64,000 bases of DNA from Rhizobiaceae bacterium (GTDB taxonomy: Bacteria > Pseudomonadota > Alphaproteobacteria > Rhizobiales > Rhizobiaceae): contig JAHBYV010000005.1 in the NCBI GenBank assembly GCA_019635795.1, forward strand, positions 159,167-223,166, given 5' to 3'. Below the pieces are notes generated by a model. It was not told where the DNA came from. It did no database searches and saw only the letters and a program-made list of their open reading frames with translations. This document shows, piece after piece, positions 1-64,000 of this stretch. The translations under genes and the position numbers were made by a program. Within the stretch, counting starts at the first letter, position 1. Each line of letters opens with the position of its first letter.

Positions 1-1781
1 GGCGGCGTTAGTGGCAGCGTGTCGTCAAGCATCGTCGTGAGTACATCCACGAACGGCACTTCGGCAATAATTGCGCCAAAGGATTCGGGCGCCAGATTCG
101 CGATTGCGCCCATCAACATGCCGCCAGCCGAGCCACCTTGCGCAACAATTCGGTCGTGCGAAGTAAATTTCTCCGCAACCAGATGCTTCGCGACGGCAAT
201 GAAGTCGTGAAACGTGTTGGTTTTCTTCTCGCGCTTACCGTCCTCATACCAGCGATAGCCGCGATCCTTGCCCCCGCGAATATGTGCTATGGCATAGACG
301 AAGCCGCGATCGACCAGTGAAAGCGCATTTGTGTTGAACGAGGCCGGAATACTCATTCCATACGCCCCGTAGCCGTAGAGCAGGCATGGCGCGGAACCAT
401 CCAGTTTCATGCCGCGGCGGTGCAGGATTGACACCGGTACTTGCTCCCCATCAGGGGCGGTCGCCATGAGGCGGCGCGTCACATAATCGCGTGCGCGATG
501 ACCTGAAGGTACTTCCTGCGTCTTGCGCAATTTTCTTTTGTGCGTCCGCATATCATAGTCGAACACCTGGGTCGGTGTGGTCATCGATGAATAGGTGAAA
601 CGAAGGGTTTCGGTGTCATATTCATAAGACCCGCCGAGCCCGAGCGAATAAGCCTCTTCATCAAAAGCAATCGTGTGCTCCTCGCCGCTCTTGCGGTCGC
701 GGATAACGATTCTGGGCAGGCCGTCCTTGCGCTCCAGCCGAACGAGATAGTTGGCAAAACCGGTTATGGAAAGGATCAGTCTTCCCGGTTCATGGGCCAC
801 CAGTTCTGTCCAATTCTCCGGAATCGGGTTCTCAACCGGCGCTGTCATGATCTTGAAATCCTTGGCGCCATCGGCATTGGTGAGAATGAAGAAAATATCG
901 CCGCCTTCCTCAAGATCGTACTGCACGCCGGTCTTGCGGCGCGCGACAAGCTTGGGCTTTGATGCAGGCTTGCTCGCATCAATGAGGCGATATTCGGTCG
1001 TCTCGTGGTCGTTTACCGAGATCATGATCCAGTCATTACGCCGCGTCCCGCCGACGCCAGCGAAAAAACCCGGATTCTTCTCTTCATAAAAAAGCCGGTC
1101 TTCGGACTCAGCTGTGCCAAGAGCGTGATAAAAAATCCTGGAAGGGCGATGGTTGGCGTCAACGCGCGTATAGAAAAAGCCCTTGTTTCCAGCATCCCAA
1201 ACGCCGCCCCCGCCCGTATCACTTACGGTCTCGGCGCTGTCCTTGCCTGTGGCGAGGTCGCGAACCCGAAGCGTAAAGAATTCCGAACCCTTGTCATCAA
1301 ATGCCCAAAGCAGGCTTTTGTGGTCGCTCGAATGATCGACGCCACCAATGCGGAAATAGGGCTTTCCCTTCGCCTCCTTGTCGCCGTCAAGAATGATCTC
1401 TTCCTTGCCGCCCTTACGGGGTTTACGGAAATAGCGCGGCTGCTGGCCGCCCGTCACAAACGAGGTTCCATAGGCAAAAGGGCCGTCTTCCATAGGAACA
1501 GAAGAATCATCTTCTTTGATCCGGCCTTTCATCTCGGCAAAAAGCGCCTTTTGCAGCGGCTTCGAATCGCGCATCAGCTTGTTCTGATAGGCGTTCTCGG
1601 CCTCAAGATGAGCGCGAATTTCGGGATCAAGAACTGAAGGATCGCGGAAGACTTCCTGCCAATTATCCGCGCGCATCCACGCAAACTCATCAACGCGCGT
1701 TATTCCGTGATGCGTGTCCTCCACATGCCGTTCCAGGGCAAGCGGCGCCTTGGCTTTTGAAAAGATTGATCTTTTGGCCAT
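1..1781 (-). CDS. ptrB: Oligopeptidase B (S9A serine peptidase), C-terminus beyond the window
   Basis: Cytosolic prolyl-oligopeptidase-family enzyme that cleaves short peptides after Arg/Lys. The ATG at 1779-1781 starts MAKRSIFSKAKAPLALERH and is followed by the family pattern DTHHGITRVDEFAWMR. The nucleophile motif GGSAGG is present, with Ser about residue 551 (codon 129-131), preceded by an AHIRGG-type stretch. The catalytic Asp and His should lie past position 1, so the gene is cut by the window edge and not broken. The N-terminal beta-propeller is intact. It is read away from the mucR leader region. Family assignment is firm; substrate preference is from the family. Confidence 0.93.
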   Translation of the reverse strand, partial: MAKRSIFSKAKAPLALERHVEDTHHGITRVDEFAWMRADNWQEVFRDPSVLDPEIRAHLEAENAYQNKLMRDSKPLQKALFAEMKGRIKEDDSSVPMEDGPFAYGTSFVTGGQQPRYFRKPRKGGKEEIILDGDKEAKGKPYFRIGGVDHSSDHKSLLWAFDDKGSEFFTLRVRDLATGKDSAETVSDTGGGGVWDAGNKGFFYTRVDANHRPSRIFYHALGTAESEDRLFYEEKNPGFFAGVGGTRRNDWIMISVNDHETTEYRLIDASKPASKPKLVARRKTGVQYDLEEGGDIFFILTNADGAKDFKIMTAPVENPIPENWTELVAHEPGRLILSITGFANYLVRLERKDGLPRIVIRDRKSGEEHTIAFDEEAYSLGLGGSYEYDTETLRFTYSSMTTPTQVFDYDMRTHKRKLRKTQEVPSGHRARDYVTRRLMATAPDGEQVPVSILHRRGMKLDGSAPCLLYGYGAYGMSIPASFNTNALSLVDRGFVYAIAHIRGGKDRGYRWYEDGKREKKTNTFHDFIAVAKHLVAEKFTSHDRIVAQGGSAGGMLMGAIANLAPESFGAIIAEVPFVDVLTTMLDDTLPLTP

Positions 1782-2160
1782 AATTTCTCGCAGATAAACG
1801 CGTTGACGGAAGCATCGTCACCAGAAGCGGCGCGATAGCAGGTAAACTCTATATAAGGCTTACCTCGAATGTCCGGCCAGCAAAATTGCAACTTCAAGAT
1901 TGTCGTCGCAATTCATTCAAGAACGGTACTTGCAATACTGGGCGTGCCAACGGATCGACCTCAATCACGGAAATTGGATCTAAAGAAAGTATATCAATCA
2001 TCGGTAAAGCAGAATGTATGGGTTTAGCTATTTAATTCGTGCTGAGTTAAGCTGTTCGGGCACATTCTCATGGATATTCTTATGACTTATCCGGTTCTGC
2101 TCTGCAGGTGTGCCACAATAGCCAGAAACGCTGGCTTCTTAACGATGTAGGGAGTACAAT

Positions 2161-2211
2161 ATGTCTATCCAGGGTTGTTTTCAAATCTTCAGGAAGTCCA
2201 GCTTCCGTTAG
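2161..2211 (+). CDS. Possible 16-residue small ORF in the mucR leader region
   Basis: ATG-to-TAG reading frame encoding MSIQGCFQIFRKSSFR. It is preceded by an AGGGAG Shine-Dalgarno sequence about 6 nt upstream and by a small hairpin at 2121-2135. The peptide matches nothing I recognise. The strong ribosome-binding site is the only support; it could be chance in an AT-rich stretch, or part of a small RNA transcript. Confidence 0.25.
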   Translation: MSIQGCFQIFRKSSFR

Positions 2212-2379
2212 GTAAGATAGCTATTCCGATTATTATATTAGTTTACTGTAGATGAACGCCAAAATATCCAGCAATGATATATGAATTAACCATATTAAAA
2301 GAGAAGCCTTCGGCTTTTCTCCAAGTAGATCGTTGATCAACCAGAATATTTAGCGTAACGGATAATAACGAGGGCGACA

Positions 2380-2460
2380 ATGCGATTCGATGGCGCTTCG
2401 GACAAGGCCTGTCGGAAGTTATTGTTGGGTAGTTTGCTAGCGAAACTCAAAGAAGATTAA
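2380..2460 (+). CDS. Candidate 26-residue leader ORF directly upstream of mucR
   Basis: ATG-to-TAA frame beginning MRFDGASDKACRKLL and ending LLAKLKED. A GAGGG Shine-Dalgarno lies about 6 nt before the ATG, and the stop is only 16 nt before the mucR ATG, so it should share the mucR transcript. The peptide is basic and could form an amphipathic helix. I do not recognise a family. It may be a regulatory upstream ORF coupled to mucR translation, or a chance frame. Confidence 0.4.
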   Translation: MRFDGASDKACRKLLLGSLLAKLKED

Positions 2461-2476
2461 CCAGGAAATCTGAACC

Positions 2477-2908
2477 ATGGAACATTCAGACTCTTCGTCT
2501 CGTGGCGGCGAGATGTTGATTGAACTGACTGCCGACGTTGTATCGGCTTATGTTAGCAATAATTCCGTGCCTGCATCGGAGTTGCCAGGCCTCATTGCGG
2601 AAATCCATGCCGCGCTCGGTCGGATTGGGACAACTCCCGAACCACAGGCTCCGGCGGACAAGCAGAAGCCGGCAGTAAATCCAAAGCGTTCAGTACATGA
2701 CGACCATATCGTCTGTCTTGAGGACGGAAAGAAGTTCAAGTCACTCAAGCGCCATATCATGACGCACTACAATCTCACGCCTGAGCAGTACCGCGAAAAG
2801 TGGGGCCTTGATGCGAACTATCCCATGGTGGCGCCAAACTATGCTGCAGAAAGATCCCAGCTTGCAAAGAAGATGGGACTTGGCCGCAAGCGGAAGGCCC
2901 GCAAGTAA
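2477..2908 (+). CDS. mucR: MucR/Ros-family zinc-finger transcriptional regulator
   Basis: A 143-residue DNA-binding protein of the Ros/MucR family, global regulators of surface polysaccharide, motility and virulence genes in Rhizobiales. The N-terminal part (about 12-50) carries the conserved [16 protein letters not shown] oligomerisation region. The zinc site is C80-x2-D83-x9-H93-x3-H97, then [16 protein letters not shown] and the basic tail GRKRKARK. The second ligand is Asp, not Cys, a known variation in this family. The start is supported by AGGAAA about 10 nt upstream and by family length. It is followed by a strong terminator and faces a convergent gene. Confidence 0.95.
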
Positions 2909-2928
2909 TCTTGCAATCAGCTTTGATT

Positions 2929-2965
2929 AAAGGGCATCGCCGACGGCGGTGCCCTTTATTTTTTG
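2929..2965 (+). terminator. Intrinsic terminator of mucR (probably bidirectional)
   Basis: AAAGGGCA pairs with TGCCCTTT around an inner CGCC-GAC-GGCG stem, followed by ATTTTTT. It starts about 20 nt after the mucR stop and contains the stop codon of the convergent gene at 2956, so it probably serves both strands. Confidence 0.85.
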
Positions 2966-3228
2966 CGCAAGCGGTCGCGAGCCTGCTTTAGCGCTATGTG
3001 ACGGTTGAGGTCATAACTCCAATGCCGCTGCAGCCCCTTGATCCGTTCTGCTTTCAGTGCGCGGTCGATCCGTTGGCCAATTGCCTTCCGGCTTATTGTT
3101 CCCTCCGATAGCACCTTATCCAGATCGACTCCGCACAGTAGTTGTAGTGCAGCACGCTGCGCTGCTTCGGATTGTGCGGCGTTGGCGCGCGCCCGGAAAT
3201 TTTTAGCCTCTCTTGCGAGTTCGTTCAT
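2956..3228 (-). CDS. Conserved small basic cytoplasmic protein, unknown function
   Basis: 90 residues starting MNELAREAKNFRARANAAQ and ending with a basic tail (QARDRLRKK). The start was placed at 3228 because GGAGAAA lies 6 nt upstream; a longer upstream frame has no such support. No signal peptide or membrane segment. The pattern LLCGVDLDKV...HWSYDLNRHIALKQ recurs, from memory, in Rhizobiales proteins annotated only as cytoplasmic or hypothetical. It is divergent from gafY with about 200 bp between them, so a regulatory link is possible but unproven. Its 3' end lies in the mucR terminator. Confidence 0.75.
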   Translation of the reverse strand: MNELAREAKNFRARANAAQSEAAQRAALQLLCGVDLDKVLSEGTISRKAIGQRIDRALKAERIKGLQRHWSYDLNRHIALKQARDRLRKK

Positions 3229-3392
3229 TTGCTTTCTCCATTTGAGATTGCAGATTGAGCGAGTCAACAAAGGTGTGGAAAACCGTGGTGCAAATGCGCG
3301 CTTGAGCGTCAAAAAAAGACAATATAAACAAATTAATAGGTTGGTTTTCAACAGGCGGGAACGCTCATTCTCTCCACCTGCGCTCAAACCCG

Positions 3393-3416
3393 AATATAAG
3401 AAGGAATTCCTATATT
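3393..3416. promoter_or_regulatory. Operator-like palindrome overlapping the gafY translation start region
   Basis: A perfect 10-bp palindrome AGGAATTCCT (3402-3411) flanked by AATATA (3393-3398) and TATATT (3411-3416), ending just before the GAGGG ribosome-binding site of the gene starting at 3429. The position suits a repressor or an autoregulatory site. The binding protein is unknown. Confidence 0.4.
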
Positions 3417-3428
3417 GAGGGTCGTTGC

Positions 3429-3851
3429 ATGAAGAGCTTTGCTATCAAGGAAAAGTGGTTTCAGCCAAAGGACAGTTTTGAATGGGAGGCATTCCTCAAC
3501 AATATTGGAGAGACGCGGCTGAGCCGTTCGCAGGAACGCGCGATTGAACTGTGCGGCAACATCATCGAAATCATTTCGGCGCTGTTTAACGTTCCAAGCC
3601 GGGAATTGCGCTCACCTCACCGCAGCAGCCAATCCATAACCCAGGTGCGGCAGATCGCGATGTATGTCGCACATGTGGTCATGCGGCTTTCCATGAAAGA
3701 AGTCGGGATCGGATTTGACCGCGATCGCACCACGGTTCTCTATGCCTGCCAGCAAGTTGAAGACCTTCGCGACGATCTGGAGTTCGATCAAATGGTGGCG
3801 CGTGCAGAGCGCGTGACGGCGGCCGCGTTCTACTCCAAGGTGGAAGGCTGA
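3429..3851 (+). CDS. gafY: GafY-like GTA activator: solitary DnaA-domain-IV-type HTH protein
   Basis: 140 residues. Residues about 50-112 match DnaA domain IV: FNVPSRELRSPHR, RQIAMYVAHVVM, then GFDRDRTTVLYACQQVEDL, which corresponds to the DnaA signature around RDHTTVLHA. There is no AAA+ ATPase domain, so it cannot be an initiator. This architecture, followed 3 nt later by a DUF6456 gene, is that of Caulobacter GafY and of the N-terminal half of Rhodobacter GafA, which activate GTA promoters. The GTA cluster about 9 kb downstream supports the call. The start has GAGGG about 8 nt upstream. The generic alternative name is DnaA-like HTH protein. Confidence 0.78.
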   Translation: MKSFAIKEKWFQPKDSFEWEAFLNNIGETRLSRSQERAIELCGNIIEIISALFNVPSRELRSPHRSSQSITQVRQIAMYVAHVVMRLSMKEVGIGFDRDRTTVLYACQQVEDLRDDLEFDQMVARAERVTAAAFYSKVEG

Positions 3852-3854
3852 CCG

Positions 3855-4634
3855 ATGCGCGACGAACTACGGCTTTTAAAATTCCTGATGTGCGGTCCTG
3901 CAAGTTTCGGAGATTTGTCGGGACAGGAAAAGGTTCTGATCATGCGCGATGGGGGAAAGCAGATCGGGGTGAACCGGGTGGTGATTGGCTTGCTCGAGCG
4001 GCGCGGATTGCTGGCGTTCGATGGCGCTATGCTGATGCTTACCGAAACCGGGCTAGCAGCAGCAAAGCGGGCAAATGCTGTGCGCTCGGAACAGTATAAG
4101 GCGCAACACCTTGATATTGAAATGCAATGTGTTGTGGGCGCGGAGACGATCCATGCCGTGAACCTGAACGAATCACCCCTCGCGCAAATTGCGCGCAGGA
4201 AGGACAAGCAGGGAAATCCCTTCCTCGCCGGTGATGAATTTCGTGCGGGCGAAAGATTGCGGGCAGATTATACGCGGGGCCAGATCATGCCTCGCCTCGG
4301 TGCGAATTGGGAAGCTGCGGTTTCGCCGAGAGGTGGCGGCGCCTCGGGCGGCGTGGCCGAACTTACGGAAGCTGCGCTGTCCGCGAGAATACGGGTCGAA
4401 AAGGCGCTGGCAGCCGTGGGACCGGAGCTTTCCGGCGTGCTTGTTGATGTGTGCTGTTTCCTCAAGGGACTTGAAACCGTCGAAGCCGAGCGGTGCTGGC
4501 CCGCCAGATCTGCGAAACTGATGCTAAAGGCGGGGCTGGCTACTCTGGCGCGACATTATGAGCCTGCACAGACCCGCAGACATGAGCGCATGCTGCATTG
4601 GGGAGCGCATGACTACAGGCCCTCAATTGCCTAG
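3855..4634 (+). CDS. gafZ: GafZ-like DUF6456 protein, probable transcription anti-terminator of the GTA cluster
   Basis: 259 residues. Residues 1-75 look like a winged-helix region (GVNRVVIGLLERRGLL, MLTETGLAAAKRA). Residues about 100-240 are the DUF6456 domain with ESPLAQIARRKDKQGNPFL, GERLRADYTRGQ and a late CCFLKGLE...ARSAKLMLKAGL helix pair. In Rhodobacter this domain is the C-terminal half of GafA, which contacts RNA polymerase. In Caulobacter the separate protein GafZ acts with Nus factors to read through terminators in the GTA cluster. It is co-transcribed with the gafY-like gene (3-nt gap) and its 3' end overlaps sufE by 12 nt on the other strand. Domain call firm; function inferred. 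Confidence 0.75.
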   Translation: MRDELRLLKFLMCGPASFGDLSGQEKVLIMRDGGKQIGVNRVVIGLLERRGLLAFDGAMLMLTETGLAAAKRANAVRSEQYKAQHLDIEMQCVVGAETIHAVNLNESPLAQIARRKDKQGNPFLAGDEFRAGERLRADYTRGQIMPRLGANWEAAVSPRGGGASGGVAELTEAALSARIRVEKALAAVGPELSGVLVDVCCFLKGLETVEAERCWPARSAKLMLKAGLATLARHYEPAQTRRHERMLHWGAHDYRPSIA

Positions 4635-5045
4635 TGCAACCTCTGCGTCACGCTTGATGCGCTGCACCATAGATCGCAAACCGTTCGAACGCTGTGGGGT
4701 CAGATGCTCGTCCAGCCCCAGCCCACGCAAGACAGCTTCAGCGTCAATTGCAGTGATTTCACTGGCGCGCCTGCCGGAAAAAAGCGCCAGCAAAATAGCA
4801 ACCAGACCACGCACGATGTGGGCGTCGGATGTACCCGTATAGGTGATGACGGGGTCTGAACCGCTGGCGACCTCGGTCAATAACCAGACCTGACTGACGC
4901 AGCCGGGAACCTTGTTCTGGGCCGTTTGCGCGCTGGCCGGAAATTCTGGCAGGGATTCACCAAGTTCAATCACATAGCGGTAGCGATCTTCCCAGTCATC
5001 GAGAAAGGCAAAGTCGTCCTGAATGCTTTCAATCGTAGTCGTCAT
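4623..5045 (-). CDS. sufE: SufE-family sulfur acceptor protein
   Basis: 140 residues, cytosolic. SufE takes persulfide sulfur from the cysteine desulfurase SufS and passes it on for Fe-S cluster assembly. The acceptor cysteine is C49 in KVPGCVSQVW, followed by a typical SDAHIVRGLVAILLALFSGR helix and a C-terminal LTPQRSNGLRSMVQRIK. The start at 5045 (MTTTIESIQDDFAFLDDW) fits the family N-terminus; the 12 extra upstream codons do not. The DUF5330 gene ends 32 nt upstream on the same strand, so the two may be co-transcribed. No suf operon is nearby. Confidence 0.92.
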   Translation of the reverse strand: MTTTIESIQDDFAFLDDWEDRYRYVIELGESLPEFPASAQTAQNKVPGCVSQVWLLTEVASGSDPVITYTGTSDAHIVRGLVAILLALFSGRRASEITAIDAEAVLRGLGLDEHLTPQRSNGLRSMVQRIKRDAEVALGN

Positions 5046-5077
5046 GGTTCCGCATATAGGTCGAGACACGCGCGGCG

Positions 5078-5374
5078 TCACGGCCTAATTTCGGCGGGTC
5101 GTGCGGTCGGCACGGGGATAACTGGCGTATCTGGCCGCTTCGGCTCAACAACCTCGCCATTTTTGCTGACGGCATTCAAAACGCGAAGTCCGGTCTCGCA
5201 GAGTTTCGGGTTGTTTGCGCATGTAGTTGCCAGATCGCGCGCGCCCTTGGCTGCTTCCTGAACAGTCTGGAGGTGGTCAAGTTCTTCGCGCGCGGTATCC
5301 GTCCACTTCAGGCCGAGCGGCAAAAAGTAGACGACCAGTGCGAACCAGAACAGAAATCGAAGCAGAAAAAACAT
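5078..5374 (-). CDS. DUF5330 family small membrane-anchored protein
   Basis: 98 residues with one N-terminal hydrophobic segment (MFFLLRFLFWFALVVYFLPL), then a charged helical part, a CANNPKLC cysteine pair and a Pro-rich tail. Probably anchored in the inner membrane with the rest in the periplasm. The ATG at 5372-5374 follows GGAGACC, which decides against the longer frame. The family is common in Rhizobiales; its function is not known to me. It lies just upstream of sufE on the same strand. Confidence 0.8.
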   Translation of the reverse strand: MFFLLRFLFWFALVVYFLPLGLKWTDTAREELDHLQTVQEAAKGARDLATTCANNPKLCETGLRVLNAVSKNGEVVEPKRPDTPVIPVPTARPAEIRP

Positions 5375-5583
5375 CTGCGGTCTCCATTGGTCCGTATTTT
5401 GCGCGGGTTTTATTAAAAGAATCACCACCTCGAAGAGAGGTATTTGAACACCGGTCGTTTACCATAATCGACAAAGTGGCCGGTGGCGCATTCTGATCGC
5501 GCGAATGCAGGCCGCCGAGGCCCAAAAATCAATGTGGCTTTATCCTTTCCTTAAACCGGGAATGCGAGTGTCGCTGCAAACAA

Positions 5584-7377
5584 ATGATCCGGGAAGTCGG
5601 ACAAGGTTTCGTTGCGTTGAGTAAGGCTGCAGAAAAAATCAGGACAATGCGGGCGTCCGTCGAAGAAGGTTGCCGTCGGCTAGTAGATACAGCCGGGTTG
5701 AGCGCCGATGCCGCGCGCGTACGGCTGCGCCTGACGGGTACGCTCATTGCTGCTCCGCTCATCGCGGTGAGTGCAACGTCCGTAGTGATGGCACAAGCCT
5801 TTGGTCCGGGCGTTCTGGCCGTCGCAGGATTTGCAGTCTTTGGTTTATGCTGGCTGGGCGGACTTTTCGTTGCCGCATATGGGCATGAAAAGGCAATCAG
5901 CGCCTGTGCGCTGGCGTTTGGCGCTTTGCTCGTGGCTGGCCTGATTGCCCTCGGCGGCGGCGTTGCTTCGCCACTTGTATTGCTTGGTTCTGCGCTGATC
6001 TTCGAACCGTGGTGGGTATGGCGCTCGCGAAAGGCCCTGATGAACGGAACAATCGCGGCGTTCGCGTCGGTCGCACTGTCATATGTCTTGCCATTCGAAT
6101 CGGGCGTTGGCGCATCCGTCGCCTTTTGGCTACCTGTATTGCTTTATGGCGGGCTGGTTGCAGCGCGTATCGAAGGCCGCGCGAGCACAGATCAGGCACC
6201 CTCGGCACTGGATGAAATTGCCTCGCACCTTGATGCAGTTGTCCTTCGACTGAACAGCAACGGTGAAGTTGCCGATGCAACGGGGCGCACCAGCGATCTG
6301 ATGCGCCTGCCACCGGAAATTCTGTTGCAGCAGGGTTTGTTTGATCGTGTCCATGTGGCAGATCGGGTCGCCTATATGTGCGCGCTGTCAGATCTGCGTA
6401 ACGGTGCACGCAATCGCAGGCTGAATCTGCGCCTTCGTCTGCCGGACGATTCTGCGCCGGCCGGAACCTACGAATGGTTCAGCGTTGAAATCATGGATGT
6501 ACAATCGGACGCGAAGGGCCTGTTCGCCATTTTGCGGCCTTCACATGAATTGGAGGCCCTTCATGCCCGGCTTGCAGAGAGCGAACAGCGCGCAGAGCAG
6601 GCAGAGCTTTCAAAGTCCAGCTTCCTCGCTTCGGTAAGTCACGAGCTTCGCACGCCGCTCAATGCAATCATCGGCTTTTCCGATATGCTCACCCACGAGC
6701 TTTATGGACGGTTTGCGGACCCGCGCCAGAAAGAGCATGTGGGGCTTATCAACGAGGCTGGGCATCATTTGCTCAGCGTTGTGAATGCGATACTTGATGT
6801 GTCGAAAATCGAGCTTGGTGCTTATGCGCTCAATCGCGAAGAATTCCCGCTGGAAGGTGCGATCAAAACATCTCTGGCGATGGTTGCCGTTGAAGCGGCG
6901 CGCAAGAACATAAGCATCGATTCCCGATTGGAAGAGCAGGTTGCGATTCAGGCCGACAGGCGGGCGGTCTGCCAAATGTTGATCAATCTGCTTTCGAACG
7001 CAGTGAAATTCACGCCGGAAGGCGGATCGGTTACAATTGGTGCCGAACGCGAGGCGTCGCACATCCGGCTTTGGGTGCGCGATACAGGCATAGGCATTGC
7101 CGCTGAGGACGTCTCTCGCCTTGGCCAGCCATTTGTGCAGGTGGGCGGTGACTATTCCCGCAAGGCGGAAGGCACTGGACTGGGGCTTGCGCTGGTAAAG
7201 GGGCTTGCGCAGCTTCACGGCGGGTCGATAGAAATCAATAGCCGGGTAGGGGATGGCACGACAGTGACCGTACTTCTGCCCAACGATGTTCTGGAAAGCG
7301 CAACGCCGACACCCTCGGCAGAAGTGCAGGTGTTGAAAAGCAGGTTGGACCATGGCGCGTTCCGCAAAACGGCGTAA
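5584..7377 (+). CDS. divJ: Membrane sensor histidine kinase of the DivJ type
   Basis: 597 residues. Five or six hydrophobic segments occupy residues about 50-195, then a degenerate PAS-like region (about 205-320), a short coiled coil, the dimerisation/phosphoacceptor motif SHELRTPLNAIIGFSDML with H353, and a full ATPase domain (N-box INLLSNAVKF, DTGIGI, GTGLGLALVKGLAQLHGG). The length equals, as I recall, that of Caulobacter DivJ, the kinase of DivK in the CtrA cell-cycle pathway. The H-box sequence is shared with the PleC-type kinase at 51448. The name rests on topology, length and remembered rhizobial gene order. The N-terminal start is uncertain because its ribosome-binding site is weak. 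Confidence 0.8.
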   Translation: MIREVGQGFVALSKAAEKIRTMRASVEEGCRRLVDTAGLSADAARVRLRLTGTLIAAPLIAVSATSVVMAQAFGPGVLAVAGFAVFGLCWLGGLFVAAYGHEKAISACALAFGALLVAGLIALGGGVASPLVLLGSALIFEPWWVWRSRKALMNGTIAAFASVALSYVLPFESGVGASVAFWLPVLLYGGLVAARIEGRASTDQAPSALDEIASHLDAVVLRLNSNGEVADATGRTSDLMRLPPEILLQQGLFDRVHVADRVAYMCALSDLRNGARNRRLNLRLRLPDDSAPAGTYEWFSVEIMDVQSDAKGLFAILRPSHELEALHARLAESEQRAEQAELSKSSFLASVSHELRTPLNAIIGFSDMLTHELYGRFADPRQKEHVGLINEAGHHLLSVVNAILDVSKIELGAYALNREEFPLEGAIKTSLAMVAVEAARKNISIDSRLEEQVAIQADRRAVCQMLINLLSNAVKFTPEGGSVTIGAEREASHIRLWVRDTGIGIAAEDVSRLGQPFVQVGGDYSRKAEGTGLGLALVKGLAQLHGGSIEINSRVGDGTTVTVLLPNDVLESATPTPSAEVQVLKSRLDHGAFRKTA

Positions 7378-8122
7378 GAAGCAGGTCGATCGAGACGGCG
7401 TGATTGTGCAGGGCGCACAGGCGCTCGGCAGTTTCGTGTCGCAAAATCCAGCCCTTGTCGGCGGAACGACCGCGTTCCTAATAGCTCTGTCCTTTGTCTC
7501 GGCTAACGCCCTTTGGTATCAGCCGCACGCGCATACCGCGCCGCTTTTTTCGACGCGCAGCTTCGACAGTTTCGCAATGACACGGCGTCAGCAGCCCGCG
7601 CAACCGGAGACCACGATCGTTCTGGAGCGCTCAGAGGTGCAATCGCCAGAAACTCGCACGCCCGAAGTTGCGCGCCCAGCGCCGATGATTGATGAGCAGT
7701 TGCAGAGCGTGCAGTCTGCTCTGAAGCAACTTGGCTACTATTCCGGTGAGGTTGACGGGCTGGTCGGGCCGAATACCTCCGCCGCAATTTCCGCTTATCA
7801 GCAACGCACGGGCATGGCCGTTACAGGCAAGGTTGACGCAAGATTGCTCAAGGATCTCGGCATCGACGGGATCACCGGCTCGATTGAACCCGTGCCGGTT
7901 CCTGTTCGCCAGGTGGCGTCGCCGGAGCCGGAGAGCCTTCTGGTGAAAATCCAGACCGGACTGAAAGCGTTCGGCAATAGCGGCATTGAGGTCGATGGCC
8001 GCATGGGTGCGAAAACGCGCGCCGGGATCAAGGAGTTTCAGGCGCTGTTTGGCCTGCCCCAAACGGGCGAGCCGGATGAGGCTGTATACCGCAAGATGAA
8101 GTCTGAGGGGTTGATCGACTAA
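7352..8122 (+). CDS. Membrane-anchored protein with two peptidoglycan-binding domains
   Basis: 256 residues. A basic N-terminus (MARSAKRRKKQ), one transmembrane segment at about 38-55, a Pro-rich linker, then two PG_binding_1 domains: about 110-168 (LKQLGYYSGEVDGLVGPNTSAAI...) and about 190-254 (IEVDGRMGAKTRAGIKEFQ). Likely an inner-membrane protein whose periplasmic part binds murein. It overlaps the kinase gene by 26 nt, so the two are almost certainly co-transcribed and perhaps functionally linked at the cell envelope. No catalytic domain is present. Confidence 0.87.
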   Translation: MARSAKRRKKQVDRDGVIVQGAQALGSFVSQNPALVGGTTAFLIALSFVSANALWYQPHAHTAPLFSTRSFDSFAMTRRQQPAQPETTIVLERSEVQSPETRTPEVARPAPMIDEQLQSVQSALKQLGYYSGEVDGLVGPNTSAAISAYQQRTGMAVTGKVDARLLKDLGIDGITGSIEPVPVPVRQVASPEPESLLVKIQTGLKAFGNSGIEVDGRMGAKTRAGIKEFQALFGLPQTGEPDEAVYRKMKSEGLID

Positions 8123-8149
8123 TTCGTCGAATCTCCATATTAGCGCGGC

Positions 8150-8494
8150 ATGAGAATTACATCGGATTTTTGGATTGCCGCAGTCGTTCGGCGCGTGTTT
8201 GCCGCTGGCGGCTTTGCGGCAGTGCTGAAGCGCGGCGCGCTGGAGGCTGGCGCAATATTTGTCGTCACGCGCGACCGGCTGGGAGAGTCGAGCCTTTATG
8301 GCCCCGCCCCACAAGCCAGCTATGACAGCAGCAAGCCGCAGGATCGCCGATTTCAGCTATTGATTCAGGGCGATGCCGATAAGATTGAGGCCCGTATTGC
8401 GCGGGAAGAGAAGTTTGACCCGGACCTTTGGGTGGTCGAATTGGAACCGGGCAATAAGGACGTCTCGGATTTTATACTGATTGACGAGCTTTGA
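8150..8494 (+). CDS. DUF1491 family protein
   Basis: 114 residues, no signal peptide. Features include RRVFAAGGFAAVLKRGALEAGAIF near the N-terminus and a C-terminal LWVVELEPGNKDVSDFILID, as in the DUF1491 family of alphaproteobacteria. Function unknown. It follows the peptidoglycan-binding gene by 27 nt on the same strand and overlaps the convergent DUF2336 gene by 23 nt. Confidence 0.85.
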   Translation: MRITSDFWIAAVVRRVFAAGGFAAVLKRGALEAGAIFVVTRDRLGESSLYGPAPQASYDSSKPQDRRFQLLIQGDADKIEARIAREEKFDPDLWVVELEPGNKDVSDFILIDEL

Positions 8495-9386
8495 GCTCGG
8501 AATTGCCTTGCCATTGGTCAAGCTGGCGGCTTGCAGAATCGAGCGAATTTTCTCTGTAGCTCTCCAGAAATTGCGCGATGTGCTCGGCATCCGGAAAGCG
8601 CTGCGGGAAGAGGGCCGAGGTCAACAGATAGGCTTGTTCTTCGGAAAGCCCGATCGCACGAAAGGCCATTGGCAGTTTTTGGCCAACAGCGTCGCTTGCG
8701 ATAATCCAGGCAGTTTCCCGGCTGATGCCAAGGCTCTGGGAAAGAGCAGCCACAAAGCGCGTTCCCCCGCCTTTTAAGGCCGCGTCCCGAAGTTTCTCAT
8801 AGCTTTGCTGAACATCGTGCTCTGTTGCCTTGGGGCGGGCACTGGCTGCGAGCATGACTGTCAGGAGCTTCTCACGCGCGCGTTCCATACGCGCGTCGGT
8901 TGAAACTGGCTGTGCCTTTGCTGCGGGTACCGCTGGTTCAGTTTCCTCTGGCTTGGCGGGCGAAGGATGACGCATTTCGATGAGCCGTAAGAGTTGCGCG
9001 ATGGTGGGGTTCAGGTTCTGGCGCTTTGCAATGGCGCGCGCATGCCCCACGCCATGCGTACCAATGAGCATGATAAGGTCTGGATCGGTCAGGACGCGCG
9101 AGCGTGACAGTAGGGGGGCCGCAATGTCGATCGACATCCGCGCGAGGGCGCGCACAAGTTCTGGCGGTTCGGTTTCGCATTTTGACAATGCTGCGGCGAC
9201 GTAACGGAGAGACTCGCGCGATGCGCTTCCGATGAGCGGCATTGCGAGATCCTGAAGCTGTTGGGCATCATACTTGCGCGGACGCGTGAGCGCGCAATAT
9301 CCCGACACGGCTGCGCGTAGCAGGCGATCTGCGCGCGACAGTTCCGCGTGGGCGAAAGGTCTCAGATCGGAAGAGGAAGATTGCAC
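8472..9386 (-). CDS. DUF2336 domain-containing protein
   Basis: 304 residues, helical and repetitive (HEAT-like in appearance), with the DUF2336 signature LTDPDLIMLIGTHGVGHARAIAKR near residues 100-125 and further helical units to the end. Soluble, no membrane segment. It uses a GTG start (9384-9386). A CtrA-like box lies about 80 bp upstream. The family is specific to alphaproteobacteria and its role is not established to my knowledge. The 3' end overlaps DUF1491 on the other strand. Confidence 0.85.
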   Translation of the reverse strand: MQSSSSDLRPFAHAELSRADRLLRAAVSGYCALTRPRKYDAQQLQDLAMPLIGSASRESLRYVAAALSKCETEPPELVRALARMSIDIAAPLLSRSRVLTDPDLIMLIGTHGVGHARAIAKRQNLNPTIAQLLRLIEMRHPSPAKPEETEPAVPAAKAQPVSTDARMERAREKLLTVMLAASARPKATEHDVQQSYEKLRDAALKGGGTRFVAALSQSLGISRETAWIIASDAVGQKLPMAFRAIGLSEEQAYLLTSALFPQRFPDAEHIAQFLESYRENSLDSASRQLDQWQGNSELKARQSV

Positions 9387-9463
9387 CCGGATTACGCCCG
9401 ATCATGAACTCGAAACTCTCCGGACCTGATCCGGATCACGCCGCTAAAAATAGGTGGAATTTG

Positions 9464-9479
9464 TTAGCACTGTGTTAAC
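9464..9479. promoter_or_regulatory. CtrA-like binding box (TTAG-N7-TTAAC)
   Basis: The sequence TTAG-CACTGTG-TTAAC differs in one base from the alphaproteobacterial CtrA site TTAA-N7-TTAAC and has the exact 7-bp spacing. It sits between the divergent DUF2336 gene (-) and the 56-residue gene (+). Not tested; the motif is short enough to occur by chance. Confidence 0.4.
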
Positions 9480-9550
9480 CGACTTTCAGGCTCAATCGGA
9501 ATTGGAGGCGTTGTGTAATTAGCTCCAGAACGGAGAACGGATAACGCATC

Positions 9551-9721
9551 ATGGGCATGGTAGTCTCATTCGTGCCGAAGAGTTCGGCACCCGGCCAGAG
9601 CCGCGCAACTGGCGAACCCGCACCGGTTATCATATTTCCGGGCATTCGTTACGAGCAGATCAAGGCAGAAGCAGAAGTGAGCGGCAAACCGGTTGAACCG
9701 GCGCCTAACCCCGCGCACTGA
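9551..9721 (+). CDS. Small conserved hypothetical protein (56 aa)
   Basis: ATG-to-TGA frame beginning MGMVVSFVPKSSAPGQS, with a central VIIFPGIRYEQIK and a Pro-rich tail. The V-V-S-F-V-P start and the IIFPG-RYE motif recur, from memory, in small unannotated Rhizobiales proteins, which is the main support. No signal peptide or cysteine. It converges on the DUF1254 gene with a 3-nt gap between stop codons. Function unknown. Confidence 0.6.
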   Translation: MGMVVSFVPKSSAPGQSRATGEPAPVIIFPGIRYEQIKAEAEVSGKPVEPAPNPAH

Positions 9722-9724
9722 AAC

Positions 9725-10282
9725 TTACTGCGGCTGACAGCGCAGCGATTCCAGAAATCCTTCGACGGATGGCGTCCAGCTTTCGTCGGGAACGAATGCG
9801 CGCACAACCGCAATTCCTTCTTCCGCTCTTGATTCGACAAAGACCGACTGGCTGAGGTCTTCAGGGAATTCCTTGCGAACTTCCAGCATCTGGGCCGGCG
9901 TCAGAACCACGATGTCGAGCGCTTTGTCTCGCGCATTCAGGTCGTTCAAGCTGTAAAGATTCTTGCCAGCGCGATCGTAAACTGAAGCAGACCAGTAGGG
10001 CACAGCACCAGACGCCTGCAGTCGCAGATGACCATCGTTGAGGTCGAACCGGCAGGCAATGGAGCGAAACAACGGGTCGCGATTTCCGTCGCGCACGGTA
10101 TCGGGCAGGCCGCTATGAAGCATAACGGGTTGGTAAAGGTCGGAAGCTTCTGCCATACGCGACCAGCCGCTGCGGTCTGAAATTCGGGGCAGGAGCAGCA
10201 CAATGGTGATGTGCAATATTGCTGCGCCGAGCAGGCCCAGCAGCAGGGCATAACCGATACGAAACCAGGAAGCCCTATCCAT
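9725..10282 (-). CDS. DUF1254 domain-containing membrane-anchored protein
   Basis: 185 residues: one N-terminal membrane segment (about 8-32) followed by a periplasmic-looking domain with CRFDLNDGHLRLQASGAVPYWSASVYDRAGKNLYSLND, typical of the DUF1254 family. It overlaps the upstream DUF1214 gene by 8 nt. DUF1254 and DUF1214 are often fused or paired, so the two products probably work together. Their function is unknown to me. They follow a PBP1A gene and may be in its operon. Confidence 0.82.
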   Translation of the reverse strand: MDRASWFRIGYALLLGLLGAAILHITIVLLLPRISDRSGWSRMAEASDLYQPVMLHSGLPDTVRDGNRDPLFRSIACRFDLNDGHLRLQASGAVPYWSASVYDRAGKNLYSLNDLNARDKALDIVVLTPAQMLEVRKEFPEDLSQSVFVESRAEEGIAVVRAFVPDESWTPSVEGFLESLRCQPQ

Positions 10283-10865
10283 CGCAAGATATCCGCTTGA
10301 TCGAGGGCATCACAACTGTCTCGGCCATGGGGCCGCCGCGGATGGGCGCATCATATGTGGTGAGGACCAGACGGATACGGCCTGTCCCTGTCGTGCGCAT
10401 CCAGTTTCCGGGCGCAGCGGAAGGGCCGATTGTAACCGCGAGCGAATTGTCCGCCCCGCGAATGAGTGAGCGCGAATGCAGAGCGCCGTGGGACGGTGGG
10501 TTTTTCACACGCACCGCATCCGCATAGTCATACGGTTCGGTGCGCAACGTCCAGAACCGGGCAAAGGGTGTTTCGCCCGTCAACTCATAGGTGCATTCGG
10601 AGCGCAAATCGTTGCCGGCGCTATCCTCGCCGGTGGAAAATATGATCCCTTCGGACCTGCCGAGGGATAGCGCCCCATCTGCCGCTGCCTCAGCAAGTGA
10701 ATACGGATCAGCATCCGGTGAGCCGGAGGAGGGGTAAGCGGTCCAGGGACCAACGCGCAGCGAGCCGACCTTGATGTCATGTTCAAGCACAAATGCAACA
10801 CTGGCTGCACCGCCGCAGATCGCAACGGCAAGAGTCAGCAAAATAAGCAACGCGTTTCGGATCAT
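10275..10865 (-). CDS. DUF1214 domain-containing exported or anchored protein
   Basis: 196 residues with an N-terminal hydrophobic segment (about 4-26) serving as signal or anchor, then a domain with DVKVGSLRVGPWTAYP-like and TGRIRLVLTTYDAPI motifs of the DUF1214 family. It starts 10 nt after the PBP1A stop and overlaps the DUF1254 gene, so all three form a probable operon. Function unknown; the placement suggests an envelope role. Confidence 0.83.
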   Translation of the reverse strand: MIRNALLILLTLAVAICGGAASVAFVLEHDIKVGSLRVGPWTAYPSSGSPDADPYSLAEAAADGALSLGRSEGIIFSTGEDSAGNDLRSECTYELTGETPFARFWTLRTEPYDYADAVRVKNPPSHGALHSRSLIRGADNSLAVTIGPSAAPGNWMRTTGTGRIRLVLTTYDAPIRGGPMAETVVMPSIKRISCDG

Positions 10866-10875
10866 GCCGATTTCG

Positions 10876-13041
10876 TCAAAGCGCGGTCAGTGCGGCGGGC
10901 GCGGGGGCTTCAAGTTCCTCGGCTCCCGCAAAACGGTCGGCCATCTGCTTGAGAACCCGTGCGGTGTCTGCGGAAAGAACGCGTGGTGCATCGAGATCAG
11001 GCGCGGGCGGGCCGCTCGCAGTTTCAGTTCCGGCTGATTCCTGCTTGGCCTTGGCAATGATTGCCGGATCAACAAAAGGATCCTGCAAGCCGGGAATTGG
11101 CTTCAGATCAATGTTCTGGTGAATATGCGTCATCAACCTGTTCCACGTCATGGCGGGCAGCGAACCCCCGGTCATTTCCTTGGTGGGGGTGAAGTCGTCG
11201 TTTCCAAGCCAAACCGCGGCTGTGTAATTTCCTGTATAGCCCACATACCAGGCATCGCGATAGGATTGCGTCGTACCTGTCTTGCCCGCCGAACGAACGA
11301 GCGGCATGGCGGCGCGCCTGCCGGTTCCGGCATCATTGACCAGGGCAAGCATGGTGTTCATGCTTGCCACAGCCTGTTCTGAAAGCACGCGGCGCGGCGG
11401 CGGAGCGTCACGCGCGTGATCATAAAACACATCGCCCGCGCGGGTCCGGAGCTGCGTTATGCCATAGCGCACACCGGCATAACCACCGTCGGCGAGGGTG
11501 TTGTAGCCGGTCGCCTGATCCATCACTGTCATGCCAGAGGTGCCCAGAACCATGGTCTTGTGTTCGTTGAGCTTCGATTCCACACCCATTGCATAAGTGA
11601 GCTTCACAATCGGGTCGATGCCCAGTTTGTCCTTCGCAAGACGAACGGGAACAGTGTTGATAGAGCGCGCAAGAGCGCTTGCGAGCGTGACACGACCGGA
11701 GAATGAGCGGCCGTAGTTTTTCGGTGCCCAGTTGCCCCAGAAAACCGGCCCATCCGAAACAATTGTTTCAGGCGTCATGCCTGCTTCCATTGCGGCGGCA
11801 TAAACATAAGGCTTGAATGAAGAACCGACCTGCCGTTCCGCCTTGGTTGCGCGATTGAACTGGCTCGCGCCATAATCGCGGCCACCAACAATAGCGCGCA
11901 CGGCTCCATTGGTTTCCATCACCACAACAGCGCCTTCGTTCACGCGATAGTCTTTGCCGTACTGGCGAAGATGAAATTCGACGGCCTCTTCGGCGGCCCG
12001 CTGAATGTTGATATCGACTGTGGTGCGCGCAACCATCGAGTGAATGCCATATTTCGAGGCGATGCGCTTGGCCTCATCAAAGGCCCAGTCGAGGAAATAA
12101 TCAGGCGCTTTCAGGTCGCCGCGGTCAATGATGTCGGCAGGGTGCAGGCGCGCGGAAAGGACCTGACCTTCCGTCAGAAAGCCGCCCTGAACCATATTGG
12201 TCAGAACCTCGTTTGCGCGTGCGCGCGCTGCTGGCAAATTGATGTGAGGAGCGTATTTGGCGGGGGCCTTGAAAAGACCTGCCAGCATGGCCGCTTCGGC
12301 CAGCGTGAGTTCCTTGACCTGCTTGCCGAAATAGAAATCTGCCGCTGCTGTGATGCCAAAGGTGCCGCCACCCATATAGGCGCGGTCGAGATAGAGCTGA
12401 AGAATTTCCTTCTTGGGCAGGTTCATTTCCAGCCAGATGGACAGGAATGCTTCCTTGACCTTGCGTTCGACGGTGCGCTCATTGGACAGGAACAGATTTT
12501 TCGCGAGCTGCTGGGTCAGTGTCGAACCGCCCTGTACAACTGAATTGGCGCGAACGTTTTCGTTCATGGCGCGGGCTAGGCCAATGAAATCAATGCCATA
12601 GTGGTCGAAGAAGCGACGATCCTCGGTGGCGAGAACCGCGTTGACAACATAATCGGGCATTTCATCGACCGGCACGGAATCGCGCTGGATCATGCCGCGC
12701 TGGCCGATCTCGTTGCCATAGCGATCCGTGAAAGTGACGGCAAAATCACCCTGATTGCGCCAGTCGCCCTTGGTCTCGTCAAATGCAGGAATGGCCAGCG
12801 CCAGCATGACAACAGCGCCACCCGCGCCAAGCGTCAGCGACTCGGAACCAAGCTCGACGAGCGCCCGCCGCCAGCCGCGCACGCGGAACTTGCGGGAGAA
12901 AATCGTTATGCTTTCCCAGACATCGCGTAAGCGGAAACCCAGCGCATAAATGGTGGAATCAAGCCAAGCATCTACTGCCAGCGCGCGCCCGGCGCGCGGT
13001 GCTATTGGCTTGGACCTCCGCTCCCGTCTCAGTATCCACAT
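10876..13041 (-). CDS. mrcA: PBP1A-family bifunctional peptidoglycan transglycosylase/transpeptidase
   Basis: 721 residues from the preferred start MWILRRERRSKP. One membrane anchor (about 70-86), a GT51 glycosyltransferase domain with ATEDRRFFDHYGID (catalytic Glu about 140) and GGSTLTQQLAKN, and a transpeptidase domain with SSFK (Ser about 407), SIN (about 460) and KTGTTQ. It polymerises and cross-links murein at the outer face of the inner membrane. The start at 13041 was chosen for GGGGG about 8 nt upstream; starts at 13053 and 13104 are in frame. DUF1214 and DUF1254 genes follow closely. The symbol mrcA is a family-level name. Confidence 0.9.
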   Translation of the reverse strand: MWILRRERRSKPIAPRAGRALAVDAWLDSTIYALGFRLRDVWESITIFSRKFRVRGWRRALVELGSESLTLGAGGAVVMLALAIPAFDETKGDWRNQGDFAVTFTDRYGNEIGQRGMIQRDSVPVDEMPDYVVNAVLATEDRRFFDHYGIDFIGLARAMNENVRANSVVQGGSTLTQQLAKNLFLSNERTVERKVKEAFLSIWLEMNLPKKEILQLYLDRAYMGGGTFGITAAADFYFGKQVKELTLAEAAMLAGLFKAPAKYAPHINLPAARARANEVLTNMVQGGFLTEGQVLSARLHPADIIDRGDLKAPDYFLDWAFDEAKRIASKYGIHSMVARTTVDINIQRAAEEAVEFHLRQYGKDYRVNEGAVVVMETNGAVRAIVGGRDYGASQFNRATKAERQVGSSFKPYVYAAAMEAGMTPETIVSDGPVFWGNWAPKNYGRSFSGRVTLASALARSINTVPVRLAKDKLGIDPIVKLTYAMGVESKLNEHKTMVLGTSGMTVMDQATGYNTLADGGYAGVRYGITQLRTRAGDVFYDHARDAPPPRRVLSEQAVASMNTMLALVNDAGTGRRAAMPLVRSAGKTGTTQSYRDAWYVGYTGNYTAAVWLGNDDFTPTKEMTGGSLPAMTWNRLMTHIHQNIDLKPIPGLQDPFVDPAIIAKAKQESAGTETASGPPAPDLDAPRVLSADTARVLKQMADRFAGAEELEAPAPAALTAL

Positions 13042-13287
13042 TTCTACCGGCATCCCCCGCCAAGGGCCGCTTACGCATATAGGCTGATTATCGTTACAAT
13101 CCAAACCAAAAAGACCGATCAGCCTTTAACATTTCGTGTGCACGACTGCTTTTGTTCGACTGCAACGGGGAATTGAGCGCGCTAGATGCTGCGGTCCTTT
13201 GATAAGGGTCACGCCTGCCGGCCCGTCAGCATAATCATTGCCATTTCACAAAATCGGTACGCGGTGCAAATAATAGGAAAATAGTCC

Positions 13288-13316
13288 TTGACACCGTGGC
13301 GGTGGTTTGGTAGGTT
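13288..13316 (+). promoter_or_regulatory. Probable sigma70-type promoter of the GTA cluster
   Basis: A perfect -35 hexamer TTGACA (13288-13293), a 17-bp spacer, and a weaker -10 TAGGTT (13311-13316). Transcription would start near 13323, giving a leader of about 120 nt. The poor -10 box suits a promoter that needs an activator such as the GafY-like protein. The frame opening with TTG at 13288 is not a gene start. Confidence 0.6.
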
Positions 13317-13363
13317 TTATCTATCGTCGGAAAAGTGTGAGTGGCGCGGGACGAATGCGCAAT

Positions 13364-13407
13364 CTACCCCAATTTTGAGGGGGGTGGATGAATTCGCCAC
13401 CCTTTTT
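13364..13407 (+). terminator. Leader terminator with overlapping alternative hairpin (attenuator-like)
   Basis: Terminator: GGGTGG (13382-13387) pairs perfectly with CCACCC (13397-13402), 9-nt loop, then TTTTT (13403-13407). Alternative: CTACCCC (13364-13370) pairs with GGGGTGG (13381-13387), seven pairs with one G-U, using the same strand of the terminator. The two folds exclude each other. It lies between the promoter and the first GTA gene, so RNA polymerase must pass it. A tiny frame (13355-13378) covers the upstream arm. Regulation is inferred. Confidence 0.6.
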
Positions 13408-13443
13408 CTTCTCAAGCACAATTTGCATTCAGCGGAGACGGCA

Positions 13444-13911
13444 TTGCCACAATGGAACCGGGCGCGAGAGCGTGCGCAGCCTCAGATCGTCGAGCTTCAT
13501 GGTGTTCCAATCGATCTCTTGTCGGACGCCACCGGGCGCTCGTTAAACTCCCTTCGAAAACAGGCTGAAAATCACAAATGGAAACTTCCGGGTCAGGATG
13601 ACCGCACGGTTGAAAAGTTGCGTTTGGCCTCCACCGCAATTGCTCGCCGCGTTGAGCATGTGTTGCGATCTGCCGAAGGCGAGGGGCTGGATAAGGCCGA
13701 AATGGACGCCCTCAATTCGGCGATCCGGGTTACCGAAAAACTGATCGAGATTTTAAGTCCAGATGAAATCATCCGAGACAACGCCGCGCGGCAAAATGAA
13801 GACCTCGCGCACATGCTCGAACGCATTAACGAGCGAATACTCGGCCTTGCGCAAGAAATCGCAACTGACATGGTTGCGGGCAAATATGGGGCTGGCGGCA
13901 CAGGCGATTGA
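13444..13911 (+). CDS. GTA small terminase subunit-like protein (g1 position)
   Basis: 155 residues from a TTG start preceded by GGAGA 6 nt upstream; longer in-frame starts run into the promoter and leader terminator. Residues about 15-50 form a helix-turn-helix-like segment (VELHGVPIDLLSDATGRSL NSLRKQAENHKWKLPG region), as expected for DNA recognition by TerS. The C-terminal half is helical (EKLIEILSPDEIIRDNAAR). Its place before the large terminase matches g1 of the Rhodobacter GTA, which acts as TerS. The sequence itself is poorly conserved, so the role comes mainly from position. Confidence 0.75.
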   Translation: MPQWNRARERAQPQIVELHGVPIDLLSDATGRSLNSLRKQAENHKWKLPGQDDRTVEKLRLASTAIARRVEHVLRSAEGEGLDKAEMDALNSAIRVTEKLIEILSPDEIIRDNAARQNEDLAHMLERINERILGLAQEIATDMVAGKYGAGGTGD

Positions 13912-15145
13912 AAACGAATGGCTCATGACCTGCCTGCCGGGCCGCTACCGCGCCTTTGGGGTGCCAGATAACTGGCTTGTTCTGGGCGGTCGCGGGTCTG
14001 GCAAGACACGTCTTGGCTCCGAATGGACAATCGCTCAGGCATGCGGCCTGCCGCCAATGGGCGAGACTGCAAGGCCCAACGGGCGAATTGCATTGGTGGG
14101 GGAAACGCTCGGCGACGTGCGCGAAGTGATGATCGACGGACCGTCCGGCATCAGGACCGTCGCGCGAGGAGATCGGCCCCGATATGAGCCAACCCGGCGA
14201 AGGCTTTTGTGGACATCGGGAGCCGTTGCATACGTGTTTTCGTCGGAAGATCCCGAGAGCTTGCGAGGGCCGCAATTCATGGCGGCTTGGTGCGACGAGG
14301 CGGCGAAATGGAAAAACGCGGAACATTGTTTCGACATGCTGCAATTCGGCTTGCGCCTTGGCGACAGGCCCAAGCAGCTTGTCACGACAACGCCCAAGCC
14401 TACTTCGCTCATCAAGCGGCTTATGTCCGATCCGGCTTTTCATGTGGATCGGTATTCGACGCGCGACAATGCGGCAAATCTGGCAGATGGCTTCATCGCC
14501 GCGCTGGAGAGCCGATATGCTGGCACAAGGCTCGGACGACAGGAACTCGATGGTGAGCTTATTGAGGACCGCGAGGATGCGCTGTGGACACGCGGCCAGA
14601 TTGAGGCGGCATTTGTGTCAGAAGCTCCACAGCTTGGGCGCATCGTCATTGCGGTTGATCCACCGGCCAGCTCGCGCCGAACATCGGATGCCTGCGGAAT
14701 CGTGGCGGCAGGGCTTGCTGATGGCGGACGCATTTTCGTGTTGGCCGATGAAAGCGTTCGCGGTGCAAAGCCATCTGAATGGGCGGCGCGCGCCGTTGCG
14801 CTTTACCACCGGCTGCAAGCTGATTGCATCGTTGCAGAGGTCAATCAGGGCGGGGACATGGTGGCCGCCGTGATACGAACGGTCGATCCTGCAGTTGCCG
14901 TGAAGGAAGTGCGCGCCCGTCGCGGAAAGTGGCTGCGCGCTGAACCGGTTGCTGCGCTTTATGCGCAGGGGCAGGTGCGCCATGTGGGCCGGTTCCCGGA
15001 ACTGGAAGATGAAATGTGTGACTTCGGCCCGGACGGACTTTCCGGCGGTCGTTCGCCAGACAGGCTGGACGCGCTGGTGTGGGCTGTGACCGATCTCTTG
15101 CCACGCGCAATGGGCGAGCCGCGCATTCGCGATTTTGGCGCATAG
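13886..15145 (+). CDS. GTA large terminase (DNA-packaging ATPase/nuclease, g2)
   Basis: 419 residues from MGLAAQAIENEW. The ATPase domain has Walker A GGRGSGKT (about 34-41) and a Walker B-like AAWCDEA (Asp-Glu about 137-138). The C-terminal RNase H-like nuclease has AVDPPAS, AEVNQGG and SPDRLDALVWA acidic motifs. In GTAs this motor packs random host DNA by headful. It overlaps the small terminase gene by 26 nt. The start is uncertain; a frame extending upstream to 13763 exists but has no family support. Confidence 0.93.
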   Translation: MGLAAQAIENEWLMTCLPGRYRAFGVPDNWLVLGGRGSGKTRLGSEWTIAQACGLPPMGETARPNGRIALVGETLGDVREVMIDGPSGIRTVARGDRPRYEPTRRRLLWTSGAVAYVFSSEDPESLRGPQFMAAWCDEAAKWKNAEHCFDMLQFGLRLGDRPKQLVTTTPKPTSLIKRLMSDPAFHVDRYSTRDNAANLADGFIAALESRYAGTRLGRQELDGELIEDREDALWTRGQIEAAFVSEAPQLGRIVIAVDPPASSRRTSDACGIVAAGLADGGRIFVLADESVRGAKPSEWAARAVALYHRLQADCIVAEVNQGGDMVAAVIRTVDPAVAVKEVRARRGKWLRAEPVAALYAQGQVRHVGRFPELEDEMCDFGPDGLSGGRSPDRLDALVWAVTDLLPRAMGEPRIRDFGA

Positions 15146-15162
15146 TTTCAAGAGGATAAAAG

Positions 15163-16320
15163 ATGAATTTGAAATGGCCCTGGTCGCGGGGTGCGAACGC
15201 GCGCCTTGAGCGCAAGGAAGCGTTCGGCTTCGTTACGCTTCAGACGCAAGGTGAACCGCACTGGACACGCCGGGATTATGTGTCTTTGGCGCGCAACGGA
15301 TTCATGGCAAATCCCGTGGCGCATCGCGCTGTTCGTATGATTTGCGAAGCCGTGGCGGCCGTACCCCTGCTGATGTTCGAGGGCGAGCGGGAACTGGTGC
15401 AACATCCGCTGCTGGACCTGCTGGCGCGGCCAAACCCCAGGCAGGCTGGCGGCACATTTCTTGAAACGCTCTACGGGCATTTGATTATTTCAGGGAATGC
15501 CTATGTCGAATTGATCGAGGTCGGGCCGCAAGCGCGCGAGTTGCATTTGCTGCGGCCCGACCGGGTGACGGTGACGGCTGATTCAAGCGGCTGGCCGACG
15601 GGGCTGGAACACCGGGAAGGTGCTAGGAAACGCACCGTGCCGCTTGGCCTGTTTCCGGGTGGCGGCGCGGCGCATCTGCGTCTGTTCCATCCGCTGGACG
15701 ATCACTACGGATTTGCGCCTCTTGAGGCGGCATTGGTGGCGCTGGATACGCACGCGGCTGCCGCGCGCTGGAACAAGGGCTTGCTGGACAACTCCGCCCG
15801 GCCATCCGGCGCGCTGGTCTATGCGCCGAAAGATGGCGGCAACCTTTCGGGCGAACAGTTCGACCGCCTGAAGTCAGAGTTGGAAGAAGGCTATTCCGGC
15901 CCGGCGCGGGCAGGGCGGCCTTTGCTGCTGGAAGGCGGGCTCGACTGGAAGCCGATGGCATTAACCCCGAAAGACATGGATTTTGTGGAGGCCAAACACT
16001 CGGCAAGCCGCGACATTGCTTTGGCGCTGGGCGTTCCGCCCATGCTGCTAGGCATTCCCGGCGACAGCACATATTCCAACTATCAGGAAGCCAACCGGGC
16101 ATTCTATCGGCTGACAGTTTTGCCAATGATTGCGCGCACGCTTCGCGATCTTTCGGCATGGCTTGCGCCGCTATACAACGAAAACCTGCGGCTGTGGTTC
16201 GATGCTGACGGCATTGAAGGTCTTGCGGCTGAACGTGAGGCGCTTTGGGCGCGTGTCAATTCCGCAACCTTCCTGAGCGAAGCGGAAAAGCGTGCGGCGG
16301 TGGGATACGGAAGCGAATAG
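15163..16320 (+). CDS. GTA portal protein, HK97 family (g3)
   Basis: 385 residues. Typical phage portal pattern: HRAVRMICEAVAAVPLLMFEG near the N-terminus, LLDLLARPNPRQAGGTFLE, YVELIEVG, and late IALALGVPPMLLGIPGDSTYSNYQEANRAFY. Twelve copies form the ring at one capsid vertex through which DNA is packed and leaves. RBS AAGAGGATAAAAG precedes the ATG. It follows the terminase by 17 nt. Confidence 0.93.
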   Translation: MNLKWPWSRGANARLERKEAFGFVTLQTQGEPHWTRRDYVSLARNGFMANPVAHRAVRMICEAVAAVPLLMFEGERELVQHPLLDLLARPNPRQAGGTFLETLYGHLIISGNAYVELIEVGPQARELHLLRPDRVTVTADSSGWPTGLEHREGARKRTVPLGLFPGGGAAHLRLFHPLDDHYGFAPLEAALVALDTHAAAARWNKGLLDNSARPSGALVYAPKDGGNLSGEQFDRLKSELEEGYSGPARAGRPLLLEGGLDWKPMALTPKDMDFVEAKHSASRDIALALGVPPMLLGIPGDSTYSNYQEANRAFYRLTVLPMIARTLRDLSAWLAPLYNENLRLWFDADGIEGLAAEREALWARVNSATFLSEAEKRAAVGYGSE

Positions 16321-16369
16321 CAGGCACTGCGCGTTCCGAACTGCCCACCCTCGCGAGGATATATCCACA

Positions 16370-16690
16370 ATGCAGCAACTGCCCGATGCGGCCATTGAAT
16401 GGGCCGTGAAGGGAGCCGGTGCGATTGCCGGTTCCGCGATTTCCCTCGCCTATGTTCTGCCGCGTGGGCGGCGGGAGGCCGCTTTGCGCTTTTTCGTCGG
16501 CGTGGCCTGCGGAATGGTGTTTGGCGGAACAGTGGGTGTGAAGCTCGCCGATGAACTTGGCGTCGGCGCTCTGCTCGGCCCCAACGAAATTGTGCTCACA
16601 GGGGCAGCCTTTGCGAGCCTCAGCGCGTGGTGGGCGCTCGGCCTGACGCTTCGCTTCTTTCAGGCAGAAATTGGCAAAAAGGAAGATTGA
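16370..16690 (+). CDS. DUF6107 family small membrane protein in the GTA cluster (g3.5 position)
   Basis: 106 residues with about three hydrophobic segments (GAIAGSAISLAYVL, FFVGVACGMVFGGTVG and FASLSAWWALGLTL), and a charged C-terminus. The start MQQLPDAAIEW was chosen because GAGGA lies about 11 nt upstream. It sits between portal and protease, as the small g3.5 gene does in other GTAs. Function unknown; the membrane segments could suggest an assembly or holin-like role, which is speculation. Confidence 0.8.
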   Translation: MQQLPDAAIEWAVKGAGAIAGSAISLAYVLPRGRREAALRFFVGVACGMVFGGTVGVKLADELGVGALLGPNEIVLTGAAFASLSAWWALGLTLRFFQAEIGKKED

Positions 16691-16693
16691 AAG

Positions 16694-17269
16694 ATGGATA
16701 GTAGGGCTTTGGCGCGCCTGCTGGATACCAAGCGCGCTGACCTCGCACTGGCGCGCGTCGATGAGCAGGGCGAGTTTAGTGGTTATGCGAGCCTGTTTGG
16801 CGAAACCGACCTTGCGCATGATGTGGTTGAACGTGGCGCATTCGCGGAATCGCTTGCAAAGCGCGGCGCGGGTCGGGTCCGCATGTTGTTCCAGCATGAC
16901 CCGAACCAGCCAATCGGTGTGTGGACGCATATCGCAGAAGACGAGCGCGGACTCTTCGTCAAAGGCAGGCTGACACAGGGGGTTGGCCGCGCGGCGGAGG
17001 TCCTGAGCCTCATGCGGGCGGGCGCGCTGGACGGCCTGTCCATCGGCTTTCGCACCGTTCGTGCGTCTCCCGACAAATCAAAAGGTGTGCGCCGGATTCT
17101 TGAGGCCGATCTTTGGGAAATCTCCGTGGTGACTTTCCCCATGCTGCCAAGCGCGCGCGTGTCGGTCATCAAAGCCTGTTCCGGCTCGCGCGATGAAAAA
17201 CAACTGGCTGCGCGCATTCGCTCAGCTTCCCGAATGTTCAACGAAAGGAACGAACATAGATGGCATTGA
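16694..17269 (+). CDS. HK97-family prohead protease (g4)
   Basis: 191 residues. The fold pattern begins with EGEFSGYASLFGETDLAHDVVERGAF-like sequence. Catalytic residues by family are H68 in RMLFQHDPNQPIG and S116 in GLSIGFRT. It cleaves the N-terminal delta domain of the major capsid protein during maturation. It overlaps the capsid gene by 10 nt, consistent with coupled translation. Confidence 0.92.
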   Translation: MDSRALARLLDTKRADLALARVDEQGEFSGYASLFGETDLAHDVVERGAFAESLAKRGAGRVRMLFQHDPNQPIGVWTHIAEDERGLFVKGRLTQGVGRAAEVLSLMRAGALDGLSIGFRTVRASPDKSKGVRRILEADLWEISVVTFPMLPSARVSVIKACSGSRDEKQLAARIRSASRMFNERNEHRWH

Positions 17270-18501
17270 ACCACATGGAACGTGCGCCTGAAAACAAGGG
17301 CGGAGAACTGACAGATGCATTCAGCAGCTTCATGAGCTCGTTTGAAAGCTTCAGGCAGGCAAATGATGAACGGCTGGCCCAACTGGAAACGCGCTCCGGC
17401 GCGGATGTTCTGACGACGGAAAAGGTGGACCGAATTTCGCGTGCACTCGATGAACAAAAGCGCGCCCTGGATGCTTTGGCGATCAAGGGAATGCGCCCTG
17501 GACTTGGCGGGGCAGGGATCGTGCAGCCGGATGAACATAAGGAGGCGTTTGAAGCCTATATGCGTTCTGGCGATGATCGCCAAATTCGGGCGATTGATAC
17601 GAAAGCAATGTCCTACGGCTCCGGTCAGGACGGCGGATACCTCGTGCCAGCCCAGACGGAAGCGGAAGTTGCCAGGCGTCTCGCCGATCTTTCACCCATT
17701 CGCTCGATTGCTTCGGTGCGGCAGGTCTCTGCGGCGGTTCTGAAGAAGCCGTTCGCGGTTGGCGGGCCGTCCGTGGGCTGGGTTTCCGAAACGGCGGCGC
17801 GTCCGCAAACCAACACGCCAACCCTTGCAGAACTGCAATTCCCCACGATGGAGCTTTACGCAATGCCGGCTGCAACGGCTGCGTTGCTTGAAGATTCAGT
17901 CGTCAATCTCGACCAGTGGATCGCCAGCGAGGTGGACGCGGCTTTCGCTGCACAGGAAGGCACAGCTTTCGTCACCGGCGACGGCGTCAACAAGCCGCGC
18001 GGGCTGCTGAATTACGATCAGGTTGCCGAAACGTCGTGGGAATGGGGTAAGGTTGGCTATGTCGCTTCAGGCGTGTCGGGTGCGCTTCCGGCAAGCAACC
18101 CGTCCGACAAGCTGATTGATCTCGTCTATGCGCTGAAGGCAGGCTATCGCCAGAACGCAAGCTGGGTGATGAACCGCAAGACGCAGGCCATGATCCGCAA
18201 GCTGAAGGATGCGGACGGCAATTATCTTTGGGCGCCGCCAGCCGTGGCAGGACAGCGCGCGACATTGCTGGGCTTCCCGCTCGTTGAAGCTGAGGACATG
18301 CCGGACGTGGCGGCAAACAGCGCTTCCATTGCCTTCGGTGATTTCGCCCGAGGTTATCTGATCGTTGACCGCGCCGGCGTGCGCGTGCTGCGCGATCCAT
18401 ATTCTGCCAAGCCGTATGTGCTGTTCTACACAACCAAGCGCGTTGGTGGCGGTGTGCAGGATTTCGACGCGATCAAGCTTATGAAGTTCGCTGCTTCCTG
18501 A
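17260..18501 (+). CDS. GTA major capsid protein, HK97 family (g5)
   Basis: 413 residues. Residues 1 to about 110 form a helical, partly coiled-coil delta domain (FESFRQANDERLAQLETR). The mature shell protein probably begins close to AMSYGSGQDGGYLVPAQTE. HK97 elements include AATAALLEDSVVNLDQWIASEV, EGTAFVTGDGVNKPRGLL and YLIVDRAGVRVLRDPYSAKP near the end. It forms the icosahedral head. A strong terminator follows the stop codon, which may keep capsid mRNA more abundant than the downstream tail message. Confidence 0.95.
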   Translation: MALNHMERAPENKGGELTDAFSSFMSSFESFRQANDERLAQLETRSGADVLTTEKVDRISRALDEQKRALDALAIKGMRPGLGGAGIVQPDEHKEAFEAYMRSGDDRQIRAIDTKAMSYGSGQDGGYLVPAQTEAEVARRLADLSPIRSIASVRQVSAAVLKKPFAVGGPSVGWVSETAARPQTNTPTLAELQFPTMELYAMPAATAALLEDSVVNLDQWIASEVDAAFAAQEGTAFVTGDGVNKPRGLLNYDQVAETSWEWGKVGYVASGVSGALPASNPSDKLIDLVYALKAGYRQNASWVMNRKTQAMIRKLKDADGNYLWAPPAVAGQRATLLGFPLVEAEDMPDVAANSASIAFGDFARGYLIVDRAGVRVLRDPYSAKPYVLFYTTKRVGGGVQDFDAIKLMKFAAS

Positions 18502-18528
18502 CGGTTCATCTTCTCCGTCAGGCTCCGT

Positions 18529-18567
18529 GCGGCCCCGGAGTGCACATCCGGGGTCGCTTTATTTTTC
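18529..18567 (+). terminator. Intrinsic terminator after the major capsid gene
   Basis: GCGGCCCCGGA (18529-18539) pairs with TCCGGGGTCGC (18547-18557) with one G-U pair, 7-nt loop, followed by TTTATTTTTC. It lies within the GTA cluster between capsid and connector genes. It should stop most transcripts unless polymerase is made termination-resistant, for example by the GafZ-like protein. Confidence 0.88.
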
Positions 18568-18576
18568 AAAAGATGC

Positions 18577-19155
18577 GTGGTGATCGTGACCCTAATTCGA
18601 ACCAGCGAACCGGGTGCAGAACCCGTAACAATCACAGAACTCAAACAATATTTGCGGCTCGGTCATTCCAGCGAGGATGAGTTGCTGATGGGCCTCATAA
18701 GCGCTGCCCGAGAGGATCTGGAGCGCTCCACCGGGCTTGCCCTTATCGAGCAGAATTGGCGGTTGGTGCTGGATGACTTGCCTGCCGATGGAATTATCAG
18801 GCTTGGACGGCGCCCTGTCCGTGAGGTGACTGCGGTCACGATGTATGACGCGACGGGCGAACCTGAGGCGCTTGCATCAACACGGTACCAGCTTGATGCC
18901 TATTCCCAACCGGCGCGCTTGCTTGTGAAGGACGGGCCGCAAGACCTGCGGCCAATGAACGGCATCGAGGTGGATTTCACCTGCGGCTACGGCGAGGCGG
19001 GGCCGGACGTACCGGACATACTGCGCCGGGCCATTATCCAGCTTGCTGCGCATTGGTACGAGTTCCGTTCAAGCTATGGTCCTGCCGATCAGCCGGTTTC
19101 TTATCCGGCGGGATATGAACGCATGATTTCGAGCTATGTGGAAAGGCGTCTGTAA
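18577..19155 (+). CDS. GTA head-tail connector protein (g6)
   Basis: 192 residues from a GTG start. Family pattern: EPVTITELKQYLRLGHSSEDELLM, then LISAAREDLERSTGLALIEQNW and the C-terminal LRRAIIQLAAHWYEFRSSYG, as in phiE125 gp8-type connectors. It forms the adaptor ring under the portal. It starts only 10 nt after the capsid terminator. Its TAA overlaps the next ATG (TAATG). Confidence 0.9.
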   Translation: MVIVTLIRTSEPGAEPVTITELKQYLRLGHSSEDELLMGLISAAREDLERSTGLALIEQNWRLVLDDLPADGIIRLGRRPVREVTAVTMYDATGEPEALASTRYQLDAYSQPARLLVKDGPQDLRPMNGIEVDFTCGYGEAGPDVPDILRRAIIQLAAHWYEFRSSYGPADQPVSYPAGYERMISSYVERRL

Positions 19156-19490
19156 TGGCGACATTGAACATTGATCCGGGCGAATTTCGCGCTGGGCTTT
19201 CGCTACAGGAATGCCGCACGATCTATGATGAAACGGGCGGGCATTCCGAAGAATGGATCGAGACTGACAGGGTTTTTGGTAAGATCGAGCCTTTGAACGC
19301 CAGCGCTGATTTTGTGGCAGACCAGACCGTGGAGACAGTGACCCACAGAATTTACCTTAGATGGCAATCAGGCTTGGCCAGCGGAATGAGATTGGTCAAA
19401 GATGACCGCAAATTCGAGGTCTCAACCGTGCACGACCCGGATGAAACCGGCCGCTATCTGGTCTGCGGAGCGATGGAGAAAGGCGTTTGA
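19155..19490 (+). CDS. GTA head closure / head-tail adaptor protein (g7)
   Basis: 111 residues with the SPP1 gp16-like adaptor pattern: CRTIYDETGGHSEEWIETDRVFGKIEPL and VETVTHRIYLRWQSGLASGMRLV, then a short beta-rich end. It closes the head below the connector ring. The start shares an A with the preceding stop codon. Its stop overlaps the start of the 53-residue ORF that follows. Confidence 0.88.
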   Translation: MATLNIDPGEFRAGLSLQECRTIYDETGGHSEEWIETDRVFGKIEPLNASADFVADQTVETVTHRIYLRWQSGLASGMRLVKDDRKFEVSTVHDPDETGRYLVCGAMEKGV

Positions 19491-19648
19491 AGCTTTCCGT
19501 CAAACTGACCATGCAAGGTTTGATCCGTGCCTTGCGCGGATACGGACATGACCTTGCAGAAGACATTGAACAAGGGCAGGTTCAGGTAAAGCCGCAAAAG
19601 CGCGAGCGCGCTGCTGCAAGGGGAGGGGCGGATGGCAGCAGCGATTGA
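19487..19648 (+). CDS. Small GTA-cluster ORF of 53 residues
   Basis: TTG-initiated frame starting MKLSVKLTMQGLIRALRGYG and ending GGADGSSD, basic and helical with no cysteine. The TTG overlaps the stop of the head-closure gene (TTGA) and has GGAG 8 nt upstream. The frame ends inside the DUF3168 gene (17-nt overlap). The tight TTGA coupling also occurs at 20869 in this cluster, which supports a real gene. An internal ATG at 19511 would give 45 residues. Function unknown. Confidence 0.6.
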   Translation: MKLSVKLTMQGLIRALRGYGHDLAEDIEQGQVQVKPQKRERAAARGGADGSSD

Positions 19649-20036
19649 GTTGCAGAAGGCGATTTTCTCGGCCCTGCAATCGGATGAAGAATTGATCGCC
19701 GCGCTTGGCGGGACAAAAATCTACGATCACACCAAGTCAGATGTGGCGTTTCCCTATATCACCTTCGGGCGTACGAGCGTTTATGACTGGAGTACCGGTA
19801 CCGAAATTGGAACCGAGCACCTGTTCACGATTCACGTATGGTCGAAAGCAAAAGGCAAGAAAGAGACACTGGATATCATGCAGCGACTGGAAGCAATCCT
19901 GCATGACCAACCGCTTGCCATGACCGGTTACCGGCTCGTCAATCTGCGGCAGGAGTTCGGCGAGACACGCTTCGATGAGGACCAATCCGTCTATCACGGC
20001 CTGCTTCGCTACAGGGCGTTAGTGGAAGCCGACTGA
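19632..20036 (+). CDS. DUF3168 tail-completion protein of the GTA (g8)
   Basis: 134 residues. DUF3168 pattern: AIELQKAIFSALQSDEELIAAL, YDHTKSDVAFPYITFG, then HVWSKAKGKKETLDIMQRLEAIL. Proteins of this family terminate the tail tube at the head side. GGGAGGGGCGG lies before the ATG. The following 87 nt to the tail tube gene contain a small hairpin without a U-run. Confidence 0.9.
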   Translation: MAAAIELQKAIFSALQSDEELIAALGGTKIYDHTKSDVAFPYITFGRTSVYDWSTGTEIGTEHLFTIHVWSKAKGKKETLDIMQRLEAILHDQPLAMTGYRLVNLRQEFGETRFDEDQSVYHGLLRYRALVEAD

Positions 20037-20123
20037 CCTGATTTTCAAATCCCGTTGTGAGTTGCGCTTCTGACCCGCCGGGTCAGGGAATGCGCGCGAT
20101 TGCCTATAAAAGGAGTACCTCCA

Positions 20124-20540
20124 TTGGGTGCACAGAAAGGAAAGGACCTTCTGTTGAAGGTCGATCTGGGCGGCGTTGGCGGCTTTGCCACCGTTGCAGG
20201 ATTACGCACCAAGAAAATTGCGTTCAACAGCCAGACTGTCGATGTGACCGATCAGGACTCGGCTGGCCGTTGGCGAGAGCTATTGGCCGGAACGGGAGTT
20301 CAGCGCGCTTCAATCAGCGGCGCTGGCATTTTCAAGGATGCGCAATCCGATGCTCGCGTCCGTGAATTATTCTTCGCGGGGAGTATTGTGAGCTGGCAAT
20401 TCTCGATCCCGGATTTCGGCACGGTTCAAGGTCCGTTCCAGATTACTGCACTGGAATATTCGGGGAGCTATGACGGTGAGGTTGTGTTCGACATCGGCAT
20501 GGAGTCGGCAGGCCAGATCAGCTTTGCGGTGTCCGCATGA
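20124..20540 (+). CDS. GTA major tail (tube) protein, TP901-1 family (g9)
   Basis: 138 residues. A TTG start is chosen because AAGGAG sits 8 nt upstream; a TTG at 20100 is in frame but lacks a ribosome-binding site. Pattern: GAQKGKDLLLKVDLGGVGGFATVAGLRTKK near the start and SGSYDGEVVFDIGMESAGQISF at the end, typical of phage major tail protein TP901-1. It polymerises into the tail tube. It overlaps the next gene by ATGA. Confidence 0.92.
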   Translation: MGAQKGKDLLLKVDLGGVGGFATVAGLRTKKIAFNSQTVDVTDQDSAGRWRELLAGTGVQRASISGAGIFKDAQSDARVRELFFAGSIVSWQFSIPDFGTVQGPFQITALEYSGSYDGEVVFDIGMESAGQISFAVSA

Positions 20541-20872
20541 GCGTCAATCGCAGGCGCGGTGAAGTTGAGGCGATACTTGATGGAAAGCCGCGCACCCTTT
20601 GCCTTACGCTTGGAGCACTGGCCGAGCTGGAAGATGCTTTCGCCGCAGATGACCTTGGCGCGTTGGTCGAGCGCTTCGCCAGCGGTCGGCTCAGCGCCCG
20701 CGATATTATGCGGATAATCGGGGCAGGGCTGCGAGGCGCGGGCACGCAGGTAACCGACGACGATGTCGCTGCTATGCAAGTCGAAGGCGGAGCAAGCGCC
20801 TATGCGGCCATCGTGTCGGAGCTTCTGACAGCAACCTTCGGCGGCAGGGAGCCTCAACAGCCAAACCCTTGA
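20537..20872 (+). CDS. GTA tail assembly chaperone-like protein (g10)
   Basis: 111 residues: NRRRGEVEAILDGKPRTLCLTLGALAELEDAF, then LSARDIMRIIGAGLRGAG, the pattern of the family annotated as gene transfer agent family protein (GTA-gp10). It corresponds to gpG-type tail chaperones that load the tape measure protein. It overlaps both neighbours by 4 nt (ATGA and TTGA). Confidence 0.88.
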   Translation: MSVNRRRGEVEAILDGKPRTLCLTLGALAELEDAFAADDLGALVERFASGRLSARDIMRIIGAGLRGAGTQVTDDDVAAMQVEGGASAYAAIVSELLTATFGGREPQQPNP

Positions 20873-21087
20873 AGGCCGCAGCGGGCGGTTCACATCCCTT
20901 TCCATGGGATGATGCGATTGCCATCGGCCTTGGCCTGCTGCGGCTTTCACCAGCGCAATTCTGGGCGATGACGCCACGCGAATTTGAGCGCGCATCCAGC
21001 GTGCTGCGTCCGGCGCGCAAAAATGCCCCCTCGCGACAGGAGCTTGAGGCGCTTGTCGTCCTGTTCCCCGACAAGGAGATGCAATGA
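20869..21087 (+). CDS. Phage tail assembly chaperone (g10.1)
   Basis: 72 residues from a TTG start overlapping the preceding stop. Contains HPFPWDDAIAIGLGLLRLSPAQFWAMTPREFERAS, the hallmark of the small GTA tail chaperone family. It probably acts with the preceding protein on the tape measure. It overlaps the tape measure gene by ATGA. Confidence 0.85.
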   Translation: MKAAAGGSHPFPWDDAIAIGLGLLRLSPAQFWAMTPREFERASSVLRPARKNAPSRQELEALVVLFPDKEMQ

Positions 21088-21626
21088 ACGGCGAAAAAAT
21101 GAGCGTCGCGATTGAGGCCGATACCAGCGGCTTTCAATCGGCGCTGGAAAGCCTGCAATCGAGCGCAGACAAATTTGGCACGCAGCTGTCCAAGGGTCTC
21201 GCCAGCGCGGTCGTCAGCGGCAAAGAGCTGGATGATGTTATTCGCCAGATTGGCATGAACATGGCGACAACCGCGCTGAACAATGGATTGAAGCCGCTAG
21301 GCAATGTCGCAAGCACAATGTTCTCTAGCCTTCTCGGCGGCGGAACGCCCGTTACTCCATTTGCAACGGGCGGTGTAGTTTCTTCACCAACCTACTTCCC
21401 GATGGGTGGGGGAACGGGGCTGATGGGCGAGGCCGGCGCAGAAGCAATCATGCCATTACAGCGCACGGCGGACGGGAAGCTGGGCGTTGCTGCAAGCGGG
21501 GGCGGCTCGCCGGTCAATGTCGTTTTCAATGTCAGCACGCAGGACGCATCGTCTTTCCGCAAGTCCGAAGCACAACTCACCGGAATGCTGGCGCGCGCAG
21601 TGCGCCGAGGCACCCGCACATTCTAA
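21084..21626 (+). CDS. GTA tail tape measure protein (g11), short form
   Basis: 180 residues. N-terminal helical part (TSGFQSALESLQSSADKFG), a hydrophobic middle (MNMATTALNNGLKPLGNVAS), then a Gly-rich segment with FATGGVVSSPTYFPMGGGTGLMGEAGAEAIMPL, the conserved end of lambda-type tape measure proteins. It sets tail length. At 180 residues it is much shorter than normal siphophage tape measures and, from memory, somewhat shorter than the Rhodobacter GTA one, implying a very short tail. Confidence 0.88.
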   Translation: MNGEKMSVAIEADTSGFQSALESLQSSADKFGTQLSKGLASAVVSGKELDDVIRQIGMNMATTALNNGLKPLGNVASTMFSSLLGGGTPVTPFATGGVVSSPTYFPMGGGTGLMGEAGAEAIMPLQRTADGKLGVAASGGGSPVNVVFNVSTQDASSFRKSEAQLTGMLARAVRRGTRTF

Positions 21627-21635
21627 AGGTGGACG

Positions 21636-22277
21636 ATGAGCGAATTGTCAGAATTTCACGATGTGCGCTTTCCGCTATCCGTTGCCTTCGGCGCTACGGG
21701 CGGGCCGGAACGGCGTAACGAAATCATATCTCTTACATCAGGTCGCGAAAAGCGGAATGCGCGCACAGCCCATTCGCGCAGGCGATATGATGCTGGCACC
21801 GGCGTTAGATCACTGGCCGACCTTTATGAGGTCATTTCATTTTTTGAAGCGCGCCGCGGGTCGTTGCACGGCTTTCGCTTTCGAGACCCCTTTGACATGA
21901 AGTCATGCCAGCCAGATCAGGCTGTCAATGCCGCAGATCAATCATTGGGGTCGGGCGACGGCACGAAGCGGCGCTTTTCGCTTTGCAAGACATATGGATC
22001 CGGTGCGCAGGCTTACATGCGCCCAATCCGCAAGCCGCTCCTGTCCACTCTGGTGGTTGCCATCAATGGCGTCACGGCCAACACATGGGAGTTCGATGAC
22101 GACACAGGCGACATTGTGTTCGCGCCTGGTTCGGTGCCGCCCGGCGGCGCTCAAGTGACAGCAGGCTATGAATTCGATGTGCCTGTGCGCTTTGACACGG
22201 ACAGCCTTTCGGCAAGCCTGACTGCCTTCAAAGCCGGACAGTTTCCAGCAATTCCACTTCTTGAGGTGAGGCTTTGA
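21636..22277 (+). CDS. DUF2460 / TIGR02217 distal tail protein of the GTA (g12)
   Basis: 213 residues. Pattern: FPLSVAFGATGGPERRNEIISLTSGREKRN, YEVISFFEARRGSLHGFRFRDPFD and ITGGYEFDVPVRFD-like TAGYEFDVPVRFDTD. This is the distal tail protein that begins the baseplate. AAAGGTGG lies before the ATG. It overlaps the next gene by 4 nt. Confidence 0.92.
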   Translation: MSELSEFHDVRFPLSVAFGATGGPERRNEIISLTSGREKRNARTAHSRRRYDAGTGVRSLADLYEVISFFEARRGSLHGFRFRDPFDMKSCQPDQAVNAADQSLGSGDGTKRRFSLCKTYGSGAQAYMRPIRKPLLSTLVVAINGVTANTWEFDDDTGDIVFAPGSVPPGGAQVTAGYEFDVPVRFDTDSLSASLTAFKAGQFPAIPLLEVRL

Positions 22278-23155
22278 GTTATCCGCAACAATTGGTGGAC
22301 CATCTGGGACAAACGGTGACGACCGTGTGCCGCTGCTGGCTTCTGCGACGTCGGGATGGTGTTGTAACTGGCTTCACCGACCATGACATGGCTTTGACAG
22401 TGAAGGATGTGGTGTGCGAGTCGGAAAGCGGCTTCACCGCCAGTGAGGCCAAGCAGGGTCTCGGACTGCAAGTAGATTCGATCGATGTGGAAGGTGCGCT
22501 TTCCTCAGCCAGTATAACAGATGAGGACATTGCACTCGGGCACCTTGATGGCGCGGCTGTTGATACGTTCCTCGTAAACTGGCGCAATCCTGAGCAATAT
22601 TCGCACATCGCATCCGCCATCGTAGGCAAGATAAAGCGAAGCGATGGCCGATTTGTTGCAGAACTTGAAAACCGACTGCGCGCGCTCGACCAACCCAATG
22701 GCCGGTTTGTTCTGCGAAACTGCGACGCTGAGCTTGGCGACACGCGCTGCAAGTTCGCGCTTGGGCCTTCACACAAGAGCACCGGAACGGTCGCCGGGGT
22801 CCGTAACTGTTCAACGATCACGGCCGCAGGGCTTTCTGCATTCGATGCCGGCTTGTACGACAACGGACTGCTCGAATGGACGTCCGGTAAGCTGGCAGGC
22901 CAGACGGTCAGGGTGGCCCATCATTCCAGACAGGGCAGCACGGTGGTGCTGAATCTTGCTGCCGGATCGGTTCAACCAGAAATTGGTGATGCGTTTGCCC
23001 TCACCGCAGGCTGTGACAAGACCTTTGAAACGTGCCGGGTACGGTTCGGCAACACATTGAATTTTCGGGGATTTCCACATCTGCCAGGCAATGACCACGC
23101 CTACTCCTATGCCACCGCCAACGGAGTTTTCGATGGAGGTCCGCTGGTCACATGA
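22274..23155 (+). CDS. DUF2163 / BR0599-family tail hub protein (g13)
   Basis: 293 residues. Contains CRCWLLRRRDGVVTGFTDHDMALTV near the start, a central NCDAELGDTRCKF cysteine-bearing segment, and the C-terminal CDKTFETCRVRFGNTLNFRGFPHLPG. The family is named phage BR0599 after a Brucella gene. In the Rhodobacter GTA the equivalent protein is part of the baseplate hub and carries an iron-sulfur cluster by conserved cysteines. It overlaps both neighbours by 4 nt. Confidence 0.92.
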   Translation: MSYPQQLVDHLGQTVTTVCRCWLLRRRDGVVTGFTDHDMALTVKDVVCESESGFTASEAKQGLGLQVDSIDVEGALSSASITDEDIALGHLDGAAVDTFLVNWRNPEQYSHIASAIVGKIKRSDGRFVAELENRLRALDQPNGRFVLRNCDAELGDTRCKFALGPSHKSTGTVAGVRNCSTITAAGLSAFDAGLYDNGLLEWTSGKLAGQTVRVAHHSRQGSTVVLNLAAGSVQPEIGDAFALTAGCDKTFETCRVRFGNTLNFRGFPHLPGNDHAYSYATANGVFDGGPLVT

Positions 23156-23574
23156 TCGCCGAACGTATCGTTGAGGAAGCCTTGAGCTGGGTAGGCACAC
23201 CCTACCGGCACCAGGGCTCGCGCAAACATGTCGGTTGCGATTGCCTAGGGCTGGTTCGCGGCGTTTGGCGTGAGGTTTACGGGCGCGACGCGGAGCAGCC
23301 CGGACCTTATGCGCCGGATTGGGCGGAAGCAGGTGGCATTGAAACCATGCTTGAAGCTGCAATGCGGCACTGCATCACGCGCACAGGTCAACCGCAGGCG
23401 GGCGATCTGATCCTGTTTCGATGGCGCCCCAATCTGCCCGCAAAACATGCGGGCATCCTCGTATCGTCCGACAAGTTCATCCACGCATATCAGGGACACG
23501 CCGTAACCGTCTCCTCGCTGGTTCCGCAATGGAGACAGCGAATTGCAGGCGCATTTCAGTTCCCGGAAAGCTGA
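23152..23574 (+). CDS. NlpC/P60-type peptidase of the GTA tail (g14)
   Basis: 140 residues. NlpC/P60 fold with SWVGTPYRHQGSRKHVGCDCLGLV (nucleophile C31) and KHAGILVS (catalytic His about 99). It should cut peptide bridges in the recipient's murein as the tail penetrates. It lies between the hub and the tail-tip giant and overlaps the hub gene by 4 nt. Confidence 0.92.
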   Translation: MIAERIVEEALSWVGTPYRHQGSRKHVGCDCLGLVRGVWREVYGRDAEQPGPYAPDWAEAGGIETMLEAAMRHCITRTGQPQAGDLILFRWRPNLPAKHAGILVSSDKFIHAYQGHAVTVSSLVPQWRQRIAGAFQFPES

Positions 23575-23579
23575 TCCAG

Positions 23580-26500
23580 ATGGCAACAATCGTATTGCAG
23601 GCCGCCGGTGCATTCATCGGCAGCTATCTCGGCGCGACTGGCGCAGCCATTGTTACGGCCGCTGCTACGGTCGGCGGTTACCTCATTGATCGTTCGCTCG
23701 CCGGTCCTGACAGAATCGAGGGCGCACGGCTAGATGGTGCGCGTGCCTTCACAGCGGAAGAGGGCGCGCCTTTGCCGCGTGTCTATGGCGCTGCACGCAT
23801 CGGGGGAACGTTGATCTGGGCAACGCGCTTTGAAGAAGTCAAGCAGACACAAAGGCAGGGCGGCAAGGGTGGCGGTACGCGCGTTACCCAGTACAGCTAT
23901 TTCGGCAACGCTGCGTTTGCTCTGTGCGAAGGACCAATTGCCGGTATCCGCCGTGTTTGGGCAGACGGGAAGGAACTCGACCTTACCCGGATCGAAATGC
24001 GGGTCTATTGCGGGAACGAAACGCAGTTGGCAGATCCCCTGATCGAGGTGAAGCAGGGCGCTGCAAATACGCCCGCATATCGCGGCGTTGCCTATGTCGT
24101 TTTCGAGCGCCTGCCGTTGGACGACTTCGGAAATCGTCTTCCACAGTTCAATTTCGAGGTGCTGCGTCCGGTTGCTGATGTCGAAAATGATATTCGGGCG
24201 GTAGCTCTCATCCCCGGTTCAACAGAATTCGGGCTGGCCAGCCAACTGGTGACACAGGAAATCAGGCCCGGCCAGACGGAGATTTTGAACAGGCACGTGC
24301 TTCACGCTCGTACCGATCTGGAAGCATCGCTCGACGAACTTCAAATGCTGCTTCCGAATCTGGAGCATGTCGCTCTGGTGATAAGCTGGTACGGGAACGA
24401 TCTGCGCGCAGGTGATTGCCGCATTCGGCCCGCAGTCGTTGATTGCGGTGCGACCGGATTTTCCCTGGAATGGAGCGTCGCCGGAATTTCACACGCGCAG
24501 GCGGTAGAAGTCTCAAGGCATGAAGGCCACGCCGCGTATGGTGGTACGCCAGCCGATGCAACAGTGCTGCAAGCCATAGCAGAACTGAAGGCGCGCGGCT
24601 TGAAGGTTACGATCTATCCATTTGTCATGATGGATGTTCCAGCCGGGAATGCGCTGCCCGATCCTTATGGAGCCTCGTCACAACAAGCCTATCCGTGGCG
24701 GGGTCGGATAACGGCTTATCCTGCTGCGGCAGACCGCACAGTCGCGGCGAGAAGTCAGGTGAACGCGTTTTGCGGTGACGCTGCCCGAACAGATTTCTTT
24801 CTTTCCGGCAAGGCTGTGACGTACGGCGGCGATCCTGATGACTGGGGCTACCGCCGTTTTGTCCTGCATTGCGCAAATTTGGTCAAAGCGGCGGGAGGCG
24901 TCGATGCGTTTCTGATAGGATCGGAGCTGCGGGAGCTGACGCGTTTGCGTGACGCGTCCGGCGCATTTCCGTTTGTCGAACAGCTTTGTGCGCTGGCCGG
25001 TGACGTTCGCGCTGTGCTGGGCGAAGCAACCAAAATCACCTATGGTGCGGATTGGAGCGAATATTTCGGCTATCATCCGCAAGACGGCAGTGGCGACGTC
25101 TATTTTAACCTCGACCCATTGTGGGCACACCCGGCAATCGACGCTGTGGGCATCGATAACTACATGCCGCTTTCGGACTGGCGCGACGGCGACGAATATG
25201 GCGGACATCCGGACGGAGCGACCGGCCCCTATGATCCCGAAGCGCTGCGTTCCGCAATTGCCGGCGGCGAGGGGTTTGACTGGTTTTATGCCAGCAGCGC
25301 TGACCGCGAGGCGCGCCACCGCACGCCAATAACCGACGGGGCGCACGGCAAGCCGTGGGTATTTCGTTACAAGGACCTGGTTTCCTGGTGGTCGAATCCG
25401 CACCGAAACAGGATTGGGGGAGCAGAGGTCACGACGGACACGGAATGGGTTCCGAAATCAAAGCCACTTTGGTTCACGGAAATTGGCTGTCCTGCAATCG
25501 ATAAGGGGCCGAATCAACCGAACGTTTTCTATGATCCCAAATCCGGCGAAAGTGCATTGCCCTATTTTTCAAACGGAGGCAGGTGCGATTTTGCGCAGAA
25601 GCAGTTCTTGCGGACTCATTTTGGCTGCTGGAACCCGGAATCTGCAAAGTTTGAGAGTGGCCACAACCCGCTATCGCCTGTGTATGGCGGACGGATGCTG
25701 GATCATGCGCGTGTCTACGTCTGGGCATGGGACGCAAGGCCTTTTCCGGCGTTTCCACTTCGTGGCGATGTCTGGGCGGATGGGGGATTGTGGCAGCTTG
25801 GGCATTGGATGAATGGTCGCGCTGAAAGCGTGTCGATAGGCGCTCTGATCAACGCAATTCTTGCAGATCACGGCCTTCCCCCAGCCGATGTGAGTGAGGT
25901 CTCCGGAACAGCCAACGGCTACCTGATAGCTGACCCGACAACGGCTCGCTCGGCGCTGGAAAGCCTCGTGGAAGTATTCCGGCTTGATGTCTGGGATACA
26001 CCCGAAAGGCTTGTTTTTGCAGATGCAACAGCGGTTCGGCCCGCGAAGCCTGTTAAAGATCTGGTTCTTGACGAGGATGCTGCCTCGATTGAGGTCGAGC
26101 GCACGCCCGATGGTGATCTGCCTGCCGAAATGGTTATCGCTTACAGGGACCCGCTGCTCGCCTACCAATCAGCAACCGCAAGGCAAAGACGACCGGGAGC
26201 TTCCGGCAGTCGGCAAACCTTCATCAACTATCAGGGCGCACTTGACGGAGCGCTCGCCGCAACGCTGCTGGATACAAGGATCAATGATTTGTGGTCTGAT
26301 CGGGAAACGGTGAGATTCGCCGTTCCTGCTTCGGATGTGAATGTTTCGCCTGGTGCCCATGTGACAATCGAAGCGCTTGGCGGACAGGAATATGTCGTCC
26401 AGCAAATCGAGGAGGGATTGACGAAAGCAGTCGTTGCGCGGCGCGCAAGACCAAATGTGCCGACCGCGCGAACACACCAGCTTCCATCGCCCGCAATACC

Positions 26501-27455
26501 GACATTGGTTGGTGGGAAGCCGCTGGTGGTCATGCTGGACTTGCCCATGATGAACGGCACCGTGGCCGCAACTGATCAGTTTCGGGTTGCGGCATGGCAG
26601 AAGCCGTGGACCAGTCAGACCGTTTATGCCTCGCCTGAAAGTTCCGGTTTCGAACTGAGGACGACTTTGCGGGAAGCGGCGAAGATGGGGGCATTGGTTT
26701 CCGCACTTGTGCCAGCGGCCGAAGGGCGATTTGACATGCGCAATTTCATTGAAGCGGAACTGTTCGCCAGCGAGATTGCAAGCGTAAGCCGTCTGGGCTT
26801 GCTGAATGGCGCAAATGCCGTCGCCATTCGTGCGCAGAACGGGCTTTGGGAGATTGCACAGTTTGAGTTGGCCGAAGAGGTTGCACCGGATCGCTGGCGT
26901 CTCGGCAATTTGTTGCGCGGACAACTGGGCACTGGAGATGCGGCAGCAGCCGGTGCGGCAATTGGTGCAAGAATCGTCGTTCTCGACACGGCAGTTGTTT
27001 CCGCAGGCCTGAAGAAGATTGAAAGCGGGCTCTTGCTCAATTGGCGTGTTGGCCCCGTTGGCAGCGACTTATCGGAAGAGTCGATGGCAGCTATATCGAC
27101 GACGGGCGGCTTGCGTGCTCTGCGTCCACTTTCGCCGGTTCATTTACGTTGCAGCCGTTTGAACACAGGCGATCTTGAGCTGAGCTGGGTTCGGCGTGGT
27201 CGCATCGATGCAGACGATTGGGAGGTGGCGGAAATTCCGCTGGGCGAGGAGACCGAAACCTACAAACTGGAAGTTCGTAACAGCGCAGGTTTGAAGGTGC
27301 GCGAGGCCGAAGTGGTCAAACCCGGTTGGTCTTATACCGCAGCTCAAATTGCGCACGATCACCCCGGCGCGTCCGCTTTCAAGGTGCAGGTGCGCCAGTT
27401 GGGAACTGGTGGCAGGCTCGGAATAGCTGCCGAAAAGACATTTCAGATCAACTGA
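23580..27455 (+). CDS. GTA giant baseplate/tail-tip protein with TIM-barrel domain (g15)
   Basis: 1291 residues from MATIVLQAAGAFIGSYLG, with GGAAAG-like GGAAAG/GGAAAGC spacing replaced here by CCGGAAAG before the start. The N-terminal part has the phage tail-tip pattern LPRVYGAARIGGTLIWATRF. The middle (about 420-730) is a glycoside-hydrolase-like TIM barrel with ITYGADWSEYFG, AIDAVGIDNYMPLSDWRDG and WFTEIGCPAIDKGP. The C-terminal part resembles phage tail-hub domains (VQQIEEGLTKAVVARRA) and ends with beta-rich modules. In the Rhodobacter GTA this is the megatron of the baseplate. The frame open to 23421 lies inside g14 and is not used. Confidence 0.93.
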   Translation: MATIVLQAAGAFIGSYLGATGAAIVTAAATVGGYLIDRSLAGPDRIEGARLDGARAFTAEEGAPLPRVYGAARIGGTLIWATRFEEVKQTQRQGGKGGGTRVTQYSYFGNAAFALCEGPIAGIRRVWADGKELDLTRIEMRVYCGNETQLADPLIEVKQGAANTPAYRGVAYVVFERLPLDDFGNRLPQFNFEVLRPVADVENDIRAVALIPGSTEFGLASQLVTQEIRPGQTEILNRHVLHARTDLEASLDELQMLLPNLEHVALVISWYGNDLRAGDCRIRPAVVDCGATGFSLEWSVAGISHAQAVEVSRHEGHAAYGGTPADATVLQAIAELKARGLKVTIYPFVMMDVPAGNALPDPYGASSQQAYPWRGRITAYPAAADRTVAARSQVNAFCGDAARTDFFLSGKAVTYGGDPDDWGYRRFVLHCANLVKAAGGVDAFLIGSELRELTRLRDASGAFPFVEQLCALAGDVRAVLGEATKITYGADWSEYFGYHPQDGSGDVYFNLDPLWAHPAIDAVGIDNYMPLSDWRDGDEYGGHPDGATGPYDPEALRSAIAGGEGFDWFYASSADREARHRTPITDGAHGKPWVFRYKDLVSWWSNPHRNRIGGAEVTTDTEWVPKSKPLWFTEIGCPAIDKGPNQPNVFYDPKSGESALPYFSNGGRCDFAQKQFLRTHFGCWNPESAKFESGHNPLSPVYGGRMLDHARVYVWAWDARPFPAFPLRGDVWADGGLWQLGHWMNGRAESVSIGALINAILADHGLPPADVSEVSGTANGYLIADPTTARSALESLVEVFRLDVWDTPERLVFADATAVRPAKPVKDLVLDEDAASIEVERTPDGDLPAEMVIAYRDPLLAYQSATARQRRPGASGSRQTFINYQGALDGALAATLLDTRINDLWSDRETVRFAVPASDVNVSPGAHVTIEALGGQEYVVQQIEEGLTKAVVARRARPNVPTARTHQLPSPAIPTLVGGKPLVVMLDLPMMNGTVAATDQFRVAAWQKPWTSQTVYASPESSGFELRTTLREAAKMGALVSALVPAAEGRFDMRNFIEAELFASEIASVSRLGLLNGANAVAIRAQNGLWEIAQFELAEEVAPDRWRLGNLLRGQLGTGDAAAAGAAIGARIVVLDTAVVSAGLKKIESGLLLNWRVGPVGSDLSEESMAAISTTGGLRALRPLSPVHLRCSRLNTGDLELSWVRRGRIDADDWEVAEIPLGEETETYKLEVRNSAGLKVREAEVVKPGWSYTAAQIAHDHPGASAFKVQVRQLGTGGRLGIAAEKTFQIN

Positions 27456-27469
27456 TTAAGGAAACGGAT

Positions 27470-27676
27470 ATGATCGATTCAAAACCGTGGTTCGCATCGC
27501 GCACTGTATGGGCCTCTCTCGTGACAATAGTGCTTGCGATGGCAAACTATGCCGGAGTCGCGACAGAGGGATTGCAGCCGGATATGCTCACTGATGCCAC
27601 GTTAAACCTCGCAACTACAATTGCAGGTATTGTGGCGCTTTTGGGGAGGTTGCAAGCAACCAGCCGGATTGGCTAG
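27470..27676 (+). CDS. Small holin-like membrane protein at the end of the GTA cluster
   Basis: 68 residues. A short N-terminal WF-rich start (MIDSKPWFASRTVWASLV), two hydrophobic segments (about 14-30 and 45-60) and a basic C-terminus (GRLQATSRIG). Size, topology and the SKPW...SRT motif resemble small phage holin-like proteins. AAGGAAA precedes the ATG and the gap to the tail-tip gene is 14 nt, so it is probably the last gene of the GTA transcript. A role in cell lysis is plausible but not shown; no endolysin is next to it. Confidence 0.6.
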   Translation: MIDSKPWFASRTVWASLVTIVLAMANYAGVATEGLQPDMLTDATLNLATTIAGIVALLGRLQATSRIG

Positions 27677-27686
27677 ACTGAAAATG

Positions 27687-27729
27687 GAACGCGGATAAGG
27701 GGATCGTTCATTCCGCGTTCAGCCCTTAT
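27687..27729 (+). promoter_or_regulatory. Interleaved RNA stems in the leader of the feuN-feuP-feuQ unit
   Basis: Stem A: GAACGCGGA (27687-27695) with TCCGCGTTC (27712-27720), nine perfect pairs. Stem B: TAAGGG (27696-27701) with CCCTTA (27723-27728). The arms interleave, so the stems are alternatives or a strained pseudoknot. No U-run follows, so this is not a simple terminator. It lies between the holin-like gene and feuN. Confidence 0.45.
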
Positions 27730-27745
27730 GAAATAGAAAGCCAGC

Positions 27746-28039
27746 ATGAGCTACCAGGTTCCATTCATGCGGCAGACAATCGCGGCGGTTGCCGCCGCGA
27801 TATTCGCCGTTGCAAATGTTACGCCAACGCCCGTCAGCGCTGCGGAAGGGGCATATGTCGTGGCGCAGGCAGATTGTTATGCGATCGGTCAAAAAGTTGC
27901 CGCACAGAACGGCGGTACGCTTGCCAAGGCAACACCTTCCAATCAGGGCGGTCAGCAGGTCTGCGTCATTGTTGTACTGGTTCCGGGCAAGGATGGGCAG
28001 AGGCCGCGCCGCGCTGAATTCGTTGTTCCGGCAGGTTGA
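27746..28039 (+). CDS. feuN: FeuN-like small periplasmic protein
   Basis: 97 residues with a signal peptide ending near PVSAAEG, then a small mature part with two cysteines (ADCYAIGQK and QQVCVIVVLVPG). It lies directly before feuP-feuQ. In Sinorhizobium meliloti a small periplasmic protein, FeuN, encoded next to feuPQ restrains the sensor FeuQ. The same position, size and export signal here support the call, though I cannot align the proteins. An alternative start at 27767 (MRQTIAAVAAAIF) gives a more normal signal peptide. Confidence 0.65.
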   Translation: MSYQVPFMRQTIAAVAAAIFAVANVTPTPVSAAEGAYVVAQADCYAIGQKVAAQNGGTLAKATPSNQGGQQVCVIVVLVPGKDGQRPRRAEFVVPAG

Positions 28040-28088
28040 AGGGCAGATGTGGCGGAACTGACGAACAACAATTTTTACGGCTGAGCAT

Positions 28089-28754
28089 ATGCGCATTTTG
28101 GTAGTTGAAGACGACAAGAACCTGAATCGGCAAATCAGCGATGCCCTTACGGATGCGGGCTACGTTGTTGACCGTGCATATGATGGCGATGAGGGGCATT
28201 ACCTTGGCGATACTGAGCCTTATGACGCGGTAATTCTCGACATTGGCTTGCCGCAGATGGATGGCATCAGCGTGGTCGAGCGCTGGCGGCGCGATGGCCG
28301 GAAAATGCCGGTGCTTATGCTGACAGCCCGTGACCGCTGGAGCGATAAGGTCGCAGGAATCGATGCGGGTGCCGATGATTATGTCGCCAAGCCGTTTCAC
28401 ATCGAGGAAGTTTTGGCGCGATTGCGCGCCTTGATCCGCCGTGCGGCGGGGCACGCTTCTGCAGAGCTTTCCTGTGGGCCGCTCAGACTCGATACCAAGT
28501 CTTCAAAAGCCGACGTGAACGGGATGCCGCTCAAGCTGACCTCGCATGAGTTTCGGCTCCTGGCCTACCTCATGCACCATATGGGGCAGGTTGTTTCCCG
28601 AACCGAGTTGGTAGAGCACCTGTATGATCAGGATTTTGATCGGGATTCCAATACAATAGAGGTCTTTGTGGGTCGCTTGCGAAAAAAGCTTGGCGTGGAC
28701 ATGATAGAAACGGTGCGCGGCATGGGCTATCGTATGCGCGAGCCGCAGGACTGA
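28089..28754 (+). CDS. feuP: OmpR-family response regulator FeuP
   Basis: 221 residues. Receiver domain with acidic pair D8/D9, phospho-acceptor D51 (VILDIGLPQMDG) and K101 (AKPFH). C-terminal winged helix about 125-218 (LKLTSHEFRLLAYLMHHMGQVVSRTELVEHLYDQ, IEVFVGRLRKKLG). In S. meliloti FeuP controls cyclic glucan export; in Brucella a feuP homologue exists. The kinase gene follows after 13 nt and a FeuN-like gene precedes it. The regulon here is not known. Confidence 0.88.
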   Translation: MRILVVEDDKNLNRQISDALTDAGYVVDRAYDGDEGHYLGDTEPYDAVILDIGLPQMDGISVVERWRRDGRKMPVLMLTARDRWSDKVAGIDAGADDYVAKPFHIEEVLARLRALIRRAAGHASAELSCGPLRLDTKSSKADVNGMPLKLTSHEFRLLAYLMHHMGQVVSRTELVEHLYDQDFDRDSNTIEVFVGRLRKKLGVDMIETVRGMGYRMREPQD

Positions 28755-28767
28755 CGGGCCAGCATCG

Positions 28768-30168
28768 TTGGCGCGCAAATTCCTGATACCCATCCAGCCC
28801 GCCTTGCGGTCGCTTGCTTTTCGCGTGGTAGCGCTTTCGAGCGTCTGGGCGCTTCTTTCGCTCATCGTGATTACCACGGTCATTGCAGCTTTGTACCGGC
28901 AAGCCAGCGAACGCGGCTTTGAAAGCCTACTCTCCGCGCATCTGTTCAATCTGATCGGGTCGGTGGGGGTGTCGCCAACTGGCCAGCTAACCGGTAACCC
29001 TGATCTCGGTGACTTGCGCTTTTCGATACCCGCATCCGGCTGGTACTATTCCGTTGTGCCGGTTTCTACCGAACTGAAAGGGGAAGTTCGGTCAACGTCG
29101 ATGATCGGGACTATTGAGGCGCCGCCACTTTCAGATGTGCCTTTCAATACGGCATTTCAGCGAAGCTATGTCTCTGTTGACCCGAAGGGACAGAATCTCC
29201 AGGTGCTGGAAAGTGAGTTCGTTCTGGATCAGCACAACAGGGTGGCCCGGTTTCGGGTAATGGGAAACCGCAGCGAACTGGACGCGGAGATAAACAGCTT
29301 CGAACGAAGGCTTCTCGGTTATCTGGCATTGTTCGGCGTCGGAATGATCGCGATCAACGCAGTCGCCATTCTGTTTGGCCTTTGGCCCCTCGGCCGGGTG
29401 CGCGCTGCGCTCGCACAAGTCCGCGAAGGTACAGCCAAGCGCCTCGATGGGAGCTTTCCCACCGAAATCGAGCCGCTGGCTAACGAAACGAATGCTTTGA
29501 TCGAGAACAATCGGCGAATTGTGGAGCGTTCGAGACGACAGGTTGGCAATTTGGCGCATTCACTCAAAACACCACTCGCCGTCATGTTGAACGAAGGTCG
29601 CGCCCTTGGTGGGGCGCGGGGGCGCCTGATCGAAGAGCAGGCCTCCGCTATGCAGCAGCAACTCGACCACTATTTGCAGCGTGCACGTATGGCTGCGCAA
29701 CGCGACAGCGTGGTATTCCGCACGCCGGTAGCGCCCCTTTTGCAGCGCATGGTGCGGGTGATGGCGAAGATAAGTCCCGACAAATCCATTTCGCTCGAAA
29801 TGGATAGGGATGACCTTATTTTTGCTGGCGAACAGCAGGATTTGGAAGAGATTGCGGGAAATCTTATTGAGAACGCAATGAAATGGTCGCGCGCAAAGGT
29901 CGTCGTATCACTCCGCCAGTCTGAGACGCCAGCCGGCGGCACACCAAAACTTGAACTCGCTATTTCAGATGACGGTCCTGGAATTCCCGAAGACAAGAAG
30001 CGCGAAGCGTTGCAGCGCGGCAAGCGTCTGGATGAAACGAAGCCAGGCAGCGGCTTGGGACTTGCCATCGTGGCCGATCTCGTCAAGGAGTACGATGGCG
30101 CAATAAAACTGGAACGATCGCACATGGGAGGACTGAAGGCGATTGTACAGCTCAAATGCGCCGAGTGA
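28768..30168 (+). CDS. feuQ: Sensor histidine kinase FeuQ
   Basis: 466 residues from a TTG start. Membrane segments at about 22-43 and 183-206 bracket a periplasmic sensor domain of about 140 residues. The HAMP-like linker leads to the H-box GNLAHSLKTPLAVM (H264) and the ATPase domain with ENAMKWSRAKV, DDGPGIPEDKK and GSGLGLAIVADL. The H-L-K-T-P form of the H-box is that of PhoQ/FeuQ-type kinases. It phosphorylates FeuP. The periplasmic domain is the likely contact for the FeuN-like protein. Confidence 0.87.
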   Translation: MARKFLIPIQPALRSLAFRVVALSSVWALLSLIVITTVIAALYRQASERGFESLLSAHLFNLIGSVGVSPTGQLTGNPDLGDLRFSIPASGWYYSVVPVSTELKGEVRSTSMIGTIEAPPLSDVPFNTAFQRSYVSVDPKGQNLQVLESEFVLDQHNRVARFRVMGNRSELDAEINSFERRLLGYLALFGVGMIAINAVAILFGLWPLGRVRAALAQVREGTAKRLDGSFPTEIEPLANETNALIENNRRIVERSRRQVGNLAHSLKTPLAVMLNEGRALGGARGRLIEEQASAMQQQLDHYLQRARMAAQRDSVVFRTPVAPLLQRMVRVMAKISPDKSISLEMDRDDLIFAGEQQDLEEIAGNLIENAMKWSRAKVVVSLRQSETPAGGTPKLELAISDDGPGIPEDKKREALQRGKRLDETKPGSGLGLAIVADLVKEYDGAIKLERSHMGGLKAIVQLKCAE

Positions 30169-30195
30169 CAGAATTTCGGCCAAAGGGCGTTGGAA

Positions 30196-30603
30196 ATGAC
30201 GAGGGTAACAGGATTTGCCAGCATTTTGGCGTTATTGCTGGTTCAAGGGTGCGCATCCATCGGTGGGGTGGCTGTTTCCGGCGCGGCGTCTGATTCGGTT
30301 ATCAGCGCTCTTGGCGGCGGGCTGATTGGCGGCAAGGTTGGACGTGACCTTCCGTCGGGAGACCGCAGGTTGGCATTGCAAGCCGAATACCGCGCTCTCG
30401 AATATGGTCAGGGCGGACAGGTAATCCCTTGGAACAGCAGCAACGGTGCAAATCGTGGTGAAGTCGTTGCCGCCCAACCATACAGGGTAGGCTCGCAAGA
30501 TTGCCGACAATATGTGCATACGCTCTTTACCGCGAATGCCAGCCAAAGCGCACGCGGAACTGCTTGCCGCAACCCGGACGGTAGCTGGTCGTTGCTCGGA
30601 TAA
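30196..30603 (+). CDS. Outer-membrane lipoprotein, 17-kDa surface-antigen-like
   Basis: 135 residues. Signal peptide with lipobox LVQGCAS (lipidated Cys19), a Gly-rich membrane-interacting stretch (VISALGGGLIGGKVG), and a C-terminal domain with LEYGQGGQVIPWNSSNGANRGEVV and SARGTACRNPDGSW, typical of the RT0821/17-kDa surface antigen family. The ATG at 30196 is preferred to a TTG two codons upstream. It follows feuQ by 27 nt and may belong to its transcript. Confidence 0.82.
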   Translation: MTRVTGFASILALLLVQGCASIGGVAVSGAASDSVISALGGGLIGGKVGRDLPSGDRRLALQAEYRALEYGQGGQVIPWNSSNGANRGEVVAAQPYRVGSQDCRQYVHTLFTANASQSARGTACRNPDGSWSLLG

Positions 30604-30685
30604 TGACGCGCATGTGACCAGGAACGCCAAATCGCCGCAGTCGAGGCGTGTTGTAGCAAGGGTGCCGGACAGCTATTGAGACGCC

Positions 30686-31804
30686 ATGCTTTTTTGGGTC
30701 GCCGCAGCCTTTTTGACATTTGCCGCCAGCATGGCGGTTTTGGTGCCTTTGTCGCGTCGCGCGGATGCCAAGGGAGAAGTTGCTCGCGAGATAAATGTAT
30801 ATCGCGACCAGCTTGAAGAGGTTGAACGCGATGTCAGCAGGGGATTGCTGGCACCGGAAGAAGCAGAGCAGGCGCGTGCAGAAATCGCGCGACGGATATT
30901 GAAGGCAGATGGCACGCAGTCGCCTGGCGACCCGACTGCCCCGGCATCGCGGCTCTCACGCATAGCGGCCGCTGCGGCAGTCATTTCGATACCGTTAGTA
31001 AGCTGGGGACTTTATTCCGTGCTTGGTTCGCCGGACCTTCCGCAGCAACCTTTGGCAGAGCGCATGACGCGTGACCCGGCTGCCAGCACACCGGCAGAGC
31101 TCGTTGCGAGAGCTGAAAGGCAACTGGCAGCTAATCCGGATGATTTGCGCGGGTGGGAAGTGCTCGCGCCGATATATACGAAAATGCAACGCTATGATGA
31201 TGCGGCCAATGCTTATCGTGCTGCGATACGCCTTGGCGGGTCGTCAGCGCCAAGACAGGCCGGACTGGGCGAAGCACTTGTTTACAGCGCCGATGGCCTG
31301 ATAACCAAAGATGCTCAAATGGCATTTGAAACGGCTTTGAAAGATACGCCGGGAATGCCAAAAGCCCGCTTTTTCCTGGCGATGGCAAAAGCTCAGGAAG
31401 GCGATGTGGCCAACGCGACACGTGAGTGGCAGGAACTTGCAAACTCGCTCCCCGCCGATGACCCCTGGAAGGGTGCCGCGCAAGCTATGATGGAGCAGGC
31501 AAACAAGCCAGCGCAGATGCCTGGCCCAAGCAGGCAGCAAATTGAAGATGCGCAAGAAATGTCGCCTGCAGATCGCTCTGCAATGATCGAGCAGATGGTT
31601 TCAGGGCTTGACGAAAAGTTGCGCGAGAATCCCAACGACGCCGAAGGTTGGCAGCGGCTGATCCGTGCGTATATCGTGCTTGGTCGGGAAAGCGACGCTG
31701 CTGCTGCGCTTGGGCGTGCGGTCACGGCATTCGGACCACAGAGCGATCAAGCGAGGCAGTTGAACCAGTTTGCGGCCCAATTGGGTCTGAAGGTGAAGCC
31801 ATGA
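30686..31804 (+). CDS. ccmI: Cytochrome c biogenesis protein CcmI (CycH)
   Basis: 372 residues. Two membrane segments (about 2-22 and 93-112) with a cytosolic CcmI domain between them ([37 protein letters not shown]) and a periplasmic TPR region (about 145-365: [62 protein letters not shown]). It holds apocytochrome c for the heme lyase. First gene of a ccmIEFH operon; the stop overlaps ccmE by ATGA. Confidence 0.93.
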
Positions 31805-32256
31805 CCAGAAAGCAAAAGCGGCTTTCCGTTATCCTTGGAGGGTTGGGGTTTCTTGCACTGGCGGCCGCGCTGACCTTCTTCGCGCTTGGGCAAAAGGCTT
31901 CATATTTCTACATGCCGGCTGATATCGAGCAGGCGCAACTTGCTCCCGGTCAACGTATCCGGCTTGGTGGGCTTGTCGAAGAGGGCAGTATCATTCGCGG
32001 ACAGGGCACAACGGTTCGCTTCTCAGTCACAGACCAAGCAAACACCGTAAAGGTTACATACACCGGAATTTTGCCGGATCTTTTCCGGGACAATCAGGGC
32101 GTGATTGCGGAGGGTTCATTCGGAAGCGATGGCGTGTTCGTTGCTGATAGTGTTCTGGCCAAGCATGACGAAAACTACATGCCAAAAGAAGTAGCGGACA
32201 GCCTTAAAGAGCGCGGCCTGTTTCAACATGCCGAACCGAAATCGCCGGGATCCTGA
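31801..32256 (+). CDS. ccmE: Periplasmic heme chaperone CcmE (CycJ)
   Basis: 151 residues. N-terminal membrane anchor (about 8-29) and an OB-fold domain. The heme-binding histidine is H122 in [11 protein letters not shown], with the nearby Tyr126. It receives heme from CcmC/CcmD (not in this window) and delivers it to CcmF/CcmH. The ATGA overlap with ccmI decides the start. Confidence 0.95.
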
Positions 32257-32258
32257 CC

Positions 32259-34229
32259 ATGATTGAAATCGGCCACTTCGCGCTGGTTCTTGCTTTCGCG
32301 CTGGCGCTTGTTCAGTCCACTGTTCCACTGATTGGTGCCTGGCGCGGTGATGCCCGCATGATGGGTGTTGGTCCCACGGTTGCAATCACCGGGTTCGCGC
32401 TGACTGCCCTGGCGTTCGTCGCGTTGTTGAGCGCATTTGCGCAGTCGGATTTTTCAGTCGCCAACGTCTGGCAAAACTCTCATTCGCTCAAGCCGATGCT
32501 CTTCAAAATAACGGGCGTTTGGGGTAGCCATGAAGGCTCAATGCTGCTGTGGGTGCTGATCCTTACATTCTTCGGCGCATTGGTGGCTGCCTTCGGCGGC
32601 AATTTGCCGGAAACGCTAAAGGCTAACGTGCTGGCGGTGCAAGGTTGGATCGGCACGACATTCCTGCTGTTTATACTCACCACTTCAAATCCATTCGTGC
32701 GCCTTAATCCCGCGCCTGTGGAGGGGCAGGACCTTAATCCAATACTCCAGGATATAGGTCTGGCGGTTCATCCCCCATTGCTCTACCTCGGATATGTCGG
32801 CTTCTCGATCTGCTTCTCGTTCGCTGTTGCTGCACTCATTGAAGGTCGCATAGACGCCGCGTGGGCGCGCTGGGTGCGACCATGGACGCTTGCGGCATGG
32901 ATGTTCCTGACGGGTGGCATCGCGATGGGTTCATACTGGGCTTATTACGAGCTTGGATGGGGCGGTTTCTGGTTCTGGGACCCGGTGGAGAACGCTTCTT
33001 TCATGCCGTGGTTGGCGGGAACTGCCTTGCTGCACTCGGCAGTGGTGATGGAAAAGCGCTCGGCGCTCAAAATCTGGACACTGCTTCTTGCAATCCTGAC
33101 TTTCTCATTGTCCTTGCTCGGCACGTTTCTCGTGCGCTCCGGAGTCCTCACTTCCGTTCACGCGTTCGCGACTGATCCCTCGCGCGGCGTATTCATTCTC
33201 GCGATTCTGACGCTTTTCATTGGCGGGTCCTTCTTTCTATTCGCTCTGCGTGCGCAATCCCTGACGACTGGGGGCCTGTTCCACCCGATATCGAGGGAGG
33301 GCGCGCTGGTCCTGAACAATCTGTTTTTGACCACCGCCACAGCTACAGTGCTCGTTGGCACGCTTTATCCGTTGCTCATGGACGCATTGGCAGGCACCAA
33401 GATTTCCGTAGGCGCTCCGTTCTTCAATTTCACGTTCATTCCCCTGATGGTGCCTCTGCTTGTAGCGGTTCCTTTCGGGCCTATGCTGGCATGGAAAAGA
33501 AGTGATCTGTTCGCAGTCAGCCAGCGGCTGGCTTTCGCGTTCGTTTCAGCGATCGTCATAGCGCTTATGGTTCTGATGCTCAGCGACAGGAAATCTGCTT
33601 TGGCCGCGGCCGGTATCGCGCTTTCCTCATGGCTGCTCCTCGGTGCTGTTACGGACCTCGCGGTCAAGGCTGGCATAGGGAAGGTTTCCGCGGGGGTAGC
33701 GTTCAGGCGTCTGGCAGGTTTGCCGCGCTCCATGTTCGGAACTGCGCTGGCTCATTTTGGACTTGGGTTGACTGTGCTGGGCATTGTTGCGGTGACTGCG
33801 TTCGGAACTGAATCGATTGCTACCCTTAAGAAGGGTGAAGCACTCGACATCGGCGGACGTCACGTGCGCTTCGAAGGTTTGCGGCCAGTGTCCGGGCCCA
33901 ACTACACCGCTCAAACCGGAACATTCACTCTGGAAGATGGTACGAAGATTGAATCGTCGAAGCGCTTTTATCCGGTGCGTCAGATGCCAACGACCGAGGC
34001 GGGTATCAAGACGCTTATATTCAGCCAGATTTATATCCAGCTTGGTGATGAGACGGCAGACGGCGGCGTGGTAGTTCATGCTTGGTGGAAGCCGCTCGTA
34101 ACGCTGATTTGGCTCGGTGGCCTGGTAATGATGGCTGGAGCTGCGGTTTCATTGTCAGATCGGCGATTGCGCGTTGGCGCGCCCGCTGCCCGCCGTGCAA
34201 AATTGGCCAGCGCCGGGGGCGCGCAATGA
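32259..34229 (+). CDS. ccmF: Heme lyase subunit CcmF (CycK)
   Basis: 656 residues with about 15 membrane segments and the tryptophan-rich heme-handling motif GWGGFWFWDPVENASFMPWL (about 230-250). NPFVRLNPAPVEGQDLNPILQDIGLAVHPPLLY and a C-terminal periplasmic loop (about 525-605) also match. It attaches heme to apocytochrome c together with CcmH and CcmI. Two-nt gap after ccmE; overlaps ccmH by ATGA. Confidence 0.96.
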   Translation: MIEIGHFALVLAFALALVQSTVPLIGAWRGDARMMGVGPTVAITGFALTALAFVALLSAFAQSDFSVANVWQNSHSLKPMLFKITGVWGSHEGSMLLWVLILTFFGALVAAFGGNLPETLKANVLAVQGWIGTTFLLFILTTSNPFVRLNPAPVEGQDLNPILQDIGLAVHPPLLYLGYVGFSICFSFAVAALIEGRIDAAWARWVRPWTLAAWMFLTGGIAMGSYWAYYELGWGGFWFWDPVENASFMPWLAGTALLHSAVVMEKRSALKIWTLLLAILTFSLSLLGTFLVRSGVLTSVHAFATDPSRGVFILAILTLFIGGSFFLFALRAQSLTTGGLFHPISREGALVLNNLFLTTATATVLVGTLYPLLMDALAGTKISVGAPFFNFTFIPLMVPLLVAVPFGPMLAWKRSDLFAVSQRLAFAFVSAIVIALMVLMLSDRKSALAAAGIALSSWLLLGAVTDLAVKAGIGKVSAGVAFRRLAGLPRSMFGTALAHFGLGLTVLGIVAVTAFGTESIATLKKGEALDIGGRHVRFEGLRPVSGPNYTAQTGTFTLEDGTKIESSKRFYPVRQMPTTEAGIKTLIFSQIYIQLGDETADGGVVVHAWWKPLVTLIWLGGLVMMAGAAVSLSDRRLRVGAPAARRAKLASAGGAQ

Positions 34230-34693
34230 GGTTGTGCCGCTTCCTTTCGGTTGTGTTGGTTCTGCTGGCGATGGCGTTGCCCAGTCTTGCAGTTCAGCCG
34301 GATGAAGTTTTGAAAGATCCCGTGCTGGAGGCGCGTGCGCGCTCACTCTCCGCGGGGCTGCGGTGCATGGTGTGCCAAAACCAGTCGATCGATGACTCGA
34401 ATGCGGATTTGGCCCGCGACCTTCGCATTCTCGTGCGGGAGCGATTGCAGGCTGGCGACACCGACGCCGAAGTCCTGGACTATGTTGTTGCACGCTATGG
34501 TGAATTTGTCCTGCTTCGGCCACGGTTCAGCTGGGGCAATGCGTTGCTATGGCTGACACCGGCAATATTGCTGCTGGCTGGTATCGGATATGCGTTCTCG
34601 CGATCTCGCGCGCATAATCGCCAACGTGCTCAAGAGCTGAGCGATGACGAACAGGCACGCTTGCGGCAAATCCTGCAAGAGACCGAGCACTGA
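34226..34693 (+). CDS. ccmH: Apocytochrome reductant CcmH (CycL)
   Basis: 155 residues. Signal peptide, then the redox motif LRCMVCQNQSI (C47, C50), a helical DLRILVRERLQAGDTDAEVLDYVVARYG, one membrane segment (about 105-121) and a basic tail. It keeps apocytochrome cysteines reduced for heme attachment. Last gene of the ccm operon. Its stop codon lies inside an inverted repeat preceding degP. Confidence 0.94.
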   Translation: MRLCRFLSVVLVLLAMALPSLAVQPDEVLKDPVLEARARSLSAGLRCMVCQNQSIDDSNADLARDLRILVRERLQAGDTDAEVLDYVVARYGEFVLLRPRFSWGNALLWLTPAILLLAGIGYAFSRSRAHNRQRAQELSDDEQARLRQILQETEH

Positions 34694-34716
34694 TGAAACA
34701 TTACGAAAGTTTCATC
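34692..34716. promoter_or_regulatory. Perfect inverted repeat between ccmH and degP
   Basis: GATGAAAC (34692-34699) and GTTTCATC (34709-34716) separated by 9 nt. It overlaps the ccmH stop codon and lies about 90 bp before the degP start. There is no U-run, so a regulator-binding site is more likely than a terminator. Confidence 0.45.
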
Positions 34717-34801
34717 CGCAAGTCATGGCGCGGTAATCCAGCCTGACCTACTTACTCGTGTACAGGGTCCTTGTGAGGCCCATCCAGAAGGATCACGAGA
34801 A

Positions 34802-36337
34802 ATGGAAACGAACAAGAAAACCAGATCACGCTCCCGTCTGCTGACCGCAGCGGCATCGCTGGCAATCGCATCGGCTATCGGCCTTGGCGCGATTACAACG
34901 GGAACCGCGCCTGTTTTTGCGGAAGCTGTTTCTGTTGATGCACCACAGGTGCCCAGCTTCGCCGAAGTCGTTCAAAAGGTTTCACCTGCTGTCGTCAGCG
35001 TACAGGTCAAGTCCAATGTGCAGCCGGCGAACAATGATGGTCCGTTTGCTGGACCTAACGGCTTTGACAATCTGCCTGATGACCATCCGTTGAAGCGCTT
35101 TTTCAAAGAGTTCCGCGGTGATGGCGACCGCCAGTGGAATGACGATCGCGGCGGCAGAAAGCACGGCCAGAAGCGTCTGAACCGTGGACCTCGCCCGGTT
35201 TCCCAGGGCTCCGGCTTTTTCATCTCCGAGGACGGCTATCTCGTAACCAATAATCACGTTGTTCAGGATGGTGAGAATTTCACAATCGTCATGAATGACG
35301 GCAAGGAGCTGGATGCCAAGCTGATCGGCACCGACCCGCGCACCGATCTGGCCGTTCTCAAGGCTGAAGCCAACGGAACGAAATTCACCTATGTGGATTT
35401 CGCCGATGATGCTCAGGCTCGCGTTGGCGATTGGGTCGTGGCAGTTGGCAATCCGTTCGGCCTCGGCGGCACCGTTACGGCTGGTATTGTGTCGGCGCGC
35501 GGCCGTGACATTGGCGCAGGCCCCTATGATGATTTCATTCAGATCGATGCAGCGGTTAACCGCGGAAACTCAGGTGGCCCCGCGTTCAATCTGAATGGCA
35601 AGGTTGTCGGCATCAACACCGCTATCTTCTCGCCTTCAGGCGGCAATGTCGGCATCGCATTTGCAATTCCGGCCTCAACCGCGAAGCAGGTTGTTGGGGA
35701 TCTGATGAAGAACGGCTCCGTCGAACGCGGATGGCTCGGTGTGCAAATTCAGCCTGTCACGGATGAGGTTGCTGAATCGCTCGGCTTGAAGGATGCGAAG
35801 GGCGCTCTGGTTTCTGAACCACAAGCCGATGGTCCGGGCCTCAAGGCTGGCATCAAGTCTGGCGACGTCATCACTGCTGTTAACGGGACGAATGTTGATG
35901 GACCACGCGAGCTTGCCCGCATGATCGGGCGCATGACCCCGGGTGAAGCGGTTGACGTTGCTCTTTGGCGCAACGGAAAGAGCGAGACCGTCAAAGTCAC
36001 GCTCGGAGAGCTGCCGAACGATCAAAAGCGCGCTTCGCTTGATCAGTCAGGACCAGTAGAGCCGGGTACGCTTGACGATCTCGGCCTCACAGTAACGCGA
36101 GCCGAAGATGGCAATGGACTGGTAGTAACCGATGTTGACCCGGACAGCGACGCGGCAGATCGCGGCATTCAACCAGGCGACATCATTCGCTCGATCAATT
36201 CCGTCGAGGTGCGCGATACGAAGGATGTGACCGACGCCATGAAGGCTGCGTCAGACGCAGGACGCAAAGCGGTGCTGATGCAGATTTCGCGCGACGACAA
36301 CACCCGTTTCGTCCCACTTCCAATTGCCAAGGGCTAA
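34802..36337 (+). CDS. degP: Periplasmic Do-type serine protease/chaperone DegP (HtrA)
   Basis: 511 residues. Signal peptide ending near PVFAEAV, a protease domain with triad H152 (VTNNHVV), D182 (RTDLAVLK) and S257 (NRGNSGGPAF), an LA-loop region rich in charged residues (about 95-130), then two PDZ domains (about 290-380 and 410-500). It degrades or refolds misfolded envelope proteins. The order ccmIEFH-degP is typical of Rhizobiales. A hairpin and a two-component gene pair follow, which may sense envelope stress. Confidence 0.95.
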   Translation: METNKKTRSRSRLLTAAASLAIASAIGLGAITTGTAPVFAEAVSVDAPQVPSFAEVVQKVSPAVVSVQVKSNVQPANNDGPFAGPNGFDNLPDDHPLKRFFKEFRGDGDRQWNDDRGGRKHGQKRLNRGPRPVSQGSGFFISEDGYLVTNNHVVQDGENFTIVMNDGKELDAKLIGTDPRTDLAVLKAEANGTKFTYVDFADDAQARVGDWVVAVGNPFGLGGTVTAGIVSARGRDIGAGPYDDFIQIDAAVNRGNSGGPAFNLNGKVVGINTAIFSPSGGNVGIAFAIPASTAKQVVGDLMKNGSVERGWLGVQIQPVTDEVAESLGLKDAKGALVSEPQADGPGLKAGIKSGDVITAVNGTNVDGPRELARMIGRMTPGEAVDVALWRNGKSETVKVTLGELPNDQKRASLDQSGPVEPGTLDDLGLTVTRAEDGNGLVVTDVDPDSDAADRGIQPGDIIRSINSVEVRDTKDVTDAMKAASDAGRKAVLMQISRDDNTRFVPLPIAKG

Positions 36338-36363
36338 CCACGCCACGCGGCAGGCAACAAGGT

Positions 36364-36393
36364 GGCGGGTTCGACAAGAGCCCGCCGCTTTGC
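36364..36393 (+). terminator. Terminator-like hairpin after degP
   Basis: GGCGGGTTC (36364-36372) pairs with GAGCCCGCC (36378-36386) with one G-U pair and a 5-nt loop, followed only by GCTTTGC. The weak U-run suggests partial termination before the response regulator gene at 36433. Confidence 0.5.
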
Positions 36394-36432
36394 ATAGCTG
36401 CAACAGTATTTGAAACCAGCTATATAGTATCC

Positions 36433-37107
36433 ATGAAGATTCTGGTCATTGAAGACGACAAGGAAGCCGCCGACTATCTCAAGAAGGCTCTTGGGGAGGC
36501 AGGTCATAATGCGCATGTTGCGGGTGACGGTGATACCGGATTCACCATGGCGGACGGCGGCGATTACGATGTTCTTATCGTGGACAGAATGCTCCCGCAC
36601 CGAAACGGCTTGGCCGTAATTGCCGATCTTCGCGCGAAGGGTAATACAACGCCCGTGCTGATATTGTCCGCGCTCGGCGAAGTGGACGACCGCGTTACAG
36701 GATTGCGTGCCGGCGGCGATGATTACCTGACAAAGCCTTATGCCTTCACCGAGCTTCTGGCTCGCATTGAGGTGCTGAGCCGCCGCTCCTCTGCCAAGGA
36801 GGTCGAGACAGTCTATCGCGTCGGCGACCTGGAATTGGATCGTCTTTCGCATAGCGCCCGGCGCGCGGGAAAAGAGATCGTTCTCCAGCCGAGAGAATTC
36901 CGTTTGCTTGAATATCTGATGCGTCACAGCGGACAGGTGGTGACGCGCACAATGCTGCTGGAGAATGTGTGGGATTACCATTTCGATCCGCAGACAAACG
37001 TCATTGACGTTCACGTCTCGCGCCTTCGCGGCAAGATCGAGAAAGGCTTCGACAAACCCCTTCTCCACACTGTCCGTGGCTCTGGCTACATGTTGAAGGC
37101 TGGTTAG
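36433..37107 (+). CDS. OmpR-family response regulator
   Basis: 224 residues. Receiver with D8/D9, phospho-acceptor D51 (LIVDRMLPHRNG) and K101 (LTKPYAF). Winged-helix output about 130-222 (VLQPREFRLLEYLMRHSGQVVTRTMLLENVWDY, IDVHVSRLRGKIEKGF). The kinase gene begins 1 nt after its stop codon, so they form a pair. The sequence resembles CopR/TctD-type regulators. The upstream degP gene hints at envelope control, but the signal is unknown. Confidence 0.9.
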   Translation: MKILVIEDDKEAADYLKKALGEAGHNAHVAGDGDTGFTMADGGDYDVLIVDRMLPHRNGLAVIADLRAKGNTTPVLILSALGEVDDRVTGLRAGGDDYLTKPYAFTELLARIEVLSRRSSAKEVETVYRVGDLELDRLSHSARRAGKEIVLQPREFRLLEYLMRHSGQVVTRTMLLENVWDYHFDPQTNVIDVHVSRLRGKIEKGFDKPLLHTVRGSGYMLKAG

Positions 37108-37108
37108 C

Positions 37109-38557
37109 GTGGGCTGGACGATACCTGCTGCGCTCAGAACAACCGCCGTACGACTATCGGCGCTCTATTTGCTGCTGTTCACGGCGTGCGCGGTAATTCT
37201 TGTCGTCTATATGACGGCGACATCAGCGCGATTGCTGAATGACCAGACGCAGGAAGCCATAACCAATGAAGCCTCTGACCTTGGCAGGGCGTATTCGCGT
37301 GGTGGCTTGCCGCTCCTCGTGCGCATGGTCGCGAGCAGATCGCGTCAACCAGGCGCAAATCTCTACCTAATCGCCGATGGCCAGGGCCGTATTCTTTCCG
37401 GAAATGTCGAAAGCCTCGAACCGGGCGTTCTGGATGCGGAAGGATGGACATCCCACCCGTTTTCCTATCGCCGTTTCGGCGAGGACACGACACAGGCGGA
37501 AGGTGCGCGGGAAGGTACGCTTACCGAAGTCGACAAGAATGATGGGCACAAGGCGCTTGCTCTGGTGCTGCGCTTGCCAAACCAGATGATCCTGCTGGTT
37601 GGTCGCGACCTCGGAGAACCCGAGCGATTTCGTTCAACCATACGACAAGCCCTGGTCTTTTCGCTCGGAACCATGGCGCTGGGCGGTCTGCTGATCTGGT
37701 TTTTTGTCGGCAGGCGCGCATTGCGCCGCATCGACAGCGTATCTGCGGCTAGTAAACGCATTATGGGCGGCGATCTGAGCGGGCGACTGCCAGTATCGGG
37801 GGCGGGGGATGAATTTGATCGTCTGTCTGAAAACCTGAACGTTATGCTCAACCGCATCGGAGAGCTGAATGACGGTCTGAAGGAAGTCTCCGACAATATC
37901 GCGCACGATTTGAAAACGCCGTTGACCCGTATCCGTAACAGGGCGGAGGCCGCATTGTCTGGCAAGCCAAGAACGGCGGAGTACCGGCAAGCGCTGGAAT
38001 CCACCATTGCGGAATCCGATCAGCTTATCCGCACGTTCAACGCGATACTGATGATCTCCCGTCTTGAAGCGGGTTATTCGGCTGAACAGCTGGAAGATGT
38101 AGACCTTGCCGAGGTGGCTGGCGATGTGGCCGAACTGTACGAGCCTGTTGCGGAAGAGGCTGGCGTTGCGTTCAGCAGCCGCACCGAAGCTGGCTGCATA
38201 ATCAAGGGCAATCGGGAACTGATTGCGCAGGCGCTGTCAAACATCGTTGATAACTCCATCAAATATTCAGCCGGGTCTGAAACGCCGAGCGTGGAAGTTT
38301 CGCTTGTCCGCGGCGGAGAAGATTGTGTTGTACGTGTGCGCGACAACGGACCTGGAATCCCTGATGAGGCTGACCGGCTTCGCGTTACGGAACGGTTCGT
38401 TCGCCTTGAGAAAAGTCGCTCTCAACCCGGTTCAGGTCTGGGGCTAAGTCTCGCCAAGGCGGTGATGAAATTTCATGGCGGAAGACTTGATGTTCTTCCG
38501 GCCAATCCTGGACTATTGGTTGCGATGACCTTTCACGTCCAGAGAGATTCGGAATGA
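37109..38557 (+). CDS. Sensor histidine kinase paired with the preceding regulator
   Basis: 482 residues from a GTG start. Membrane segments at about 15-37 and 183-201 flank a periplasmic domain (about 38-180). HAMP about 200-255, H-box VSDNIAHDLKTPLTRIRNRAEAAL with H266, and ATPase motifs VDNSIKYS, DNGPGIP and GSGLGLSLAKAVMKFHGG. Likely phosphorylates the regulator encoded just upstream. Overlaps glnE by ATGA, so glnE may be partly transcribed from this operon. Confidence 0.9.
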   Translation: MGWTIPAALRTTAVRLSALYLLLFTACAVILVVYMTATSARLLNDQTQEAITNEASDLGRAYSRGGLPLLVRMVASRSRQPGANLYLIADGQGRILSGNVESLEPGVLDAEGWTSHPFSYRRFGEDTTQAEGAREGTLTEVDKNDGHKALALVLRLPNQMILLVGRDLGEPERFRSTIRQALVFSLGTMALGGLLIWFFVGRRALRRIDSVSAASKRIMGGDLSGRLPVSGAGDEFDRLSENLNVMLNRIGELNDGLKEVSDNIAHDLKTPLTRIRNRAEAALSGKPRTAEYRQALESTIAESDQLIRTFNAILMISRLEAGYSAEQLEDVDLAEVAGDVAELYEPVAEEAGVAFSSRTEAGCIIKGNRELIAQALSNIVDNSIKYSAGSETPSVEVSLVRGGEDCVVRVRDNGPGIPDEADRLRVTERFVRLEKSRSQPGSGLGLSLAKAVMKFHGGRLDVLPANPGLLVAMTFHVQRDSE

Positions 38558-41523
38558 TCGCCAAGCCGTCGGCAGAACGTCTGAAACTTAACATCAATCG
38601 CCGAATTTCACCCTTGTTCCGCGAAGATGCAGACAACGGACTGAAAGACCTTGCCGATCTGGCGCAAGAAAAGCAGCTGCCAAGGCTGCATAAATGGCTG
38701 GGCACCAAAAGCGCCGAGCGCGATTTTCTGGGCGCTGTGTTCCAGCTTTCCAACTTCATGCGCGATACGGCACGCAGGAACCCGGCAATTCTGGACGGCC
38801 TACTTGAGTATGATACTTCCACCCGCACCAGCGAAACACTGGTCGAAATGTCCGGGTTGCCGCAGCTGGAGAGCATTACGGAGGCGGCATTGATGGCCGC
38901 TCTTCGCAAGCTGAAATCAGAAGCACACTTTTTGATCGCTCTCGCTGATCTGTCGGGCGAATGGCAAACCGTGCAGGTGGTCGAGGCGCTGAGCAATCTT
39001 GCTGATGCTGCAACGAAGTCCGCTATCGATTTTCTGCTTCTTGATGCGCATCGCCAAGGCAAGCTGAAACTGCCCGACACGGACAATCCGTCGAAAGGTT
39101 CTGGCCTCATCGTTCTCGGCATGGGCAAACTCGGTGCCTTCGAACTCAATTTCTCGTCTGACATTGATCTTGTGGTGTTCTTCGAGCCGGAAGCCGAAGC
39201 CATACTCGATCCATTCGAGGCAACCGATCTGTTCTCGCGGTTGACCCGCCGCCTTGTACGCATTTTGCAGGACAGAACCGAGAACGGCTACGTATTCCGA
39301 ACCGACTTGCGACTGCGGCCAGACCCCGGGTCGACGCCGCTTGCAATCCCGGTGCCGGCTGCGCTGCAGTATTACGAAAGCCGTGGCCAGAATTGGGAAC
39401 GTGCGGCCATGATAAAGGCGCGACCCATCGCAGGTGATCTTGAGGCAGGTTCAGCCTTTCTCAAGGAACTGACACCCTATGTCTGGCGCAAATATCTCGA
39501 CTATGCGGCGATTGCTGACGTGCATTCCATCAAGCGCCAGATACACGCTCACCGTGGGTTAGGCGAAATCGCGGTGAGGGGTCACAATGTCAAGCTCGGT
39601 CGCGGAGGTATTCGCGAGATCGAATTCTTTGTGCAAACCCAACAGCTTATAGCTGGCGGTCGCTTTCCTGAGTTGCGCGGGCGCGCCACCGTTCCGATGC
39701 TCGCCAAGCTCGAAAAACACGGTTGGATAACCGCTGAGGCCGCAACGGTGCTCGCTGAGCGCTACTGGTTTTTGCGCCGCGTAGAACACGCGATTCAGGT
39801 GGTGGCGGATGAACAGACGCACACCTTGCCCGAGGATGAGCATGGTCTTGCGCGCGTCGCGCACCTGATGGGTTACGAAGGTGTCGATGACTTTTCTGAT
39901 GATTTCCGCAGCGCGTTGAACGACGTTGAAAGCCATTACGCGGCGCTTTTCGAGGCTGCACCAGAGCTTTCTTCCGGTGTTGGCAATCTCGTGTTTACGG
40001 GCGATGTGGACGATCCCGACACATTGCAGACGCTAGGCAATCTTGGATTCCAGCGCCCAAGCGATATTTGTCGGGTCATTCGCGTGTGGCATCGCGGACG
40101 CTATCGCGCAACACAATCGGCGGAAGCGCGGGAGCGGCTCACCGAACTCACGCCAGCCTTGCTGGAAGCATTTGGCGAAACCCGCCGGGCAGACGAGGCA
40201 TTGCTGCGATTTGACGAATTTCTGGCGGGCCTGCCAGCGGGTATCCAGCTTTTCTCCTTGCTGCAATCGAATCCACGTTTGCTGCGTTTGCTGGCGACCA
40301 TTATGGGTGCCGCCCCGCGTCTGGCGTCGATCATTACGCGCCGTGCGCATGTGTTTGACGGCCTGCTTGATCCGGCTCTTATGAGCGACTTGCCGGACAA
40401 GGCTTACCTTTCATCAAGGCTGGACGCATTTCTCGAAGGGGCGACCAGCTATGAGCTCGTTCTGGACCGCTTGCGCATTTTTGCCGACGAGCAGAAATTT
40501 CTTATCGGTGTGCGTCTTCTGGCAGGATCAATTGATGCGCTGCGCGCTGGCAAAGCATTTTCCGACCTTGCCGATCTCACTATCGGCTCGGCTCTTGATG
40601 CGGTGCAGCAGGAATTCGCTGTTCGCCATGGGCACGTAAAGGGCGGTCGCGTTTGCATTCTTGGCATGGGAAAGCTCGGCAGTCGCGAATTGACTGCCGG
40701 CTCGGACATAGACCTCATCCTCCTCTATGAGCACGACGAGGATTCAGAGGAATCCGACGGTGAAAAGCCATTGGCCCCATCTCACTATTTTGCGCGCATG
40801 ACACAGCGGCTCATTGCTGCTGTCTCGGCTCCGACAGCGGAAGGGGTGCTTTACGAACTCGATTTGAGACTCAGGCCCTCGGGGAACAAAGGCCCGGTTG
40901 CGACCCATGTGGAGGCTTTCAGAAAATATCAGGAAACTGAGGCCTGGACATGGGAACACATGGCGCTGACACGCGCGCGCCCGGCAGCGGGTGATCCGGT
41001 CTTTTGCGAAAAGGTTAGCCGTGTCGTGGCGACGATTTTGGAACGTCCGCGCGATCCTGCCAAGATTTTCGCGGATGCCGTCGAGATGCGGGATACCATC
41101 GAGGCAGAAAAGCCGCCACGCGATATGTGGGACATAAAGCTGGTTCCAGGTGGGCTGATTGATCTGGAGTTCATTGCGCAATGCGCCGCACTAACCGGGA
41201 ACTGCGAAGGCGAGGGGCGTCACACGGGCCGGGGAAATGCCCTTGCGAGACTCAAGCCGGACTTCGCGAGCCCGCAGGTCAATTATGAGCTCACCCAAGC
41301 ATATGGTTTTTATCTCGGATTGACCCAGGTTATCCGGCTTTGCCTGACCGGTCCGCTTGATCGGGATGATCTTCCGCCAAGCATGGCTGATTTGCTGATG
41401 GCCGTGGCCGATGCGCCGGATTTTGGCATTCTGGAAGCGCGGCTGAAGGAAACGGCAGCGACGGTTCGTGGCCACTTCAATTCGCTGTTGCGGACCAGGC
41501 CGAAAGCGAAAAAGAAGACCTGA
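38554..41523 (+). CDS. glnE: Bifunctional glutamine synthetase adenylyltransferase/adenylyl-removing enzyme
   Basis: 989 residues. Two nucleotidyltransferase domains: the N-terminal removase with LGMGKLGAFELNFSSDID (about 188-206) and the C-terminal transferase with LGMGKLGSRELTAGSDID (about 704-722), each followed by a helical PII-uridylyl transferase-linked region, with KLVPGGLIDLEFIAQ near the end. It adds or removes AMP on glutamine synthetase according to nitrogen status and PII. Normal length. The 4-nt overlap with the kinase gene is notable for a nitrogen-control enzyme. Confidence 0.96.
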   Translation: MIAKPSAERLKLNINRRISPLFREDADNGLKDLADLAQEKQLPRLHKWLGTKSAERDFLGAVFQLSNFMRDTARRNPAILDGLLEYDTSTRTSETLVEMSGLPQLESITEAALMAALRKLKSEAHFLIALADLSGEWQTVQVVEALSNLADAATKSAIDFLLLDAHRQGKLKLPDTDNPSKGSGLIVLGMGKLGAFELNFSSDIDLVVFFEPEAEAILDPFEATDLFSRLTRRLVRILQDRTENGYVFRTDLRLRPDPGSTPLAIPVPAALQYYESRGQNWERAAMIKARPIAGDLEAGSAFLKELTPYVWRKYLDYAAIADVHSIKRQIHAHRGLGEIAVRGHNVKLGRGGIREIEFFVQTQQLIAGGRFPELRGRATVPMLAKLEKHGWITAEAATVLAERYWFLRRVEHAIQVVADEQTHTLPEDEHGLARVAHLMGYEGVDDFSDDFRSALNDVESHYAALFEAAPELSSGVGNLVFTGDVDDPDTLQTLGNLGFQRPSDICRVIRVWHRGRYRATQSAEARERLTELTPALLEAFGETRRADEALLRFDEFLAGLPAGIQLFSLLQSNPRLLRLLATIMGAAPRLASIITRRAHVFDGLLDPALMSDLPDKAYLSSRLDAFLEGATSYELVLDRLRIFADEQKFLIGVRLLAGSIDALRAGKAFSDLADLTIGSALDAVQQEFAVRHGHVKGGRVCILGMGKLGSRELTAGSDIDLILLYEHDEDSEESDGEKPLAPSHYFARMTQRLIAAVSAPTAEGVLYELDLRLRPSGNKGPVATHVEAFRKYQETEAWTWEHMALTRARPAAGDPVFCEKVSRVVATILERPRDPAKIFADAVEMRDTIEAEKPPRDMWDIKLVPGGLIDLEFIAQCAALTGNCEGEGRHTGRGNALARLKPDFASPQVNYELTQAYGFYLGLTQVIRLCLTGPLDRDDLPPSMADLLMAVADAPDFGILEARLKETAATVRGHFNSLLRTRPKAKKKT

Positions 41524-41526
41524 TTT

Positions 41527-42138
41527 TCAATCGTTCACAAAAGCCTTGATCAGCCTGTCGATGGTAGCGCCGTCTTGATGTTCAATGACATCGAATTCGC
41601 GCTGCATGGCTTCGTATTTGGAATGGATTCTGCTGACGCGGCGCTTCATCTCCGCGCGGGTGCGGCTGCAATCCTTGTCACCAGCCGTCTTGAGGCCGAT
41701 TATTGCTTTGCGAGCTTCAGCCAGCATATCGCGCACATAGCGTCCGTGCTGCCGCTCATGGCGCACAATTCCTGCCATGAAGCGCTTCCATCGTCGCTCT
41801 ACATCCCGCGACAAACCAGCTGGCTGGCGAGGATAGATATAGGTGATCGTGGCGTGCGGATCAGCTTTGGAAACGCGGCAAACGCCCTTGGCGTAGATCA
41901 GCTTTGTGTCCCATTCGGTATGATATTGGGTCTGCGCGATGGCCCGGCTGCGAAAATATCCGTCTTTCGGTCCCCGTTTGACCATCGCAAGGAATAGATC
42001 GCGCGGCGTGTCCCCGCTCACCTCATAGTAATCGACCTTAACGGTAAAGCCTTTCGGCTCAGCCGCGCCAGCCACGCCACTGGATAGGGCAATCGCCGCC
42101 GCAAGGGCGGCATATCGCATGTGACGCCAACAAGTCAT
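41527..42138 (-). CDS. DUF922 Zn-dependent protease-like exported protein (copy 1)
   Basis: 203 residues from MTCWRHMRYAALAAA; a start at 42120 (MRYAALAAAIALSSG) is also possible. Signal peptide ends near GAAEP. The motif VRHERQHGRYV (H127, E128, H131) is a HExxH zinc site of DUF922. Other family landmarks are FTVKVDYYEVSG, RSRAIAQTQYHTEW and a C-terminal helical region with a conserved Cys. A paralogue is encoded at 53773. The substrate is unknown. Converges on glnE with a 3-nt gap. Confidence 0.8.
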   Translation of the reverse strand: MTCWRHMRYAALAAAIALSSGVAGAAEPKGFTVKVDYYEVSGDTPRDLFLAMVKRGPKDGYFRSRAIAQTQYHTEWDTKLIYAKGVCRVSKADPHATITYIYPRQPAGLSRDVERRWKRFMAGIVRHERQHGRYVRDMLAEARKAIIGLKTAGDKDCSRTRAEMKRRVSRIHSKYEAMQREFDVIEHQDGATIDRLIKAFVND

Positions 42139-42160
42139 GGAAGGCTTAGATTTTCCTAAC

Positions 42161-43840
42161 CTACATGTTGGAATAAACAGGGCCCTCGCCACCCTGTGGC
42201 GGCACCCAGTTTATGTTCTGGTTGGGGTCCTTGATGTCGCACGTTTTGCAATGCACGCAGTTCTGCGCGTTGATAACAAAGCGAACATCCCTGGCGGTGG
42301 GGTCAGCCGCTGCGTTCCCGTCCTTGTCTACCCATTCGTAAACGCCCGCAGGGCAGTATCGTGTGGAAGGCCCGGCGAAAACATCGTGTTCGGATTGAAC
42401 CTGAAGATTCATGTCCTGAACCTGAAGATGAACCGGCTGATTCTCCTCGTGGTTCGTGCCCGACAGGAACACAGACGAGAGGCGATCAAACGTCAGCACG
42501 CCGTCCGGCTTGGGATAGGCGATCTTCTGGTGCTTGCTGGCAGGTTCCAACGCTGCCGCGTCCGTCTTTCCATGCGATAGGGTTCCGAATGGCGACACAC
42601 CAAACAGGGTGTTGCACCACATATCTATGCCGCCCATCATGACGCCGCCGACAGTGCCGAATCTCGACCAGAGCGGCTTGACGTTGCGAACCTTCTTCAA
42701 ATCCTTGCCGATATCCGTGGAGCGCCACGCAGCCTCATAGCCGGTCAGCTCGTCGTTCGCGCGCCCTGCGGCGATTGCATCAACCACGTGCTCCGCAGCC
42801 AACATGCCTGACAGCACGGCATTGTGCGAACCCTTGATGCGCGGGACGTTCACGAAACCGGCCGAGCAACCGATCAGGGCACCGCCGGGGAAGCATAGCT
42901 TCGGCACAGATTGCCAGCCGCCCTCAGTTATCGCACGGGCACCGTAGCTCAATCGTTTTCCGCCTTCGAACGTGTCACGAATGCTCGGATGGGTCTTGAA
43001 GCGCTGGAACTCCTCAAACGGCGAGAGGTAAGGGTTCTTATAGTTCAAATGCACCACAAACCCGACCGCGACGAGATTGTCATCAAAATGATAGAGGAAC
43101 GAACCGCCGCCTGTCTTCATATCAAGCGGCCAGCCGAAGGAATGCTGGACGAGTCCCGGCTTATGCTTGTCAGGCTGAACTTGCCAAAGCTCTTTCAAGC
43201 CAATGCCGAATTTGCCTGGATCGCGTCCTTCTGAAAGGCCGTACTTCGCAATAAGCTGCTTGGCGAGCGAACCACGCGCGCCTTCTCCAATGAGCACATA
43301 TTTGCCCATGAGGGCCATGCCCGGCGCGAAGTTGGGGCCTTGAGAGCCGTCCCGCTCCACGCCCATGTCGCCAGTGTATACGCCCGTCACGGCACCGTCT
43401 TCATTGAAAAGCAGACCGGCAGCAGCAAAACCCGGATAGATTTCAACCCCAAGCGCTTCTGCTTTGGATGCCAGCCATCTGCAAACATTACCAAGCGAAA
43501 CAATATAGTTTCCGTGGTTGTTCATCAGCGGCGGCATGGCAAAGTTGGGCAGCCGAACGCCGCCAGCAGGACCGAGGAACAGGAATCGGTCGTCAGTTAC
43601 AGCGGTCTTGAATGGATGGTCACCATCTTCACGCCAGTCCGGTAACAGCCGGTCGATGCCAACGGGGTCGACAACTGCGCCGGATATAATGTGCGCGCCA
43701 ACTTCTCCGCCTTTTTCCAGCACCACAATCGAAAGATCGGCATTCAGTTGCTTGAGCCGGATTGCAGCGGCAAGTCCCGCTGGACCCGCACCCACGATCA
43801 CGACATCGAACTCCATGCTTTCGCGTTCGACTTCACTCAT
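42161..43840 (-). CDS. Electron transfer flavoprotein-ubiquinone oxidoreductase (ETF-QO)
   Basis: 559 residues. FAD-binding N-terminus MEFDVVIVGAGPAGLAAAIRL, membrane-facing ubiquinone region, GWPLDMKTGGGSFLYHF, and a C-terminal [4Fe-4S] segment with CVHCKTCDIKDPNQNINWV. Passes electrons from acyl-CoA and related dehydrogenases, via ETF, to ubiquinone at the inner membrane. The ATG at 43838-43840 fits GGAGG about 11 nt upstream better than the longer frame. The gene stands alone; no etfAB in the window. Confidence 0.96.
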   Translation of the reverse strand: MSEVERESMEFDVVIVGAGPAGLAAAIRLKQLNADLSIVVLEKGGEVGAHIISGAVVDPVGIDRLLPDWREDGDHPFKTAVTDDRFLFLGPAGGVRLPNFAMPPLMNNHGNYIVSLGNVCRWLASKAEALGVEIYPGFAAAGLLFNEDGAVTGVYTGDMGVERDGSQGPNFAPGMALMGKYVLIGEGARGSLAKQLIAKYGLSEGRDPGKFGIGLKELWQVQPDKHKPGLVQHSFGWPLDMKTGGGSFLYHFDDNLVAVGFVVHLNYKNPYLSPFEEFQRFKTHPSIRDTFEGGKRLSYGARAITEGGWQSVPKLCFPGGALIGCSAGFVNVPRIKGSHNAVLSGMLAAEHVVDAIAAGRANDELTGYEAAWRSTDIGKDLKKVRNVKPLWSRFGTVGGVMMGGIDMWCNTLFGVSPFGTLSHGKTDAAALEPASKHQKIAYPKPDGVLTFDRLSSVFLSGTNHEENQPVHLQVQDMNLQVQSEHDVFAGPSTRYCPAGVYEWVDKDGNAAADPTARDVRFVINAQNCVHCKTCDIKDPNQNINWVPPQGGEGPVYSNM

Positions 43841-44056
43841 CCCAAACAAACCTCCGCTGGCTGGTGTGGCTGGCAGCTCATACTTTTGATAGCGCAAGCT
43901 GCTGATGCATCAAAGCCTGTTGCAGCGCAACGCAAACTTTTGAATTCTTTCCGATTCCGCGCCGGGAAGGACAAAGTTCCCGCACCCAAACAGGTTTATC
44001 CGATTGGATTGGGCGAATAGCTATTTAAATCGCGCTCATTGCGCCATACTGCCGCA

Positions 44057-44674
44057 ATGATCGGTATGCGCTGTTCGGGTGTAGTACCTTTTAGAAATTG
44101 GCTGGCTACTATTCTGGCGCTGGTGTCGGTGAGTTTGGCTCATGCGGATGATATGCAGGGTCTGCGCGCCGGGAACTACACATTCTCCGATGAGTTGGGC
44201 GGGTTCAAGATTCTGGGCGTGACCGGGTTAGGCACGCGGGCAAACCCCATTGTGGTGCGACAAGAGCTTACGTCGTCCAGTCCGGTGACAATGGTCATTC
44301 GCAGTGCCGCACCGCCATTGCAGGACAGTGATGTTGGAGATCTTGGAACAGGCGCACTGCATTTGCGGATTTCAATAGTAAATGCCAGCGGGCAGGCTTG
44401 GGTGGAATTCGAGTTTGAATTGCAGGAAATACTGCATCATGCGTCAATTTTCAGCGATGGCTTATCGTTTGATCAACGCCGCGAAAATTTGGATTCGGTG
44501 CATTCCACCTTGTTCGCCAAATACAGTCGCGACTTCGAACCTTTTGACAGAATGCGCTTCGTGGAGGGAAAGGTTGACCCTGAGCAGCAGGTCGAGTTTG
44601 AGTTCCCGCTTACGGATTTCACACCCCGCTGGACATTTTATTTGGTGCAGGACCCACGGATTCCGTCCTCATGA
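44057..44674 (+). CDS. Exported hypothetical protein
   Basis: 205 residues. An N-terminal signal peptide (FRNWLATILALVSVSLAHADD) and a beta-rich mature domain with GNYTFSDELGGFKILGVTGLGTRANPIVV, a central LHLRISIVNASGQAWVEFEFELQE and a C-terminal PRWTFYLVQDP. I do not know the family; the I-V-N-x-S-G-x-x-W-x-x-F pattern looks like an immunoglobulin-like or chaperone-binding sandwich. Starts at 44039 (TTG) and 44066 are possible. It precedes the uracil-DNA glycosylase gene by 37 nt. Confidence 0.7.
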   Translation: MIGMRCSGVVPFRNWLATILALVSVSLAHADDMQGLRAGNYTFSDELGGFKILGVTGLGTRANPIVVRQELTSSSPVTMVIRSAAPPLQDSDVGDLGTGALHLRISIVNASGQAWVEFEFELQEILHHASIFSDGLSFDQRRENLDSVHSTLFAKYSRDFEPFDRMRFVEGKVDPEQQVEFEFPLTDFTPRWTFYLVQDPRIPSS

Positions 44675-44711
44675 CTTGCAATAATTGCAGCGCCGTCCAA
44701 AGGTGAAATCA

Positions 44712-45518
44712 ATGACCTCCGTTTCGGATAAACCTGTCAGCCTTGCGGACGTGCTTGCCTTCTATCTGGAGGCGGGCGTGGACGAACCGCTTTTGGAGCA
44801 GGCAATCGATCGCTTTGCGGCAACGCCGCCCCGAGCTCGGGTAGAAGCCGTACAGCCCACAAGCTCTGCTCCTGCGCCAGGCAGGGTGCAGCAAGCGGTG
44901 CCGGTCGTGCCAGATGAGGCTCAGGCAGCGCTTGCCCGTGAGCGCGCCTCGCGCGCCAGTTCGCTGGATGAATTGCGCGAAATCATGGCCAATTTCGAAG
45001 GTTGCAATCTGCGACTTACCGCGAAGAATCTCGTTTTTGCTGATGGCAATCCGGAAGCTGATCTGATGCTGGTCGGTGAGGCCCCGGGGCGCGATGAGGA
45101 TATTGAAGGGCTTCCATTCGTCGGGAAGTCCGGACAATTGCTGGACCGTATTCTTGCGGCAATCGGGCGCGACAGGCAAAGCGCCTATATCGCGAATGTC
45201 GTGCCCTGGCGTCCGCCAGGCAATCGCAAGCCAACCCCGATAGAAACAGAAATTTGCCGGCCGTTCATCGAGCGGCAAATCGAGCTTGCCGATCCCAAGG
45301 TGCTGGTGGCCGTGGGGGCTTCATCCGCTCATACACTGTTGCGAACCAATGAACCGATTACGCGAATGCGCGGGAACTGGCGCACTTTCACAACGGGAAG
45401 CGGGAAGGAAATCCCAATTATGCCGACGCTTCACCCGGCCTATCTGCTGCGCACACCTGCGCATAAAAAGCTTGTCTGGCGCGACTTTCTGGAAATCAAG
45501 GCGCGCCTAAACAGCTAG
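44712..45518 (+). CDS. Uracil-DNA glycosylase, family 4-like
   Basis: 268 residues. A variable Ala/Pro-rich N-terminal third (about 1-85) is followed by the UDG domain: GCNLRLTAKNLVFADGNPEADLMLVGEAPGRDED (motif GEAPG at about 122-126), NVVPWRPPGNRKP, and HPAYLLR (His241). It removes uracil from DNA to start base-excision repair. Only two cysteines (98 and 182) are present, so the four-Cys iron-sulfur cluster of classical family 4 enzymes cannot form. AAAGGTGA precedes the ATG. Confidence 0.88.
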   Translation: MTSVSDKPVSLADVLAFYLEAGVDEPLLEQAIDRFAATPPRARVEAVQPTSSAPAPGRVQQAVPVVPDEAQAALARERASRASSLDELREIMANFEGCNLRLTAKNLVFADGNPEADLMLVGEAPGRDEDIEGLPFVGKSGQLLDRILAAIGRDRQSAYIANVVPWRPPGNRKPTPIETEICRPFIERQIELADPKVLVAVGASSAHTLLRTNEPITRMRGNWRTFTTGSGKEIPIMPTLHPAYLLRTPAHKKLVWRDFLEIKARLNS

Positions 45519-47462
45519 CGGTTTGGGATGCGATGATACCAGCCGCAACTCCACTCCCGTACGCTGGTCAAGAGACTCCTTAACGGCTACTCCATCAATG
45601 AAGCGTATCACGCTATCGTAAAACAATTGACCGTTCCCTGACCGCGGCGGGTGTGCCTCATGCATCACGCTTACGACGGTGATATCCGGGCACGCGTCCT
45701 TGATTGCCTGATGGTAGGCAATTTTAGCTGAAGGATCGAGCGCACCGGTGGCTTCGTCAAGGAACAACAGACCGGGGCGATGAAGCAGAATTCGCGCCAG
45801 AACCAGCTTTTGTTTCTGGCCGCCCGACAATGTGTCATCCCACGACCGGCCTTCGCGCGAAAAGCAATCCATGTACTCGATGAATTCACCAAGACCGGCG
45901 CGATGCAAGACAGAGGCAACGCGAGTGTGTGAATGATGCTCTTGTGTTTCGGGAAGACAAACCAGTTCTTTCAGTGTCAGCTTGGGCAGCTTCACATCTT
46001 GCGCTGCATAGAAGGCGCGTAACCCGTGTCGGATTGTTATCTCACCGGCGCCGTGAGGCCAAAGTCCGTTGACCGCCTTGATGAAACTGGTTTTGCCGCA
46101 ACCGGACTCGCCCCGCACGAATGTCCATTCGCCGGGCAGAAAACGCAACTCATCGGCGACAACGAATGGCTCGGCACTTTCCCCTTCATGCAACAATTCC
46201 AGCTTGCGCACTGTAAGCGCAAACACATCGTCGCGGCGGTTGAACTGGAAATCGCTGCGACCAGTGCCACGGTAGAACTCGGCAGGATGCTGCACGGTTT
46301 CGATAGCTTCGGCGAGGTCGGTAATGCGCCGGGCGTTTGCCTTGAGATTTGCAATTTCGGGCATTACGCGAATGATCCACGAGAATTGGCCAATCAGAGA
46401 ATTAATCAGTTCCGCGCCGGTTATATATGATTTGAGACCGATGCTTCCTTGCATGTAGGGCAGTAGCAGCGGCGTGTAAGCCACGATGCGCGCGCCAAGG
46501 AAGTTGTAGATGCGTTCAAACGAGTCATAGCTCGTGTGGAATATATTCAGCTTTGACCACGTGCTATCGATGTCCTTGTAGAGCCGCGCGTGCATCTGCT
46601 TTTGCACTGCTTCACCGCCTGATGCCGCAACCTGAAATGAGCGACGCAGAAAGGTCGTCAGCTCTCCGCGATAGGTTCCTTCCGCCTGTTGGATTGTGAT
46701 TGTAAGGCGCTCAAGTATGCCGCCGAGTTTAACCGCTATCCAGGTGTTCACGGGCACGTAGGCAATAATCGCGGCGAACGCGAGAATGGCGCTTCCATAC
46801 ACGCCGAGGAACTCAAAGCCTCGGACTACCGTCGAGGTCTCGATCAACTTCGCTCCAACAAAATAGAGTGAAGTCACAACACCCAGCACACCCATTGCCA
46901 GCCCGATCGCGCCACCCGTCATCTGCTTGATGGATTCTTGCACGCGCTGGTCGATGTTGTCCGGGGCAGGGCGGGAAAGACCCGTCTCACGGCCCTCATG
47001 CTGAAGATGGAAATGCGTGTGATTGTCGTCCAGCAAGGCTTCGTTGAACTTTCCATTCAGCCAACCCCGCCATTTGCGATGCAATGTCGAAGAAAAAAGA
47101 TGGCGAATACCGACAACGCCGACATCCTTGACGAACGTTACAAGAACCAGCATTCCGGCCGCTGAGAGCAGGTGCTGCAAAGGCGCAGAATTGTGCGGAC
47201 TGTGGAAATAAGCGATCGAATTGACCAACTCAGCGGAGTATTCGGCCCACCAGACGCCCATCTTGCTGGATATGGCCGTAAGCACTGCAATCGCCAGGGT
47301 CATGCCCCATGCTTCTTTCCAGCGATCTGAGAGCCAGTAGGCCCTCATGAGTCCCCAAAAGCCTCGCATCGATGAGACCGGGGTAAGCGAAGTCTTTTTA
47401 TTGTTTTTCTGCTGCCCGCCGATCTTACCGAGCATCGGCCCCGCTGCCGTTGCTCGAATCAT
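45507..47462 (-). CDS. ABC transporter with fused permease and ATPase (SbmA/BacA-related N-terminus)
   Basis: 651 residues. N-terminal membrane domain of the ABC_membrane_2/SbmA-BacA type with about six segments (SDRWKEAWGMTLAIAVLTAISSKM..., IGLAMGVLGVVTSLYFVGAKL), including the family landmark DNIDQRVQESIK, then an ATPase domain with Walker A GESGCGKTSF, signature LSGGQKQKLV and Walker B LLFLDEATGALD. Members move fatty acids, vitamin B12 or peptides; substrate here unknown. The start at 47462 follows a GGTGGAAT ribosome-binding site. Its 3' end overlaps the UDG gene by 12 nt. Confidence 0.9.
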   Translation of the reverse strand: MIRATAAGPMLGKIGGQQKNNKKTSLTPVSSMRGFWGLMRAYWLSDRWKEAWGMTLAIAVLTAISSKMGVWWAEYSAELVNSIAYFHSPHNSAPLQHLLSAAGMLVLVTFVKDVGVVGIRHLFSSTLHRKWRGWLNGKFNEALLDDNHTHFHLQHEGRETGLSRPAPDNIDQRVQESIKQMTGGAIGLAMGVLGVVTSLYFVGAKLIETSTVVRGFEFLGVYGSAILAFAAIIAYVPVNTWIAVKLGGILERLTITIQQAEGTYRGELTTFLRRSFQVAASGGEAVQKQMHARLYKDIDSTWSKLNIFHTSYDSFERIYNFLGARIVAYTPLLLPYMQGSIGLKSYITGAELINSLIGQFSWIIRVMPEIANLKANARRITDLAEAIETVQHPAEFYRGTGRSDFQFNRRDDVFALTVRKLELLHEGESAEPFVVADELRFLPGEWTFVRGESGCGKTSFIKAVNGLWPHGAGEITIRHGLRAFYAAQDVKLPKLTLKELVCLPETQEHHSHTRVASVLHRAGLGEFIEYMDCFSREGRSWDDTLSGGQKQKLVLARILLHRPGLLFLDEATGALDPSAKIAYHQAIKDACPDITVVSVMHEAHPPRSGNGQLFYDSVIRFIDGVAVKESLDQRTGVELRLVSSHPKPLAV

Positions 47463-47579
47463 AAGATTCCACCCCTCTCCCCACTTTCCAGGGAACCGTA
47501 ACACATGGAACCAGATTGAGAACTGTATGGTTAACCAATGGTTACTGCATTCCACCTGACGTGGTACGGTACGGGCCAT

Positions 47580-48530
47580 TTATTGCGGGGGTGTGACTTT
47601 TCTCGCACTGCCCCGTTGCAACCCCAACTGGCTTTCCCGCCAGATAATGAAAATCCCGGAGCCAATAACTATCAAGCCGCCAATCATCATGTGAACGGTA
47701 GGTACTTCGGAGAAAACGAGGTAGCCGACCATGAGTCCAAGTATGAGCGAGGTATATTCAAAAGGTGCAACAGTAGAGGCATTCGCATAGCGATAGCCTT
47801 CGGTCATCAATATCTGCGCCACACCCCCGCAAAGACCGCCTGCCGCAAGCAGCAGTGCTTGCTCCAGAGACAGCCATGACCACCCGAATGGCAGGGTAAA
47901 CAGCGCCATCACGCTGGCTGATACGGAAAACCACAAGACTATCGTTGCACTTCGCTCGGTTTCAACGAGACTTCTGACTTGCAGCATCGCGATTGCCGAG
48001 AACGCGGCGCCGAGCAGAGCCGCAATAACGCCCGCCAATTCCCCGCTTTCCATCCCATCGCTACCGACGGAAAGTTTGGGCCATGACACGATCACCACGC
48101 CTATCAGTCCGAAGATCACAGCGCCCCATCGATACAGGCGTACCGGCTCGGCAAGAAATATCGCGCTGAAAGCCACCACCAGCAGTGGTTGAGCGTAATT
48201 GAGGGTTATCGCTTCTGGAAGTGGCAGCCGAGTGAGCGCAAAGAAACCAAAGCCCATCGACGCAACGCCAATGATGCCACGAAGAATGTGTCCGCCCGGT
48301 CGTGTGGTCTTGAAGCCGCTGCCAAGTTGGCCATGATATCCAAGAAAAATCAAAATTGGAAAAATAGCAAAGAACGATCGGAAAAACACGATCTGGCCCG
48401 CGTGCACATCGCCAGACGCCTTGATGAAAGACTGCATGGCTACGAAAATCATCACCGAGGTGACCTTGAAGGATATTCCGGTCAAAGGCCTGTCACCGAC
48501 CTGTAAGGCCGTTACCGGCGAATTCGACAT
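47580..48530 (-). CDS. DMT-family (EamA) transporter
   Basis: 316 residues with ten predicted membrane segments in two EamA repeats, with typical FFRSFFAIFPILIFLGY in the first and EGYRYANASTVAPFEYTSLI in the second. Inner-membrane permease; such proteins export amino acids or other small metabolites. Substrate cannot be told. AAAGGTAG precedes the ATG. It stands divergent from pepN across 143 bp. Confidence 0.9.
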   Translation of the reverse strand: MSNSPVTALQVGDRPLTGISFKVTSVMIFVAMQSFIKASGDVHAGQIVFFRSFFAIFPILIFLGYHGQLGSGFKTTRPGGHILRGIIGVASMGFGFFALTRLPLPEAITLNYAQPLLVVAFSAIFLAEPVRLYRWGAVIFGLIGVVIVSWPKLSVGSDGMESGELAGVIAALLGAAFSAIAMLQVRSLVETERSATIVLWFSVSASVMALFTLPFGWSWLSLEQALLLAAGGLCGGVAQILMTEGYRYANASTVAPFEYTSLILGLMVGYLVFSEVPTVHMMIGGLIVIGSGIFIIWRESQLGLQRGSARKVTPPQ

Positions 48531-48633
48531 TCTTCGCTACCTTTGTGCCGCCCGAATACCGCACAACTGAATTAAACGCATTCGCAGTTTTGACATGGGC
48601 TCAATTTGTGTAAAGGGCGATTGCTGGTTTTAT

Positions 48634-48648
48634 TATACCAATCGTATA
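48634..48648. promoter_or_regulatory. TATAC-N5-GTATA palindrome before pepN
   Basis: TATAC (48634-48638) and GTATA (48644-48648) with a 5-bp centre, 26-40 bp before the pepN ATG. The form and AT-rich GTATAC context recall GntR-family operators. The regulator is unknown, and it may also affect the divergent DMT gene. Confidence 0.3.
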
Positions 48649-48673
48649 CAATTGATTGGACACGGGGAGAAGA

Positions 48674-51325
48674 ATGCGAACCGATAGCGGCCAGGTTGTT
48701 CGGCTCGAGGATTACGCTCCGTCGGACTACTTAATTCCCCGGACAAACCTGGTCTTCCGGCTGGGCGGTGAAAGATCAATCATCATTGCAGATTTGCACA
48801 TTGAGCGTCGTCCTGGCGTAGAAGATTCTATGCCGTTGCACCTTCATGGCGACGAGCTGGAGCTCCTTGCGCTGCGGATGAACGGCGAAGAGCTCTCCCA
48901 CGCCGCTTATGAGGTTACGCCACAGCAACTTGTCCTCAAAGACTTGCCTGCTGAGCCATTCGTGTTGACGATCGAAACTGCTGTGGCTCCGACCACCAAC
49001 GAAAAGCTGATGGGTCTTTACAGATCCAAGGGTGTTTATTGCACGCAATGCGAAGCCGAAGGTTTTCGTCGGATCACGTATTATCTGGATCGGCCCGACA
49101 TTCTTTCAGTGTACACCGTGAGAATCGAGGCGCTGAGAGCGCAAGCTCCTATTCTTCTTTCAAATGGCGATTTGATAGAGCAGGGCGAACTGGATGGCGG
49201 GCGGCACTTTGCAGTCTGGCACGATCCCTTTCCAAAGCCGTCCTATCTGTTCGCGCTGGTTGCAGGTGATCTTGCCCGCCTTTCGGACAGTTTCACCACG
49301 CGGTCGGGCCGAGTTGTCGATCTTGGCATTTACACAGAGCGAGGCAAGGAAAAGCGGGCCGCATATGCCATGGACGCGCTAAAGCGCTCTATGAAATGGG
49401 ACGAGGAAGTTTTCGGCTGCGAATATGATCTTGGCATATTCAACATAGTCGCCGTTTCCGATTTCAACCTGGGCGCCATGGAAAACAAGGGCCTGAACAT
49501 ATTCAACGACAAGTACATACTTGCAGACAGCGACACTGCCACCGATGCTGATTTTGCCAATGTCGAAGCAATCGTCGCACACGAATACTTTCACAATTGG
49601 ACTGGCAATCGCATCACCTGCCGGGACTGGTTTCAGCTATGCCTCAAGGAAGGGTTGACCGTCTTCCGTGATCACGAATTTTCCGCCGATCAGCGCGAGC
49701 GAACCGTTCGTCGCATTGCCGATGTTAAAGGGCTCAAGGCCCAGCAATTTCCGGAAGATCAGGGGCCGCTGGCGCATCCTGTAAGGCCGCGCCGGTATAG
49801 GGAAATCAACAATTTCTATACAGCGACAGTCTATCAGAAGGGTTCGGAAATAGTGCGCATGTTGCGCACGCTCATTGGCGCAGAAAACTTCCGCGCCGGA
49901 ATGGACCTCTATTTCAAACGCCACGACGGGCAGGCCGTTACTATTGAAGATTTCCTGCGGGCTTTCGCAGACGCGTCCGGTTCTGACCTCTCACAGTTCG
50001 CCCTGTGGTATCATCAGGCCGGTACGCCCCATGTTGACGTTAAAACAGACTACGACCCGGATAGCCAGCAATTCACCGTTGAGCTGGAACAGGCAGTCGC
50101 GCCAACGCCTTCCGAAACCAGGAAGCGGCTTCTGCACATTCCGCTAGAGTTTGGGCTGGTGGGGCCAGATGGCGACGATGTCGAATATTGCTCGGTTGAA
50201 GGCGGGACCGTTCAGCGTAACGTAATTCACCTCAAGCGTCGCAGACAAATTATGCGCTTCAATGGAGTTAAGTCCCGGCCTGTTCTTTCGATCAACCGTG
50301 GCTTCTCCGCTCCGGTGATGGTCACGACTGACCTCGACGAAGCAGAACTTCTGCACCTTGCGATGAGGGATAGCGACGGCTTCGCGCGTTGGCAGGCGCT
50401 AAACGACGTTTTGCTGGCTTGGTTGAAACCGAACTCGCGCAGAAGGGCACCCGGCACGACAAACAAGGACATGGTTCGCGCCCTAGGACTTATCGCCAAC
50501 GACGCCAGTCTCGCACCATCCTTCAGAGCTTTGCTGCTCTCCTTACCTACCGAGTCGGACATTTCGCGTGAGCTCGCGACCGATGTTCGACCTGATGCTG
50601 TTTTTGCCGCACGAGAAAAATTGCTCGCTTCAATCGCGGGCGCAAACGTCGAAACGTTCGCTGCCCTTTATACTGACATGACCACGTCAGGGCGATTCAG
50701 ACCGGACGCAGCAAGCGCAGGAAAGCGCGCATTGCGAAATGTGACGCTGGATTATCTCGCAGCCCATGAGGGGAAACCCGAACGGGCGAGCGAACATTTT
50801 AACTCTGCAACGAATATGACAGATCGCTTTGCAGCACTAACTGTTCTGGTTCACCGCTTTGGGGCAAGTGATGCTGCCCGGGACGCGCTTGCAGCCTATG
50901 AACGGAAATTTGGAAGCGACCCGCTGGCAATGGACAAATGGTTTCAGGTGCAAGCAACAGCGCCCGGCGCGCAGACCGTCGACACGGTGCGCACGCTCAT
51001 GCGTCACCCTCACTTCGCACTTACCAATCCAAACCGGGTGCGCGCCCTCATTTTTGCTTTTGCGAGCGCCAACCAAACTGCTTTTCATGCCGATGATGGG
51101 ACTGGTTACGACCTATTGGCTGAAACAATTCTTCGGGTTGATGGCCGCAACCCGCAGCTTGCCGCAAAACTGGCTACCAACTTCCGGTCGTGGCGATCAG
51201 TCGATACGAACAGGCAGGCGCTGGCACGAAAAGCGCTTCTGTCTATTGCTTCCCAAAAAGGTCTTTCGCCGGACCTTCGCGACATAGTGGAGCGTACGAT
51301 GGCCGGACAGGGGCAGGTTGGTTAA
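48674..51325 (+). CDS. pepN: Aminopeptidase N (M1 metallopeptidase)
   Basis: 883 residues from MRTDSGQVVRLEDY, with GGGAGAAG just upstream; a TTG six codons earlier is in frame. The substrate-gripping motif GAMENKG and the zinc site H303-E304-x2-H307 (HEYFHNWTGNRITC) with E326 (LKEGLTVF) are present. Two C-terminal helical domains follow. Cytosolic enzyme that removes N-terminal residues from peptides. Length matches the bacterial PepN type. Confidence 0.96.
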   Translation: MRTDSGQVVRLEDYAPSDYLIPRTNLVFRLGGERSIIIADLHIERRPGVEDSMPLHLHGDELELLALRMNGEELSHAAYEVTPQQLVLKDLPAEPFVLTIETAVAPTTNEKLMGLYRSKGVYCTQCEAEGFRRITYYLDRPDILSVYTVRIEALRAQAPILLSNGDLIEQGELDGGRHFAVWHDPFPKPSYLFALVAGDLARLSDSFTTRSGRVVDLGIYTERGKEKRAAYAMDALKRSMKWDEEVFGCEYDLGIFNIVAVSDFNLGAMENKGLNIFNDKYILADSDTATDADFANVEAIVAHEYFHNWTGNRITCRDWFQLCLKEGLTVFRDHEFSADQRERTVRRIADVKGLKAQQFPEDQGPLAHPVRPRRYREINNFYTATVYQKGSEIVRMLRTLIGAENFRAGMDLYFKRHDGQAVTIEDFLRAFADASGSDLSQFALWYHQAGTPHVDVKTDYDPDSQQFTVELEQAVAPTPSETRKRLLHIPLEFGLVGPDGDDVEYCSVEGGTVQRNVIHLKRRRQIMRFNGVKSRPVLSINRGFSAPVMVTTDLDEAELLHLAMRDSDGFARWQALNDVLLAWLKPNSRRRAPGTTNKDMVRALGLIANDASLAPSFRALLLSLPTESDISRELATDVRPDAVFAAREKLLASIAGANVETFAALYTDMTTSGRFRPDAASAGKRALRNVTLDYLAAHEGKPERASEHFNSATNMTDRFAALTVLVHRFGASDAARDALAAYERKFGSDPLAMDKWFQVQATAPGAQTVDTVRTLMRHPHFALTNPNRVRALIFAFASANQTAFHADDGTGYDLLAETILRVDGRNPQLAAKLATNFRSWRSVDTNRQALARKALLSIASQKGLSPDLRDIVERTMAGQGQVG

Positions 51326-51447
51326 TATTTTAATAAAAATTCGTCCTTTGGTCTGGACAACGCGAATCACGAATGATTCTTTATGGATGATTCGGGCGTA
51401 AGGCGTTTTCGGATCCATCAACAAGAAATACGAACTGAGAACCAGAA

Positions 51448-53754
51448 ATGGCTGTGGCGGACGCGTGGAGCGCGGCTGGTAGGGGTCTTTTTGCCCGCCG
51501 GTCGCGAGCAAGGCGCATTGAAGAAATGCATGGGTATGATGAGTCGGGATATCGGCGGCTGATTACCGCAGAGCCGCTTCTGCGGCGTGCGATCCCGGCG
51601 CTCATTGTGGTGTTTCTCCTGGCTGTCGCTCTTGCGCGCATCATGGCGCTCATGGACTTGCGCGATGAGATGCAAAAGACGGCCAGCGCAACGCTTGTGC
51701 AAACCGCAGCCCAGATGGCCTCTGAACTCAAAGTTTCGCAGTGGGTGGAGCAGCAGGACCGGCTGGCCGTCGTTCGGGACACGCGTGAGGTCGCCGCAAT
51801 CAGCGATAGCCATGTTCTTGCAGTCGTAGATGAACATCGCCGCATACTGGCTGCGAGCGCCGATAATTGGGTTGGCAAGGAATTCACACGTCTGGCACAG
51901 AGCGCTGAAGCGCTGACCCTTCTTGGTGAACATGCTGGCGTGCGCTCAGTAATTGTCGATGGCGGTACATGGCTTGCAGCAGCGCGACACGCTGGAGATG
52001 GCAAGACGCTGGTTGTGGCGATGGCCCCGAAAGATGCGCTACTCTCCCCCTGGAACCGCGAACTGTCGCTGAACGTCACGTTGTTTTTGCTCACTGCGGG
52101 CGTGATGCTGATTGTGCTTTACGCCTATTTCAGTCAGGCCGCGAGAGCGCAAACGGCGGATCGAATTTTCATCGAAGCCAATCAGCGCGTTGACCTCGCT
52201 CTGGTGCGCGGCAGGTGCGGCTTGTGGGATTGGGATATGGCGCGCGGGCGCATGTTCTGGTCACGGTCGATGTACGACATGCTTGGTTACAAGCCACGTG
52301 ACGGGATGCTTTCTTTTGGCGATGTGGATGCAATCATCCATCCCGATGATGCCGATTTGTTCAGTCAGGCAGATGCCATCGTGGCAGGCGAAACCGATCA
52401 GATCGATCAGGTTTTCAGAATGCGTCATGCTGACGGGCGCTGGGTATGGATGCGTGCGAGAGCGCAGGTGGTTTCTCCCGGTGCGCCTGAACTGCACCTG
52501 ATTGGTATCGCTGTGGATGTTACCGAACAGCGGCATTTGGCTATGCGCTCGCAAGCGGTTGAAGAACGGCTCCACACCGCAATTGAGCGGATTTCCGAGT
52601 CATTCGTCCTTTGGGATGCACAGGGCCGGCTTGTTATGTGCAACCAGAAGTTCAAACTTGATCATGGTTTGAGTGATGAAGATGTGCGCCCTGGTACGCC
52701 CCGCATAACGATTGAAGGGCGGCGCAGCGCGTATCTTTCCGAGCGCCGTCTTGCCAATCCAAACGGCGCCAATGGTGCCGCCTCTTACGAGCGGCAGCTT
52801 GCCGATGGACGCTGGGTGCAGGTCAACGAGCTCAAAACTGATGACGGCGGCGTTGTTTCAATCGGCGCGGACATTACGCAGCTCAAGCAGCAGCAAGCTA
52901 AATTGACTGAAAGCGAGCGGCGTCAGATGGCGACGATCCACGACCTTTCCATCGCACGGAAGGCGGCCAATGAGCACATGCAACAGCTTGAGGAGCTGAA
53001 CCGCATATGTATGCGGGAAACTGAGCGCGCTGAAGCAGCCAGCCGCGCAAAATCCGAATTCCTCGCCAACATGTCTCACGAATTGCGAACGCCGCTCAAC
53101 GCAATTATCGGCTTCTCGGAAATCATGAGCGCAGGACATTTCGGTCCACTCGGCAATGAGCGCTACGTGGAATATGCAACTGATATCAAGCTCTCGGGCG
53201 AATATCTGCTTGGCGTGATAAACGACATTCTCGACATGTCGAAGATCGAAGCCGGCCAGCTCAAGCTGGAGCCAGAAGAAATAGATTTGTGCCCGCTTAT
53301 CCGCGAAACTGTACGTGTTACGTCGATACAAGCAGCAGCGAAGTCCATCACCGTAAAGACTGACATCGCAGAGTCGATCTCGGTCTATGCGGATAAACGC
53401 GCCATGAAACAGATCATTATCAACCTCCTTTCAAACGCGGTGAAGTTCACGGGTGAGGGCGGCGAAATTTCCCTGAAGGCAAGGCGCACTGGCAAGGCTC
53501 TTATCCTTTCAATCGAGGATAATGGTTGCGGCATTCCAAAATCTGCCTTGCGCAAACTTGGGCGTCCGTTCGAACAGGTGCAGAACCAGTTCTCCAAAAA
53601 CCACACCGGTTCCGGCCTTGGTCTTGCAATCTCTCGTTCCCTTGCAGAACTCCATGGGGGCGCGCTTAAAATTCGTTCGGCGGAAGGTGCAGGTACGATC
53701 GTTTCGGTTCGCATTCCTGTCAAAGAGCAAACGGAAATGGCGCAAGCTGCCTGA
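51448..53754 (+). CDS. pleC: PleC-type PAS-domain sensor histidine kinase
   Basis: 768 residues. Membrane segments at about 48-70 and 210-228 bracket a periplasmic domain; then a PAS domain (about 245-375: GLWDWDMARGRMFWSRSMYDMLGY), a second PAS-like domain (about 385-490), a coiled coil, the H-box NMSHELRTPLNAIIGFSEIM with H544, and ATPase motifs NLLSNAVKF, DNGCGIP and GSGLGLAISRSLAELHGG. In Caulobacter and Sinorhizobium PleC is the phosphatase/kinase of DivK opposite DivJ. The H-box matches DivJ here nearly exactly. Naming rests on architecture and remembered rhizobial synteny with glnE. Confidence 0.82.
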   Translation: MAVADAWSAAGRGLFARRSRARRIEEMHGYDESGYRRLITAEPLLRRAIPALIVVFLLAVALARIMALMDLRDEMQKTASATLVQTAAQMASELKVSQWVEQQDRLAVVRDTREVAAISDSHVLAVVDEHRRILAASADNWVGKEFTRLAQSAEALTLLGEHAGVRSVIVDGGTWLAAARHAGDGKTLVVAMAPKDALLSPWNRELSLNVTLFLLTAGVMLIVLYAYFSQAARAQTADRIFIEANQRVDLALVRGRCGLWDWDMARGRMFWSRSMYDMLGYKPRDGMLSFGDVDAIIHPDDADLFSQADAIVAGETDQIDQVFRMRHADGRWVWMRARAQVVSPGAPELHLIGIAVDVTEQRHLAMRSQAVEERLHTAIERISESFVLWDAQGRLVMCNQKFKLDHGLSDEDVRPGTPRITIEGRRSAYLSERRLANPNGANGAASYERQLADGRWVQVNELKTDDGGVVSIGADITQLKQQQAKLTESERRQMATIHDLSIARKAANEHMQQLEELNRICMRETERAEAASRAKSEFLANMSHELRTPLNAIIGFSEIMSAGHFGPLGNERYVEYATDIKLSGEYLLGVINDILDMSKIEAGQLKLEPEEIDLCPLIRETVRVTSIQAAAKSITVKTDIAESISVYADKRAMKQIIINLLSNAVKFTGEGGEISLKARRTGKALILSIEDNGCGIPKSALRKLGRPFEQVQNQFSKNHTGSGLGLAISRSLAELHGGALKIRSAEGAGTIVSVRIPVKEQTEMAQAA

Positions 53755-53772
53755 CAATGCTATCGGGCAAAA

Positions 53773-54378
53773 ATGAAAAGAATTGCTCTCGGCCTTGCTT
53801 GCCTGATGTTTGCCGCAACACCGTGCCTTTCCGAAGAAGGCATTGTCGGCAAGGTCGTGGAGAAGACTTACAAGATCACGGGTACAACCGCCTATGATCT
53901 GTACGTCTCTATCGGAGAGAACGGTCCCCGTGGGGCAATCGCCCATACAGAATACAGTTTGACCTGGAAGCGCCTGTTCGATGAGGAGGGCGGGGCGTGT
54001 AGCCTGGTTTCTGCCCGCCCTGTTTTTACCACAACCTATATACTTCCCAAGCCTGCCGAAGCGCTTAAACCGCCGCTGGACACATTGTGGAAGAGCTTCA
54101 TTTCAGGCGTGAGAGTGCATGAATTGCAGCACGGAAGAATGTTGCAGGAAATGGTCAGGTCAACGCAAACGCGTGTGGCGGGCGCGCGCGTAGAAAATGA
54201 CAAGACATGCGCAAAGGTAAAGCGCGTGGTTTCAGACATAATCGAACAGGAGCGGCAGAATTACAAAGCGCGCAGTCGCGAATTCGACCGCGCCGAACTT
54301 GCGGAAGGCGGCAATCTGCACCGCCTTATCCTGTCTTTCGTGAACGGCGACCGCGTTACTGGAACGCCGTCTCCGTAA
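53773..54378 (+). CDS. DUF922 Zn-dependent protease-like exported protein (copy 2)
   Basis: 201 residues. Signal peptide (MKRIALGLACLMFAATPCLS), then DUF922 with VHELQHGRMLQ (HExxH zinc motif), TAYDLYVSIGENGPRG and HTEYSLTWKRLF. Paralogue of the gene at 41527: shared pattern W-K-x-F/x-S-G-[IV]-[VR]-x-H-E-x-Q-H-G-R. It follows pleC by 18 nt and is probably co-transcribed. The 3' end overlaps the AMP nucleosidase gene by 23 nt on the other strand. Confidence 0.8.
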   Translation: MKRIALGLACLMFAATPCLSEEGIVGKVVEKTYKITGTTAYDLYVSIGENGPRGAIAHTEYSLTWKRLFDEEGGACSLVSARPVFTTTYILPKPAEALKPPLDTLWKSFISGVRVHELQHGRMLQEMVRSTQTRVAGARVENDKTCAKVKRVVSDIIEQERQNYKARSREFDRAELAEGGNLHRLILSFVNGDRVTGTPSP

Positions 54379-55858
54379 AACTGCGCAACTTGCGAGAATG
54401 CAAGCGATCCGCTGGCATGGCGGCCAGCTTTTCCAGCGCTCGAATTCCAATCTTCAAATGCTGTGCAACCTGCTTCTTGTAAAATTCCGAAGCCATTCCG
54501 GGCAGCTTCAATTCACCGTGCAAGGGCTTGTCGGAAACGCAAAGCAGCGTGCCATAGGGCACACGGAAGCGGAAACCGTTGGCCGCAATTGTTGCCGATT
54601 CCATGTCGAGCGCGATTGCGCGCGATTGTGAAAGCCGCTGAACCGGGCCGCGCTGGTCGCGCAATTCCCAGTTCCGATTGTCGATAGTGGCGACCGTACC
54701 TGTGCGCATGATGCGTTTGAGCTCATACCCGGAAAGGCCTGTGATTTCCGCAACCGCCTCCTGCAATGCAACTTGCACTTCGGCCAATGGCGGAATTGGA
54801 ACCCATACTGGCAGATCGTCATCCAGCACATGATCTTCGCGAACGTAGGCATGTGCCAGCACGTAGTCGCCAAGTGCCTGCGTGTTGCGAAGGCCGGCGC
54901 AGTGACCCAGCATGAGCCATGCATGAGGCCGCAGAACCGCAACGTGATCGGTAATAGTCTTGGCGTTGGAAGGCCCAACGCCGATGTTCACCATGGTAAT
55001 GCCACCGTGTCCGGCCTTCTTGAGGTGATAGGTGGGCATTTGTGGCATACGCGGTGGCGTGGAGCCGGAGTGTGGCGAATTCTCGCCTGCCTTAGTGATC
55101 AGGTTCCCGGGCTCGACGAATTCCGTATAGCCCTGGCCACCATCAGCCATAAGATCGCGAGCGTAGACGCAGAATTCGTCAATGTAGAACTGATAGTTCG
55201 TGAATAATACGAAATTCTGGAAGTGGCGCGGTTCTGTCGCCGTATAATGCGCCAACCGGTGCAGGGAATAATCAACGCGCTGCGCGGTGAAAGGCGCGAG
55301 AGGCCGCGATTCACCCGGCATCACCTCGAATGTGCCGTTTGCAATATGATCGTCGGTTCCATCAAGGTCTGGCACGTCGAACAAATCGCGGATCGGCCTT
55401 TGAAGACGTTCCGCAACGGAGCCATCCACATGGGTTCCTTCAAAGAATGCAAAATGAATGGGGATGGGCGTATCAGACTCACCAACTACCACCGGTACAC
55501 CGTGATTACGCATGATAAGGCGCAATTGTTCGGTGAGGTAGGTTTCAAACAGATCTGGCCGCGTGATTGTCGTTGAGAAGTATCCAGGTGTCGGCATGTG
55601 GCCATAAGCCTGCCGGGAGTCGATTTGGGTATAGGAGCTGGTTTGAACGCCCACCTCCGGATAAAAGGCGCGGTAGCGTCGGTCAGTCGCCCCGCCTTGT
55701 CCAAGGTCGGCGAAGGCATTGCGCAGAAATGCGGTGTTTCGGTCATAAAGTTTGCGCAACATCGCAACTGCTTCGGCAGGATCGCTGAAGCTTTGACGGG
55801 CAACCGGTTCAGGACTTGAGATCGTTTCGATCGGTGTCGGATAGATTCGCTTTTCCAT
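54356..55858 (-). CDS. amn: AMP nucleosidase
   Basis: 500 residues. Splits AMP into adenine and ribose 5-phosphate, adjusting purine pools in the cytosol. The N-terminal AMP-nucleosidase domain (about 1-180) is followed by a nucleoside-phosphorylase fold with VNIGVGPSNAKTITDHVAVLRPHAWLMLGHCAGLR and ALDMESATIAANGFRFRVPYGTLLCVSDKPLHGE. Full length. A GGGGAG sequence lies 14 nt before the ATG, further than usual. It converges on the DUF922 gene with overlap. Confidence 0.94.
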   Translation of the reverse strand: MEKRIYPTPIETISSPEPVARQSFSDPAEAVAMLRKLYDRNTAFLRNAFADLGQGGATDRRYRAFYPEVGVQTSSYTQIDSRQAYGHMPTPGYFSTTITRPDLFETYLTEQLRLIMRNHGVPVVVGESDTPIPIHFAFFEGTHVDGSVAERLQRPIRDLFDVPDLDGTDDHIANGTFEVMPGESRPLAPFTAQRVDYSLHRLAHYTATEPRHFQNFVLFTNYQFYIDEFCVYARDLMADGGQGYTEFVEPGNLITKAGENSPHSGSTPPRMPQMPTYHLKKAGHGGITMVNIGVGPSNAKTITDHVAVLRPHAWLMLGHCAGLRNTQALGDYVLAHAYVREDHVLDDDLPVWVPIPPLAEVQVALQEAVAEITGLSGYELKRIMRTGTVATIDNRNWELRDQRGPVQRLSQSRAIALDMESATIAANGFRFRVPYGTLLCVSDKPLHGELKLPGMASEFYKKQVAQHLKIGIRALEKLAAMPADRLHSRKLRSFTETAFQ

Positions 55859-55920
55859 GTCTTATTATAATTGCTCCCCGTTCCACTTGGGAGGGGGAGG
55901 CAGGATGAATTCAAATTTGC

Positions 55921-56115
55921 TTATGTGCGCTGCAATATGACAAGCAAGGCAAAGCCAATTCCTTTGGCCTTGGGGCTTGGCGCCTCAATGATGTTTTCTC
56001 CAAATGACTGGGATGCTGGCACTGCGAGAACCGGAGCAGCGAGCATCAGGACCAGCAGCGAAGCACGCAAAAGCGATTTCCCAATATCGGCGACACTGTG
56101 CGCAAACATGTTCAT
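55921..56115 (-). CDS. Small exported or membrane protein, second of a two-gene unit
   Basis: 64 residues from MNMFAHSVADIGKSLL, with a hydrophobic segment (about 13-34: LRASLLVLMLAAPVLAVPA) that could be a signal peptide, then a short tail with a second hydrophobic patch (GIGFALLVIL). AGGTGA lies 5 nt before the ATG and overlaps the stop of the 48-residue gene, 4 nt upstream, suggesting translational coupling. No family recognised. Confidence 0.5.
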   Translation of the reverse strand: MNMFAHSVADIGKSLLRASLLVLMLAAPVLAVPASQSFGENIIEAPSPKAKGIGFALLVILQRT

Positions 56116-56119
56116 CTTT

Positions 56120-56266
56120 TCACCTGCACTGCGCTTCATAGCCGAAGGGACAAGACACAATGTCATTGGTGCGCCGGTTGTCATGATGGTTCGCAACCAG
56201 ACTGGCCAGACCCATTCCGAACAGGGCGGTGATCAGGCAGACAAATGAAAAGCGGCGGGTAAGCAT
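56120..56266 (-). CDS. Small membrane protein of 48 residues, first of a two-gene unit
   Basis: Starts MLTRRFSFVCLITALFGMG: one hydrophobic N-terminal segment (about 6-25), then a short periplasmic-looking tail NHHDNRRTNDIVSCPFGYEAQCR with cysteines 39 and 47. GAGGGATAA precedes the ATG. The stop codon overlaps the ribosome-binding site of the next small gene. A palindrome lies about 50 bp upstream. Unrecognised; the coupling and good ribosome-binding sites make it likely to be real. Confidence 0.5.
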   Translation of the reverse strand: MLTRRFSFVCLITALFGMGLASLVANHHDNRRTNDIVSCPFGYEAQCR

Positions 56267-56316
56267 CGAATTATCCCTCGTGATGCTTTCATTTTGCGCA
56301 CGCAGCCTGAACTGCC

Positions 56317-56338
56317 TCTGATGGTCGCATTCATCAGA
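56317..56338. promoter_or_regulatory. Operator-like inverted repeat between the small-protein pair and the GST gene
   Basis: TCTGATG (56317-56323) and CATCAGA (56332-56338), seven perfect pairs with an 8-bp centre, placed in the middle of a 166-bp divergent intergenic region. It could bind a dimeric repressor or activator for one or both sides. No regulator gene is adjacent. Confidence 0.4.
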
Positions 56339-56432
56339 CGTTCAAAATTATTGACGTTCGATTGGCGGCATTAACTGTTGCCTTTGCCGTAGCGCGGCAT
56401 ATCTCCTTGGGGTTGGATTCAAGGAGCAAGCA

Positions 56433-57134
56433 ATGGTCCAGAACAAACCGATCGAACTCTACTACTGGCCAACCCCCAACGGCTGGAAAATCACGATAAT
56501 GCTTGAGGAACTCGGCGTTCCTTACAATGTGAATTACGTCAACATTGGCAAGGGAGAGCAGTTCCAGCCTTCGTTCCTGAAAATCTCACCCAACAACAGG
56601 ATGCCCGCTATCGTTGATCCCGAAGGGCCGGGTGGCGAGCCGATTTCGGTATTCGAATCCGGTGCTATCCTTCAATATCTCGGCCGGAAGTTTGGCAAAT
56701 TCTACCCTCAGGATGAACGCAAGCGCGTTGCTGTCGAGGAGTGGCTTTTCTGGCAGGTGGGTGGTCTCGGGCCGATGGCCGGTCAGGCGCACCATTTCCG
56801 GCAATATGCGCCGGAGAAAGTACAGTACGGCATTGATCGATACACCAACGAGGTCAATCGCCTTTACGGCGTCATGAACAGACGTCTTGCGGATGTCGAA
56901 TATCTGGGCGGCGATTACTCAATCGCCGACATGGCAGCAATCGGCTGGATCCGTCCTTACAAGAACCAGGGGCAGGAGCTGGAGGATTTTCCGCATCTGA
57001 AGAGATGGTTTGACGCTATCAATGCGCGCCCGGCAGTTCAGCGCGCGATCGAAGTGGGCCAGGAACACCGGTCCAACCTTGCCAATGATAAAGAGGCTCA
57101 AAAGGTGCTTTTCGGCCAAAGAGCACGCGCCTGA
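56433..57134 (+). CDS. Glutathione S-transferase / disulfide reductase (YghU/YfcG-like)
   Basis: 233 residues. N-terminal thioredoxin fold (about 6-92: IELYYWPTPNGWKITIMLEELGVPY, RMPAIVDPEG, SVFESGAILQYLG) and an all-helical C-terminal domain with GGDYSIADMAAIGWIRPY. The active-site region TPNGWK matches the Nu-class enzymes YfcG/YghU, which use two glutathiones as a disulfide reductase. AAGGAG precedes the ATG. A bidirectional terminator follows. Confidence 0.93.
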   Translation: MVQNKPIELYYWPTPNGWKITIMLEELGVPYNVNYVNIGKGEQFQPSFLKISPNNRMPAIVDPEGPGGEPISVFESGAILQYLGRKFGKFYPQDERKRVAVEEWLFWQVGGLGPMAGQAHHFRQYAPEKVQYGIDRYTNEVNRLYGVMNRRLADVEYLGGDYSIADMAAIGWIRPYKNQGQELEDFPHLKRWFDAINARPAVQRAIEVGQEHRSNLANDKEAQKVLFGQRARA

Positions 57135-57163
57135 CGCTAACAAAGGCTTATTAATAGAGAAAG

Positions 57164-57210
57164 GATGGCCTGAACACGTAGCGAACCACGGTATTCAGGC
57201 CATCGCTTTT
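57164..57210. terminator. Bidirectional terminator between GST and DUF2147
   Basis: GATGGCCTGAA (57164-57174) pairs perfectly with TTCAGGCCATC (57194-57204), 19-nt loop, then GCTTTT on the + strand and TTTCTC on the - strand. It separates two convergent genes. Confidence 0.8.
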
Positions 57211-57550
57211 ACATGCGCTTCCAATTTTGGCTCTTGCAGATCAGGCCGCCAAGGACGCAACCACTCATCTTCAGGCTGCTGCCGGAAAGGCTGGCCTTGC
57301 CGGAATAAGTCTTGTCCGTTGCCGGGTCGGTTATTTCCCCGACATATTTGTTGTCGCCGGAGGCTTCGAGCATACCAATGCGCTTTCCTGCATGTTTGCC
57401 GGTTTTGACGGTAACGGAGAATGGTCCAGCGCCGGCTATTGCCGCCGTCTCACCGGATTCGGTCTTCCAGTTTCCCACAATTTCATCTGCAAGGCTGTGT
57501 GAGCAGATGCTGATCATGGCGACTGCAGCGAGGGCAGTGGTCCGAAGCAT
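57209..57550 (-). CDS. DUF2147-like exported small protein
   Basis: 113 residues from MLRTTALAAVAMISICSHS, with GGGAGAAA upstream (the ATG six codons earlier lacks this spacing). Signal peptide cleaved near SLADEI. The mature part has IVGNWKTESGETAAIAG, a central ...ITDPATDKTYSGKASLSGSSLKMSGCVLGGLICKSQNW, the pattern of DUF2147 lipocalin-like envelope proteins. Two cysteines near the end may form a disulfide. Function unknown. Confidence 0.85.
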   Translation of the reverse strand: MLRTTALAAVAMISICSHSLADEIVGNWKTESGETAAIAGAGPFSVTVKTGKHAGKRIGMLEASGDNKYVGEITDPATDKTYSGKASLSGSSLKMSGCVLGGLICKSQNWKRM

Positions 57551-57924
57551 GTGATTTCTCCCGTTCAATTGCAGTGAGCGTATTACAACGAGGCCTAGGC
57601 CGAAAGCCGGTTCCCCTGTGCAACGTGTCAGGTTTTATCCGGTTCGATCAGGCTTACCGAAATATGAACGTTTCCCATGGTTAATAACCCGTTATTCGGG
57701 CCGCGCTATGTAAATTTGAGAACCACGCAAAAACCGCGCAATTCCTGCATTCTTGTGGTTAACGCGTTGCTGCGTTTACGAAGCGTTTTGAATTTGTTGG
57801 GGCCCTGTTAAGCACACCGTTTAACCCGCGATTCAAGCCTCCCGTCCATTCTCACACCCATCGAAAGCAAGCCCGCACCAAAGAAAAAAAGGGCAGCTCT
57901 CGGGAGATGACAGGGACGACGAAC
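57551..57924. other. Intergenic region before the Sel1-like gene
   Basis: About 370 bases between divergent genes. It contains several TTAAC and GTTAAT-type half sites (about 57680-57695, 57758-57762, 57808-57825) and a GATTC site, but none at the exact spacing of a full CtrA box. No ORF with a convincing ribosome-binding site was seen. It presumably holds promoters for both neighbours. Confidence 0.4.
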
Positions 57925-58191
57925 ATGGCAAGATTTGACGAATTCAACGGCAGTTTCGGAACGATGGGCGCGCGCTCACAGGCCGATATGCTGTGCGACC
58001 TTGGTCTGATGTATGCGACAGGGCGCGATTGCGAAACCGATCTCGTTGCAGCTCACAAATGGTTCAATATTGCTGCAATTCGCGGTTCGGCAGAAGCCGT
58101 CCGCTTGCGCGCTGAACTGACCAGGGCGCTCACAAAGCAGCAACTTGCCCGTGCGCTTCGCGAGGCGCGCGAATGGATGACTATTCACTAA
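57925..58191 (+). CDS. Small Sel1-repeat protein
   Basis: 88 residues from MARFDEFNGSFGTMG; AGGGAC about 8 nt upstream favours this over an ATG at 57907, whose GGGAG abuts the start. One Sel1-like repeat: ADMLCDLGLMYATGRDCETDLVAAHKWFNIAAIRGSAEA, followed by a helical tail. Sel1 repeats mediate protein contacts. Soluble, no signal peptide. A hairpin terminator follows about 100 nt downstream. Confidence 0.82.
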   Translation: MARFDEFNGSFGTMGARSQADMLCDLGLMYATGRDCETDLVAAHKWFNIAAIRGSAEAVRLRAELTRALTKQQLARALREAREWMTIH

Positions 58192-58288
58192 GAATTAATG
58201 GCTCGGAAGGTGAGAATGCTGCATTCACTGATGAACAGCAGCGCCGCCACATAAAAAAGCCATCTGACAGGGAAGCGACCTCCAGTCG

Positions 58289-58325
58289 GGCCGTTGCGGG
58301 ATACCGCAGCGGCCATTTCCTTTTC
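58289..58325 (+). terminator. Terminator downstream of the Sel1-like gene
   Basis: GGCCGTTGCGG (58289-58299) pairs with CCGCAGCGGCC (58304-58314) with one G-U pair and a 4-nt loop, followed by ATTTCCTTTTC. It lies in the 270-base gap before the amino-acid binding protein gene, and otherwise I see nothing coding there. Confidence 0.7.
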
Positions 58326-58459
58326 GTGCGTTGTGAAGGCAGTTCTAAACATGTTATTGCATCTGGACAGCTAAAAAATGCTGTCTGGCCGCTGGCAATG
58401 TAAGCTGTAACAAGCTACCAGCACCGCTTGGCATATTAGTGAAGTCAGGGAGATCACCC

Positions 58460-59587
58460 ATGCTGATTAAACGTCTTACACAGGCCGCCTTGCTTGGCCT
58501 CGCGCTTGGCGCACCCGCGGCGGTTGCTGCGGACGACATCTCGATCGCCGTCGCTACACCTGTGACTGGACCGTTGGCGAACATCGGCGACCAATACAAG
58601 CGCGGCGCTGAGGCTGCTGCTGCAGAAATCAACGCCAAGGGCGGTGTGCTGGGTGGTCGCCAGATCAAGATTGTGGTGGAAGACGATGCTTGCGAACCCA
58701 AGCAGGCTGTTTCGATTGCGAACCGCATTCTGGCTGAAGGGATCAAGTTCGTGGACGGTCACGCCTGCTCTGGCGCAACGATCCCGGCCTCCGCAGTTTA
58801 CGCCGAAGGCGGCGTTCTGATGATGACCGGCTCGGCGTCCAGCCCGGTTCTGACCGACGAAGCTGCAAAGAACGGCTGGTCGACCATTATGCGTCTTTAC
58901 ACCCGTGACGATGCGCAAGGCTTGTTCATCGGCCCATGGATTGCAGAGAAGTTTAAGGGCAAGCCCGTTGCCATCCTGCATGACAAGAGCGCCTATGGTC
59001 AGGGCATCGCCGAAAAGGTGAAGGAGTCGTTGAACTCCAACGGTATGCAGGAAGTGATGTTCGAAGGCATTAACGCCGGCGAGAAGGATTACTCCGCTGT
59101 TGTTACGAAGCTGCGCGAACTGAACCCGGCGCTGGTTTACTTCGGTGGTTATCATCCGGAAGCTGGTTTGATGCTGCGTCAGGCTGCAGATGTTGGCTTC
59201 AAACTCAACCTGATGATGCCGGATTCGATTGCATCGCCTGAATTCTGGCAGATTGCTGGTACTGCCGGCGAAGGCACGATGTTCGTGTTTCCGGCAGACC
59301 CGCAAGCGCGCCCTGAGGCGAAAGCTGCTGTCGAAAAGTTCAAGGCTGAAGGCTATGTGCCGGAAGGCTTCACCCTGTTCTCATACGCGGTTGTTCAGGC
59401 TATCGCGCAAGGCATTGAGCGCGCCGGAAGCGACGATCCGCTCGCGGTTGCAGAAGCCCTCAAGAATGGCCAGCCGGTCGAAACCGTTGTCGGTTCGGTT
59501 GTGTTTGACGAGAAGGGTGACATGAAGGACCCGAAATATGACATCAACCTGTGGAGCGACGGTAAGTACGCGCCGATCCAGCAGTAA
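58460..59587 (+). CDS. Branched-chain amino acid ABC transporter substrate-binding protein
   Basis: 375 residues. Signal peptide MLIKRLTQAALLGLALGAPA ending near AVAADD, then a type I periplasmic binding fold: IAVATPVTGPLANIGDQYKRGAEAAAAEINAKGG, GHACSGATIPAS and VIPDS-like MMPDSIASPEFWQ. It resembles LivJ/LivK and Brucella Leu/Ile/Val-binding proteins. GGGAGA lies upstream. Terminators flank the gene and no liv permease or ATPase genes are present, so it acts with a transporter encoded elsewhere. Confidence 0.93.
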   Translation: MLIKRLTQAALLGLALGAPAAVAADDISIAVATPVTGPLANIGDQYKRGAEAAAAEINAKGGVLGGRQIKIVVEDDACEPKQAVSIANRILAEGIKFVDGHACSGATIPASAVYAEGGVLMMTGSASSPVLTDEAAKNGWSTIMRLYTRDDAQGLFIGPWIAEKFKGKPVAILHDKSAYGQGIAEKVKESLNSNGMQEVMFEGINAGEKDYSAVVTKLRELNPALVYFGGYHPEAGLMLRQAADVGFKLNLMMPDSIASPEFWQIAGTAGEGTMFVFPADPQARPEAKAAVEKFKAEGYVPEGFTLFSYAVVQAIAQGIERAGSDDPLAVAEALKNGQPVETVVGSVVFDEKGDMKDPKYDINLWSDGKYAPIQQ

Positions 59588-59619
59588 TATTCTGGTCAGA
59601 AATTAATCCGCATTGCATG

Positions 59620-59650
59620 GCGGCCGGGACTCCCGGCCGCTTTCTATTTC
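59620..59650 (+). terminator. Terminator of the amino-acid binding protein gene
   Basis: GCGGCCGGG (59620-59628) and CCCGGCCGC (59632-59640), nine perfect G-C-rich pairs with a 3-nt loop, followed by TTTCTATTTC. Confidence 0.88.
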
Positions 59651-59701
59651 CACGGAGCCAATACAACTGTATATTGCGGGCCTCGGTTCGAGGAGGCGCG
59701 C

Positions 59702-60841
59702 ATGTGCAGATTGGGTATTGCCGCATTCGCAGTTGGAATTCTGTATCCGACATTGGCTGGAGCGGATGAAACCTACGGTAAATTCGTAGACTTGCCCATT
59801 GCGCTCGAAAACGTACCTAACGGGCAAGGCAAGCCTTTTCGGCTGTTGCGCGAGCTGAAATTCGAGGACCCGAACGGCACGGTTTGGTCTGTGCCTTCCG
59901 GCGGATACACAGACGGCGCGAGCATCCCGTGGCTCTTTCAAATAATTGTTGGCGACAATTACAGCGGTCCTTACTTTCCGGCTGCTGTCATTCACGATTT
60001 TTATTGCTGCGTGCAGTCGCATCTGGCGGTCGATACGCACCGCAGCTTTTATTACGGGATGCTGGCGAACGGAACGCCTGAGTGGCAGGCTTGGCTCATG
60101 TACACCGCGGTTCGTGTTGCTGGTCCGGATTGGTCTGATGCGCAGGTGGTGGCTAATGCGGACGGCAGCCAATGTCTCGATGACATTCAGCAGGTGCCGA
60201 TGGCGATGCAATCATCGCCGACAATAACCTTTGAAACCGGCCCAACCATGGCAATGCGACGGAGCGCACCAAACCCGATGGGCGAATTCGTTGCCGCTGC
60301 CAGCCGTGCGCAGGAGGAGAGGGATACATTTATTCTCTCCAAGCTTATGGCGGTGGCAAAGACGCTCAAGGAAAGCGAAGGCAAGGTGATTGATGTTACC
60401 GGGCTTGGCCAGATTCCCGCGACATTTGAAGGGGTGGAGCAATTGCGGTCAATCGTGAGCCGGGCCACGAATTTTGCGGATTTCAATACGGATGTGAACC
60501 GTACCCAGTTCGATGATTTTGGCCTGCTCGTTCCCATTGAGGGGTCCCTGACTGAACAGGCCAAAACCCTGTCGGATCAGGGTGGATTGAGCAATGTCAG
60601 CCGACCATGGACGGCGTCGGAGCTAAACAGACTTGGCGTTGTTTCGGAGCGATTGCCGCAACGGCTTCCGCAATCCTATTTGCAGGATGCCGCACGCGAT
60701 ACCTCCCTGTCCGGCACAGGGTTGGAATGGTCAGTCGCACGTACGCCACAAGTGCGCCAACAGTGGGACCGGATCATTGATGCAGACCGGAATTTCCGGA
60801 ACTGGAACAATATGCGCGCAGTGCCGGAAATTCAGAGGTAG
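59702..60841 (+). CDS. DUF1353 domain-containing exported protein
   Basis: 379 residues. Signal peptide ends near LAGADET. Residues about 25-150 form DUF1353 with LRELKFEDPNGTVWSVPSGGYTDGASIPW, AAVIHDFYCCVQSHL and FYYGMLANG, an arrangement also seen in phage-encoded DUF1353 proteins. The C-terminal 220 residues are unrelated, helical and without a known fold to me. GAGGAGGCGCGC precedes the ATG. It converges on the carboxylase gene. Confidence 0.8.
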   Translation: MCRLGIAAFAVGILYPTLAGADETYGKFVDLPIALENVPNGQGKPFRLLRELKFEDPNGTVWSVPSGGYTDGASIPWLFQIIVGDNYSGPYFPAAVIHDFYCCVQSHLAVDTHRSFYYGMLANGTPEWQAWLMYTAVRVAGPDWSDAQVVANADGSQCLDDIQQVPMAMQSSPTITFETGPTMAMRRSAPNPMGEFVAAASRAQEERDTFILSKLMAVAKTLKESEGKVIDVTGLGQIPATFEGVEQLRSIVSRATNFADFNTDVNRTQFDDFGLLVPIEGSLTEQAKTLSDQGGLSNVSRPWTASELNRLGVVSERLPQRLPQSYLQDAARDTSLSGTGLEWSVARTPQVRQQWDRIIDADRNFRNWNNMRAVPEIQR

Positions 60842-60876
60842 CGGATTCACCGCTGACCTCAATTCGCACGCACGGT

Positions 60877-62850
60877 TTACTGGTCCGCAAAGCGAACCAG
60901 AATGGTTCCATCCGTTACTTGCGTCCCCTGGGCGACAATATCCTCAATCACGCCCTCGTGCGCAGCCGTGATTGTGTGCTCCATTTTCATGGCTTCAAGT
61001 ATGAGAAGCGCCTGACCTTTGCTGACCGCTTCGCCTTTGGCCGCCATAACCAGCTTTGCAAGTCCAGGCATTGGCGCGCGCATTGAGGAAGCGCCGACCT
61101 CGCTTTCAGCCGCGGCAGCAAAAGGGTCGTAGACGGAGAAGGTATATGCGTGCCCGGCATCAAATACGGTCACATGGCCCGGCCAAATGGCAAAGCGTTT
61201 CCCACGCTCATCGCTGCCTGGAGCGGGATATTCATAAGGCCGGTCGCTCTTCTCCAGCAGCACCGAAAATCGGCCATTCTTCAAACGCGTGACGCGCCCC
61301 GTGATTGGGGTATCTCCAAGCCCAATTGTGGTGCCGCGGGAAAGCGGATGAAAATGGGAATATCCGCCAATGGCCGTCCAAGGATCGTTTGACTGTTCAT
61401 CAGATCGTGCACCTGAGGCAACAAGCGCCGCGAAGCTGATAACATCGGCACCCGGTGCCGCGGTCGCCGTCAGCGCGTCCTGCTTGCGCGCAATCATGCC
61501 CGTATCGACATCACCTGCGGCAAAGTCGGAATCCCGCGCCAGCGCAGAAAGAAAGGCGGCGTTCGTCACCGAGCCCGCGATCTCTGTTTCGTCTACGGCC
61601 TGTGCCAGCGCATCCAGCGCACTTGCGCGCTGATCAGCGTGGGTCACGATCTTGGCAATCATCGGGTCGTAGAACGGGGAAATTGCATCGCCAGAACGAA
61701 CGCCAGTCTCAATGCGCAGCGTGGAACCCTCAGTCGCGTCTTCGGGGAAGCGCAGGTGATGCAGTGTGCCGATTGCCGGAAGGAAGCCTTTGCTTGCATC
61801 TTCCGCGTAGAGCCGCGCCTCAAAGGCGTGGCCACGAAGTTGAATGTCATCTTGCGTTGCGGGTAGGGGCTCACCGGCAGCAACGCGCAATTGCCATTCC
61901 ACGAGGTCAACACCGGTAATCATCTCTGTTACGGGGTGCTCAACCTGAAGGCGCGTGTTCATTTCCATGAACCAGAAACGATCGGGTCGCAGTCCTTCGG
62001 ACGCGTCGACGATGAACTCAATCGTGCCCGCACCGGAATAAGCGATAGCTTTGGCCGCCTTCACCGCAGCGTCGGTCATTGCCGCACGCATTTCGGCGGT
62101 CATGCCGGGGGCAGGGGCTTCTTCAATCACCTTCTGGTGGCGGCGCTGTGCAGAACAATCACGTTCGAACAGATGCACGGCGTTTCCGTGATTGTCGCCG
62201 AAAACCTGCACCTCGATATGACGAGGCTTTTCGACATATTTTTCGATCAGAACCGCATCATCGCCGAACGCCGCCTTTGCCTCTCTTTTGGCTCCATTCA
62301 GCGCCTCGGAAAACTCTTCGGGCCGCTCAACGCGCCGCATACCTTTTCCACCGCCACCTGCACGCGCCTTGATCAGCACTGGATAGCCAATGTCGTTGGC
62401 CTTGTTCGCCAGCACCACAAGCTCCTGTGCCTCGCCATGGTATCCCGGAACAACCGGAACGCCTGCTTCTTCCATCAGCCGTTTTGCAGCGTCCTTGAGG
62501 CCCATTGCTCGAATAGAGGCGGCCGAAGGGCCGATGAAAATCAGTCCTGCATTGACAACCTGGTCCACAAAGTCCGGGTTTTCAGACAAAAAACCATATC
62601 CGGGGTGAATAGCCTGTGCGCCGGTTGACTTCGCGGCCTCGATTATCCGGTCGCCGCGCAAATAGCTCTCGCTGACCTGTGAACCGCCAATATGAACAGC
62701 TTCGTCCGCACTGCGAACATGCAAGGAGTCTTTATCCGCATCGGAATAAACGGCGACCGTTTTGACACCAAGGCGTCTGGCGGTGCGAATGATCCGGCAC
62801 GCAATTTCACCTCTGTTGGCGATCAGGATTTTGGTGAAGGGCGGCTTCAT
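60877..62850 (-). CDS. pccA: Biotin-containing acyl-CoA carboxylase alpha subunit (propionyl-CoA type)
   Basis: 657 residues from MKPPFTKILIANRGEIACR, with GAGGTAAG before the ATG. Biotin carboxylase N-terminus, ATP-grasp domain (KARAGGGGKGMRRV), EMNTRLQVEHPVTEMITG, a linker domain and the C-terminal biotinyl domain with LEAMKMEHTI. It carboxylates biotin and, with a beta subunit (not seen in the window), makes methylmalonyl-CoA from propionyl-CoA. Methylcrotonyl- or general acyl-CoA specificity cannot be excluded from sequence alone. Confidence 0.93.
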   Translation of the reverse strand: MKPPFTKILIANRGEIACRIIRTARRLGVKTVAVYSDADKDSLHVRSADEAVHIGGSQVSESYLRGDRIIEAAKSTGAQAIHPGYGFLSENPDFVDQVVNAGLIFIGPSAASIRAMGLKDAAKRLMEEAGVPVVPGYHGEAQELVVLANKANDIGYPVLIKARAGGGGKGMRRVERPEEFSEALNGAKREAKAAFGDDAVLIEKYVEKPRHIEVQVFGDNHGNAVHLFERDCSAQRRHQKVIEEAPAPGMTAEMRAAMTDAAVKAAKAIAYSGAGTIEFIVDASEGLRPDRFWFMEMNTRLQVEHPVTEMITGVDLVEWQLRVAAGEPLPATQDDIQLRGHAFEARLYAEDASKGFLPAIGTLHHLRFPEDATEGSTLRIETGVRSGDAISPFYDPMIAKIVTHADQRASALDALAQAVDETEIAGSVTNAAFLSALARDSDFAAGDVDTGMIARKQDALTATAAPGADVISFAALVASGARSDEQSNDPWTAIGGYSHFHPLSRGTTIGLGDTPITGRVTRLKNGRFSVLLEKSDRPYEYPAPGSDERGKRFAIWPGHVTVFDAGHAYTFSVYDPFAAAAESEVGASSMRAPMPGLAKLVMAAKGEAVSKGQALLILEAMKMEHTITAAHEGVIEDIVAQGTQVTDGTILVRFADQ

Positions 62851-62936
62851 TCTTACCTCACAAGTCGCACAAGCAAATATGGCGGACACAAGGTGCATAA
62901 TGCGCCTTGAGCCGCCATGAAAGCCCAAATTCGCAC

Positions 62937-63695
62937 TTATTTGGTGTTACTAACCATCCCGAAATGTGCGCCTTGGGGGTCGGTGCAGTTTGCCACCCAC
63001 TGATTGCCCGGAACTACCATAGGTTCCATCAGAATCTTTCCGCCTCCGGACTTCACCCGCGCCACTGCTGCATCGATTCCATCCACGATAAAATAAAATC
63101 CCCAGCAAACGGGAACGTTTGCCGGGCGGTTCATCATCGCGCCCATATCAACTCCATTGTGCGCAATGATCTGATAGATACCCATTTCGCCCATATCCAT
63201 CGGCTCGCCCTTGGTCCAACCATAAAGACCGGAATAATAGGCGAAAGCAGCCTGCCAATCGTCGGCCATCAGCTCGTTCCAGCCTACGTGTCCCGGCGTC
63301 ATTGGTTCAGCGGGAGGTTGATCCGGGCCTTGTGGCTCAATCATCATGTACATCGCACCCTGCGGGTCAGAAGCGACAACGATTTTTCCGACGCCGCCGC
63401 CAATTTCCATTGGTCCGCGATGAACGGTGCCACCGGCTTTCTTCAACGCATTCACATCGGCCTCTATATCCTTGGAAGCGATGTACCCGACCCATGCCGG
63501 CGGCATTCCATTGGCTCTGGCCTCTTCGGGAATAGCCATGAGGCCACCAATGCCGCGGTCGCCGGCCATAAGAATGGTGTAGTCATCGGCTGCTGGAAAA
63601 GGTTCCGGCTTCCAGCCCATAACGTCTGCATAAAAGGTTTGGGCGGCGGCGGGGTCGCTGGTCATGAGTTCGTGCCAAATGAAGCCTGCAGACAT
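62937..63695 (-). CDS. VOC (glyoxalase/bleomycin-resistance) family protein
   Basis: 252 residues from MSAGFIWHELMTSDPAAAQ, with GGAG before the ATG. Two VOC modules: about 6-118 (FIWHELMTSDPAAAQTFYADVMGWK, VVASDPQGAMYMMIEPQG) and about 130-245 (VGWNELMADDWQAAFAYYSGLYGW, NCTDPQGAHFGMV). The tandem arrangement is that of CFP-30B-like hydroxylase/glyoxalase-type proteins. Metal ligands and substrate are not clear. It lies upstream of the carboxylase gene on the same strand, 86 nt apart. Confidence 0.9.
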   Translation of the reverse strand: MSAGFIWHELMTSDPAAAQTFYADVMGWKPEPFPAADDYTILMAGDRGIGGLMAIPEEARANGMPPAWVGYIASKDIEADVNALKKAGGTVHRGPMEIGGGVGKIVVASDPQGAMYMMIEPQGPDQPPAEPMTPGHVGWNELMADDWQAAFAYYSGLYGWTKGEPMDMGEMGIYQIIAHNGVDMGAMMNRPANVPVCWGFYFIVDGIDAAVARVKSGGGKILMEPMVVPGNQWVANCTDPQGAHFGMVSNTK

Positions 63696-63774
63696 GTCGT
63701 TCTCCTTTGTTCGATCTTGCGTACGCACAAGTAAGACGATCCGCCGTGCAAAGTCCCGACATCGGGATCACAAT

Positions 63775-64000
63775 TCATTTGGCCTTTCGCGTTCTGGTCG
63801 GCTTTAGTCGGGTCGCGCGGGCCAGTGGCACAGCGTCGCCCTCTGTGAGACCCTGCCTGACGGCTTCCGTGACAGTATCGACCACAAAGTCAGCGCTGAT
63901 TTCCTTGGCTTCGATCTTGCGATCCTCATCTACATTGGGAACATAGATGCCCACCCTCAGGCTGGGCTTCGCGCGCTTGAGGCGCCGAACCGCTTGCCTC
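63775..64000 (-). CDS. C-terminal end of an unrecognised protein (5' part beyond the window)
   Basis: An open frame enters from the right edge and stops with TGA at 63775-63777. The visible 74 residues include AVRRLKRAKPSLRVGIYVPNV-like sequence and DFVVDTVTEAVRQGL, ending in a basic tail (TRLKPTRTRKAK). I do not recognise the family. Codon use matches the neighbours. It is on the same strand as the VOC gene, 79 nt upstream of it. Confidence 0.6.
   Translation of the reverse strand, partial: RQAVRRLKRAKPSLRVGIYVPNVDEDRKIEAKEISADFVVDTVTEAVRQGLTEGDAVPLARATRLKPTRTRKAK

Follow-up and report, generated by a model that had tools for sequence, protein, structure and literature searches.

A split GafA-type gene pair and the conserved promoter of its neighbouring GTA cluster in a Rhizobiaceae bacterium

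Introduction

Gene-transfer agents (GTAs), particles derived from domesticated viruses that move DNA from one bacterium to another, are common in the alphaproteobacteria and their release kills the producing cell. The question of what switches them on is open, and for the GafA family of activators two mechanisms compete, recruitment through the omega subunit of RNA polymerase and anti-termination. A stretch of DNA from a Rhizobiaceae bacterium (the window, 64,000 nucleotides in all) raises this question directly, as it carries a gene pair resembling gafY and gafZ and, beginning about 9 kb past it, a GTA cluster of the RcGTA type. Through which DNA would such a pair act? The pair itself is of a published type; a conserved control site ahead of the GTA genes would make the switch testable.

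According to Sherlock and Fogg (2022; PMC9638019), Hyphomicrobiales carry gafA as two genes, one DnaA-like and one for a DUF6456 protein, flanked by mucR (or an HTH gene) on the upstream side and by sufE on the downstream side, and a similar synteny occurs in Brucellaceae. The survey of Gozzi et al. (2022; PMC9632790) counts 759 GafZ homologues, 494 of them with an adjacent GafY. Two-tier GTA control has been shown in Caulobacter, where GafZ permits the passage of terminators and its enrichment needs a near-perfect palindrome between the -35 and -10 elements (Tran and Le, 2024; PMC11150451); the circuit is restated in PMC13236601.

Identity of the gafY-gafZ pair

The preliminary description of the window had named a gafY-gafZ-like pair, and both genes are where it placed them (Table 1). 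The product of the first matches Pfam Bac_DnaA_C (E 2e-18) and no other Pfam family up to E 1; AAA+ is absent, and DnaA (1j1v, E 1.3e-8) is its match in the PDB. In an alignment, the recognition helix reads DRTT in the window protein and DHTT in E. coli DnaA, the differing residue being one that we take to be a DnaA-box contact in the latter. Directly downstream, after a gap of 3 nt, follows the DUF6456 gene (Pfam E 5e-48); a gafY homologue likewise adjoins gafZ in the relatives' loci examined, and a DUF6456 match is present in Caulobacter vibrioides, our control genome. Profile comparison bears out the assignment to a split GafA. HMMs of the relatives' GafY and GafZ proteins match the two parts of fused single ORFs of 356-403 aa (L033, L035, L037), with E-values of 5e-6 to 4e-4 for the N part and, for the GafZ profile, 4e-34 to 6e-43 for the C-terminal part; these ORFs come from three genomes of one other family and are called Rhodobacter-type by their architecture. 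We are nearly certain that the pair represents GafA, the activator of the GTA, in split form.

Such a pair is not new. Its layout, a small DnaA-like gene followed by a DUF6456 gene between mucR and sufE, is that of the split gafA of Hyphomicrobiales, and the earlier statement that no description existed in Brucellaceae has to be withdrawn, as the split arrangement, with similar synteny in that family, is already in PMC9638019. The window adds a promoter dyad, a shared palindrome, a post-capsid terminator and linkage to the GTA genes in this order, features not described in the portions of PMC9638019 drawn on here. Between mucR and gafY lies a small divergent ORF (2956-3232, minus strand, about 91 aa from the ATG at 3232), for which a Pfam search gave no match and which has no equivalent in two related loci (L100 and L101). 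Weak second DUF6456 homologues occur elsewhere in some genomes (e.g. G017:C6:185500 and G453:C1:1022005).

A sequence search of the PDB with GafZ returned nothing at E 10; the AlphaFold2 model of the protein (pLDDT 80, pTM 0.63), compared with the PDB by Foldseek, returned nothing at E 0.001, the best E being 0.49, with sigma-factor chains among the weak matches.

GafZ is informative about the host, whose genome (3.26 Mb) has two genus mates of 4.4 and 4.6 Mb. Identity to eight named Brucella/Ochrobactrum GafZ proteins is 45-48%, a ninth, from Brucella endophytica, reaches 59% over residues 77-258 only, and the highest values for other genera are 55% across almost the whole length and 62% across a part. 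In the GafZ tree, many forks of which are weak, the window sequence and its genus mates form a group (97/84) that lies outside the Brucella-Ochrobactrum clade. Identity and tree together rule out an origin in the genus Brucella; the label Brucellaceae given earlier is unsupported by these sequences, although the host may still belong to a sister genus of Brucella.

Table 1. Coordinates of the features discussed, in window positions
Feature	Position	Strand	Remarks
mucR	2477-2908	+	Pfam ROS_MUCR, 5e-52; published upstream neighbour of the pair
Predicted gafY -10, TATAAG	3395-3400		prediction
Operator-like palindrome, TAAGA-N6-TCCTA	3397-3412		overlaps the predicted gafY -10
gafY-type gene	3429-3851	+	solitary DnaA domain IV (helix-turn-helix) protein, 140 aa
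gafZ-type gene	3855-4634	+	DUF6456 protein, 259 aa
sufE	4623-5081	-	Pfam SufE, 1.5e-44; published downstream neighbour of the pair
Operator-like box (TAGGAAAATAGTCC)	13274-13287	+	abuts the GTA -35; GGAA in 60/62 promoters
GTA promoter -35	13288-13293	+	TTGACA; TTGAC in 61/62 promoters
Spacer dyad, CACCG-TGG-CGGTG	13292-13304		candidate GafZ-binding element
GTA promoter -10	13311-13316	+	TAGGTT, 17-nt spacer; TA...T in 60/62
Second -10-like element, TATCGTC	13322-13328	+	at predicted start site; candidate promoter-proximal pause site
Leader hairpin with U-run	13380-13404	+	weak, z -2.3; fails strict rule
GTA gene 1 (small terminase position)	13444-13911	+	homologues in part of the relatives (tblastn); no PHROG
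GTA large terminase	13763-15145	+	phrog_979, 3e-34; start uncertain
GTA portal	15163-16320	+	phrog_12, 1e-56
GTA head maturation protease	16694-17269	+	phrog_80, 8e-54
GTA major capsid protein	17260-18501	+	phrog_10, 2e-80
Intrinsic terminator after capsid gene	18529-18557	+	-24.2 kcal/mol, z -3.3; strong
Remaining GTA cluster, from adaptor through large tail protein, plus the short ORF after it	18577-27676	+	ORF list, PHROGs

The GTA cluster and its linkage to the pair

The full GTA cluster recognised earlier at 13.3-27.7 kb holds up: 9/10 proteins match PHROGs (TerL, portal, protease, capsid, adaptor, major tail, tape measure, tail assembly and large tail protein) and no interrupted genes are seen in the ORF list. 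The tenth, the product of the first gene, has no PHROGs match. Its probable start is the TTG at 13444, which follows a CGGAG and is kept, together with that CGGAG, in the genus alignment. The TTG at 13288, at which an ORF could also be opened, is hardly a start codon because the same letters form the -35 hexamer, and in Caulobacter, too, an annotated TTG of gtaT lies upstream of the transcription start (PMC11150451).

Copies of the capsid gene, 59-91% identical, occur in 102 other genomes of the family. Where capsid gene and gafZ share a contig (77 genomes), gafZ is upstream on the same strand in 69 and otherwise placed in 8. Since 69/77 genomes share order, strand and a distance of 13.1-30.1 kb (median 16.0), the linkage of gafZ to the GTA genes is a family trait; of the linked circuit announced for the window, the closeness of the pair to an apparently complete cluster thus stands, while nothing in the linkage is special to this genome.

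A conserved GTA promoter that tracks gafZ

When the window is aligned with its genus mates, one conserved block of about 80 bp emerges from an otherwise poorly alignable leader, and it recurs in most of 39 loci with a terminase gene. A weight matrix was made from 34 of these, window included; left out were L083 (partial), L085 and L101 (no match), L103 (leader outside the stretch) and L100 (without gafZ). The matrix found the promoter in 28/39 hold-out regions, where it scored 48-86 bits; shuffles reached no more than -18. The 11 misses comprise an incomplete region (L216), a partial match (L225), a locus without gafZ (L251), two without a match and with only 517 and 1060 bases before the terminase gene (L220, L227) and six whose strict motif is found on the contig concerned but outside the region examined (L224, L241, L243, L244, L245 and L248; far off in the last two). 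The 34 matrix loci and 28 hold-out matches form a set of 62 promoters with the consensus TTGAC(A), a spacer dyad (A)CCGTNACGG(T), a -10 of the form TAGNNT and a second -10-like element.

The centre of the dyad lies 10 nt from the start of TTGAC in 58/62 promoters, its inner CGT.ACG is complete in 55, and pairing averages 3.9/5 pairs as opposed to 1.3 in shuffled spacers. The window carries GGCGG where most promoters carry GACGG and scores 4/5 pairs by the rule used for the 62; read with a 3-nt centre, its CACCG/CGGTG is complete. A YANNNTC follows exactly 5 nt past the -10 in 62/62 promoters.

To what extent these elements accompany gafZ was seen in a sample of 151 genomes of the family, in which GTA-positive means a capsid identity of at least 59% and gafZ-positive a DUF6456 match of at least 90 bits, so that genomes with a weaker capsid match or a split capsid gene (G414, G447) fall among the GTA-negative and DUF6456 matches below 90 bits (G385, G462 and second copies) were dropped. 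By this count 103 genomes are GTA-positive and 122 gafZ-positive; 100 have both, 3 the capsid gene only, 22 gafZ only and 26 neither. The presence of gafZ in 100/103 GTA-positive genomes (Fisher 5e-13) is in line with the 196/208 genomes reported to have gafA homologues in PMC9765227. The strict promoter motif, searched in whole genomes, occurs at 87 sites in 84/151 genomes (reversed control: 5), all gafZ-positive (84/122 against 0/29 gafZ-negative genomes; Fisher 8e-13): in 69/100 genomes with GTA and GafZ (absent in the other 31), 15/22 with GafZ only, 0/3 with GTA but no GafZ and 0/26 with neither. Kinship of the genomes overstates these Fisher values, and within the GTA-positive genomes p is only 0.03.

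The three GTA-positive genomes that have no DUF6456 match (G014, G426 and G360) are instructive. In both of the loci inspected (L100 of G014, L101 of G360), mucR, gafY and sufE are retained. Two loci of one genus without gafZ (L100, L251) keep the -35, the box before it and YANNNTC, their dyad has only 1-2/5 pairs and their -10 reads TATAAA; L101 has no such promoter within 1.1 kb upstream. As G014 and G426 belong to one genus, gafZ was lost in at most two events, and for this reason the decay of the dyad is supportive, not proof, of its belonging to GafZ.

The place of the dyad supports the two-tier idea, as this is where Caulobacter GafZ needs its site. Caulobacter crescentus resembles the window in having two genes, a palindrome in the -35/-10 spacer of its GTA promoter and an internal terminator (PMC9632790, PMC11150451); its palindrome, GCGCCCG-CTGGCGC, differs from the window dyad in sequence and is alike in position. 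By analogy, GafZ would bind the spacer dyad. The promoter described here is the likely route by which the GafYZ switch acts. For GafY, a search for words common to the gafY and GTA promoters turned up GC-rich or SOS-like ones only. Neither the promoter dyad nor the shared palindrome is described in the portions of the GafY/GafZ literature searched, and it is this control DNA, with the second -10-like element, that is new here. A motif that is single in 82/84 genomes (G029 has three sites, G437 two), tracks GafZ and decays upon its loss offers a precise DNA target for separating the two competing mechanisms, and a means of recognising GafZ-controlled GTAs in genomes.

A palindrome shared by the gafYZ and GTA promoters

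A palindrome, TARGA-N6-TCYTA, is present at both the gafYZ and the GTA promoter, the form at the GTA -35 being TAGGA-N6-TCCTT. Its strict form stands in 42/79 gafY leaders where 0.2 would be expected, and 68/79 reach 9 or 10 of 10, where shuffles lead one to expect about 3.2; at the GTA promoter, the box scores 8-9 of 10 in 35/35 loci scored, 4 of the 39 being left out. G001 and G002 have a single exact TARGAN6TCCTA each, at gafY, and G000 has two, one of them at gafY; the reversed control gives 4 in G001, 5 in G002 and 23 in G000. Judged by eye, the surroundings of the second copy in G000 (L121, G000:C3:137650), TAAGAACATTGTCCTA, include a small ORF for an XRE-type regulator; this copy may be due to chance.

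The palindrome is probably the operator of a RogA-type repressor. An HTH-S24 protein, which its architecture suggests to be RogA-like, is encoded in 139/151 genomes and, at E 1e-20 or better, in 98/100 of those with GTA and GafZ; G000 and G019 lack it, and that of G408, counted as present, consists of residues 1-76 only. These proteins keep the motifs GDSM and EVMAK, presumably the catalytic residues. In this they differ from Caulobacter RogA, which lacks key cleavage residues (PMC9632790) and also binds gafYZ and not the GTA promoter, whereas the palindrome described here is at both. A RogA gene does not enter into the definition of a GafY/GafZ pair as such.

It is rather unlikely that the palindrome is a site for GafY, serving autoregulation and GTA activation, and not a repressor operator. 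It is the sole element found at both promoters, and Caulobacter GafY binds both whereas RogA binds only gafYZ and one other promoter (PMC9632790). The window genome (99.28% complete, 30 contigs) also keeps both sites, with the full palindrome at gafY, although a RogA-like gene was not found in it and is present in both genus mates; of the 11 leaders whose palindrome is weak, scoring no more than 8 of 10, nine come from genomes that do have the gene. On the other hand, the palindrome lies across the predicted gafY -10, a place in which a bound activator would be an obstacle. The boxes that DnaA domain IV recognises, as a monomer, are not palindromic, which also speaks against a GafY site, as does the near-constant presence of the RogA-like protein alongside GTA and GafZ. 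In two genomes where this protein is missing or partial the leaders are, moreover, poor: G019 has the lowest score of the 79 (7 of 10) and has lost the box at the GTA promoter as well, and G408 scores 8, has no recognisable site at gafY and keeps the GTA box. If the palindrome is a repressor operator, we read that of the window as recently orphaned, or else the RogA-like gene falls in an assembly gap.

A second element, GTTC-N7-GTTC, stands in 24/79 gafY leaders (among L069-L104 and L252-L277; 0.8 expected), and 13/15 leaders that also have the strict palindrome place the two 37 nt apart; the window gafY leader has no such box. We take the element to be the alphaproteobacterial LexA box. It suggests direct SOS control of the GTA in the relatives that carry it, the window excluded, and LexA-box-like sites at gafYZ would tie GTA release directly to DNA damage. 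Links between LexA and GTAs are already known in Rhodobacterales by other routes, LexA being required for RcGTA, apparently via CckA (PMC9638019), and LexA sites being predicted at the Dinoroseobacter GTA cluster (PMC6473078).

Terminators and the proposed switch

Two terminators had been described in the window, one in the GTA leader and one after the capsid gene, and only the second withstands comparison. A hairpin with U-run passes the strict rule in the post-capsid gap of 20/39 loci; elsewhere in the 239 kb surveyed, the coding strand has 14 strict hairpins, of which 7 fall in the cluster and 7 in the leader region (2 of the latter ahead of the promoter), and the opposite strand has 20. 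Several further loci fold a post-capsid hairpin without a U-run. The leader hairpin is weak, has no match aligning in the two genus mates (by eye) and has strict counterparts downstream of the promoter in 5/39 loci; as part of a conserved switch it was rejected.

From the protein families, the conserved promoter, the co-occurrence with GafZ, the shared palindrome and the post-capsid terminator observed in these genomes, together with what is known of Caulobacter, we regard as probable a split-GafA switch in which GafY activates and GafZ loads at the core promoter and passes the post-capsid terminator. Expressed from one operon, gafY and gafZ would be held down by a repressor, probably of the RogA type, through the palindrome over the -10. 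Once made, GafY would bring RNA polymerase to the GTA promoter, by analogy with its Caulobacter counterpart, and GafZ would bind the dyad between -35 and -10 and engage the polymerase there, while sigma is possibly held on the second -10-like element, a pausing step that is conjectural. Travelling with the polymerase past the post-capsid terminator, GafZ would then allow the head-completion and tail genes to be made. The terminator follows the first gene in Caulobacter and the capsid gene in the window.

It is unlikely that the action of GafZ is confined to initiation, with the protein serving as a sigma-like factor tethered to the omega subunit of RNA polymerase, the dyad as its promoter-recognition site and the post-capsid hairpin doing no more than set the capsid-to-tail ratio or protect the capsid mRNA. 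The model is GafA of Rhodobacter capsulatus, which is like the pair in its DnaA-like N-terminal and DUF6456 C-terminal parts, differs from it in being one fused protein and is proposed to work via omega; direct contact with omega is reported, and its C-terminal part binds the core promoter, a stretch with the -10 and -35 elements (PMC9638019). The position of the dyad suits initiation equally well, several loci have the hairpin and no U-run, and L100, without gafZ, has both the strong post-capsid terminator and a stronger -10. The terminator kept in L100 also counts against a strict need for GafZ, which may not be the sole route past it. Initiation alone is at odds, however, with Caulobacter, where GafZ occupancy over the cluster resembles that of RNA polymerase and GafZ lets the polymerase pass terGTA as well as E. 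coli rrnB T1 (PMC11150451), and with the U-run that follows the hairpin in 20/39 loci.

The split-GafA switch can tentatively be taken further. For lambda Q, a -10-like element just downstream could hold sigma, and such an element lies just downstream in the window promoter too. Anti-terminators of the lambda Q type also have a recruiting element between -35 and -10 (PMC11150451), and no relation of GafZ to Q was detected in the PDB by sequence (E 10) or by fold (E 0.001). GafZ might thus be a Q-like loader of unrelated origin, which binds the dyad while sigma is held on the second -10-like element and then rides through the terminator; the repressor palindrome would shut both tiers and LexA, in some relatives, the first directly, and in the genus that lost GafZ the dyad would have decayed and the -10 become TATAAA. 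Possible but doubtful as a whole, this reading would mean that DNA damage starts GTA production in a subset of the relatives.

Genomes with gafZ and no counted GTA

That the main role of the pair lies outside the GTA, e.g. in replication control, is very improbable: 22/122 gafZ-positive genomes have no counted GTA capsid gene and Caulobacter GafY was first named HdaB for its replication effect (PMC9632790), but GTA remnants stand behind the motif in 12/14 of the genomes inspected, on which ground service to another locus was rejected as well, and 26 genomes lack both genes. The 14 were among the 15 GafZ-only genomes with the motif, and in the remaining 2 the stretches were too short. Loss of the GTA in these genomes looks recent. 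In L292-L304, L300 excepted, the clusters have been eroded by internal deletions and the promoter motif is kept, and in several of them the terminase gene runs into the large tail gene.

Surroundings of the motif were examined for the loci extracted, and in three genomes (G019, G409 and G023) the strict motif lies at least 10 kb from the terminase gene or beyond the stretch examined. In G019 (L309), about 10 kb separate the GTA promoter motif from the terminase gene, the box before the -35 is lost and there is no RogA-like gene. The additional sites of G029 and G437 (L306, L307 and L308) are solitary GTA-type promoter copies away from the GTA genes, and one of them stands, as judged by eye, just 5' of a glycosyltransferase-like ORF.
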